A stretch of 39,722 nucleotides of DNA from a virus. A program made the translations under genes and the position numbers. Under the pieces are notes generated by a model that had not been told where the DNA came from, did no database searches, and was given only the letters and a program-made list of their open reading frames with translations. Where the stretch lies: the IMG/VR virus record IMGVR_UViG_3300047667_001780, positions 1 to 39,722 of that record. One strand, 5' to 3'. Shown here piece by piece: positions 1 through 39,722 of the stretch (positions are counted from its first letter, which is position 1; every line of letters begins with the position of its first letter).

Positions 1-430
1 TATGATTCATGCCAAGAACTCGCTCGACTTCTTGTTGCGTAAGTCGATTTTCTCCCTGACCTTCGTCTGATTCTTCTGTTTTGGTTTCCATATCATCAAC
101 AATAAATCTGAAAATATTAGGACTGCGCCCGCGATCAATTTGATACTTGGTGTTGTTTATTTCAAATTGAATGGAACAGAACATCCCTTTTCCGTTTGTT
201 TTGTTGATCAGATTGTTTTTCTTGATATTACTCAGAGCCGATCCAAACAATGCGTAACTAATCGCATTAATTAGACAAGTTTTGCCGACACCATTTCTTG
301 ATCCGTCGCTTCCAAGATCAATATTGTTTCCAAGAACAAGAGTCAATCCGGCATTGGTTAAATCAATTGACTGCATAATGTTGCCGGTTGACAGAAAATT
401 GCGCATTGAAATATTTTTTATTTTAATCAT
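1..430 (-). CDS. 46: gp46-like recombination endonuclease subunit (SbcC/Rad50 type), C-terminus outside window
   Basis: This is the ATPase subunit of the phage gp46/gp47 complex, which resects DNA ends during recombination-dependent replication. Only the first 143 residues are present and the gene runs off the left edge. The start ATG (complement of 428-430) has an AAGG ribosome site 8 nt upstream. The protein opens with the usual SMC-type strand (IKIKNISMRNFLSTG), followed by an ABC-type P-loop SRNGVGKT at residues 44-51 with Lys50 as the nucleotide-binding lysine, then the INAISYALFG helix typical of Rad50-like proteins. It lies 16 bp after the gp47 gene on the same strand, the usual 47-46 order, and is probably cotranscribed with it. 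The coiled coil, signature motif and Walker B are outside the window. Confidence 0.9.
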   Translation of the reverse strand, partial: MIKIKNISMRNFLSTGNIMQSIDLTNAGLTLVLGNNIDLGSDGSRNGVGKTCLINAISYALFGSALSNIKKNNLINKTNGKGMFCSIQFEINNTKYQIDRGRSPNIFRFIVDDMETKTEESDEGQGENRLTQQEVERVLGMNH

Positions 431-446
431 TGTTTAGCCTTGAATA

Positions 447-1472
447 TTATGATAGTGATTGATATATACTGAGAAGAACCTTATTGTCAATTATGTCTGA
501 TTCCACAGCATTCAATTGACTGTATACAATCTGATCAACACTCTCCACTGATGAATTATCAACTACTGCGCCTTCGGTGAGACTGGTATCTTTTTTATCG
601 GGAATGAGGGTTAATTCACGCGGGGAATATTGTTCTGCAAATGTTTCTTTGATGAAGTTTGCTTCTTCGTATGAAATTTGAATGTCAAGGGTTACTTTGC
701 AAAATGTCTTGGAATTTAATAATTCATCGGCTGAGTCCAATAATTCACTGAGTTTTACCGTGATATATCTTGGACCGGCATAATTGACATATTCTGGGAC
801 ACCATCCCATTCCAAAAACATTCCGCCTCTTTGGTCATCCCAAACGTCCGCATAATTGTGTGGAAATGGGGAACCAAGATAGTGAATATTTCCCTGAGTT
901 TGTCGCTTGTGAAAATGCCCGCTGAATACATATTCCGGTCCGACTAAATGCTCTGAGGTCAACCCGCCATGATCGGGCATCTGGACCAGCGCATTCATCA
1001 TGAAATGAGGAAGTTCAAAATGCCCGAAAACATACTTGCTTTTCAGATTTGTTACGCGCCGCCATTCGTCTCCGACTAACCACGGGACCAATGTCACGTT
1101 TCCTATTTCTTCTATTTCGGCACTTATTATCGTCACATTGTCAAACAAATTAGCATACGGAAAGCTGTTAATATCTCGCTTTTCGCGATAATAAAGATCA
1201 TGATTGCCGACGATAAAATATACTGTTTCAAATGCCTCACTTAATTTCCGAAGATTGTCAATAGAATAATTCATCGTGGTGACATTTAAGGTTGCTCGAT
1301 TATGATGATAGTCGCCGCAGAAGATGCAAGTTTCACTTCCTCTGCTTTTGGCTTCATCAATAAACCAGTCAATAAATGAACTACAATCGTCATTATGTTG
1401 TTTGCTGTTGTTTTTCATCCCGAAATGAAGATCGCTGAATACCGCAGCTTTTTTAAATAAATGTGTTGTCAT
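447..1472 (-). CDS. 47: gp47-like recombination endonuclease subunit (SbcD/Mre11 type)
   Basis: This is the metallophosphoesterase nuclease subunit that partners the gp46-like ATPase next to it. All the expected metal-binding motifs are visible: SDLHFG (Asp14, His16), CGDYHHN (Asp54, Asn58), GNHD (residues 89-92), a GHFE motif near residue 150 and GHFHKR near 184. The 341-residue length fits T4 gp47. The start was chosen at 1472 because an AAAGGG ribosome site lies 8 nt upstream. An in-frame ATG at 1508 would add 12 residues, overlap the sigma-factor gene and lacks a clear site. In T4 the complex is needed for recombination-primed replication and host DNA breakdown. The homologous SbcCD enzyme cuts DNA hairpins, which is relevant to the many inverted repeats in this window. 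Confidence 0.93.
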   Translation of the reverse strand: MTTHLFKKAAVFSDLHFGMKNNSKQHNDDCSSFIDWFIDEAKSRGSETCIFCGDYHHNRATLNVTTMNYSIDNLRKLSEAFETVYFIVGNHDLYYREKRDINSFPYANLFDNVTIISAEIEEIGNVTLVPWLVGDEWRRVTNLKSKYVFGHFELPHFMMNALVQMPDHGGLTSEHLVGPEYVFSGHFHKRQTQGNIHYLGSPFPHNYADVWDDQRGGMFLEWDGVPEYVNYAGPRYITVKLSELLDSADELLNSKTFCKVTLDIQISYEEANFIKETFAEQYSPRELTLIPDKKDTSLTEGAVVDNSSVESVDQIVYSQLNAVESDIIDNKVLLSIYQSLS

Positions 1473-1488
1473 TAAAGCCCTTTGGTTA

Positions 1489-2370
1489 TTAAAAATTATA
1501 TCCGGCATCTCTTAGGTCTTGCTCTTCAGATTCGCTTTGTGCTCGTGCTTTCTGCTGAAATAATTCATCTTCGGCTTGGCGACTGAAACTGGGCATAATG
1601 CCATTTTCTTGCAGCAAATCATCTCGCATTCTCTGTGCTCGTTTTTCGTTGTTTAGAATGCCAGTAAATGAATTTGTCAGAACAGTTGTGTAATATGCAA
1701 ATGGGTTCTGCCCTTTATCCTCGTTGAATCGAAGACCTACATTTGCAAGCTGGACTAATGCGGCATTCTGCATTTCGTCATTGTAAGAATAATTTCTCCA
1801 ATTGTATCGCTTGGCATATTTCTGACAAAGAGAAAGCATCATTCGACCTAATGTGTCGGTCATTCTCCCACCTTCCAGATCAAAGTGTCCATTATCGAAA
1901 CCGCCTGACCAATGGCTTCTCACTACTTCTTTGATTTCATCATTGTCAATCATATAATGCTTGAATGGATGAAAATTACATTTGGCATGCTGATCCGCAA
2001 TTGTCTTCGGAGTCTTTTTCCTGCCCGGCGCAAGGGGAATATGATTGTAGGTCATCACACGAATAACAACATCGGCTGCTGTTATCGTCGCCGCCTCGAC
2101 TTTGAAATCTGCGATCTTTGGTTTGTCTGAGCCATCCGCCGCTTTGTCCCATGCCTTAATTGCGGCAGTATGCGCATAGGCAGCTAATCTGATCGCCCTG
2201 TTCTGGATAGCTATCTCGATTGTCTGCGGCACAATTTCATCAATGTTATTCAGAATAAGATCATAATCATTTAACGATTCATCAACTGCATAACAATAAC
2301 TAGCTTTGCTTCTGTGAATTTCCCTTAGAAGGTCCTTGTTGTTTACATAATTTACTGGTTTTTTTCTCAT
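1489..2370 (-). CDS. 55: gp55-like sigma factor for late transcription
   Basis: This is a phage sigma factor that directs host RNA polymerase to late promoters. The N-terminus (PVNYVNNKDLLREI) matches the start of T4 gp55 (YNYVNNKELLQAI). The C-terminal part (YAKRYNWRNY, then DEMQNAALVQLANVGLRF and NPFAYYTTVLTNSFTGILNNE) is the sigma-2-like core that contacts the polymerase and the melted promoter. At 293 residues it is about 110 longer than T4 gp55. The extra sequence sits between these two parts (about residues 35-165) and includes the APGRKKTPKT and CNFHPFKHY stretches. The start at 2370 was chosen because AGGAAC lies just upstream; an ATG ten codons earlier has no such site. The gene is read divergently from the late genes it should activate and is preceded by a good sigma70 promoter. 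Confidence 0.85.
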   Translation of the reverse strand: MRKKPVNYVNNKDLLREIHRSKASYCYAVDESLNDYDLILNNIDEIVPQTIEIAIQNRAIRLAAYAHTAAIKAWDKAADGSDKPKIADFKVEAATITAADVVIRVMTYNHIPLAPGRKKTPKTIADQHAKCNFHPFKHYMIDNDEIKEVVRSHWSGGFDNGHFDLEGGRMTDTLGRMMLSLCQKYAKRYNWRNYSYNDEMQNAALVQLANVGLRFNEDKGQNPFAYYTTVLTNSFTGILNNEKRAQRMRDDLLQENGIMPSFSRQAEDELFQQKARAQSESEEQDLRDAGYNF

Positions 2371-2381
2371 ATTGTTCCTAA

Positions 2382-2389
2382 TATAAATA
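2382..2389 (+). promoter_or_regulatory. possible late promoter box TATAAATA
   Basis: This is an exact match to the T4 late promoter core, facing the baseplate genes and 145 nt upstream of the first of them. It sits between the -10 box and start codon of the divergent gp55 promoter, so it may be used late or be coincidental in AT-rich DNA. The better-placed box is at 2465. Confidence 0.35.
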
Positions 2390-2390
2390 T

Positions 2391-2420
2391 AGTATAGCAT
2401 ACAACAATACTTGTTGTCAA
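2391..2420 (-). promoter_or_regulatory. sigma70-type promoter for the 55-47-46 operon, with a palindrome in its spacer
   Basis: On the minus strand, TTGACA (2420-2415) and TATACT (2396-2391) are separated by 18 nt. A TG one base before the -10 box makes it an extended -10 (TGCTATACT). It lies 21 nt upstream of the gp55 start codon. This is a near-consensus host housekeeping promoter and would give early expression of the late sigma factor. The perfect inverted repeat ACAACAA-TAC-TTGTTGT (2401-2417) fills the spacer and touches the -35 box, so it could be an operator. That role is inference. Confidence 0.7.
2401..2417. repeat. 7-bp perfect inverted repeat in the gp55 promoter spacer
   Basis: ACAACAA and TTGTTGT face each other across TAC. 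The position between the -35 and -10 boxes of the minus-strand promoter is typical of a repressor site. By arm length alone this could be chance. Confidence 0.5.
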
Positions 2421-2464
2421 TCTGAATTGATCTATATGATTGAATAAATGGCAGTATTTGTTGT

Positions 2465-2472
2465 AATAAATA
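2465..2472 (+). promoter_or_regulatory. probable late promoter box AATAAATA for the baseplate operon
   Basis: It fits the NATAAATA late consensus described for T4-like cyanophages and lies 62 nt upstream of the first baseplate gene. Transcription would begin near 2478. A small hairpin (AGAGAC at 2484-2489 pairing with GTCTCT at 2497-2502) would then lie near the 5' end of the leader. Confidence 0.5.
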
Positions 2473-2533
2473 CTTTAATAAGTAGAGACGCTATTTGTCT
2501 CTGATACTTGATAGATGTATTTATTGGATTAAA

Positions 2534-3208
2534 ATGACCCTCAGAAAAGACCTGCGCGCACGACTAACAGTGAAAAACCCAAAGAGTTCGCGATCTTCTG
2601 CCGGAATATCACCGAACGCTCCTGCATATGCCAGAGTCGGTCGAAGTAATGCTCCATCGGATATAGCATTTTCCGGACCGGCAGACGCGCTTATTCCTCA
2701 TGGCGGTATCATGTTTCCATTTACTCCGAATATTTCAGCATCACACTCGGTTGATTATTCACAATACAGCATAGTTCATGCCAATTATCAACAAAATGCG
2801 TATACGAAGACGAATAACCCAACATTACAAGTAACCGGAATGTTTGTTAGTCAAACACCAGCCGAAGCAAGATACACAATTGGAGTGATGCATTTTTTGA
2901 GAGTAATGACTAAGATGCATTTTGGGGTTGATGATGTCAACGCAGGCACGCCACCCCCTGTATTGGAATTTTCAGCATTTGGAACATTCAATTTCAATCG
3001 AATTCCAGTGGTCATTGCAAGCTTTTCATTCAATTATGAAGATTCTGCTGATTTAATAGAAGTAGATGTCGGCGGGGAAATAAATCATGTTCCGACAATG
3101 ATGAATATTTCGCTTGAGCTTCTTCCACAATACAATCCAACACTTCAAAACAAATTCCTGTTGAGTGAGTTTGCATCAGGAACAGGTTATAAAAAAGGAT
3201 TTATTTAA
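2534..3208 (+). CDS. baseplate tail tube cap/initiator protein (gp48/gp54-like)
   Basis: This is a likely baseplate protein at the junction of hub and tail tube. The middle of the protein carries the pattern I associate with T4-like gp48 and gp54: a FPFTPNIS stretch, then ARYTIGVMHFLRVMTKMHFG, AGTPPPVLEFSAFG, an RIPVVI strand and a VPTMMNISLELLPQYNP segment near the end. At 224 residues it is shorter than T4 gp48 (364) or gp54 (320). Which of the two it replaces cannot be decided by eye, as they share a tube-like fold. The start at 2534 (MTLRKDLRARL) is preferred to an earlier in-frame start at 2495. It is the first gene of the rightward block and ends one base before gene 53. Confidence 0.75.
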   Translation: MTLRKDLRARLTVKNPKSSRSSAGISPNAPAYARVGRSNAPSDIAFSGPADALIPHGGIMFPFTPNISASHSVDYSQYSIVHANYQQNAYTKTNNPTLQVTGMFVSQTPAEARYTIGVMHFLRVMTKMHFGVDDVNAGTPPPVLEFSAFGTFNFNRIPVVIASFSFNYEDSADLIEVDVGGEINHVPTMMNISLELLPQYNPTLQNKFLLSEFASGTGYKKGFI

Positions 3209-3209
3209 T

Positions 3210-3494
3210 ATGGCAAGGTCAACCAGTAATTTACGATCAACTCCGACGATCAGTGGAGTGTTGGGCGAATATGTTCCGCCTATTTCAATCAATTTTAAGC
3301 AGTCTGTTAAATTTTTATTATTGCAGCATCACAATAAGCGCCCCGATATTCTCGCATATGAATTATATGGGGACGCCTCTTATTGGTGGGTATTTGTCTT
3401 ATTTAATCGAAATAAAATTCAAGACCCAATCAATGATTTTTTGTATGGGCTGACTATAAATGTTCCCACAACTCAATATATCGCAGGTATCTAA
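3210..3494 (+). CDS. 53: baseplate wedge protein gp53-like
   Basis: This is a wedge subunit of the baseplate. The diagnostic stretch is LAYELYGDASYWWVFVLFNRN followed by QDPINDFLYGLTI, the signature of the gp53 family. With the start at 3210 (MARSTSNL, AAAGGA ribosome site about 11 nt upstream) the protein has 94 residues, about half the length of T4 gp53 (196). It therefore seems to keep the core and lack a C-terminal extension. The stop codon overlaps the next start by one base (TAATG), which implies coupled translation with the hub-like gene. Confidence in the family is high; the short length is the odd point. Confidence 0.85.
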   Translation: MARSTSNLRSTPTISGVLGEYVPPISINFKQSVKFLLLQHHNKRPDILAYELYGDASYWWVFVLFNRNKIQDPINDFLYGLTINVPTTQYIAGI

Positions 3495-5554
3495 TGAATT
3501 ATTTGTCTAACAACCTAAATGAGTTCAGCACGTATACTTACAATTTGTCGTTGCATATGGTTCGACAATCTGATTTGCACTTACTGGACAAGGCATTGAC
3601 TGATGATTCATCAGTTGAAATAATAAACAATGCGACCGGAACCAATTTTAATTTGAGTAATACAACTCAGATATTCACTATTGGAAATGGAAAAGTAAGA
3701 GCAGCGTATGGGAATAAGTTCACATTGACTATCCAAGAACAGTCCGGGTGCACATTACTTAGTGTAATTCGTGCCGCCGCCGACAAGTTGGGAATTGGAT
3801 CACATATTCATGCCAGATATATCATGGTTGTTGAATTCAACGGTCGAATGAGAGATGGAAAAATAAAAAAGTATTCACAGAAATTTTATTATCCTCTGTC
3901 AATTGTTCAATTTGATTTTAAAGTAACTGATGGCGGAACAACCTATAATGTGGATGCAATCGAAAATTCTACAAATGCTTACTCGTATTTGAGTAATGTC
4001 ATCAAGGATCAAATTACAATTGAGGCACAGACAGTCGGAGAATTTGTTGACAAATTTGAAACTGCGGTAAACGACGCCGCATATCGAATATGGGAAACAA
4101 ACCCCTCTGCGATATACATTGACAAATTTGAATTCTCATTTGACGAAGACACAGAAGCATGGCGATCATGGCGGTTCCAGCAACTAGATGAAACGAATGC
4201 AACAGGAGGATTCAACATTGTTGGGACCGGAAACGGCAATGATGCTTTACAGATTAATATCAACAACGGATCAAATATTACTGATCTGATCGGAACAGTT
4301 CTCCAATTGACTGCCGAATACAAAAATGTAATCAGATCGGACACAGGAAAATCATTCAAAGAGACCCCAAGTGATGATTCCACTGAGTCATTGTCTGCAT
4401 TTCCAGTATTCTATAAAATGATCGCCAATGTTGAATATGGGGAATTCGACATTCTCAGAGGGGAATATTCGAAAATTATCAAATATAAATTAAAAAAATT
4501 CATTATCACTGATGAAATTGTTGATTCAATGGCATATTCCAGAAGTATTGGGGATGACTCTATTCAGAAAGCCAGAATATCGAACATGCGGAAATTAAAG
4601 CTATTGAGAAAACGATACGACTATATTTTTACCGGCAGGAACACAGAGGTTCTAGATTTGGACCTTACTTTCAATAATGCATACTATTATTTGGTTCCTC
4701 ATGGCGGCGGATTACTGGGAGATGCCGATAGCCAAACCCCGCAAAATTACAATGATGTGCAGAATGTAATTGAACGAATTGTATCCAAAAAAGAAGCCAT
4801 TTCAAAATTAATGCGCGACAGACAAGCTTTGGTATCCAAAAGAACAAATACGGCTTCTGAAAAACCAGACAGAATTGAGTATGAAATTTCAGAAATCAAT
4901 CGAATTTTGAATGGTAAATTAGATACGTTCCGAGATACCATACAAACGGACATTGATGTTCTTAAAGAAGAATATGGGCTGACAAGTGAAGGGATTTCCC
5001 ACCAAATCAGATTTGCAACAGATGTTCTTAATGATGCCGACACAGTAGGGAGTGACAATGATCGCAAAGGGGGTGCATATAAATTTGGCGCGCTGAAAGC
5101 AAACACTGAAAATGTTGCCGATTTGATTAATATTGAGTTAAGCATTAAGGGAGACCCGTATTGGCTGGGCTTGCCAAATAGCTTAGCATCTTCTGCAAAT
5201 CGTGATATCGATGCTCTGGCAGATTATGAAGTTGGAAGTCAAAATTTCTTTCTGAAAGTAAATCTGCCAACTAACAATGAAGATTCAAGAGGATCAAAGA
5301 AGCCGCAGCTTGATTATCAAATTTCTGGAATATACGCGGTAGTAACAGTTATCAATGTATTCTCCGACGGGCAATTCATCCAGTATTTGGAAGCAGTCAG
5401 AGACTTGGGAACAAATATTGCCAAAGTTGCTGACGTGTTAGATATCAATGATGACAATGATAGATCAACAAGTTCTGCAAATAGATCATCTACCGAAATT
5501 GATCCGGCGCAGACCCAAGAAGATGCCGACAGACAAATAAGAGGGAATGCTTAA
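3494..5554 (+). CDS. probable baseplate hub protein (gp27 position)
   Basis: This 686-residue protein lies where the hub subunit is expected, between gp53 and the gp5-like spike. The first half (about residues 10-230) resembles hub proteins of T4-like marine phages: beta-rich sequence with EFNGRMRDGKIKKYSQKFYYP and then IVQFDFKVTDGGTTYNVDAI. Residues about 410-510 are charged and helical, probably a coiled coil. Near the C-terminus ELSIKGDPYWLG is a motif common in phage hub and tail proteins. T4 gp27 has 391 residues, so this one is much longer. No enzymatic motif is visible. Assignment rests on position and general pattern. An alternative is an extra structural protein of the central hub. 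Confidence 0.55.
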   Translation: MNYLSNNLNEFSTYTYNLSLHMVRQSDLHLLDKALTDDSSVEIINNATGTNFNLSNTTQIFTIGNGKVRAAYGNKFTLTIQEQSGCTLLSVIRAAADKLGIGSHIHARYIMVVEFNGRMRDGKIKKYSQKFYYPLSIVQFDFKVTDGGTTYNVDAIENSTNAYSYLSNVIKDQITIEAQTVGEFVDKFETAVNDAAYRIWETNPSAIYIDKFEFSFDEDTEAWRSWRFQQLDETNATGGFNIVGTGNGNDALQININNGSNITDLIGTVLQLTAEYKNVIRSDTGKSFKETPSDDSTESLSAFPVFYKMIANVEYGEFDILRGEYSKIIKYKLKKFIITDEIVDSMAYSRSIGDDSIQKARISNMRKLKLLRKRYDYIFTGRNTEVLDLDLTFNNAYYYLVPHGGGLLGDADSQTPQNYNDVQNVIERIVSKKEAISKLMRDRQALVSKRTNTASEKPDRIEYEISEINRILNGKLDTFRDTIQTDIDVLKEEYGLTSEGISHQIRFATDVLNDADTVGSDNDRKGGAYKFGALKANTENVADLINIELSIKGDPYWLGLPNSLASSANRDIDALADYEVGSQNFFLKVNLPTNNEDSRGSKKPQLDYQISGIYAVVTVINVFSDGQFIQYLEAVRDLGTNIAKVADVLDINDDNDRSTSSANRSSTEIDPAQTQEDADRQIRGNA

Positions 5555-5555
5555 G

Positions 5556-7304
5556 ATGGCAATTAACCGCAGCGCAGATACACAAAGCAATAAAGTACGA
5601 GATTCTTATAATCAAAATACGATGGCTAAAGGTATGAAGATACCAACAGGAATTTACAGAGGTATTGTTGTGTCCACAGAAGACCCACGAAAGATGGGGC
5701 GAATAAAGGTTCAAATAATTAAGTTTTACGGAACCTTGCCGGTCAATGCTGCCGAAAGCAATTCAGTAGATGCTGATTTGTATCTGGGCGCAATGTGGTG
5801 CAGACAAATGTTGCCAATGGGGGGAGTTTCTGCCCCATCTGCATCCGGTCAGAATATGTATGGAATAATGGGCCAGCCACCCAGTGTGAATAATGAAGTT
5901 GTGGTTGCATTCAGCAGCGATTCCCATAACGGAATTGTGTTGGGAATGTTGCCCGACGATGGAAAGATATCGGGAGCGGGCGGCGCAGGGGCGTCCAAGC
6001 TAACTTCGGCAGGAACGTTCACCATTGCCCAAGAAACTGCCAAGACCGCCACAAGCGGCGCTGAGCCGCCCCCAGAGCATCCACAGGCTGAAGTCCTTCG
6101 AACACAGGGAATAGATCAAGATCGAATTAGAGGTCAGAACTTTTCTAGTCCGACGCGCGACCCATCAAATCGTATTATGGGATTGACGACGCCAATTGGT
6201 CACGCAATCGTCATGGATGATGGGGACATTGAAGATGGTGATAATTTAGGCATGCGGTTTAGAACAGCGGGCGGTGCACAAATATTAATGGATGATACAA
6301 ACGGTCTAATCTATGTCATTAATCAAAATGGATCAAGCTGGATTGAAATGAACCGAATGGGAGACATTGACATCTTTTGCGGAGGATCATTCAATGTCAC
6401 CACCAAAGGAGATTTTAATATCCACAGCGCCGGGAAATTCAATGTCCAAGCCGGGCAAGGAATCAATTTAAAATCTACTGGTGACACAGGAATTGCGTTG
6501 GATGCGGCGGTAGGACCAGTGAATATTTTTGCAAACGCCAATCTTAATTTACAAGCTGAACAGAATGGCAATATAAAAATTGCAGGAAATTACAGGGAAA
6601 CCGCTGCAAGAATTGATATGAATGGTCCAAAGGCAAAGGCGGCAGCAGCGGCAAGACCAACTGTAAATCAGTTAACCGGAAATCTGAATATAACTGAAAG
6701 TATTTCAAGTCGGGTCCCAGAATCTGAACCGTGGGGCGGTCACTTAGATGTTAGTGTCTTAGAAGCAGGAAGCGTATCAGGATCGGCTAGTTCCGAAAGT
6801 AATACTTATTATTATGGGGATGCCACAAATTTCAATACCACAGACAGTTCAGGCACTGCAAATAAACAACCAGCTTGGATTGTATCACCAGATAGCGTGT
6901 TATTGTCTTGGCTGCCCGGAAAAGATCAGCGAGTTGATCCAAAATTAATAAAATTGGCTGAAGAAGTCTGTCGTCAATTTGGTCGCCCCGGAACTATCAC
7001 CAGCGGGTTCAGGTCGCCATCACATAATGCAAAAGTTGATGGGGCTAAACGAAGTCAACATATGATTGGGCATGCAATTGATATTGTATTTTCAGGCGGA
7101 TCACTAAGCAGCACAGAAAAAAATAAAGTAATTGCAATTGCAAGTTCAGTCGGCATTACAGGAATTGGTATATATGATAACAGTTTTCATTTTGATAACA
7201 GAGACACTACCGCAGTTGGTTGGGGTGCAGATTATACAAGTGCCAGTGTCCCAGATTTTGCAATAACAACAATGTCCATACATAGGGCAGGAGGATTTAC
7301 ATAA
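5556..7304 (+). CDS. 5: gp5-like baseplate spike with C-terminal M15-type peptidase
   Basis: This is the central spike that punctures the envelope. Residues about 25-130 form the OB-fold hub domain (IYRGIVVSTEDPRKMGRIKVQI, later NEVVVAFSSDSHNGIVLGML). Residues about 215-355 are short repetitive strands (SFNVTTKGDFNIHSAGKFNV and similar), as in the gp5/VgrG beta-helix needle. T4 gp5 carries a lysozyme domain between these; none is seen here. Instead residues about 450-575 are a D-Ala-D-Ala carboxypeptidase-like M15 domain: SGFRSPSHN near 483, SQHMIGHAID with zinc ligands His502 and Asp509, and FHFD with His545. It probably cleaves peptidoglycan peptides during entry. The start at 5556 was chosen over 5547 because GAGGGAA is correctly spaced only for the former. 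Confidence 0.85.
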   Translation: MAINRSADTQSNKVRDSYNQNTMAKGMKIPTGIYRGIVVSTEDPRKMGRIKVQIIKFYGTLPVNAAESNSVDADLYLGAMWCRQMLPMGGVSAPSASGQNMYGIMGQPPSVNNEVVVAFSSDSHNGIVLGMLPDDGKISGAGGAGASKLTSAGTFTIAQETAKTATSGAEPPPEHPQAEVLRTQGIDQDRIRGQNFSSPTRDPSNRIMGLTTPIGHAIVMDDGDIEDGDNLGMRFRTAGGAQILMDDTNGLIYVINQNGSSWIEMNRMGDIDIFCGGSFNVTTKGDFNIHSAGKFNVQAGQGINLKSTGDTGIALDAAVGPVNIFANANLNLQAEQNGNIKIAGNYRETAARIDMNGPKAKAAAAARPTVNQLTGNLNITESISSRVPESEPWGGHLDVSVLEAGSVSGSASSESNTYYYGDATNFNTTDSSGTANKQPAWIVSPDSVLLSWLPGKDQRVDPKLIKLAEEVCRQFGRPGTITSGFRSPSHNAKVDGAKRSQHMIGHAIDIVFSGGSLSSTEKNKVIAIASSVGITGIGIYDNSFHFDNRDTTAVGWGADYTSASVPDFAITTMSIHRAGGFT

Positions 7305-8008
7305 TGCTGACATTAGTTGAATCTAAATATCGTATTCAATGGGAAACATTTACCAAAAAAGATGAGTTTGCTGTGGATTTCCCAATAAATGTCGGAGTTG
7401 TCGGGGTATCCGCCGACATGATAGATGTAATGATTGGATATAAGAAATGGTCTGGCGTTCGACAAATTGATGCTGCAACTGGTGATTATACCATTGGTTA
7501 TGGGCAAGGGGATTATTTGCTGCAAAAAGGAATGACTGAATCTGAATCTTTTGCTGAATGGTATGGATATGTGCAGAATCGACAAAAGATTCTGCGAAAT
7601 CAAATACCCATAATCAATATACCACAGACTATTTTTGATGCATTAGTTAGTTTGTATTTGGATACCGGAAGATGGAGAACAGTTGTTGCCAGAGAGGGAA
7701 CATATGATTTATCGTCTGCAATAGAAAATTCTAATTGGCTTCTATGTGCTGATATTATTTCCAGAGGAACCTTCAATCCCATGTTACGACGAGTGGAATC
7801 CAGAGTTGCCATGCTGGCGGATTATACAGTGAATAGATCACGCCAACAAAATACCATAGCTGGAATTCATGAATTGCGAAACAGTTATTCGGGATTGTCG
7901 AACGAATTTGATAAATTACAGACTGAGTTTGTTTATTATCGGCAAATCGGAGCATTTCTGTCGGGAATGAGTGATTTGCGCAAAAGAAGAGTTATTTCTC
8001 AGTTATAA
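7304..8008 (+). CDS. lysozyme-like (GH24-like) baseplate-region protein, probably inactive
   Basis: This 234-residue protein begins one base inside the gp5 stop codon (TAATG), with GGAGG upstream. Residues 44-130 resemble phage lysozymes: GDYTIGYGQGD corresponds to YTIGIGH of T4 lysozyme (Thr63 matching Thr26), and QTIFDALVSLYLDTG matches the family's NQFDALVSFAFNIG helix. Asp56 lies close to the position of catalytic Asp20, shifted by one. Where T4 lysozyme has Glu11, the sequence has Lys47-Lys48, so the essential acid appears to be missing. The C-terminal 80 residues are helical and charged. It may be a structural remnant of the gp5 lysozyme domain split onto a separate chain, or a peptidoglycan-binding protein. 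Confidence 0.55.
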   Translation: MLTLVESKYRIQWETFTKKDEFAVDFPINVGVVGVSADMIDVMIGYKKWSGVRQIDAATGDYTIGYGQGDYLLQKGMTESESFAEWYGYVQNRQKILRNQIPIINIPQTIFDALVSLYLDTGRWRTVVAREGTYDLSSAIENSNWLLCADIISRGTFNPMLRRVESRVAMLADYTVNRSRQQNTIAGIHELRNSYSGLSNEFDKLQTEFVYYRQIGAFLSGMSDLRKRRVISQL

Positions 8009-8030
8009 TCAGAAAGGGCTGTTTTCAGGT

Positions 8031-8038
8031 AATAAATA
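8031..8038 (+). promoter_or_regulatory. possible late promoter box AATAAATA just before gene 25
   Basis: It matches NATAAATA and lies in the 35-bp gap before gene 25. The box ends only 5 nt before the ATG, so a transcript started there would have almost no leader. No ribosome site is evident within 12 nt of the ATG. It is real only if gene 25 is made from a leaderless message or if the box is used for downstream genes. Confidence 0.35.
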
Positions 8039-8043
8039 TATCT

Positions 8044-8409
8044 ATGGCTACATTCATTGGTTTCTCAACTCATAACAAAAAAACCGGAACAGCAGTTCTG
8101 GAAGACAAGTCTCTGGCAATAAGAGACTTGTCTAATCATTTCTACACTAGACGCGGTGAGCGTCTAGGATCACCCGAATTTGGAAGTATATTACCAGAAT
8201 TGGTATTTGATCAATATACGCAAGCGACCGAGGACGCCGCAGATGATGATATCAGAGAAATAATTGGGCTTGATCCTCGCTGGACATTGATGGAATATAA
8301 TTTAGATTTCTCTGATCATCAATTAACAGTAACCATTACATTACGGTATAACACGCAGGCTACCATAGAAGAATTAGTATTGAAATATCGAAGCAAGGAA
8401 GAAATATAA
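8044..8409 (+). CDS. 25: baseplate wedge protein gp25-like
   Basis: This is a conserved wedge/sheath-initiator protein, the T4 gp25 family also found in contractile injection systems. In 121 residues it has the expected layout: MATFIGFSTHNKKTG start, AIRDLSNHFYTRRGER, the conserved SPEFGS turn, and a C-terminal VTITLRYNTQ strand. The length is close to T4 gp25 (132). The stop codon directly abuts the gp6 start. Two perfect hairpins occupy the first 125 bases of the coding sequence (8103-8133 and 8147-8167), and the start codon lacks a clear ribosome site, so translation may be controlled by structure. That is inference. Confidence 0.9.
   Translation: MATFIGFSTHNKKTGTAVLEDKSLAIRDLSNHFYTRRGERLGSPEFGSILPELVFDQYTQATEDAADDDIREIIGLDPRWTLMEYNLDFSDHQLTVTITLRYNTQATIEELVLKYRSKEEI
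8103..8133. repeat. 12-bp perfect inverted repeat inside gene 25
   Basis: AGACAAGTCTCT (8103-8114) and AGAGACTTGTCT (8122-8133) face each other across a 7-nt loop. In RNA this is a stable hairpin 60 nt after the start codon. Confidence 0.9.
8147..8167. repeat. 8-bp perfect inverted repeat inside gene 25
   Basis: CTAGACGC (8147-8154) and GCGTCTAG (8160-8167) are separated by GGTGA. It lies 13 bp after the 12-bp inverted repeat in the same gene. Eight-bp arms alone could be chance, but the pairing of two hairpins is notable. Confidence 0.85.
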
Positions 8410-11400
8410 ATGGCGCAAGGCATTCGACAGCAGAATTTATTCGCAGCAGAAGACTTTCAGGTAGTCTATCAATCATTTTCGCAGGCGAATTTCGCCGCAT
8501 ATGATTATGACTCAATTCGAGCAACATTGGTTGATTATATTCAGCAAAATTATCCTGAAAATTTCAATGATTGGATTCAAAGCAGTGAATTTGTTGCAAT
8601 TATTGAAACCTTATCATTCCTTGCGCATAGTTTGGCATTCCGTATTGATTTGGCAGGCAGAGAGAATTTTCTGAGCACGGCAGAACGTCGCGCCAGCGTG
8701 TTGAAAATTGCTGATTTTCTTGGATATACTCCGAAAAGATTAACTCCTGCCAGTGGTGTTCTCAAAATAAAAAAAATTCGCACTACTCAGGATGTATATG
8801 ATATAGACGGTGAATCGTTGAAAAATAAAGATGTCACATTTGAGACAGATCAGCAAAATTTTCTGTTGGTTATGAATGAAATTCTACAGTCAACAAATAA
8901 ATTTGGCAGAACAAAAGAAAGTTCTGTAATTAATAATGTAAGAACAGGAATATACGCCGCCAATACAAGCAACGTACGAGATGTTGTTTTTGGAGTGTCT
9001 GGAAATGTCAACGGCTCAAAAAGAAATTTTGAAATTCACGGATTGCGCATTGACAAAGCAAGAAATGCGTTAATTGAAGTTGAACCTGATCCATACAGCA
9101 GCTTCAATCTGACATATAGAAATGATAATCAGGGTCTTGGAAGTAAAAACACAGGATTTTTTGTAGGTATTAAACAAGGGACGCTTCAGTTCAATGACAT
9201 TGATGCATCAAGTGCAGTAAGCAATTTGATTATAAACGCAGGAGCCACAGATGTAAACGAAAAAGATATCTGGGTACAGGAAATAAATGACTCCGGAGAA
9301 ATAGAAAATTCATGGACTAAGGTTGACAGCAGCTTTGGAGCAAATACTGTCTTTAATAACATTCGCCATGATCTGCGTAAATTGTTCACTGTTAAAACAA
9401 GAGACAATGATGACATTGATTTTGTCTTTGGAGACGGTGTTTTTTCTGAAATCCCCCGTGGAACCATTAGATTGTGGTATAGAACTGGTTTAAATCAGTC
9501 ATATACTATTGACCCGAGTGACATCGGAGTTGTTACCTTTGGATTTGATTATACTGCATCAGACGGTAATATATATAAGATTAAATTTCAGGCTGAATTA
9601 CAGGAAAGCATTTCAAATGCCAGTTCACAGGAATCTGTAACCAGCATAAAGAGAAATGCCGGTCGAGTTTTTGCTGCACAGGATCGAATGATAACTGCCG
9701 AAGATTACAGCAGCATGCCATTGACAGTCAGTGAAAATGTCAAGAAGATAAAGGCAGTCAACCGAACTTATGTGGGGCATAGCAGATTTATTAAGGCAAA
9801 TGACCCAACTGCCCAGTACCAGAATGTAGATATGTTAGCACGAGACGGCTATATTTACGCTTCTGCCTTGACATATCGGTCAACATTGAGTCTGCCAACA
9901 TCATTGACCAATGAGCAAATTTATGAGAAATATGTTGCGGACTCAATCAAGAATCCCGAAGTTATGAATTTGTTTTACAGCAAGTTCCCTCCTATTGCCC
10001 TGTCATATTTTGCAGTTGATGAAACCAGTTACGAATGGCAACAAATCACAAAGGGATATCAAGGAAGCACCGGGTATTTTACTAAAAATTCAATAATTCA
10101 ACGCGCATCCAATACTGCAACCACGGTGTTGTCCTATGTTCGCCCCAATACTTTGATAGAATTCATTGATGCTCCGTACGCCAATGGATCAATCGGAGAA
10201 GTTGGGGATGAATTAACGATAACCAATGGCGGATCAGGATATACGTTTGTGCCTGCGGTAACTATCAGAGGGACCGGAACAGGAGCAACTGCGACAGCAA
10301 CAATTAGTGGCGGAGAAGTCGCGTCGGTGGTCATCACCAACGGCGGCGCAGGCTATGAGAATCCGGTTATTGCCGTCATTACCGCGCCAACAACAGGCGT
10401 GAAAGCGGAGGTAGTTATATCTGCTAAATCTGCTAATACAACATGGGCGCGAGTAGTTGATGTAATTTCAGATGGTCTTGGGGTTTTTGATGATAATGGA
10501 AATGCAACAGGATTGGCCAGTTCTGGACAGGGAAGTATTATTTTAAATAAGTCAATCCCGAACACTGCCCGCATCAAAAGAATCTTTCCTGCATTTAATA
10601 CAATTTTCTCAGAAGCTGAAAAGACTATGATCATTGAGCAAATTGCAAATCGAAATACATTTGGTCTTCGATTTGCACCCGGATCAGGGGAATGGAAAAT
10701 AGTAACTGCTGCTAATCTTCCGGCAAGTTCTCTGAATAATCCTGACAATTTTGATCTGACATACAAGGGCGATGACACCAGCAATAACAGGGATGCAAGT
10801 TGGCTTCTCAGAGTGGATTATTCTGCCAATAATTGGAATATAATTAGTCGTCGCCATCAATTCGTATTTGGCAGTGATGCGGCATTGCGATTCCATAACC
10901 AAAATAGTAACAGAAAATTTAATGTTGACACTAACAAACCAGAGCGTGATAAAATTACAATTTCCGGAATAAATGTAGGTCCGGATGGATCAAGTTATTC
11001 TCTGGGAAGTGATATAAATTTCTTTGCGCATAAGTATTTCACTGAAACAAATGGTTATGTTGATGATACAAAGCTAATAGTTTCTCTGAGTGATGTTGAT
11101 AATGATAATTATCCAGACAATCCAATGGCATTTCGCGAATTGACTTCGACAGATACAATTAATATAAGTTCAAAAACAGAAAATGGTTTTGTCTATACTT
11201 CTAGATCGGATGAGGGCGAAGCGGTATCCGGAAGAAAAAATTTAATTTTCTTGTGGAGACGAGTTAGCGATTCCAACTTCAGAATTGATCCAAGTTTGAC
11301 AAATATCATTGACATTATTGTTCTGAACAAAAACTACGATGATAAATATCGTCAATGGATTGCAGGATCGCGGGCATCTGCCTCTGCCCCGGCGATCCCA

Positions 11401-11841
11401 ACAATAACTGATTTGGAACAGCAATTCTCCGAAATAATTTCTAAAAAAGCAGTAAGTGATAGTATAATCTATAAGTCAGCGGAATACAAGATATTATTTG
11501 GCAGTTCGGCTGATGTTGCTCTTCAAGGAAAATTCAGAGTTGTTCCGGTTACGGGGACAAGTTACTCCAACACAGAAATAAAAACCAAAGTATTGATTGC
11601 GATCAACGACTTCTTTGCAATTGACAATTGGGACTTTGGGGAAACTTTTTACTTTACGGAACTAAGCGCATATATACATCAACAATGTCAGGGAATTGTA
11701 AGTAGTGTTATTATAATTCCGACACAAACACAATCCGTATTCGGGGACTTATTTCAAATTACTCCGAAAACTCATGAATTACTAATTCCAGATGTGTCCG
11801 CAGCAGACATAGAAATAGTTAGCAAATTAACAATTACTTGA
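8410..11841 (+). CDS. 6: baseplate wedge protein gp6-like, with inserted repeat module
   Basis: This is the major wedge scaffold that forms the ring of the baseplate. The N-terminus (NFNDWIQSSEFVAIIETLSF, then RIDLAGRENFLSTAERRASV and IADFLGYTPKRLTPASG) is typical of gp6 in T4-like phages. The C-terminus has the YFTELSAYIHQQCQGI and FQITPKTHELLIP segments expected of the family. With 1143 residues it is far longer than T4 gp6 (660). Part of the excess is a module at about residues 593-680 with two glycine-rich NGG(S/A)GY repeats that also occurs in the next gene; the DNA there is visibly richer in G and C than its surroundings. The gene starts directly after gene 25, with AAGGAAG upstream. 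Confidence 0.85.
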   Translation: MAQGIRQQNLFAAEDFQVVYQSFSQANFAAYDYDSIRATLVDYIQQNYPENFNDWIQSSEFVAIIETLSFLAHSLAFRIDLAGRENFLSTAERRASVLKIADFLGYTPKRLTPASGVLKIKKIRTTQDVYDIDGESLKNKDVTFETDQQNFLLVMNEILQSTNKFGRTKESSVINNVRTGIYAANTSNVRDVVFGVSGNVNGSKRNFEIHGLRIDKARNALIEVEPDPYSSFNLTYRNDNQGLGSKNTGFFVGIKQGTLQFNDIDASSAVSNLIINAGATDVNEKDIWVQEINDSGEIENSWTKVDSSFGANTVFNNIRHDLRKLFTVKTRDNDDIDFVFGDGVFSEIPRGTIRLWYRTGLNQSYTIDPSDIGVVTFGFDYTASDGNIYKIKFQAELQESISNASSQESVTSIKRNAGRVFAAQDRMITAEDYSSMPLTVSENVKKIKAVNRTYVGHSRFIKANDPTAQYQNVDMLARDGYIYASALTYRSTLSLPTSLTNEQIYEKYVADSIKNPEVMNLFYSKFPPIALSYFAVDETSYEWQQITKGYQGSTGYFTKNSIIQRASNTATTVLSYVRPNTLIEFIDAPYANGSIGEVGDELTITNGGSGYTFVPAVTIRGTGTGATATATISGGEVASVVITNGGAGYENPVIAVITAPTTGVKAEVVISAKSANTTWARVVDVISDGLGVFDDNGNATGLASSGQGSIILNKSIPNTARIKRIFPAFNTIFSEAEKTMIIEQIANRNTFGLRFAPGSGEWKIVTAANLPASSLNNPDNFDLTYKGDDTSNNRDASWLLRVDYSANNWNIISRRHQFVFGSDAALRFHNQNSNRKFNVDTNKPERDKITISGINVGPDGSSYSLGSDINFFAHKYFTETNGYVDDTKLIVSLSDVDNDNYPDNPMAFRELTSTDTINISSKTENGFVYTSRSDEGEAVSGRKNLIFLWRRVSDSNFRIDPSLTNIIDIIVLNKNYDDKYRQWIAGSRASASAPAIPTITDLEQQFSEIISKKAVSDSIIYKSAEYKILFGSSADVALQGKFRVVPVTGTSYSNTEIKTKVLIAINDFFAIDNWDFGETFYFTELSAYIHQQCQGIVSSVIIIPTQTQSVFGDLFQITPKTHELLIPDVSAADIEIVSKLTIT
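10189..10440 (+). repeat. glycine-rich beta module inserted in gp6 (shared with the giant protein)
   Basis: It encodes two copies of a short beta unit beginning NGGSGY and NGGAGY with the pattern G-x-G-T-G-A between them. A 21-nt stretch at 10222-10242 recurs at 15902-15922 with one mismatch. G and C are locally enriched. It is probably a mobile surface-exposed domain. Confidence 0.6.
10644..10677. repeat. 11-bp perfect inverted repeat inside gene 6
   Basis: TGCAAATCGAA (10644-10654) and TTCGATTTGCA (10667-10677) are separated by 12 nt. Confidence 0.9.
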
Positions 11842-11857
11842 TTCAAGGCAAATAATA

Positions 11858-14800
11858 ATGAATAATTACAATGCAAATCCAACTAAGGTCATCAACATAA
11901 CACAAAGTGGTGAACTGCCACCAGTGACAAATAAGCATGTTGATTTTCTTCCTGCCGTCAACAGAACAGAATCACTAAGCAGATTCTTTTCTGGTTCCAT
12001 TGATCAACTTCTTAGTTCTGGATCAACGGCAAGCATCAATGCAAATTGGGGCAGATTGACAACCAAAAGTAGATTGGCAGATCAAGAAGTATTTGTTCCA
12101 GAGGTAACTGCCGACAGAGCAAATTATCAATTTGCACCGGGGACTACTTTGCGTCGCGGGGGAGTGGCAGAAAACACAACAACGTATGTTGCAACGTTAA
12201 ATCGTCTGGCGGGCATAGGGTCCGACATGAGCAACCATGATAAATTATTCTCTGAGCCGGGATATGTTCTTGACTTGCCGATAAATTCAGACATGTTTTC
12301 CAATTACGGCAATTATTATTGGCTTGAAGGAAACATGCCGGTAATTGAGTTGGAACCAACATTGGCTGATCCTATTGATATTGATTCCATTATTAATCTG
12401 TCAGAATACACTACTCCTGTGTTGTCAAATGGCAAAACTGTGGCATTTATTAATGGGCTTCGAGTAGTATTCGTCGGAGACAATGTGACCAGCACAAGTG
12501 GAAACTATATCGCCGGTTATTCATATTATGTGGAAAATGTTGGCGGCAGAAATATATCACTTGTCGCAGCGACAAGTGATGTCGGCAAAGACTTGTTTCC
12601 AAACATCTTTCCATACTCCGTACTTCAGCCCGAGGGATGGGATACGGTTGATTGGGACACAACCCCATGGGACAACTTGGGAGGCTTTGATGATTACGAC
12701 GCGGCGACTACCTATAATCGCGACGACCTGACTGCAAATAGAACCTACATAGTAATGGGGCGACATGCAACAGATATGAACCCATGGACCAGAAGTAACC
12801 GTTGGTTCTCCAGTCAAGCAATAATTGCAATGTCGTCATATAACAATGTTGTCGTGGAAGCATATCTAAATAGCGTCACCCGTGCTATTCGTCCAATTAT
12901 TGAATTTAATGCAAACCTAGAACTAATGAATACTTGTGAAACTTTTGTGGAATTGGTTGATTATGCCGTATCAGCCGAAACAATCACTGATATTATTGGA
13001 GGAAATTTCGAATATAAAATTGAGGGGGAGACTAATTATCTAGCTGATGGCGACATAATTTTGGTCACATCCGATGCCGGGACACCAATTTCTATATCAG
13101 AATTCAGTAGCGCATTCAGTGAAGCGTATGCGTCTAGTATTACCACGTATACCGCCGATTCGTATGTAATTAGTGGCGTCGGATCAACTATTGTTATAAC
13201 TCCACTGACAACATATTCCGCAAACGAATATGCGATTGTCAAGTCCGGAATAGACACAGGAACAATTTATTGCTATGACGGCACATCATGGACTATTGGG
13301 CAAAGTAAACAGTTTAAATCTACTGCCCCCTTGTTCATGCTCTACTCAGATGATCTGACTTCATTGGTTGATTTTGAAAGCAGTGATTTCGTAGGTTCTG
13401 AGATTTTTTCATATAAGACAAGTGAATTTAATGGATTCGACAGAGAGTTGGGATTCTCTCCGTCCTTCTCAGGAAAAGCCGCATTCAATGATTTTGACTT
13501 TGAGTTCGATTTGGGCGGAACACAACATTATTACAATATAACTGATCAGACTTCTGATTTGATTCCGGGACTATATTATTTCCGAAATAAAAATACAGAT
13601 GAGTTCTTCAATGGATGGAGTAATATCAGAGGAAACCAGCGCGTTCCTATAGTTATGACGACAATCAGCGACGGATTAACTGATATTGTGTTTAATGTTG
13701 ATACTAGCGGGGCAAAACTCCCGTTAAGTTATACTGTATCAATGGAAGATGATAAATTTAGATGGGCAAGTCAATCTCCCCTTGACTTGACTGATTTAGG
13801 CTGCGCAAATCCAGATATTATCATTCGTGGAGAGGTAGATTATTCATTCAATATAATTATTGCTGATTCCTCAGATAATATTGAATTTGTTGATCCGTAT
13901 GGTAATGTCAATGCGAATATCTCAACAACGCCGACTTCAACCGGAATAACATTTTCTGCATTGGCGGGTTATCCCTACAATAAAATAAGATATCAGAGTA
14001 CATTGGATAATAGTGTATATGGTGAATTGGTTATTTCCGATGAAAACCATTACCGAATTTCAGTAACCAAAAATAATCAAGACTTGAAATCTGGATATGA
14101 TTATGATATCGCATCCGATTCAGTGTCGATAACAACAAACCATGAAGTTAATGACGTGTTTGTATTGCATATGGTAACAGATTCCGATATGACGCGGGCA
14201 GTCTATGAGGTCGCCCCCGTTCATTTTTATAATTCAAATAACGATATATTTTATGGCGGTAATTATTCAACACTGAAGCATCACATTTCGGCGCAGCTTC
14301 GCTCATTGCCCGGATATTCAGATGACGGTGACACAAATAATTATCATAAAATTCGGCGCATTAATCAGTTTGGTGGAAGCATCAGACAGCAAATTATTCC
14401 GACTGCCAAGTTTCAATTCCTGAATGACAATGAAACTATAAATCCATCAAAAGGATTGGCTGTGGTATCAGCCGATTATTCTGCTTTCAAGCGGCATTTC
14501 AAGAATAAGGTCGCGCAGCTATGGGAAACTAGGCAATTTGAAACAATAAGAGAAATTGTAGATACTGCGTTGACTGACATTAACATAGGTAAAAATTCAG
14601 ATTTCAAATATGCTCATAGTGATATGGTATATTTCAGAAATCATACTGAAACTGAATTCTCTGTTGCTGATGCAACTATGGTCTTCATGCTTGATCACAC
14701 CCAAAACAAATTTGGTAATATTCAAAACCATATCCAGATTTGGCTAAATGAATATGACGGATCAGGGGCATATTATACCAGACCATTGATAAATGACGTT

Positions 14801-17800
14801 GATTACTCAATCAACGGCAATGAAATATCATTGACTTCTGCGGTTGAATTAAATGGATCATCAGATCCGGCTACATTGACTATCAGATATTACATGCACA
14901 ATGAATTAAGTCACGTCCCAATGTCATCCGTCAAACTTGGATTTTTCAGACCGACAACTGTTGAAATAATTGATGGAATTTTGATCGGTCATGACGGCGC
15001 AGAGTATGATTTGATTGGCACGAATTATCTTGACATGTCAAGCGTTGATTTTGATATCAGGGCAGCAGCATTGTATGATTTAGAATTGCGCATTGCAAAC
15101 AACCTGACACCTGAATATAACACAGGCGCAGATATGAATTCATATCTGCCTAGCCCAAACAGATCATTTGCATACGCAAATTCTGATTTGAATTCAAGAC
15201 TAGATGATTGGTATAACCGATATGCACTGCGTAATTCTCTGGAAGAAATCAAATCAGGAGATGTTTATTCGGTAAGCGATGAATTTTCATGGAACTATAG
15301 TTCAGTGTATCCGTATATCGGTGGCTGGCGCGGAGTATACTCTTTTTACTTTGGAACAACCAGACCACATTCGCACCCATGGGAGATGTTGGGGCATTAT
15401 ACTAAGCCGACATGGTGGGATGCGAATTATAGCTGGGCAACAGGTGTTAAACGAACTGCATTACTAAATGCATTGAAAAATGGCATCGTTGGTGATCCAT
15501 CAGATGGATTTATTGTTGACATTGCATACAATAGAAACGCATATGATTGGGCAACCAATACACTTGTCACCACTAGTGGCGTATTGAATGATCCAGTTAC
15601 TGCAAATGTGACGGCATCGCCGTCCGCAATTGATGCGTCGCGCGATCTAGTTTTTGGTGATTGGGGGACAATTGAGCATAAGTGGAGAATTAGTTCCGAA
15701 TATAAATTCGCATTAGCAGAAGCACTTCTTCAACTAAAGCCATACAGAATTCACGGGACATTTTGGGAAATCGGACAAACTGTCAAGAATAATTTGGTCA
15801 CTCAAACTCAAATTGTTAATTATGATACAAAGACGCGCCGCCCTGTTTCCGAAATTCATAATGAAAATATCACAAATGGAATTATTTCGAAAATCACAGT
15901 GACCAATGGTGGATCAGGATATGTTTCTCCGACACTGACGTTTACACAGCTTGACAGCGGCGCTGTAAGCGCCTCTGCGCGGGTGCTGACCAATTCCGGC
16001 ATAGTCACCGGCGTTGAAATCACAGACCCCGGCAGAGGCTTCCTGCGCGCTCCAACAGCAACTGTTATTGAGGATTCGGCAGGATCAGGCGCAACCATCA
16101 CAATGACATTGGATTTTGAATTTTCAACCAGCAGATTTGGATTTGGGGCAATTGCATCTGAATTGTTTTCAATTGACTGCAACGAAACATCTGATCTGTC
16201 AGAAATTTTGCAGTCTTTGAGCACTGAATTTTCAATTCACATCGGAGGATACACTGACGACAGAATAATGAATCTGGAATTTAATGGGGGATCTTCAACA
16301 GGAACCTCTCAAATTCCACAAGATGATTATGATATTGTGATTGGAAGTTCTGGACCATTGAAGAGTGTGTTTTTCTCAGGAGTCAAAATAACAAAGGATG
16401 CATCCATTGGATATACTGTAACAGGATATGATCTTGACGGTATGAGTTTCTATATGAAAACGCCATCAAGGTCCGGATCAACAATTGAGGAAAGCATTTC
16501 AGGAACGTCATTGATCCGATATTCTAAATTTCAAAATAGTATTACCAAAGTTCCATATGGATCAATTATTACCAAAAGACAGGAGTTGTTTAATTTCCTG
16601 TTGGGTCTTGGTGAATATTATAAATCAATTGGCATAGTATGCGGAGATAATTGGCTAGATTCTGCCAAAGATGCAATAGAATGGGCGCTGACTGATGCAA
16701 CCGATCCGTATTACATGGGAGGATTGTCTGATGTATTGGTCTATGAACAAGGACCATTCGGGACAGTACAGTCGCTACTCATGAACTATTCCAGCAATGC
16801 CAACATTCTTGATAAATCATTCAAGGCAATTGACAAGTCTGAAATTGTAGTTCTGAGAAATGACGAAACTACTGAATTTTCATGCAAAAGCACGTCAGTC
16901 GAAATATTCGGTCTTCGAATCACAACAGTTGCATATGAGCATATTATTTCTATAAAGAACGAAACGACTTTTGGTGATGTAATTTATTCGCCGGTCAATG
17001 GTCTTGCTCAAAATAAAATCAAATTTATTGGGGAACGTTCTGCTAATTGGAGCGGCAAAGTCGAAGCGCCGGGTTATTTGGTGAATGCAACCGGATTGAT
17101 GTTGAATATGGAATCTAGTGTTCGAGAAATCGAGCATGATTGGATAAACTCTGAAACAAAGGCTCTTGACAGATTAACCAGACAGACTTTGGGGTTCAAT
17201 GTTGGATATAATAAACCAACATATCTAGTTGGAACAGGTATTTCTGACGTGAGCGCATATCGATTTGAAAAAGGCAAACGTGCATATCAGGGAACAGCAT
17301 CTGCGTTGACCGCCCTTGGACGGAACAAAAATATATTTGGGACAGAATTTGCCAGCGAAGTAAATGAAGATTGGATGATTCGTATTGGGGAATATGGTGA
17401 TGTATCAGCCAGTAATCCATTGCAATTTGAATTGAACACGTCATTAATTAAAAGTGATAGTCAGCAATTTAGATTCTCAGATCAATTCATTACTGACAAT
17501 CCGAGTGATTTGATCATTGACATTTATGAAGGCGGACCGGGAGCAATCAGCGGCAACTTTAATAAACCATTCTCTACTTATCCGATAGTTCCAGCTAGTA
17601 ATTCAAGCATTCTTGATCTGGAAATAACTCAGAATTTCAATAAAGATGCGGGCTTACCGCTTGTTGATGAAATTGATTATTTCTTGGCATCAGTGGATGA
17701 CATAAATTCTGTGTTTGATCTGACTGCTGCTTATGCATTGGTTCCAAATTGGAATGCGTCATCTGCTTATCATCGCGGTGATATTGTTCGATATGCAGGC

Positions 17801-20800
17801 AATGTTCATGAATTAAACATAACTTCTTCTGGTCTGACTCCAGTCGCAGAGGGTATTACTCTGCGTGGAACTCAAGTATACCCGATTGTTGTCTCGGGGG
17901 CAACTCTTATGTTCAACAATGACATCATAGAATTTTCTAAAAACGCAAATATAGATGATGAGTTGCCTATTCTAGTGACGGGGACAGTTATCAATCCCTC
18001 TATTCCAAGCGGCAGCACATTGACAGTTGACGGAATTAATATCAACCTGATTAAAACAACATCGTCAACTGTATTTTCAGATATTGTTTTTCAGGGAAAT
18101 GTTACTTTTCCAACCATTGTCAATAGCAATTCTGCCGAATTCACAATCTCTTATGCCAATTCAGTGGGGGCAACTCTCATCGATACGGTAGTGGCGTTTA
18201 ACGAGTTGTCGGATACAAAAACAATGCAGAAAATTCTAATTGATGCATTGGGGACAGCGGGCATTGTTTCATCAACCGTCTATGCTAATCAAATAATCTC
18301 AACAATGTCGTCATTGCAGACTGCATACATTTCGGCAACAACTGTTGGTGATTGGGAAACTTTTGTCAGCACATATTACTCTTCTGGCGCAATAGATCGA
18401 ACTTTTAATCCTGAGATTTTAGGAGATGCAATTACTGCAAGTCCGGGATCAACATGGGAAACCGCAGCGCGCGCCGTTATTGATTCCGATCTTGAATTGA
18501 TTGAGTTGCTGAGCGGCAATGCCGCCACTGAAACACAGGCAAGTATCGTCAGCGGCTCGCTTAATAATTCTGCTCAATTTGATATTGATCGAGATGCTGC
18601 AAATACGTTGCTTGATGCAACGCTAACAGTCAATGACGACAATGTTAATTTGGCTGATTTGATTGCATTTATTAAAACAAATGGGGGAATTAACATTGCC
18701 GCCGGTGAAGAAATAACTGTTTCTGTTCCGACTGAATATGTAACTGATGTTCTGTCTGCTATAATAATCAAAATAAACACTGCTCTTGTCAATGCAGGAA
18801 TTGCAGATATAGTTGCGGATGCTTATGAAAATAGTGTGCGGTTGACAAGATCGACTGTTTCCAGCGGATATAGACTTGGAGCATCTGAGAATTCGTTTCT
18901 TGGTTTTGTTGTTGCGGATGCAGATGTTGTTGCTTCCGGATCAATAATAACTGTTGGCGTTGCTTTAAATGTTGCAGAATCTGTTATTGCGATTAACAAT
19001 GCTGCTGTAACAGGAATTTCGGCAATATCATCAAATAATAAATTGGAGATAATAAGCATAAATTCAAGGCTGACAATAAGTGATACTGCGGTATTGAGTC
19101 TGTTTGGGCTTCCATATGGGGTTTTCGATGCTTCCATTGCAACATCAATAATATTAGTCGATTTAACGATTTCTGATGTTGTGCAGCAAATAAATGCGGC
19201 GGCTCTTACTAATCTATCTGCGTCTCAAATTGAGGGAGCATTGATAATCACTTATGATGCCGCCACGTTGGTAATCGATAATGGAACTGCAAACAGTAGT
19301 CTGGGCATTGCATCGGGAACGTATACTTCGTCAACTGACGCAATTGAGAATATCTTTACTGCATCTGATTGGCTAACGGTCGTTGAGCCTGCCAATTTCA
19401 ATATTTGGGTCATTGACAACATTGGTTCCAACCCATCGCCTCAAAATGTCACAAACCAATACAATGTTTATCAGACAATTGATTTCGGTTCGGGCATTAC
19501 TGAGGTATGCGCCGGAAATGAAAATGGCGATGATGCGATGATTTCATGCACAAATGCTCATACTTTGTCGGAAGATGAATATGTCTTGATTTTGAATAGT
19601 TCTACTGTTCCAAGTATTGACGGAATTCACAAAGTTACTGGAGTCAAGAACGACTATAAATTCTTTATTGATCGGTATATTGACGAGAACGGATACTTAG
19701 GTAAAGTAATTCCGGTAAGAACAATGCGATTTGCCAATAGTTCCTCAATGGAAACTGCGATTGCATCAACAAAATATGTGTCTGATAATGGCGGAATAAT
19801 TTCCGATCAGTATATGTTTGTTGATGACGTTGAAGTTGCTGGCCAGTCAACAGGAGCGGGAGCCGTATACTCTATTACTCGATCCAATAATAATGCAACA
19901 CCAGTAATTGTGCGCAATGAAACTCCGAAAACAATCAATTCCACTCTGAAGAATGTGGTTCTGTTCTCAGATGCAACCAATGAAACAATCTCTATCCTTG
20001 AAGTCATTGATCCACTTAAAGGGATAATTTCGGGCGCTGCTGATAAAGAAATAGATATTCGAAATGAGGTTGATATTGCCGGATATAATGCTACTACTGA
20101 TTCAGCCAAGAATTTAAATTATGCAAATTCTTGGGGCAAAACACAAGTCGGCATGGTATGGTGGGATTTGTCAAATGCAATCTATCTAAATTATGATCAG
20201 GGATCAGATAATTACAGACAAGCGCATTGGGGTGAACTATTCCCAACGTCAACTATTGATGTATATGAATGGACAAAAAGTCCGGCTACTCCTGATGAAT
20301 ATGAGGCATTGGGGGCAATCGGATCAATTGTGGACGGCATTGAGTTGACGGGAGTTCCGTATTCTACAACAGATCGCAATGGCGACACTCAGTATTATTG
20401 GGCAGAAGAATTGCATCTAAACAACAAAAATAATCAAATAGAAACATTCTATTATTTTTGGGTTAAAAATAAAACTACGGTTCCAGATTCATCCAGAACC
20501 TATTCGATATCACAATTAACTGACGTTATCCTTGATCCTACCAGCAATGGAATATCTTGGTGTGCCGCATCAAGTGACTCAACATTGCTGGTTAGTGACT
20601 TGGCGGAGATAATTGGCTATGATGATTTAATATTGCAGGTTAACTTCAAAAAAACCGATGTTAACTATCACCAAGAGTTTATCTTGTTGTCTGATACCGA
20701 TCAGCGGACAGTAATACCAGAATGGTTGCACATGAGCGTTCGTGATAGCTTAGCGGGTTTCTCCAGAATAGAAACAATAGAGGAATTCACAGTATACGAT

Positions 20801-23005
20801 CCCGGAAAATCGTATACTCCTACTGATTTAGTGAAAGCAGGCGACTACTACTTTAAATGTCACACTTCTTCTCTTGGGAATGATCCATTGTTGGATACTG
20901 ACAGTGATTTCTGGACCACATCTGCCATCAAAGAGGTGAATCCAGCAGGATATCATATTGAGAACGACATGGTTACTCTGGTTAGAAACTTGCCAGTTCC
21001 GGATATGCGTCTGCATGAGCATGTCAGATACGGAATTGCAATTTCGCCACGTCAGACGTGGTTTGTTGACGTTGAAGAGGCGCGACATGTTGCAGTTGAT
21101 AAATTAAACAGTCAGCTTTTGACAATCAATTTGGTTGATAGCGGAATTGAGTGGCTTACTGCATTGAGTAAGACAATTGGTTCAGATATGCAAGATGTTG
21201 ATATTATTGATTATTGGAATTTTCATGATTGGGAAGATGCAAATATTGCGTTTGACAAAATTCATGCAACATATCGGATTAATTCTAAAGCTGATCTTCT
21301 GTTGCTTGATCCACAGGAAGATGAAATTGCAATGGTTCTTACCAGCAATGATCCTGACCTGATGAACAGAAAAAGCGCATACATTTTCAAAAATGGGGCA
21401 TGGCAGATTATATTCAAGGAAAATGCCACAATCCAGTTTACCGATGTTTTGTGGAGCGGGGAATTAAGTCAAACTGGATGGGATACTACACCGTGGGATA
21501 CTACTCCGTGGGATAACAACCCCGGAAACACATTCTTTGAAATAATTAATGAATTCTATGAAACTATATGGACCGGACAATTCTCCCATATGTATACTGA
21601 ATTCTGGTTCCATATGGCAAAATATGTAATGCAAGAACAAAATGATGTTGATTGGATATTTAAGTCAAGCTATATATCATATGTTGCCAGTACGCAGCTA
21701 AATGATCAAAGTAGCGAATTCTCCAATCATAAGTTGGATGAGTTGTTTGATTACATCCAAATTTCTAAGCCATTTAGAACAAAATTACGAGATGCATATA
21801 TCAAATCATTGTCTGCTGACTCGGTTCCAACATCAGTGAGAGACGCCATTGAAATTCGAATTCAGACAAATCCAGTGGATTCAACAATAAATGAAACAAC
21901 CACCAGAAGTTTTCGGTTGGATATTGGAAATGATGGGAATCATTATTCAAGTCAGATTGTCAATGAACACAAGAAATTCTTGGGTGCAGATGTTGGACCT
22001 GATGATACTATCATTCCAATACTAAATCTTGGTCTTGGGACATTACCAGAAGCATCTGGCGCAATTTGGGTTAATGGAGAACGTATTGAATATGGAGACA
22101 TATTCTCCGAAACTCTAGATATTTCTACTTTGCTAGAAGATGTAACAATGACTCTGGATGATTCTACTTTGGGGGCAGGCGATGGTATCGGAGTAATTGT
22201 TGAATCAAGTAGTAATTCGATATTTGATGCAATTGATCCTGCATCTGGACATTGTGTTGATTATGATGGAACGGTTGAAGCCGGACCATTGGCAGCAACA
22301 CTAATTTATGCCGACTACACTAATTCTGATTTGTCGGTATATGTTGCTCAATACGAGAATCTTGATAAAGTAACTTACATATTGAATCAAGATTATTCCG
22401 GTCCGGGATACACTCGAAGCGAAATACAGGATGCAATTTGGTATCTGACTGATGGAACATTCACTATATTCCAGCCAAATGTTGCGGCGATTGTTGACGA
22501 CGCTGAGTTGAATGGAGTGGGATTTGTTGCAGGACCGGGAGATTTAATTGGAATTCTTATATGCCCCACGCAGGTTGATCTAAGTGATTATCAAAATGCC
22601 ATTTACGGGATTGATTATTCATTGCTGACTACTTCTTGGATGCTGGCACATCCAATATTGTTGGTAGATTGCGTTCGCGCAACACATGGAACATTCAATA
22701 AAATGCATTCATTTACCGATGTAGTTGAGGACGTGAGCAATCTAGAATTTGATATTCCGTTAGTTCTTTCGGAATTTGGAAATAGTCTAAATTCTGCATG
22801 GTCGGTGCCAAATGAAAGTTTGCTGTCAGCAACAAACACAGACCTAATTGGAACTGACATCAGAAATGAATCATTTGGGACAATTGATTTGTATGGAAAT
22901 GACATTATTGTGCAAATATTTGCTGCAAATCTATTGCCCGACGCATTAGAGACTTTGAAGAATGAAGTAAGCGAGTTTATTGAAGTGTATTGGGCAACAG
23001 TTTAG
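11858..23005 (+). CDS. giant virion structural protein (3715 residues), position of T4 gp7/gp8
   Basis: This is a single uninterrupted reading frame of 11.1 kb following gp6, where T4 encodes wedge proteins gp7 and gp8. Large structural proteins in this place are known from T4-like cyanophages. It looks modular. Residues about 261-274 and 3208-3222 carry tryptophan motifs GWDTVDWDTTPWDN and GWDTTPWDTTPWDN. Three aromatic Y-x-x-x-D-x-V-type modules near residues 277, 1965 and 2979 resemble chitin-binding (CBM5/12) folds. Residues about 1342-1418 hold an NGGSGY repeat module shared with gp6. Residues about 2250-2498 hold two or three units resembling the flagellin 'IN' repeat (VIAINNAAVTGISAI, VVQQINAAALTNLSAS). 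No enzyme motif is seen. It may span wedge and fibre-attachment functions. The ribosome site is a weak AAGG 9 nt before the ATG. Confidence 0.7.
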   Translation: MNNYNANPTKVINITQSGELPPVTNKHVDFLPAVNRTESLSRFFSGSIDQLLSSGSTASINANWGRLTTKSRLADQEVFVPEVTADRANYQFAPGTTLRRGGVAENTTTYVATLNRLAGIGSDMSNHDKLFSEPGYVLDLPINSDMFSNYGNYYWLEGNMPVIELEPTLADPIDIDSIINLSEYTTPVLSNGKTVAFINGLRVVFVGDNVTSTSGNYIAGYSYYVENVGGRNISLVAATSDVGKDLFPNIFPYSVLQPEGWDTVDWDTTPWDNLGGFDDYDAATTYNRDDLTANRTYIVMGRHATDMNPWTRSNRWFSSQAIIAMSSYNNVVVEAYLNSVTRAIRPIIEFNANLELMNTCETFVELVDYAVSAETITDIIGGNFEYKIEGETNYLADGDIILVTSDAGTPISISEFSSAFSEAYASSITTYTADSYVISGVGSTIVITPLTTYSANEYAIVKSGIDTGTIYCYDGTSWTIGQSKQFKSTAPLFMLYSDDLTSLVDFESSDFVGSEIFSYKTSEFNGFDRELGFSPSFSGKAAFNDFDFEFDLGGTQHYYNITDQTSDLIPGLYYFRNKNTDEFFNGWSNIRGNQRVPIVMTTISDGLTDIVFNVDTSGAKLPLSYTVSMEDDKFRWASQSPLDLTDLGCANPDIIIRGEVDYSFNIIIADSSDNIEFVDPYGNVNANISTTPTSTGITFSALAGYPYNKIRYQSTLDNSVYGELVISDENHYRISVTKNNQDLKSGYDYDIASDSVSITTNHEVNDVFVLHMVTDSDMTRAVYEVAPVHFYNSNNDIFYGGNYSTLKHHISAQLRSLPGYSDDGDTNNYHKIRRINQFGGSIRQQIIPTAKFQFLNDNETINPSKGLAVVSADYSAFKRHFKNKVAQLWETRQFETIREIVDTALTDINIGKNSDFKYAHSDMVYFRNHTETEFSVADATMVFMLDHTQNKFGNIQNHIQIWLNEYDGSGAYYTRPLINDVDYSINGNEISLTSAVELNGSSDPATLTIRYYMHNELSHVPMSSVKLGFFRPTTVEIIDGILIGHDGAEYDLIGTNYLDMSSVDFDIRAAALYDLELRIANNLTPEYNTGADMNSYLPSPNRSFAYANSDLNSRLDDWYNRYALRNSLEEIKSGDVYSVSDEFSWNYSSVYPYIGGWRGVYSFYFGTTRPHSHPWEMLGHYTKPTWWDANYSWATGVKRTALLNALKNGIVGDPSDGFIVDIAYNRNAYDWATNTLVTTSGVLNDPVTANVTASPSAIDASRDLVFGDWGTIEHKWRISSEYKFALAEALLQLKPYRIHGTFWEIGQTVKNNLVTQTQIVNYDTKTRRPVSEIHNENITNGIISKITVTNGGSGYVSPTLTFTQLDSGAVSASARVLTNSGIVTGVEITDPGRGFLRAPTATVIEDSAGSGATITMTLDFEFSTSRFGFGAIASELFSIDCNETSDLSEILQSLSTEFSIHIGGYTDDRIMNLEFNGGSSTGTSQIPQDDYDIVIGSSGPLKSVFFSGVKITKDASIGYTVTGYDLDGMSFYMKTPSRSGSTIEESISGTSLIRYSKFQNSITKVPYGSIITKRQELFNFLLGLGEYYKSIGIVCGDNWLDSAKDAIEWALTDATDPYYMGGLSDVLVYEQGPFGTVQSLLMNYSSNANILDKSFKAIDKSEIVVLRNDETTEFSCKSTSVEIFGLRITTVAYEHIISIKNETTFGDVIYSPVNGLAQNKIKFIGERSANWSGKVEAPGYLVNATGLMLNMESSVREIEHDWINSETKALDRLTRQTLGFNVGYNKPTYLVGTGISDVSAYRFEKGKRAYQGTASALTALGRNKNIFGTEFASEVNEDWMIRIGEYGDVSASNPLQFELNTSLIKSDSQQFRFSDQFITDNPSDLIIDIYEGGPGAISGNFNKPFSTYPIVPASNSSILDLEITQNFNKDAGLPLVDEIDYFLASVDDINSVFDLTAAYALVPNWNASSAYHRGDIVRYAGNVHELNITSSGLTPVAEGITLRGTQVYPIVVSGATLMFNNDIIEFSKNANIDDELPILVTGTVINPSIPSGSTLTVDGININLIKTTSSTVFSDIVFQGNVTFPTIVNSNSAEFTISYANSVGATLIDTVVAFNELSDTKTMQKILIDALGTAGIVSSTVYANQIISTMSSLQTAYISATTVGDWETFVSTYYSSGAIDRTFNPEILGDAITASPGSTWETAARAVIDSDLELIELLSGNAATETQASIVSGSLNNSAQFDIDRDAANTLLDATLTVNDDNVNLADLIAFIKTNGGINIAAGEEITVSVPTEYVTDVLSAIIIKINTALVNAGIADIVADAYENSVRLTRSTVSSGYRLGASENSFLGFVVADADVVASGSIITVGVALNVAESVIAINNAAVTGISAISSNNKLEIISINSRLTISDTAVLSLFGLPYGVFDASIATSIILVDLTISDVVQQINAAALTNLSASQIEGALIITYDAATLVIDNGTANSSLGIASGTYTSSTDAIENIFTASDWLTVVEPANFNIWVIDNIGSNPSPQNVTNQYNVYQTIDFGSGITEVCAGNENGDDAMISCTNAHTLSEDEYVLILNSSTVPSIDGIHKVTGVKNDYKFFIDRYIDENGYLGKVIPVRTMRFANSSSMETAIASTKYVSDNGGIISDQYMFVDDVEVAGQSTGAGAVYSITRSNNNATPVIVRNETPKTINSTLKNVVLFSDATNETISILEVIDPLKGIISGAADKEIDIRNEVDIAGYNATTDSAKNLNYANSWGKTQVGMVWWDLSNAIYLNYDQGSDNYRQAHWGELFPTSTIDVYEWTKSPATPDEYEALGAIGSIVDGIELTGVPYSTTDRNGDTQYYWAEELHLNNKNNQIETFYYFWVKNKTTVPDSSRTYSISQLTDVILDPTSNGISWCAASSDSTLLVSDLAEIIGYDDLILQVNFKKTDVNYHQEFILLSDTDQRTVIPEWLHMSVRDSLAGFSRIETIEEFTVYDPGKSYTPTDLVKAGDYYFKCHTSSLGNDPLLDTDSDFWTTSAIKEVNPAGYHIENDMVTLVRNLPVPDMRLHEHVRYGIAISPRQTWFVDVEEARHVAVDKLNSQLLTINLVDSGIEWLTALSKTIGSDMQDVDIIDYWNFHDWEDANIAFDKIHATYRINSKADLLLLDPQEDEIAMVLTSNDPDLMNRKSAYIFKNGAWQIIFKENATIQFTDVLWSGELSQTGWDTTPWDTTPWDNNPGNTFFEIINEFYETIWTGQFSHMYTEFWFHMAKYVMQEQNDVDWIFKSSYISYVASTQLNDQSSEFSNHKLDELFDYIQISKPFRTKLRDAYIKSLSADSVPTSVRDAIEIRIQTNPVDSTINETTTRSFRLDIGNDGNHYSSQIVNEHKKFLGADVGPDDTIIPILNLGLGTLPEASGAIWVNGERIEYGDIFSETLDISTLLEDVTMTLDDSTLGAGDGIGVIVESSSNSIFDAIDPASGHCVDYDGTVEAGPLAATLIYADYTNSDLSVYVAQYENLDKVTYILNQDYSGPGYTRSEIQDAIWYLTDGTFTIFQPNVAAIVDDAELNGVGFVAGPGDLIGILICPTQVDLSDYQNAIYGIDYSLLTTSWMLAHPILLVDCVRATHGTFNKMHSFTDVVEDVSNLEFDIPLVLSEFGNSLNSAWSVPNESLLSATNTDLIGTDIRNESFGTIDLYGNDIIVQIFAANLLPDALETLKNEVSEFIEVYWATV
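12556..12580. repeat. 25-nt palindrome (12-bp arms) inside the giant gene
   Basis: ATCACTTGTCGC (12556-12567) and GCGACAAGTGAT (12569-12580) flank a single A. In RNA it would fold with a 3-nt loop. Confidence 0.9.
15128..15149. repeat. 22-nt perfect palindrome inside the giant gene
   Basis: GCAGATATGAA is followed immediately by its reverse complement TTCATATCTGC, with no spacer. Confidence 0.9.
15885..16115 (+). repeat. NGGSGY beta module in the giant protein
   Basis: It encodes VTNGGSGYVSPTLTF followed by a related unit (GVEITDPGRGFLRAPTATV). It is the counterpart of the gp6 module at 10189-10440 and is likewise rich in G and C between about 15950 and 16060. Confidence 0.6.
18606..19350 (+). 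repeat. degenerate flagellin-IN-like repeats in the giant protein
   Basis: Two clear units and one weaker one of about 80 residues each share the order 'V-x-x-I-N-x-A', 'S-A', 'L-x-I', then 'L-G'. This is the pattern of the flagellar hook/filament IN motif. They are diverged at DNA level. Confidence 0.4.
20791..20818. repeat. 10-bp perfect inverted repeat inside the giant gene
   Basis: AGTATACGAT (20791-20800) and ATCGTATACT (20809-20818) flank an 8-nt loop. Confidence 0.9.
21479..21523 (+). repeat. three tandem 15-nt units encoding WDTTP-type repeats
   Basis: Units begin TGGGATACTACACCG, TGGGATACTACTCCG and TGGGATAACAACCCC and encode WDTTP, WDTTP and WDNNP. A related motif lies near the N-terminus of the same protein (12638-12679). 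Confidence 0.85.
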
Positions 23006-23028
23006 ATGATAGAGTCTCTATCATCTAA
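23002..23028 (+). terminator. 27-nt palindrome across the stop codon of the giant gene
   Basis: TTAGATGATAGAG and its reverse complement flank a single T. The TAG stop (23003-23005) lies in the left arm. No run of T follows, so it is not a classical intrinsic terminator. It may end or protect the long message, and a late promoter box follows 4 bp later. Confidence 0.5.
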
Positions 23029-23032
23029 TGCG

Positions 23033-23040
23033 CATAAATA
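23033..23040 (+). promoter_or_regulatory. late promoter box CATAAATA for the fibre gene block
   Basis: It matches NATAAATA, lies in the 58-bp gap before the gene at 23064, and is directly downstream of a palindromic terminator-like element. Transcription would start near 23046, leaving a leader of about 18 nt that contains an AGAGG ribosome site. Confidence 0.6.
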
Positions 23041-23063
23041 TATAAAAGAAGAGGTACCGCCCA

Positions 23064-23690
23064 ATGATTAAAACAATTGAAGAATTATCTGCATTATTCA
23101 ATGAATTGGATTTGGATGCTACTGTTATGGCTGCAATAGTCAATGGCAGCGCAACAACTACTGATTATGGGGGATCGCCGGGCTATGTTACTACTCGGGC
23201 GGGCGACGAAGTAATGACTGCACAAAAGGCAGTGGCTGAAATCGTTGGTAGCTCAATAACTGAACTTAATAGCATTCCGGATGTCAATACAGCCGACGCC
23301 GGACCGGCAACAGATGGATATTTATTATCATGGGATAATGCTACAGTAAATTATGTTCTGTCTCGACCAATTCCTCTATTTGTATTGAATGGGGCGACTG
23401 CAACACAAATTACAGCCGATTACACAGTTCTCACAATTGATCTGTCGGGCGGAGTGTATTATGAAGTCAACAGCGCATCTGACATTGTGATTACTGTTAA
23501 TTCTGCAATGGCAGATGAATTTCCGATCACATTCGAGCGAATCGGAACAGGGCTTGTAACATTTGTTGATGGCGCAGGAGTAACAATTGCATCTATTGAT
23601 TCTGCAATGACGATTGGCAGCCAATACGGCGCAGTAACATTGATCCCCAAGGGAAGCGATGTGTATTCATTAATTGGTAATATTGCATGA
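23064..23690 (+). CDS. small fibre-like virion protein, function unknown
   Basis: The 208-residue protein has a helical N-terminus (about 1-75), a linker with the phage-fibre phrase PATDGYLLSWDNATVNYV at about 90-107, and a beta-rich C-terminal domain from about 115 on. The end (PITFERIGTGLVTFVDGAGV, then YGAVTLIPKGSDVYSLIGNI) resembles C-terminal domains of assorted phage fibre and head-decoration proteins. It is the first gene after a late promoter box and precedes the tailspike, so a fibre or tailspike adaptor is reasonable. No signal peptide, membrane segment or catalytic motif is visible. Confidence 0.5.
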   Translation: MIKTIEELSALFNELDLDATVMAAIVNGSATTTDYGGSPGYVTTRAGDEVMTAQKAVAEIVGSSITELNSIPDVNTADAGPATDGYLLSWDNATVNYVLSRPIPLFVLNGATATQITADYTVLTIDLSGGVYYEVNSASDIVITVNSAMADEFPITFERIGTGLVTFVDGAGVTIASIDSAMTIGSQYGAVTLIPKGSDVYSLIGNIA

Positions 23691-23738
23691 CCAGTGAATT
23701 TAATGAAAGAATAATTATACAGATAATAGGATGAATAC

Positions 23739-26555
23739 ATGACACAATTGACAAGCGCCGCATTTAAAACATCAACAGCTAGTTTATATCCGGATAATTC
23801 AAGTGGTCAAATTTCCGCCGCTGATATCCGCGCGCAAATGGACAATATAGCAGATTCTGCTGTATTTAAATTTACCGATAAAACTACTGATCCCGGTTTA
23901 AATGATGATATCGCGAATTCAGATGGGGCTGGGGCAGTTGATATTGGAGCAGTCTGGATCAATACAACAAATCTGACACTATGGATGTGTGTTGATAATA
24001 CAGAAAATAATGCAATTTGGCATAGATTAGATTTTATTGTAAATAGCAATCATTTGTTATTTGGGACAAGAACTGAGGCAATAAATTCGCCATTGCTTGT
24101 TACTGCGGATATAATACAAACAGGGGGATTTATTACAGCAGGTGATCTTGGAGCCGGTATATATAAACGAGTTGCTTCTGAGCCAACTCACGCCGGTAAA
24201 TTCCAAGCAGCGATTGATGGGTCTTGGTGGCAAATTGCTTCAATTATTAGCGTTCCTCAACATTTTGCCGTCACGGGTGATGGAGTTACCGATGATAGCG
24301 CCGGAATAAATGCATGGGCTGACTATTTGCGGGTGTCCAAGGCACAAGGAAAATGGCCCGGAGGGACGTATTTCTGTGGAACAACCACGATACATCTAGG
24401 TTTATGTTCAATCAGAGGCGCAGGCGCTCCGGGTAATAACCGGTGGAGCGGATCATTGACCAATGTGATAAGCAACGCCAATCCAATCTTTACAAATACC
24501 GATGGCGGTGCCCAAGCTGTTTTTGGAAGATTAGATATTGAAAATATCATATTTGCAGGCGCTGGCGGGACCGTAGCCACAATTGATATATGGGATATTG
24601 AAGATTACTCTGGGCAACTTGGAGGGCGTCTTGGCTACGCTACAATGGTGGCTGATGCAGGCGTGCCTGAAGATTTAGGTGATGACTTTGCACAAGGCTT
24701 CGGGACAAACCGAATTGTCAATTGTGGGTTCCAAGATATTAGTGGCTGGGGGCTGTATCTATACAAAAGCTGGGGTGATAGTATCATTGAGGATAATAAC
24801 TTCAGATGCTGTGGGGGCAAAGCTGCTTATGACTACGGCATATCGCTTAGTGATGTAGGCAAAGGAGACCGTAGTGGCGGGGCGATCTGTGTTGCGGCAA
24901 ATACAGTTGATACAGAGTTTAATCGCAATCATGGGTTTGGTAGCGGCTACCATGACGGCACTCTTACAGATGAGAACTATACTAATGGAGAGGGCAATCT
25001 AGACTCTCTATACAACAACCGTGGAACCTTCATTAAACTTGGTGCAGAAAAAACAGATACTGATGCGCTATTCAGAGATTACTACACCTGCAACAAAATA
25101 AATTTTACCGCTTGCCATAATGAAGGATATGAGTACGCTTTCGCGGTGTTTGGGACAAAATGGACTGCTATTCATGCCCACAACTCTAATGGGGGCGCTC
25201 CTATGATTGATGGTGTCGCCATTAGAGTTGGGAAATTTATGTTGGGATGGGCATCGAATCCTACTTATGATACGCGATTGCAGTTTACAAGTACTAGAGT
25301 TGGATCGGCTAAAGAAGTGACCATTGCGCAGGGAACTCAGGTTAGCCTTGGTGAGTGGATCAACGCCACACCGGGCGATTATACGCCAATTAAATATTGG
25401 GTTCCTTGCACCGGAGAATTCAACGGGGCTGGACCGGATCAGCCCACTTTACTTGCCAGAGGTTTCACTCTTGAACCTCAATTAGACCCAACAACGGCTC
25501 CGGGCGGAAGTGGCATCACAGACAACACGACGTGGTTTCCTCAATTAATTACAAAAGCTTTGTCAACATCACTTACATCAAACCTATTGCCTGACTTTAA
25601 TGGCGGGCTAGGGACGACGTTGGCTGGATGGACTGAAGATTCTAATGGAACTCAGTCTGGCGGACCCGAAACGTATATTCCCGGAACACTTATCGTTGAT
25701 CCATCAGGAGCATCTGCTTCGATCATGGGTGAAAAGACAATAACTCATGAAACCACAGGTCTTGTAGCAGGAACACTAATGACTCTTCAATTTTGGGTTG
25801 ATTGGTCTGGTGCTCTAGGACTTGGCAACCTAGTATTTCATGTTAAAGATGGCTCAGATGTTGTTGTGTTTACCCGATACTTTGGTTCTGGGTCAGTTAC
25901 TGATGGAAAGTATTACAAGTACATACAGTTTCTGGTGCCCGCAGATGGGACTATACGGGTAAGTATCCGTAATGGCGAGGTGGCAACGGCTGCCAATATT
26001 TATACGCCAATATTAAATGTTGGCGCAGCAGAAAGAATCGGCACACTTAAACCTAGTATGTGGATTGCCTCTAATGGATTTGTTAACAGTGCTGCCACTT
26101 CCAGAGCATCCCTAATGATTGTTGCAGATGAGAAAGCTAATACCACTGCGGGTGGAACCTTTACAGCAGGTGCTTGGGAGACACGAGAATTAAACACTGT
26201 TCGTTATAACAACATCACAGGAGCATCCTTAGCCACTAACCAGATTACTCTGCCTATAGGCACATTCCGAGTATCAGCGACTGCGCCAGCCCTTAAAGTT
26301 AACCAACATTTGGTTAAGCTATACAATATCACAGATAGCTCTGACGATATTATCGGAGCTATGGCAAGCTCTGATGCAGGCGACAATACTCAGAATAACA
26401 GTTCCCTTTCGGGTATCATTACGCTTGCGACGCCTACAGTCTTTGAACTTCAGCATAGAGGTACAGCCACGTTTGCCACTGAAGGCTTCGGTCGCGCCGC
26501 TAGTTTCGGCGTAGATGAAGTTTATAGTGTTATTACTATCGAACAGATTGTGTAA
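23739..26555 (+). CDS. tailspike with pectate-lyase-type beta-helix
   Basis: This is a 938-residue receptor-binding or depolymerase tailspike. The N-terminal ~140 residues are probably the virion attachment domain (DIGAVWINTTNLTLWMCVDN). Residues about 165-215 contain HFAVTGDGVTDDSAGINAWADY and WPGGTYFCGTTTIHL, the start of the pectate_lyase_3 right-handed beta-helix family. The helix continues to about residue 530 with short strand repeats (IVNCGFQDISGWGLYLYKS, IIEDNNFRCCGG). Residues about 630-760 look like a jelly-roll sugar-binding module. The last 150 residues (FTAGAWETRELNTVRYNNITG, then LPIGTFRVSATAPALKVNQH) match a C1q/TNF-like trimerisation domain common at fibre ends. Codon choice seems less AT-biased than in neighbours, as expected for exchanged host-range genes. 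AGGA lies 7 nt before the ATG. Confidence 0.75.
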   Translation: MTQLTSAAFKTSTASLYPDNSSGQISAADIRAQMDNIADSAVFKFTDKTTDPGLNDDIANSDGAGAVDIGAVWINTTNLTLWMCVDNTENNAIWHRLDFIVNSNHLLFGTRTEAINSPLLVTADIIQTGGFITAGDLGAGIYKRVASEPTHAGKFQAAIDGSWWQIASIISVPQHFAVTGDGVTDDSAGINAWADYLRVSKAQGKWPGGTYFCGTTTIHLGLCSIRGAGAPGNNRWSGSLTNVISNANPIFTNTDGGAQAVFGRLDIENIIFAGAGGTVATIDIWDIEDYSGQLGGRLGYATMVADAGVPEDLGDDFAQGFGTNRIVNCGFQDISGWGLYLYKSWGDSIIEDNNFRCCGGKAAYDYGISLSDVGKGDRSGGAICVAANTVDTEFNRNHGFGSGYHDGTLTDENYTNGEGNLDSLYNNRGTFIKLGAEKTDTDALFRDYYTCNKINFTACHNEGYEYAFAVFGTKWTAIHAHNSNGGAPMIDGVAIRVGKFMLGWASNPTYDTRLQFTSTRVGSAKEVTIAQGTQVSLGEWINATPGDYTPIKYWVPCTGEFNGAGPDQPTLLARGFTLEPQLDPTTAPGGSGITDNTTWFPQLITKALSTSLTSNLLPDFNGGLGTTLAGWTEDSNGTQSGGPETYIPGTLIVDPSGASASIMGEKTITHETTGLVAGTLMTLQFWVDWSGALGLGNLVFHVKDGSDVVVFTRYFGSGSVTDGKYYKYIQFLVPADGTIRVSIRNGEVATAANIYTPILNVGAAERIGTLKPSMWIASNGFVNSAATSRASLMIVADEKANTTAGGTFTAGAWETRELNTVRYNNITGASLATNQITLPIGTFRVSATAPALKVNQHLVKLYNITDSSDDIIGAMASSDAGDNTQNNSSLSGIITLATPTVFELQHRGTATFATEGFGRAASFGVDEVYSVITIEQIV

Positions 26556-26565
26556 TACGCCAAAC

Positions 26566-26593
26566 ATAGAAGCCGGGTTTCCCCGGCTTCTAT
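26566..26593 (+). terminator. terminator-like hairpin after the tailspike gene
   Basis: ATAGAAGCCGGG and CCCGGCTTCTAT form a perfect 12-bp GC-rich stem with a 4-nt loop, 10 bp after the tailspike stop. The following bases (TGGTTCT) are only weakly T-rich. The position, with a late promoter box 38 bp further on, supports a transcript boundary. Confidence 0.6.
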
Positions 26594-26630
26594 TGGTTCT
26601 AGTCCAGAATCAGATGCATCCATTACACGC

Positions 26631-26638
26631 CATAAATA
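26631..26638 (+). promoter_or_regulatory. late promoter box CATAAATA
   Basis: It matches NATAAATA and lies 33 nt before the GTG-started gene at 26672. The flanking ATAAATAAATAAATAC contains a second overlapping copy. With the hairpin upstream it forms the same terminator-promoter arrangement seen at 23002-23040. Confidence 0.6.
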
Positions 26639-26671
26639 AATAAATACATAAGCAAATAGATAGGTCAATAC

Positions 26672-27247
26672 GTGGATTACACTTCGATTAAAATTCAAGG
26701 ACATGTTCTTATTTCTGATGCAGAAACGGGACATGTCATACTCAATAAGCGAAATGCAATTCATATCGAAAATATGAGTGTTGCTATCGCCAGCGCCATG
26801 AGCAATGCAAAGAATTCATATGGATTTCTTGGCAACATTCACTCATTTGCTTTTGGCAATGGAGGAACCTCTGTGAATGATGTCGGTCTGGTAACATACA
26901 ATTCTCCTAAGAACGCATTGACTTCCGACGTGTTGTATAATCAGACATATTCAATAGTAATTAATAATACAGAAGAAGAAGATTCTAATAATAATATTTC
27001 ATTTACTCACTACAATGGCTCAACCTTCAGTGACATTATTATTACTGCAACTCTTGATTATAGTGAGCCATCATCGCAGGATTCTCTTGATGATGCAGCG
27101 ACGCGAGATGGGGATTATGTTTTTGATGAAATAGGTCTCTTTTCACAACAAGGTAAATTACTAACTCATTTGGTTTTTCATCCAGTGCAAAAAAGCGCAA
27201 ATGGAAAATTCCAATTCGTGTATACAGTAAGAATTTCAATAGGATAA
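26672..27247 (+). CDS. conserved virion-type protein, unknown function
   Basis: The 191-residue protein begins with GTG, preceded by ATAGG about 8 nt upstream. No in-frame ATG precedes the conserved IKIQGHVLISDAETGHVIL opening. The C-terminal part (YVFDEIGLFSQQGKLLTHLVFHPVQKS) resembles structural proteins encoded near the fibres of T4-like marine phages, where DEIGLF and a final THxxFHPV strand are recurrent. The middle is polar (EEEDSNNNIS). There is no enzymatic or membrane signature. It begins a four-gene run (26672-29566) with gaps of 0-3 bp, so it is probably a fibre or baseplate accessory protein. Confidence 0.5.
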   Translation: MDYTSIKIQGHVLISDAETGHVILNKRNAIHIENMSVAIASAMSNAKNSYGFLGNIHSFAFGNGGTSVNDVGLVTYNSPKNALTSDVLYNQTYSIVINNTEEEDSNNNISFTHYNGSTFSDIIITATLDYSEPSSQDSLDDAATRDGDYVFDEIGLFSQQGKLLTHLVFHPVQKSANGKFQFVYTVRISIG

Positions 27248-27250
27248 AAA

Positions 27251-28312
27251 ATGACATACACTGTTACTTTCTCGGACGTTTCAAAAACTCCAATAACAAT
27301 CAATAATAAAACAGTCGATACTTCAACCAGTATTGGATTATGGGGCTATGGGTATACCAGTTTTGGCACAGTTGCAGCGGAATCATTTTTGCATTCTCTT
27401 GAAAACTTTGCCAAGTCAACTCCCCCAACGAAGCCAGTGGAAGGACAAAATTGGTTTGATAACTCGAATAAAATATTTAAGTATTTTGATGATACCGTGG
27501 CGGATGGCGGCAATTGGAAATCAGTCGCAAGTCTTACTGTAACCAGTGTCGAACCATCGTCTATCGGTGAACAAGAGGGTCATTTTTGGCTGGACGATGC
27601 AACCGGCAAATTATCATTATATTATAATAGTTCTTGGCAATCAATTGCCAATGCCGGGACAAATACAAATGTTGTTCCAAGAGTTAGGTATGATACTGTT
27701 GGCGTCGCGCATGAGACAATAGAGGTTATTGTCGGAGGAAAGATTGTTTCAATTATGTCCAGCGATTCGGCTTCATGGGCACCACAAATTGCCGGGGGGA
27801 ATGCCGCATATCTTGAAGATGGCACTACTCTGTTGAATACCGCATTCCCTTCATTGGTTCAAGGTATAAATTTAAACATAAATGACTCATATGTATTCAA
27901 TGGGACGGCAACATCTTCCAATTACGCCGACATGGCAGAAAGATACAAAGCAGATTCTATTATTGAGCCGGGATCGGTGGTTTCTATCGGCGGGGATTTT
28001 GAAATCACCCTAACCATGACCGCCAATGACACAAATATCGTTGGAGTAGTCAGCACAGACCCCGGAGTTATGCTGAACTCAAACGCAGGGTCTGATGATA
28101 CACACCCGTACGTTGCCCTGTCAGGGCGCGTGCCTGTTAAGGTAGTCGGACCAGTGAAAAAGGGCGACCGGCTTGTCAGCGCCGCTGTGCCGGGCTACGC
28201 AATGCGAGCAAGCATGCCTAATTGGGCAGAGGTTATCGGTCGCGCCCTGACAGATCATGATGTTGGACCAAATGATTTGGGAACAGTCGAGATTATAGTT
28301 GGGGTAAAATAA
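27251..28312 (+). CDS. fibre-like structural protein with a Peptidase_G2-like C-terminal domain
   Basis: The N-terminal 75 residues (GLWGYGYTSFGTVAAESFLHSLENFA, then PVEGQNWFDNSNKIFKYFDD) are a pattern seen in fibre proteins of T4-like marine phages. A second FWLDDATGKLSLYYNSSW strand pair follows near residue 115. Residues about 220-350 (SSNYADMAERYKADSIIEPG, then IVGVVSTDPGVML, ALSGRVPVKVVGPVKKGDRL) resemble the C-terminal chaperone/autoprotease domain (Peptidase_G2 type) of phage appendage proteins. Whether it self-cleaves cannot be told. AGGAT lies 6 nt before the ATG. The DNA for the last 70 residues is richer in G and C than the rest and contains a 13-bp inverted repeat pair (28118-28130 and 28241-28253). 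Confidence 0.5.
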   Translation: MTYTVTFSDVSKTPITINNKTVDTSTSIGLWGYGYTSFGTVAAESFLHSLENFAKSTPPTKPVEGQNWFDNSNKIFKYFDDTVADGGNWKSVASLTVTSVEPSSIGEQEGHFWLDDATGKLSLYYNSSWQSIANAGTNTNVVPRVRYDTVGVAHETIEVIVGGKIVSIMSSDSASWAPQIAGGNAAYLEDGTTLLNTAFPSLVQGINLNINDSYVFNGTATSSNYADMAERYKADSIIEPGSVVSIGGDFEITLTMTANDTNIVGVVSTDPGVMLNSNAGSDDTHPYVALSGRVPVKVVGPVKKGDRLVSAAVPGYAMRASMPNWAEVIGRALTDHDVGPNDLGTVEIIVGVK

Positions 28313-29566
28313 ATGGCTCTTGTTAGCGGGGAATTAATTGAAATTGCGGACTATAATGAGTTGGCGCTGGAAGTAAATCGCCTATTCAGTGATAACACTG
28401 TCAGTCTTGATTATTTGACTTCTGATATTATACTGAATGAAACTCTCAGTGGAGGTGAAGCAGCAGGCGCGACCAGAACATTGTCTCCCGCTCCTACCAC
28501 CGGCGATTTTTTGGTTGTATTGGTCAATAATATCTTGATATTTGAAGGAGGCGACTACACTGTAGATTATGGCACAGCAGTGATAACATTTACCAGTGAA
28601 TTATTTGCCGCCGACGTTATTTTGTGCTATAATCGCACAGCTCATAGATTTGGTTGGGGGCAGACTGCCAGCGTCTATCCTATTGTGGCGGGCGCATCGG
28701 TGTTGGCAGACGAGGAAGTGCAACAGGCATATATTGAAGCAAATCTTAATAATTTGATTGACAAAACAAATATAATGTTGGATCGCTCCGGAAGCGTTTA
28801 TGAATTGTCCCGAGTGACTCCGGGAGCATTAATTTATGCAGCAGATTCGACTTTGGTTGCAGACTCCATCGCAGATGATATTATCGGTGCCGCGTATTGG
28901 TCAAATGAAGTTGCAACAGTGAACGCCAATGCACTTGCATTTACAAGGTCCACTACTTGGGCGACGCAGCTTATTGGCGCATTTCAATGGACTTTTTCTG
29001 GATACAATTCTGCCAGATATTTTTTCAATTCTGGAAATTCTTTGCGTTTCATACTCAGTATGACCGGAGACATTCAGGATGCCGGATTTGGAAATTGGCG
29101 ACAAACAGTTGATGCAATGGGATCATTGGTATTTGGAATTGATTCTGCGACGCAGACGGGTGTAGGCGGGGCAAGTGCAAGCATTGGTTTTTATGACCTA
29201 ACAGACGAATATAGATTGATATTCAGCAGCGCGCCGCCTTCAGCGCCATTCGCAACTGATGGAGCCGCGCCGGGCGAGTATGGTGAATATGCGGCGGTTC
29301 CAAGTGATTATGCTGCATTGTTTCTAAAATTCTATGCAAAAATAGAAGAAGATGTGGTTGTTGCTGGTGATTTTGCTGTTAAAATCAGAGTAATAATGGA
29401 CGACTCTACTTTTGCAACACAAGATATTGCCGGGACAACAACCGCCCAAGGCGGGTATACTGTTGGCAACAGCATAACAAATAATTCGGCAATATTTGAT
29501 GTGTTGACCAGCATATTGCCCGCAATTGATGTTGCTGATAGTTTTATTACAGCCAATGACAGTTAA
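28313..29566 (+). CDS. tail-fibre-like virion protein, unknown role
   Basis: The 417-residue protein starts directly after the preceding stop. It opens MALVSGELIEIADYNELALEVNRLF, a start I associate with virion proteins of T4-like cyanophages, and has an HRFGWGQTASVYPIVAG stretch near residue 112 that belongs to the same pattern. Residues about 55-110 are beta strands (TTGDFLVVLVNNILIFEGGDYTVDY). The C-terminal half (FNSGNSLRFILSMTGDIQDA, ASIGFYDLTDEYRLIFSS) reads like a distal beta-rich domain of phage fibres. No enzyme motif is seen. It is the last gene of the structural block; a host-type promoter begins 4 bp after its stop codon. Confidence 0.5.
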   Translation: MALVSGELIEIADYNELALEVNRLFSDNTVSLDYLTSDIILNETLSGGEAAGATRTLSPAPTTGDFLVVLVNNILIFEGGDYTVDYGTAVITFTSELFAADVILCYNRTAHRFGWGQTASVYPIVAGASVLADEEVQQAYIEANLNNLIDKTNIMLDRSGSVYELSRVTPGALIYAADSTLVADSIADDIIGAAYWSNEVATVNANALAFTRSTTWATQLIGAFQWTFSGYNSARYFFNSGNSLRFILSMTGDIQDAGFGNWRQTVDAMGSLVFGIDSATQTGVGGASASIGFYDLTDEYRLIFSSAPPSAPFATDGAAPGEYGEYAAVPSDYAALFLKFYAKIEEDVVVAGDFAVKIRVIMDDSTFATQDIAGTTTAQGGYTVGNSITNNSAIFDVLTSILPAIDVADSFITANDS

Positions 29567-29569
29567 TTA

Positions 29570-29598
29570 TTGACTTGATCTTGCGCCCATGATATAAT
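29570..29598 (+). promoter_or_regulatory. near-consensus sigma70 promoter of the accessory cassette
   Basis: TTGACT (29570-29575) and a perfect TATAAT (29593-29598) are separated by exactly 17 bp. Transcription would start near 29605. The gene at 29622 follows with AGGAGA (29611-29616) as ribosome site. The structural genes upstream use NATAAATA late boxes instead. Confidence 0.75.
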
Positions 29599-29621
29599 TC
29601 TAATATTAATAGGAGAACATT

Positions 29622-29993
29622 ATGGACGCAAGATTGGAAAAGGCATTAGAAACTGCCAAGCTAAATTTAGTAATGGAAACTCAAAAATCTGCTCTTAAGC
29701 GAAGATTTGATCGTGTCCGAATCTTCTATCATGATCGCGGGATGTTTTTGGCTGACTCTCATCTAATAAATGCAGCAATGTATCATCTTACTCATAATAA
29801 TTCCAACGATTATATTTTACTTGATATGAATTCTGTTCCGATAAAAATATCAGTAGATGCATTGCCTGTCTTTATTGACAATGCAGAAAATAAATGGAAT
29901 TCTGCATTGAAAGATTACCACGACGCCTATACAGTGTTAGGATCAGCAAGAACAGTAAAGGAAATCACGGGAATTGCCAATGACGCCAAGTAA
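29622..29993 (+). CDS. small conserved phage protein, unknown function
   Basis: The 123-residue, mostly helical protein has an excellent ribosome site (AGGAGA, 5 nt spacing). The order of features - DARLEKALETAKLNLVMETQ helix, a GMFLADSHLI segment, YILLDMNSVPIKI in the middle, and a long C-terminal helix ending LGSARTVKEI - resembles a small protein I recall in many T4-like cyanophages near the tail genes. Its role there is not known to me. It is the first gene behind the sigma70 promoter and overlaps the next gene by 14 bp. A 10-bp perfect hairpin lies at 29879-29909 within it. Confidence 0.55.
   Translation: MDARLEKALETAKLNLVMETQKSALKRRFDRVRIFYHDRGMFLADSHLINAAMYHLTHNNSNDYILLDMNSVPIKISVDALPVFIDNAENKWNSALKDYHDAYTVLGSARTVKEITGIANDAK
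29879..29909. repeat. 10-bp perfect inverted repeat inside the small conserved gene
   Basis: CAATGCAGAA (29879-29888) and TTCTGCATTG (29900-29909) flank an 11-nt loop. Confidence 0.9.
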
Positions 29994-30873
29994 AGGAGTG
30001 GCATTATTTGCATATGATACTGACAAGATCAAGTATTCCAAATTAGCTATGTTGGCTGCTGGATTTGTCAAGAAGGCAATGACCAACAACAACGTTTGTT
30101 TGATTACAGATCAACCAACATGGGATAATATGTGCGGTATTTATTCAACTGAGGCAATAGATGCCGTCTTTGATGAAGTGGTCATTGCTGAAGTTCCGAA
30201 AACATCAAATTCGAGAATTCACAGAGACAGTCCTTGGTCGTCGTTTACTAATGAATTCAGAAACAGAAACAAGCACTTAATCATTGATTATACTCCATAT
30301 GATCAAACCCTTCTCATTGACATTGACTATATTATGCAGAATAATTATTTTGATTATCTGTTTGACACTGATCAATCCGTCGCAATGTATCATAATGCTC
30401 ATAATTTAATTGGCAAAGCTGCCGCGCCCGACGATACTTGGTTGAATCCTGCTGGAATCCCTATGCTATGGTCAACGGTAATTTATTTTGACAAGCATTC
30501 AGATGATGCAAGACAATTCTTTGATATGTGGGCATTTGTCGGAGAGAATTATGATTTCTACAGAATGCTTTATGGCTTTTATGGTTCGTTATTTCGCACG
30601 GATTATTGTGTAAGCATTGCATCACACATTTTAAATGGCATGCGCTCCGGATCATTTGTCAATAATTTTTCAGATGGGGCAATGATCAATATGAGTCAGT
30701 GTGACGATATTGCTGCTGTTCATTCTTGGAATGATTGGACCTATTTGTCAAATAATCGTGATATGGAATGGAATGACAATCTAGTCAGAATAAAATCTGA
30801 GAACGTACATGTCATGAATAAAATGGCATTGCTTCGATCATACGATGAATTGATGGGAGAACTACATGGATAG
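29980..30873 (+). CDS. GT-A-like glycosyltransferase family protein with DxD motif
   Basis: The 297-residue protein resembles nucleotide-sugar glycosyltransferases of the GT-A fold. It starts with a beta strand (GVALFAYDTDKIKYSKLAMLAAG), has VCLITDQPTWDNM near residue 40, and YDQTLLIDIDYIMQN near 108-122. In this last motif Asp114-x-Asp116 would bind metal and sugar nucleotide. The later LWSTVIYFDKHSDDARQFF and SLFRTDYCVSIASHILNG parts match a family seen in T4-like marine phages. The donor and acceptor are unknown. The start at 29980 (MTPSKG, GGGAA upstream) is preferred to a TTG two codons earlier. It overlaps both neighbours, so translation is probably coupled. Confidence 0.6.
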   Translation: MTPSKGVALFAYDTDKIKYSKLAMLAAGFVKKAMTNNNVCLITDQPTWDNMCGIYSTEAIDAVFDEVVIAEVPKTSNSRIHRDSPWSSFTNEFRNRNKHLIIDYTPYDQTLLIDIDYIMQNNYFDYLFDTDQSVAMYHNAHNLIGKAAAPDDTWLNPAGIPMLWSTVIYFDKHSDDARQFFDMWAFVGENYDFYRMLYGFYGSLFRTDYCVSIASHILNGMRSGSFVNNFSDGAMINMSQCDDIAAVHSWNDWTYLSNNRDMEWNDNLVRIKSENVHVMNKMALLRSYDELMGELHG

Positions 30874-31627
30874 GAATTGTGGGTATATTACGGTAGTTAC
30901 TGCCCAGTCACAAGTTAAACCTAGTGTAGCATTGATGCTAAGTCTGAAACGCGAAGACCCATCAATCGAATTTCATTTAATTACCAGACCAAATATTGAA
31001 TTTGGTATATATCTGGAACTATTTGATGGTTACACTATCGAGCCAAATGTAACAGTCATGTCTGTGTTTATGATGACTCCATTTGATAGAACAATATACA
31101 TTGATCCAGTAAGTATCGCCTCGTCTTCTGTTCGTGATATATGGAACTGTTGTGATATATTGCCAATATATATTGGGGAAGCGTTTGATTTTAGAGGCGA
31201 CAAGATCAATTGTAATCAGAATGATTTACTTTCATCCAGTATATTCTATTTTGAGCAATCTATTGAATTTACTGATATTGCAAATGCGCTTAATGATCTG
31301 ACCGATATATCAGCATTAAATATTGGCATTTTAAATAAATCAGAAATACCATCATGTAGAACATTAGAATTAGAAAAACACACTGCTGACCTAAAATTGA
31401 CTGCCGCATTGCGATTATTGAATATTCCGCCACTTGCCAGAATTCCATTTACTGACATAAACAGAAAATCAAATCCTGTGCTCACAAAAGATTGGAATGA
31501 CCTAATTGCATTGTGGTTCAACAATGGCAATGAATTGTTTGTTAATAATCACCGACAAATTGGAATTGTATCATATCATGATCCGGCATATATAACAACA
31601 GAGGTTATTGATGAACTCAGTCGTTAA
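30866..31627 (+). CDS. degenerate glycosyltransferase-like protein
   Basis: The 253-residue protein follows with an 8-bp overlap and a GGGAG ribosome site. Its early strands (CGYITVVTAQSQVKPSVALMLSL, IEFHLITRP) and the segment MTPFDRTIYIDPVSI near residues 70-84 line up with TPYDQTLLIDIDYI of the preceding protein. The second aspartate of the DxD motif is replaced (DPV), so catalysis is doubtful. Two cysteines (WNCCDI) near residue 93 are of unknown use. It may be a non-catalytic partner of the active copy, or a different Rossmann-like protein; the relationship is based on a short motif and its position. Confidence 0.4.
   Translation: MDRNCGYITVVTAQSQVKPSVALMLSLKREDPSIEFHLITRPNIEFGIYLELFDGYTIEPNVTVMSVFMMTPFDRTIYIDPVSIASSSVRDIWNCCDILPIYIGEAFDFRGDKINCNQNDLLSSSIFYFEQSIEFTDIANALNDLTDISALNIGILNKSEIPSCRTLELEKHTADLKLTAALRLLNIPPLARIPFTDINRKSNPVLTKDWNDLIALWFNNGNELFVNNHRQIGIVSYHDPAYITTEVIDELSR
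31155..31171. repeat. 17-nt palindrome (8-bp arms)
   Basis: ATATATTG and CAATATAT flank a single C; a 14-nt palindrome CCAATATATATTGG overlaps it (31163-31176). It is AT-rich and could be chance. Confidence 0.6.
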
Positions 31628-32585
31628 GAAAACAAGAAAAAAGAACACTCCCCAGACACTAATTTACTATGATGAGTGGTCAGGGGGCATTCAGCAGATT
31701 GGCAATGGTCATTTGGGGAATATGGATGATCCATTTATTGTGTCATCTGCGTCTGTTCTTCGGAAGATAATAGATGGATCAATCAGTGAAAATAAATATA
31801 TTGTAAGCACAAATTCTAATGGCGTTATGTCGTTATTTGAAAAAGATGACATCATCAGACTTCGCAGGCAAGAAGATGATTTGGCTGTTCTTCCTCGGGG
31901 AAAATTTAACCAATGGGACATCAGGCTGACTTTGTTTGCGGGCAATATGAAAATGATTGTCAAGAGTAATCAGAGCAGTCTACAGAAATTAACTGCCTAT
32001 AGTGAAAGTATAGATCGTATTCTTTCTTATCCGGCAACAATGATGTTCTATTTTACAGAGAGAAACAATCACAATCGGCTACTGGCAACAGTGGAAATTG
32101 ACCAAACAGAATTGTTCAATTCGCCGTATCTAGTTATTGATTTGGATGGATTGATTTCAAGATCGGATATTTTTGCTGTTGACATTCTGACTTGCAGACA
32201 ATTTGAATATTACGACATGGAGATTTTTGCAGACCGATTTATAGAGAAGTCAATCCACAAAGGAAGCGGCAGAATTTTTAAAATAGCAACGGTGCCGGAA
32301 TGTGATATGACAATTGCCATATCTAACAATAGAGCAATTGTCAAGAGTAATGTCACTGCCAGCAGATTTTCAGAAATTGGACTGTCAGGAAAGACATTCA
32401 CTTTGTATGCAATCAGAGGATCACTGGATGCGCTTGTTTCTCCAATCGAGATAAATCTTACCAGATTAAAAGAAAATGGCGAAGTCCATATTGATTTGAT
32501 CGAAGATTGTATGCATTGCAATATAATTCACAATAATCCACATATAATAATTTCAAGGACAGACAGTAATGACACATATATCTGA
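31611..32585 (+). CDS. beta-rich protein of unknown function
   Basis: I do not recognise this 324-residue protein. It starts at ATG 31611 with GAGG 6 nt upstream and overlaps the preceding gene by 17 bp. The N-terminus is basic (MNSVVKKTRKKNTP). The phrase IYYDEWSGGIQQIGN near residue 20 suggests an early beta hairpin. The rest alternates strands such as WDIRLTLFAGNMKMIVKSN and FTLYAIRGSLDALVSPIEIN, consistent with two immunoglobulin-like or jelly-roll units of about 130 residues, possibly duplicated. No catalytic motif, signal peptide or membrane helix is visible. Its place between glycosyltransferase-like genes allows a scaffold or glycan-binding role, which is inference. Confidence 0.45.
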   Translation: MNSVVKKTRKKNTPQTLIYYDEWSGGIQQIGNGHLGNMDDPFIVSSASVLRKIIDGSISENKYIVSTNSNGVMSLFEKDDIIRLRRQEDDLAVLPRGKFNQWDIRLTLFAGNMKMIVKSNQSSLQKLTAYSESIDRILSYPATMMFYFTERNNHNRLLATVEIDQTELFNSPYLVIDLDGLISRSDIFAVDILTCRQFEYYDMEIFADRFIEKSIHKGSGRIFKIATVPECDMTIAISNNRAIVKSNVTASRFSEIGLSGKTFTLYAIRGSLDALVSPIEINLTRLKENGEVHIDLIEDCMHCNIIHNNPHIIISRTDSNDTYI

Positions 32586-33537
32586 ATTAGATATCATCTT
32601 TATATCATATGATGAACCGAATGCAGATGATAATTGGTATGATCTTCTTAGTAAATGCCCATGGGCAAAGAGAAGCCACGGCATCTATGGGAGTGACGCT
32701 GCCCATAAAGCAGCAGCCAAATTAGCATCGACTGACCGATTTATCACAATTGACGCAGATAATATTGTCTATCCTGAGTTTTTTGATATATCACTTGATC
32801 TTTCTGAGGTTGGGCCAAACAGTGTAATAAGTTGGGCGGCAAGAAATGAAATAAACGGATTGGTGTATGGCAATGGCGGCATCAAAAGCTGGCCTAAAAA
32901 ACTGGTTAATTCAATGCAGACACATGAAGCCGCCCCAAAAGGAGATAAGCAAGCCCAAGTTGATTTTTGTTGGGGGATCGACTATATTCAGATGGATGAA
33001 GTTTTTAGCACAATTGCCAACGATACTACTCCATATCAGGCATACCGAGCCGGATTCCGGGAAGGATGTAAAATGTCCCTGAATAATGGCGATCTTTCTG
33101 ATATGAAAAAGATTTACATTAAAAATAAACATCGCCTGCTTATTTGGTCCTCGGTGGGATCAGATACTGTAAATGGTCTATGGGCAATTTACGGAGCGCG
33201 ACTTGGTTGTGTCATGACTGTATTGCGGCAAGATGAATGGAATTGGACAGATGTTCGAGATTTTAAATGGCATGATTCCTTCTGGCAGAACAATATACTT
33301 CCTAAGTTTGAAACAGAAGACGGATGTTTCTGTGAAGTTACCGGGCTTCAGTGGGATGCTTTTATGTTGCGAGACGAAATCAACCAACTTGGCGTGATAA
33401 TGCATGATGAATTAGGTCTGAACGTGGACCTGATGACCGCGCAGGCAAGTCATTTCTTCAAGGAAGTATATATCAATTACCCAAGAACTGAAATGACATT
33501 ACCAGAAAACAAAAAAATATCGAGTCTTGTGCAATGA
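32569..33537 (+). CDS. glycosyltransferase-like protein, DAD motif (copy 1)
   Basis: The 322-residue protein opens DIIFISYDEPNADDNWYDLL, followed by PWAKRSHGIYG, an AAHKAAAKLAS helix and FITIDADNIV with a DAD motif near residue 64. This order of parts is that of GT-A-fold glycosyltransferases, in which DxD binds the metal and sugar nucleotide. RNEINGLVYGNGGIKSW near residue 95 is a further conserved block. It is clearly a paralogue of the gene at 35071, which repeats each of these blocks. The C-terminal 100 residues (ATG 32569 start; AAGGA 9 nt upstream) have no counterpart there. It overlaps the radical SAM gene by 4 bp (ATGA), implying coupled expression. Confidence 0.6.
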   Translation: MTHISELDIIFISYDEPNADDNWYDLLSKCPWAKRSHGIYGSDAAHKAAAKLASTDRFITIDADNIVYPEFFDISLDLSEVGPNSVISWAARNEINGLVYGNGGIKSWPKKLVNSMQTHEAAPKGDKQAQVDFCWGIDYIQMDEVFSTIANDTTPYQAYRAGFREGCKMSLNNGDLSDMKKIYIKNKHRLLIWSSVGSDTVNGLWAIYGARLGCVMTVLRQDEWNWTDVRDFKWHDSFWQNNILPKFETEDGCFCEVTGLQWDAFMLRDEINQLGVIMHDELGLNVDLMTAQASHFFKEVYINYPRTEMTLPENKKISSLVQ

Positions 33538-35081
33538 CTGTTAATAAGGACGATATGAATTGGGAGAAATCATCAACAGGGATGATTAAGCATTCGACAA
33601 CAAACATAGAAACTACGAAGAAACTGCTTGACAAGACTGGTTGTGGTTTCTGTCTGGCAAAATTTACTCAGGTGACAATGCATCTGGGTACCGGCATGGT
33701 GCATAGTTGTCATCACCCGGCAACCCATAAAATTGATCCTGTTGCCGTTGCAAAAAATCCAAATGTTCTATTCAATACTCCGCAATTAAAAATAGCCCGC
33801 AAAGAAATGCTGAATGATCAGAAGCCATCTGAATGTGGATATTGTTGGCGAGTTGAAAATGATAACCAGAACAGTGATCGGTTTTCCAAAAGTCTTTCAG
33901 ATTGGGCGCTGCCTGAGCACGACGATATTGTCAATAAGACAGGAAATGAAGATTTCTTTCCTACTTATTTGGAAGTCAGTTTTGGCAACGCATGCAATCT
34001 GAAATGCATTTATTGTGGACCTGAATTTTCAAGTAAATGGGTTGAAGAATTGAAACAGAATGGACCTGTTACTATTCTCAAAGATTCACCTCAAGAACAA
34101 ATAGTGCAGGGTTGGCAAGATTTAGACAATATAACAATAAAAAACAGAGATTACAATCCATATATTGAAGCATTCTGGAAATGGTTCCCCAATGCATATC
34201 CAAAACTAAAGAACTATCGAATAACAGGTGGTGAACCGTTGATGAATAAAGAAACATTCAGGAGCATGGATTGGCTGATAGCCAATCCAAATCTTAGTCT
34301 TGATTTTTCTATAAACAGTAACCTCAGTGTCCCCGATAAATTATGGAATAAATTTGTTGACAAATTGCAAATTATGAGAACAGATACGGTTAAGAAAATA
34401 ACAATCCATGTCAGCGCAGAAAGTGTTTCGAGTCATGCAGAATATGCGCGGTCTGGGCTTGATTATGAATTGATGAAAAAACGAGTCGTTGAACTTTTGG
34501 AAATAGGAAATATTCGCGTATCGTTCATGTCAACATATAATGTATTGTCAGCACCCACGTTTGGGGAGTGGCTAAAATGGGTTCTTTCTCTGAAGAGAAA
34601 ATACAACTTCGATCATTCTGGCAGTAAGGTGTTTCGTGATACCGGGTTCTCTGTCAATGACAATGCAGACTTGTCTATCAATCCGCATCCAGATCATAAT
34701 GTAATTGTCGGAATTGACATTCCATATCTTAGGCACCCAGAAATGCTGGATGCTCAATACTGTTCAGATGATCTTGTTTCCAAATACATGTTGCCAGATT
34801 TGAAATTCATGATGGAGAATTCAGGATATCTTGGATTTGAAGAACATGAAATTGTCAAGCTGAGAAGAATTGTTCATCACCGGGCACATTTCCTAAAGAA
34901 AGATGATGTTTCTGTCAGGAGAGATGTGGATAAGCAGCGCGCAGCATTTGCTGACTTCATTGATCAGATGGACTCCCGTCGTAATACATCCTTTTCGGAT
35001 ATTCATCCGGAATTGGCAGATTTTATGCAACTATGCAGAAATGCAAAGATATCAATGAGTGGAGATTCAAATGACCTCTGA
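33534..35081 (+). CDS. twitch-domain radical SAM protein
   Basis: This 515-residue enzyme is expected to bind a 4Fe-4S cluster that cleaves S-adenosylmethionine. The radical SAM motif CNLKCIYC is complete (Cys154, Cys158, Cys161), and the SAM-binding RITGGEPL follows at residues 229-236. An N-terminal domain carries further cysteines: CGFC (37, 40), Cys59 in MVHSCHH, and CGYC (101, 104). This is the pattern of a twitch/SPASM auxiliary cluster, here placed before the core instead of after it. The substrate is unknown. It sits between two paralogous glycosyltransferase-like genes, overlapping both by 4 and 11 bp. ATG 33534 overlaps the upstream stop; an in-frame ATG at 33555 has the better ribosome site (AAGGA, 4 nt spacing) and could be the true start. 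Confidence 0.85.
   Translation: MTVNKDDMNWEKSSTGMIKHSTTNIETTKKLLDKTGCGFCLAKFTQVTMHLGTGMVHSCHHPATHKIDPVAVAKNPNVLFNTPQLKIARKEMLNDQKPSECGYCWRVENDNQNSDRFSKSLSDWALPEHDDIVNKTGNEDFFPTYLEVSFGNACNLKCIYCGPEFSSKWVEELKQNGPVTILKDSPQEQIVQGWQDLDNITIKNRDYNPYIEAFWKWFPNAYPKLKNYRITGGEPLMNKETFRSMDWLIANPNLSLDFSINSNLSVPDKLWNKFVDKLQIMRTDTVKKITIHVSAESVSSHAEYARSGLDYELMKKRVVELLEIGNIRVSFMSTYNVLSAPTFGEWLKWVLSLKRKYNFDHSGSKVFRDTGFSVNDNADLSINPHPDHNVIVGIDIPYLRHPEMLDAQYCSDDLVSKYMLPDLKFMMENSGYLGFEEHEIVKLRRIVHHRAHFLKKDDVSVRRDVDKQRAAFADFIDQMDSRRNTSFSDIHPELADFMQLCRNAKISMSGDSNDL
34267..34289. repeat. 10-bp perfect inverted repeat inside the radical SAM gene
   Basis: TGGATTGGCT (34267-34276) and AGCCAATCCA (34280-34289) flank a 3-nt loop, a compact and stable hairpin in RNA. 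Confidence 0.9.
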
Positions 35082-35781
35082 TGTATTTTTCATAAGTTAT
35101 GGCGAGCCTAATGCCGACCAGAACTTCGCTAGATTGCTCGTACACGCCCCGTCAGCAAAAAGGGTCAATGGGGTAGCTGGAATCTTCAATGCCCATGTAG
35201 CAGCCGCCACGTTGAGCGTGACGCCTAATTTCTACGTTGTTGACGCAGACGCAGAAATCGAAACAGGTTTTGATTTTTCATTCACCCCGTCAGTCGATAC
35301 AATGCTGTGGAATGATATTCCGGAAACTGAATGTGTATTCGTCTGGCGCTCGCGAAATCCAGTAAATGATCTGCTATACGGATATGGCGGCGTAAAGTTA
35401 TTTTCTAAACAGAAACTACTGGATGCGACATCATGGAATATTGACATGACGACAACAATAGGATCGCCGTTTGTTCCAAAATTTCAGATAAGCAATGTCA
35501 CTGCATTCAATACTGATCCATTTAATAGCTGGAAAAGTGCTTTTCGAGAATGCGCGAAGTTGTCAAGCAGCACAATCCCCAATGGAGATAATACAGACAA
35601 TAAATATCGGCTAGACATTTGGTGTTCGCGCGGCGCTAACAGACCATTTGGCAACGAATGTATCCTTGGAGCAAAACAAGGACGTGATTTTGGATTGCGA
35701 TACAAAGACAACCCACAAATTTTAAATAAAATCAATGATTTTAATTGGCTAAGGACAATATATGACTCTCATGCAACATAA
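35071..35781 (+). CDS. glycosyltransferase-like protein, DAD motif (copy 2)
   Basis: The 236-residue paralogue of the protein encoded at 32569 shares, in order, DVFFISYGEPNAD, PSAKRVNGVAG, NAHVAAATLS, FYVVDADAEI with its DAD motif, and RNPVNDLLYGYGGVKLF. It is shorter, ending after the GRDFGLRY segment. Both copies could act as a pair on one glycan or as a heterodimer. ATG 35071 (GGAG 7 nt upstream) was preferred over a GTG four codons earlier. It overlaps the radical SAM stop by 11 bp and the next gene by 20 bp, which places it in the same translational unit. Sugar donor and acceptor are unknown. Confidence 0.6.
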   Translation: MTSDVFFISYGEPNADQNFARLLVHAPSAKRVNGVAGIFNAHVAAATLSVTPNFYVVDADAEIETGFDFSFTPSVDTMLWNDIPETECVFVWRSRNPVNDLLYGYGGVKLFSKQKLLDATSWNIDMTTTIGSPFVPKFQISNVTAFNTDPFNSWKSAFRECAKLSSSTIPNGDNTDNKYRLDIWCSRGANRPFGNECILGAKQGRDFGLRYKDNPQILNKINDFNWLRTIYDSHAT

Positions 35782-36619
35782 ATTACTCAACAGATTTGAA
35801 ATACTGTTTCCGGAAAAATCAGAATTTGCTGATTTTCGACGTGCATACATTGACCATGATCTTTCCAGTATTTTCCGACTAATTAAGGGAAAATCAGAAA
35901 CTGAAATTGATGATATTAGGTCAGCATTACTCTCCGGAGATATCAATCGCATATTCAAAATTGCAAAAACAATGCAAGATTCGAGAATATTGGACGCATT
36001 GCATAACATCCTCATTACTGAAACTGAATTTGATTTCGATTCAATTAGTCAAGGTCAGTTAAAAAGCAAGATGTGGCTTATTGAAACTCTTAAAGAATTG
36101 AAATTAAATCTTGGCACAGTTTACTTGTGCGCTGGATGGTATGGAATTCTTGCTGCTTTATTGTATGACCATGACTTAACTAGCTCGCCCATCATAAGTA
36201 TTGACATGGATGAAACTGTAATTCAGAATGCCAATATTTTCAATGCCAGAGAAATAGACATATGGCGCGGAAAATTTCATGCAAGTTGCGCGGATATAAC
36301 CTCTCCTGAATTTTCATATAATCAATTGATCTGGATTGACACCTCCCCAAAACATGTTCGTGCCATGAGATATCAGGCAAATACAGTAATTAATACCAGT
36401 TGTGAACACATTGTCAATTTTGACTATTGGTATCAAAATATTCCGGATGGTATGCTAGTGATCCTCCAAAGTAATAATTTTGAAGATATTGAAGAGCATT
36501 CAAATTGCCATGCCTCACTGAAAGAATTTGCAGATGTTACGCCAATGAAAAGCGTCATATTTGAAGGACAACTTGATTTGGAAAAGTATAGTCGTTTTAT
36601 GCGTATCGGGATTAAATAA
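35762..36619 (+). CDS. class I SAM-dependent methyltransferase-like protein
   Basis: The 285-residue protein has an acidic, helical N-terminal ~110 residues, then TVYLCAGWYGILAALLY, which takes the place of the glycine-rich SAM-binding loop of class I methyltransferases. IISIDMDETVIQNA is the acidic strand that would hold the ribose. The end (WYQNIPDGMLVILQSNNFED, then RFMRIGIK) matches a family I recall from marine phages. The substrate is unknown and the glycine-rich loop is unusual (AGWYG), so activity is probable but not certain. AAGGA lies 6 nt before the ATG. The stop overlaps the next start by one base (TAATG). Confidence 0.6.
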   Translation: MTLMQHKLLNRFEILFPEKSEFADFRRAYIDHDLSSIFRLIKGKSETEIDDIRSALLSGDINRIFKIAKTMQDSRILDALHNILITETEFDFDSISQGQLKSKMWLIETLKELKLNLGTVYLCAGWYGILAALLYDHDLTSSPIISIDMDETVIQNANIFNAREIDIWRGKFHASCADITSPEFSYNQLIWIDTSPKHVRAMRYQANTVINTSCEHIVNFDYWYQNIPDGMLVILQSNNFEDIEEHSNCHASLKEFADVTPMKSVIFEGQLDLEKYSRFMRIGIK

Positions 36620-38535
36620 TGAATCAGATAGTCATTGACAACACCATTCCGGGGTGGGCAAGCGAGACACACTTAGCTATATTCGCATCAATTGCCAACC
36701 TGTTAAATCATCACTGTGATCAGCCAAAAATATTGGAAGTCGGAACATGGCTTGGGCGATCCATTTGGGCGTTTTCAGAAAATTGCCCAAATGGATCGAT
36801 TGTCAGTGTTGACATAGCAAATAAGAATACATTAACTGAGATTATGACCAGACAAATACCAAATTCTCCTATGGATGGGGATTCTACTTTGTGGGGTGTT
36901 GATGATATTGGTATAACGGATGCTTGCAAAAAAATTATAACACAAAAGCAATGGGAGACAAAAATAAATAATATTGCTTCTTATAGTCTGGGATCAGATA
37001 ATTTCTTTTATAATAATGAAGATTTTTTTGATATGATATATTTGGATGGGTCACACAATGAAGATCAGGTATTTCGTGATTTAATTAATAGTCTTGATGT
37101 ATTATCCACAGGCGGGGTAATCATTGTGGATGATTACGATTACAAAAATAGTAAATGGACCGGAGTCAAGGTAGCTGTTGATAATCTATGTAAATATTAT
37201 CCAAAAATATCCACCTTCCAGAGCAATAAGTTAAATGGATGTATAGTCTTATTCAAAGATAAAACAACCCTTACATCAGACATACTTGCATGCATCGACA
37301 GCCCATTGCCGCATGTCAAGCTGCCATGGTGTGCCGAGCCATTTATTAATTTACACCACACTGCTGATGGAACATACCAGATATGCTGTATTAGCAGAGG
37401 CAATTCTGATCCGATGATGAAAACATCAGAAATATCTCCTATAGATTTCATAAATTCCCCATATGCAAAAACCATCAGGAGTGATATGATGGAAGGAAAA
37501 TTAAGCAAGACTACTTTGAACGCCTGCAATAATTGCATTATTAATGAATCGGCTTTAACTCCATCAAGAAGAACAACAAGAAATAAATGGAATATGTCAC
37601 AAGAGACATTTAATGCAACTATATCTAAATTCGCAGAGAATTACAATGCGAATTTAGATATATCTGATTTGCGCCACGTCAATCTAAAAGTATTGGGGAA
37701 TTTATGTAATCTAAAATGCATAATGTGTAACCCAACTTCATCTTCTAAAATCGCAGCAGAATATAAAAAACACAATATTACAATGTCAAATAAATCGGTA
37801 ATTTTGACTCCATATAACAATGAAACAAAAGATGCATATTTTTCAGATATAGTCGAAATAGCTGGGCATTTGGACACATTTATTCTTGTTGGTGGTGAGT
37901 CTTTACTTAATCCAGACTTTGCAGAATTGTATCAGTTATTATCAGATAACAAGAATGCAAAGAATTTGAATTTGATTATAATAAGTAATGGAACTATACT
38001 TCCGGAATTGGTCTCTGAATTGGCAGACTGTTTCAAGAACGTAAGATTGATTTTCAGTTTAGATGGAATTGGAGAACAGGGATCATACATACGAAGCGGT
38101 CTTGATTGGGAGTTATTTGACAGAACTGTCCATAAAGCAATGGCAACTGAAAATTTAGATGTTTCATTCACTATTGCAATTCAAGTCTTGAATATTGGAT
38201 ATTTGGATGATGTTCTTGATTATATAAATATATTGGGATTAACAGAAAATGATATTAATTGGGGCAACATTGTTGCGTTTCCAATTGGTTTCCGGGCGGT
38301 AAATTTGCCTCCTGAAATTAAAAAAAGATATCTTGACAAATATTCAAATCATGCCATATCAAAAATGACCACCCCAACATTGTTGGCGGCGCTGCATATT
38401 CTAAATACTCCCGAAGTTGATCATGAATTATTCATCAAGGGCATTCAAGCATTCGCCGCAAAAGACAAAATCAGACAAACTAATCTTCTGGATCACTTTC
38501 CAGAATTCTCGAAATATTACAAGGAAATAAAATGA
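36619..38535 (+). CDS. methyltransferase - twitch - radical SAM fusion protein
   Basis: This 638-residue protein joins two enzymes. Residues about 35-215 are a class I methyltransferase of the Methyltransf_24 type: LEVGTWLGRS (about 39-48), FDMIYLDGSHNEDQVFRDL (about 138-156) and STGGVIIVDDYDY (about 168-180). Residues about 232-320 are a twitch-type cysteine domain (LPWCAEPF, ICCISRGN, ACNNC). Residues about 355-560 are the radical SAM core with CNLKCIMC (Cys363, 367, 370) and the SAM-binding ILVGGESLL. The protein therefore has two potential SAM sites with different chemistry. The gene overlaps both neighbours (1 and 4 bp). It contains two unusually long perfect inverted repeats (36757-36798 and 37620-37662). 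The substrate is unknown. Confidence 0.8.
   Translation: MNQIVIDNTIPGWASETHLAIFASIANLLNHHCDQPKILEVGTWLGRSIWAFSENCPNGSIVSVDIANKNTLTEIMTRQIPNSPMDGDSTLWGVDDIGITDACKKIITQKQWETKINNIASYSLGSDNFFYNNEDFFDMIYLDGSHNEDQVFRDLINSLDVLSTGGVIIVDDYDYKNSKWTGVKVAVDNLCKYYPKISTFQSNKLNGCIVLFKDKTTLTSDILACIDSPLPHVKLPWCAEPFINLHHTADGTYQICCISRGNSDPMMKTSEISPIDFINSPYAKTIRSDMMEGKLSKTTLNACNNCIINESALTPSRRTTRNKWNMSQETFNATISKFAENYNANLDISDLRHVNLKVLGNLCNLKCIMCNPTSSSKIAAEYKKHNITMSNKSVILTPYNNETKDAYFSDIVEIAGHLDTFILVGGESLLNPDFAELYQLLSDNKNAKNLNLIIISNGTILPELVSELADCFKNVRLIFSLDGIGEQGSYIRSGLDWELFDRTVHKAMATENLDVSFTIAIQVLNIGYLDDVLDYINILGLTENDINWGNIVAFPIGFRAVNLPPEIKKRYLDKYSNHAISKMTTPTLLAALHILNTPEVDHELFIKGIQAFAAKDKIRQTNLLDHFPEFSKYYKEIK
36757..36798. 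repeat. 14-bp perfect inverted repeat in the methyltransferase part of the fusion gene
   Basis: CGATCCATTTGGGC (36757-36770) and GCCCAAATGGATCG (36785-36798) flank a 14-nt loop, directly after the SAM-binding motif. Confidence 0.92.
37620..37662. repeat. 16-bp perfect inverted repeat between twitch and radical SAM domains
   Basis: TATATCTAAATTCGCA (37620-37635) and its reverse complement (37647-37662) flank an 11-nt loop. It is the longest perfect stem found in the window and lies in the interdomain linker. Confidence 0.92.
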
Positions 38536-39170
38536 TCACTACTGTCATAATTGGATTTATTTGGTATCAGATAATCGCACACATTGGAATCTCAGCAGGT
38601 CTTCATCGCTATTGGTCACACAAGGCATTTGGCGCATCAGTTGTGTTTGAAATTATCACTCTTTACATGGCAATAATTGCAGGAGCACGAAGCCCTATCG
38701 GGTGGGTGTCTGCCCACCGAATGCATCATCATCATAGTGACACAAAAAATGATCCACATTCTCCAAAATATAAAGGCTTCTGGCGAGTATTTTTCTCAAC
38801 ATGGTCGATACAAGACATTCCGGTTAAGTATTCCAAAGATTTATTTGAGAACCCGAGGATGCGATTCTTTCATAAGTATTGGAAAGCAATTTGGATCATA
38901 TCGGCTATTACAGCAAGTCTTGCCGGGCTGCATGTGGTAATTGCTGCAATTGTGATTCCGGCTGTGTTGTCAGCAATTGGTTTTGGATCTGTCAATGCCA
39001 TTTGTCATAAAAATGGCAATTCGCGGAATGTCCCGATTGTTAATATTTTAGTGGCAGGCGAGGGATACCACGACGAACATCATCATGGTAAAATGGTTCG
39101 GTATCATCGCAATGACACTACAGGAATAATAGTTGAGCAATTCATTAAGTGGGGAATCTTCACAAAATGA
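38532..39170 (+). CDS. membrane fatty acid desaturase (acyl-lipid/acyl-CoA type)
   Basis: The 212-residue membrane enzyme has the three histidine boxes that bind the di-iron centre: HRYWSH (His25 to His30), HRMHHHH (from His62) and HDEHHH (His180 to His185). Hydrophobic helices lie before box 1, between boxes 1 and 2, and around residues 115-150. It would introduce a cis double bond in fatty acyl chains at the host membrane, using an electron donor not encoded here. It is shorter than typical bacterial delta-9 desaturases (about 260-300 residues) because it starts only 24 residues before box 1 and ends soon after box 3. AAGGAA precedes the ATG, which overlaps the previous stop by 4 bp (ATGA). 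Desaturases are known in some cyanophages. Confidence 0.85.
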   Translation: MITTVIIGFIWYQIIAHIGISAGLHRYWSHKAFGASVVFEIITLYMAIIAGARSPIGWVSAHRMHHHHSDTKNDPHSPKYKGFWRVFFSTWSIQDIPVKYSKDLFENPRMRFFHKYWKAIWIISAITASLAGLHVVIAAIVIPAVLSAIGFGSVNAICHKNGNSRNVPIVNILVAGEGYHDEHHHGKMVRYHRNDTTGIIVEQFIKWGIFTK

Positions 39171-39198
39171 TAAGCGCATATAATTGGAGCAATTTAGT

Positions 39199-39722
39199 AT
39201 GACGACATTAGACAGAAAAGAACTCCCGCCATTTATTAAATTGCCGTTTAAATTTGACATGGATAAAATTCTTGAAGCATTTGAGCCATTTAAGGATTTT
39301 AACAAATACAATGATTTAAATGGAAATGCATGCAATGCAGAATATGCAGAACTGGCAACAGAAAAAAGAAACCATCTTGCTAAATTTGTGCATGACAGTG
39401 AGTTGATTAAATTTGAGAATGCAGCATACGCCAGTGAATTCTACAAACAATTATCATTAACTGAATTTGATGGTGACAGAGACTTGCCGAAGATAAGCAG
39501 CAATGTATTTGAATCATATAAGGCAAGTGCGCGACCAGATTCCGCAGCATATTCGCCAATACTAGACGAACGTAATTATACAAAACGCAAGGATATTTGC
39601 ACTGGTTATTGGAATGATATTCTGGATACTTTTAAATCGCCGGTGACTCGAACTAGATTTGCATATCTTGCTCCAAATTTCAGCATCAAGCCACATATTG
39701 ACTATAATACCACTTACAGTAT
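39199..39722 (+). CDS. 2-oxoglutarate/Fe(II) oxygenase-like protein (Asp/Asn beta-hydroxylase type), C-terminus outside window
   Basis: Only the first 174 residues are in the window. The sequence opens MTTLDRKELPPFIKLPFKFDM. Near its cut end it has RFAYLAPNFSIKPHIDYNTTY, where His166-x-Asp168 fits the first two iron ligands of cupin-fold 2-oxoglutarate oxygenases, in the pattern of aspartyl/asparaginyl beta-hydroxylases (R...L.P...I.PH.D). The distal histidine and the arginine that binds 2-oxoglutarate lie beyond the window. GGAG lies about 10 nt before the ATG, after a gap of 28 bp. The protein or small-molecule substrate is unknown. It continues the accessory cassette. Confidence 0.6.
   Translation, partial: MTTLDRKELPPFIKLPFKFDMDKILEAFEPFKDFNKYNDLNGNACNAEYAELATEKRNHLAKFVHDSELIKFENAAYASEFYKQLSLTEFDGDRDLPKISSNVFESYKASARPDSAAYSPILDERNYTKRKDICTGYWNDILDTFKSPVTRTRFAYLAPNFSIKPHIDYNTTYS

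Follow-up and report, generated by a model that had tools for sequence, protein, structure and literature searches.

A gene cassette with a host-type promoter follows the fibre genes of a metagenomic phage and its relatives and may glycosylate the putative fibre tip

The window analysed here is a 39,722-base virus record, and all cassette positions are given in the numbering of the whole window. Genes for a late sigma factor and baseplate proteins, a structural gene of 11 kb and the fibre genes occupy its left part, and downstream of the last structural gene eleven + strand ORFs, most of them overlapping, run from 29622 to the end of the window (Table 1). The gaps between them are, in order, -14, -8, -20, -17, -4, -23, -20, -1, -4 and +13 nt, and terminator-like sites across the cassette are at chance level (6 found, 6.0 expected). 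The most likely start of gene 2 is the ATG at 29980. A second contig from the same phage, L002, supports the assembly of the window, with 5 mismatches across the 14,631 bases shared; it extends 3.6 kb beyond the window and holds gene 11 in full at 14093-14836.

Among isolates, the baseplate wedge and the sigma factor are nearest to those of PA5oct-type and RaK2-type jumbo phages, at approximately 35-47 % identity. PA5oct-type phages were the best match in both searches; the named groups found with the baseplate wedge included no cyanophage or pelagiphage, and in the sigma factor search cyanophages scored lower. When the tip protein of one relative was used, isolate matches were limited to PA5oct-type phages. 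In a tblastn search of 50,697 isolate-phage records, no match was obtained for genes 2, 5 and 6 or for the gene 2 copy of another lineage. The moraphages were also considered as members of the same lineage, and the part of PMC12619734 consulted gives no sign of that.

Table 1. Fibre operon, promoter and cassette genes of the window
Feature	Position	Strand	Among relatives	Description
s191	26672-27247	+		Conserved structural gene heading the fibre operon; phrog_11259 (3.3e-59); PA5oct homologue
s353	27251-28312	+	Often 2-3 copies	Fibre protein family; PA5oct homologues (2.2e-60, 7.8e-27)
s417	28313-29566	+		Last structural gene, putative fibre tip, proposed acceptor; PA5oct homologue EST35_0123
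s417 tyrosine-bearing loop	29273-29311	+		GEYGEYAAVPSDY; Tyr333 (29309-29311) is the near-invariant tyrosine
Promoter	29570-29598	+	Recurs	sigma70-type, TTGACT-17-TATAAT, extended -10; 11/12 match
Gene 1	29622-29993	+	Core	123 aa
Gene 2	29980-30873	+	Core	GT8-type predicted glycosyltransferase, DID motif (D114, D116)
Gene 3	30866-31627	+	Core	GT8-type protein, DxD lost in window phage
Gene 4	31611-32585	+	Core	~324 aa
Gene 5	32569-33537	+	Core	GT-A-type predicted glycosyltransferase, DAD motif
Gene 6	33534-35081	+	Frequent	Twitch radical SAM enzyme, CNLKCIYC
Gene 7	35059-35781	+	Frequent	Gene 5 paralogue, shorter; GT-A-like
Gene 8	35762-36619	+	Frequent	Methyltransferase-like (weak)
Gene 9	36619-38535	+	Variable	Fusion of methyltransferase domain and twitch radical SAM
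Gene 10	38532-39170	+	Variable	Fatty acid desaturase family, three His boxes
Gene 11	39184-39722	+	Variable	Asp/Arg beta-hydroxylase family (2-oxoglutarate oxygenase), truncated by window end

Gene 2 is a GT8-type protein and a predicted glycosyltransferase. Its profile matched glycogenin (E 0.022), its AF2 model (pLDDT 94.5) also had glycogenin as the best match (Z 15.6, rmsd 3.7, 221 residues), and both aspartates of its DxD motif are invariant across 35 sequences. LARGE1, LgtC (Z 14.8) and UGGT are effectively tied with glycogenin as fold matches and, therefore, the fold does not reveal which acceptor is used; among predicted viral structures the best match was an uncharacterised protein from an uncultured phage. 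The profile of gene 3 matched glycogenin at 2.6e-8, and a motif check of the window copy found no DxD, hence this protein is GT8-like yet perhaps inactive. In the gene 5 model (pLDDT 90.6) residues 1-159 form a GT-A domain (Z at most 11.0, rmsd 3.0, 141 residues), and in the GT-A family to which genes 5 and 7 belong the DAD motif is invariant at D62 and D64. No convincing match to a known family was obtained for genes 1 and 4, membrane-like segments were looked for in the core genes and none is present, and family searches recognised no sugar-nucleotide or flippase family in genes 1-10.

Genes 6 and 9 score 289.7 and 269.2 bits, respectively, against NF033640 (cut-off 170) and carry the radical SAM cluster motif CxxxCxxC, which in gene 9 reads CNLKCIMC. 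A viperin-like or other defence role was rejected for gene 6, as it matched pVip at only 5.8e-5 and NF033640 far better, and this was the sole match to the defence library. The N-terminus of gene 9 is above the cut-off for Methyltransf_24. The assignment of gene 8 as a methyltransferase is weakly supported, as the window copy matched no methyltransferase profile and a few members of its family gave weak matches, the best at 1.8e-4. Gene 10 (PF00487, 39.4 bits, cut-off 29.7) includes the His boxes HRYWSH, HRMHHH and HDEHHH, and the complete copy of gene 11 in L002 matched PF05118 (Asp_Arg_Hydrox) at 45.9 bits (cut-off 22.6).

The predicted promoter begins 3 nt past the stop codon of s417 and ends 23 nt short of the gene 1 start codon (ATG). 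Of 146 distinct spacers that separate s417 from gene 1, 65 contain a match to the sigma70 consensus at 11 or 12 of 12 positions, where shuffled sequences predict 0.3. In the 100 nt upstream of each gene, a sigma70-type match is present for 44 % of gene 1 copies (0.2 % in shuffles) and for 3.4 % of s417, 0.3 % of s353 and 2.6 % of s191 copies. The distribution of ATAAATA, a motif similar to the late promoter of T4-type phages, is different: it lies upstream of 66 % of s191, 29 % of s353, 24 % of s417 and 27 % of gene 1 copies (3-5 % in shuffles), and the presence of this motif before gene 1 means that both signals may be in use in some phages. The window has ATAAATA ahead of 2495, 8044, 23064 and 26672, with none ahead of gene 1. 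The conserved host-type promoter would distinguish the cassette from the fibre genes with their late-type motif.

An earlier, sequence-only reading had described eleven overlapping or closely spaced genes behind the last structural gene, served by a TTGACT-17-TATAAT promoter of their own and encoding glycosyltransferase-like proteins, two twitch radical SAM enzymes, two methyltransferase domains, a desaturase and a 2-oxoglutarate oxygenase. The ORFs and gaps are as it described, the promoter is conserved and distinct from the signals of the late-type fibre genes, and the families were recovered (GT8-like for genes 2 and 3, GT-A-like for genes 5 and 7, and above the cut-off for genes 6, 9, 10 and 11), the exception being the methyltransferase domain of gene 8, which is weakly supported.

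The organization of the cassette in relatives was examined with three locus scans, based on gene 6, on gene 2 (whose loci need not include a radical SAM gene) and on s191, a structural anchor that selects neither radical SAM genes nor the cassette. The gene 6 scan yielded 80 viral loci, and all 48 in which gene 1 was visible share the order fibre gene, gene 1, two GT8 genes, gene 4, gene 5-type gene and radical SAM gene, with few insertions or swaps. The gene 2 scan recovered the same core and, in addition, a group lacking a radical SAM gene at that position. Starting from s191, the cassette was present in 51/51 loci that have s417 and at least 700 nt beyond it, and loci without s417 also lacked the cassette. 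Of 169 cassette loci whose preceding sequence is long enough, 167 have the tip gene at most four genes ahead of the cassette. The scanned contigs were ranked by similarity, some are redundant, and all are related via the fibre operon and, thus, do not represent independent events; they span divergent records of up to 457 kb, with tips that are often 20-40 % identical.

Genes 1-5 are a fixed unit, genes 6-8 are frequent and genes 9-11 are variable additions. Gene 6 is usually and genes 7 and 8 are often present, gene 8 being kept in 45 of the first 80 loci; the pattern of gene 9 was found nowhere outside the same phage, and genes 10-15 are rare or absent among the first 80 relatives. For 37 distinct loci, pairwise distances of the core correlate with those of s353 and the tip (0.62-0.85), and those of the core genes correlate with one another (0.63-0.91), whereas the distances of the first radical SAM gene do not track those of s353 and the tip (0.16 and 0.35). 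The earlier reading of all eleven genes as one pathway is not supported: conserved co-occurrence extends to genes 1-5 and, less regularly, genes 6-8, genes 9-11 are not inherited along with the core, and the radical SAM genes vary independently of it. The check that had been suggested, a search for co-occurrence across unrelated phages, found the core in many divergent contigs, all of which share one fibre operon.

These data bear on two alternative explanations. The variability of genes 9-15, the radical SAM distances that do not follow the core, and the resemblance of the region to a hypervariable island described previously (PMC7029224) would all be expected if genes 1-5 were held in place by linkage to the fibre operon and the hotspot behind them collected unrelated auxiliary genes with no common product. 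Such an arrangement seems unlikely to us, as five genes in fixed order with a recurrent dedicated promoter lie inside the variable region, and distances within the core are similar. That the glycosyltransferases modify phage DNA, as in T4, is very improbable; some phage glycosyltransferases do so, according to the part of PMC12619734 consulted, and an early need for them would suit a host-type promoter, but no base-modifying partner was recognised in genes 1-11, and it is the fibre operon to which the cassette is linked.

The neighbouring protein s417 is, from its position and homology, the putative fibre tip. It is hypervariable, with a mean column identity of 19 % across 39 diverse members, and a single tyrosine is retained in 98 % of 135 distinct members. 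The three exceptions are a second copy beside a loop-bearing first copy, a member with shifted repeats, and one with a tyrosine close by. In many relatives the loop that includes this tyrosine has grown into an array of the type (GY)n, (GGY)n or (SGY)n. At least four spaced tyrosines were found in 30 of the 135 s417 proteins, where shuffling predicts 1.75, and in 0/367 s353 and 0/127 s191 proteins. The Gly and Tyr codons in the arrays are mixed, which indicates that the arrays are kept at the protein level and argues against DNA slippage as their sole cause, though they may have originated in that way. Tips of the (GGY)n type accompany cassettes without a radical SAM gene (11 of 12 such loci); as these may represent one clade, the association was not used as evidence.

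The Pseudomonas phage PA5oct (Arenbergviridae) shares homologues of s191, of s353 (two copies) and of s417 in the same order, and its record flags these products, including EST35_0123, as detected by ESI-MS/MS. No cassette family was detectable in a 24.7-kb stretch around the PA5oct fibre operon and, in contrast to the cassette-bearing relatives, the tyrosine loop is missing from its tip. Scanning for s191 genes of the PA5oct type yielded four loci, none with a tip or cassette within reach.

A glycogenin-type GT8 protein encoded next to a conserved and sometimes multiplied tyrosine suggests glycosylation of the tip at that residue. Hence, our leading explanation, which we judge to fall just short of an even chance, is that the cassette glycosylates s417, perhaps at tyrosine. 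The core, comprising gene 1, the two GT8-type genes, gene 4 and the GT-A-type gene 5, would add a short glycan to s417, most likely to a tyrosine in the one loop, in a manner comparable to the self-glycosylation of glycogenin. The exchangeable enzymes encoded downstream (radical SAM enzymes, gene 7, methyltransferases and hydroxylase) would then tailor the glycan or the peptide, differently from phage to phage, and a host-type promoter separate from the late fibre genes could have the enzymes ready once the fibre protein appears. The co-occurrence of core and tip and the distances of the core that track those of s353 and the tip count in favour of this explanation.

Alternatively, the cassette could remodel a glycan of the host surface (LPS core or O-chain) early in infection, such that neither the infected cell nor its debris would bind the same phage or competitors any longer, and it would be linked to the fibre gene because it must alter the receptor recognised by that fibre. 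This is a realistic possibility, if a less probable one, and several observations that weigh against modification of the fibre can be accommodated by it. The host-type promoter ahead of gene 1 suggests that the cassette is expressed earlier than the late fibre genes or separately from them. GT8 also covers lipopolysaccharide enzymes such as LgtC, one of the tied fold matches. Relatives of the tailoring genes lie close to glycan genes in Bdellovibrionia and Photorhabdus; on Bdellovibrionia chromosomes relatives of gene 5 occur with gene 8 and radical SAM genes, in one case with a GT2 gene, an amidotransferase domain and a mannosyltransferase-like gene nearby, so that such tailoring enzymes can serve cellular glycan pathways. 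In pelagimyophages, the glycosyltransferases encoded in the host recognition cluster have been proposed to act in this way (PMC7029224). It also counts against modification of the fibre that the tyrosine may be structural, or that the Tyr/Gly loop may itself bind sugar, and that the PA5oct type is a single cassette-free lineage that has s417. However, the same core lies beside very different tips, presumably those of phages with different hosts, and remodelling of the host surface would need one acceptor common to all of them. It also leaves the conserved tyrosine, and its loss in the cassette-free PA5oct, without explanation. Modification of the fibre is favoured, by a small margin, because tips that differ greatly are accompanied by the same core, because the core has no recognised gene for a membrane-bound protein or for sugar-nucleotide metabolism, and because, in the lineages seen, the tyrosine loop and the cassette either occur together or are both missing.

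The broader proposal, that aquatic phages common in metagenomes have a dedicated system for attaching a tyrosine-linked glycan to the receptor-binding fibre, with radical SAM enzymes and other exchangeable ones tailoring it, is in our view rather unlikely. Host range is usually predicted from the fibre sequence alone, and a conserved block of enzymes tied to the fibre would imply a chemical change in the mature adhesin or in the receptor that it encounters. If modification of the fibre were confirmed, host recognition would depend on post-translational modification as well as on protein sequence. Phages with the cassette are frequent in metagenomes and missing from the isolate collection searched. 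For a widespread radical SAM family that has no known function, the cassette provides a candidate substrate that can be tested, and the promoter contrast offers a handle for dating its expression. A search of open-licence papers on glycosylated tail fibres and tyrosine found no description of the fixed core, the promoter or the tyrosine link.

Some features of the locus have parallels in known systems. In streptococcal adhesin islands, a gene for a repeat-bearing adhesin lies beside its own glycosyltransferase genes, one of them for a GT8 protein, GlyE, and the GlyE structure, 5gvv, was among the fold matches of gene 2. The likeness, a repeat-bearing adhesin adjoining glycosyltransferases that include a GT8 protein, is an analogy only, as the repeats here are Gly/Tyr instead of Ser-rich, there are no secretion genes and the context is a phage. 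In mycobacteriophage virions, phage glycosyltransferases act on capsid and tail tube subunits (as cited in the part of PMC12619734 consulted). Relative to what that part reports, the acceptor predicted here is a fibre, the enzyme families are different, radical SAM enzymes are added and the system is read from genes alone. Radical SAM genes can be numerous in phages, one T4-like genome having 12 (PMC5332604), and the presence of GT8 and radical SAM genes in the fibre islands of marine T4-like phages is already known (PMC7029224). The host recognition cluster of pelagimyophages and cyanomyophages (Zaragoza-Solas et al. 2020; PMC7029224) likewise has a variable island, located behind a giant baseplate gene, in which GT8-type glycosyltransferase genes and radical SAM cassettes follow the fibre genes. 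In pelagimyophages that island spans VrlC to the neck gene gp14; in the window a giant structural gene in a VrlC-like position (11858-23005) lies upstream, and no gp14 is present. Whereas the island in that cluster was described as non-syntenic, the relatives of the window share a fixed core, a promoter and a tip tyrosine, and the baseplate and sigma factor of the window are nearest to those of the PA5oct and RaK2 types and not to those of pelagimyophages or cyanomyophages.

The complete phage fibre operon, together with the cassette, was found on L163-L165, L167-L169, L178, L183, L185, L186 and L188, contigs binned in bacterial and archaeal MAGs, which therefore appear to be misbinned phage sequence. 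Six further contigs (L166, L171, L179, L180, L182 and L184) belong to the chromosomes of Bdellovibrionia and related bacteria and carry genes of the gene 5 (GT-A-type) and gene 8 (methyltransferase-like) types together with radical SAM genes. This chromosomal group is possibly a cellular glycan cluster from which the tailoring genes of the cassette may have originated.

At L111-L132, repeat arrays in the putative fibre-tip protein are (GY)n or absent where the cassette includes radical SAM genes, whereas most cassettes lacking them have (GGY)n tips, a difference that may reflect one clade. Paired twitch radical SAM genes also recur in another gene order (L053-L065 and L067-L081), with a different set of neighbours, of about 284, 240, 279, 470 and 194 aa, and no fibre core within 10 kb.

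The second contig of this phage, L002, extends beyond gene 11. Neither of the next two products matched Pfam; judged by eye, the 182-aa protein looks like a further 2-oxoglutarate oxygenase. The second of the paralogues that follow ends at its C-terminus in YANGNKHWYIHGQRHRVDGPA-type repeats.

Features of the window and of L002
Feature	Location	Product	Remarks
Structural gene	window 11858-23005	3,715 aa	phrog_10938; spans 11 kb
Two genes	L002 14827-15998	213 aa and 182 aa	downstream of gene 11
Tandem paralogue pair	L002 16018-18167	337 + 379 aa	downstream of gene 13

The large structural gene occupies the position of the giant VrlC-type baseplate protein in related phages.
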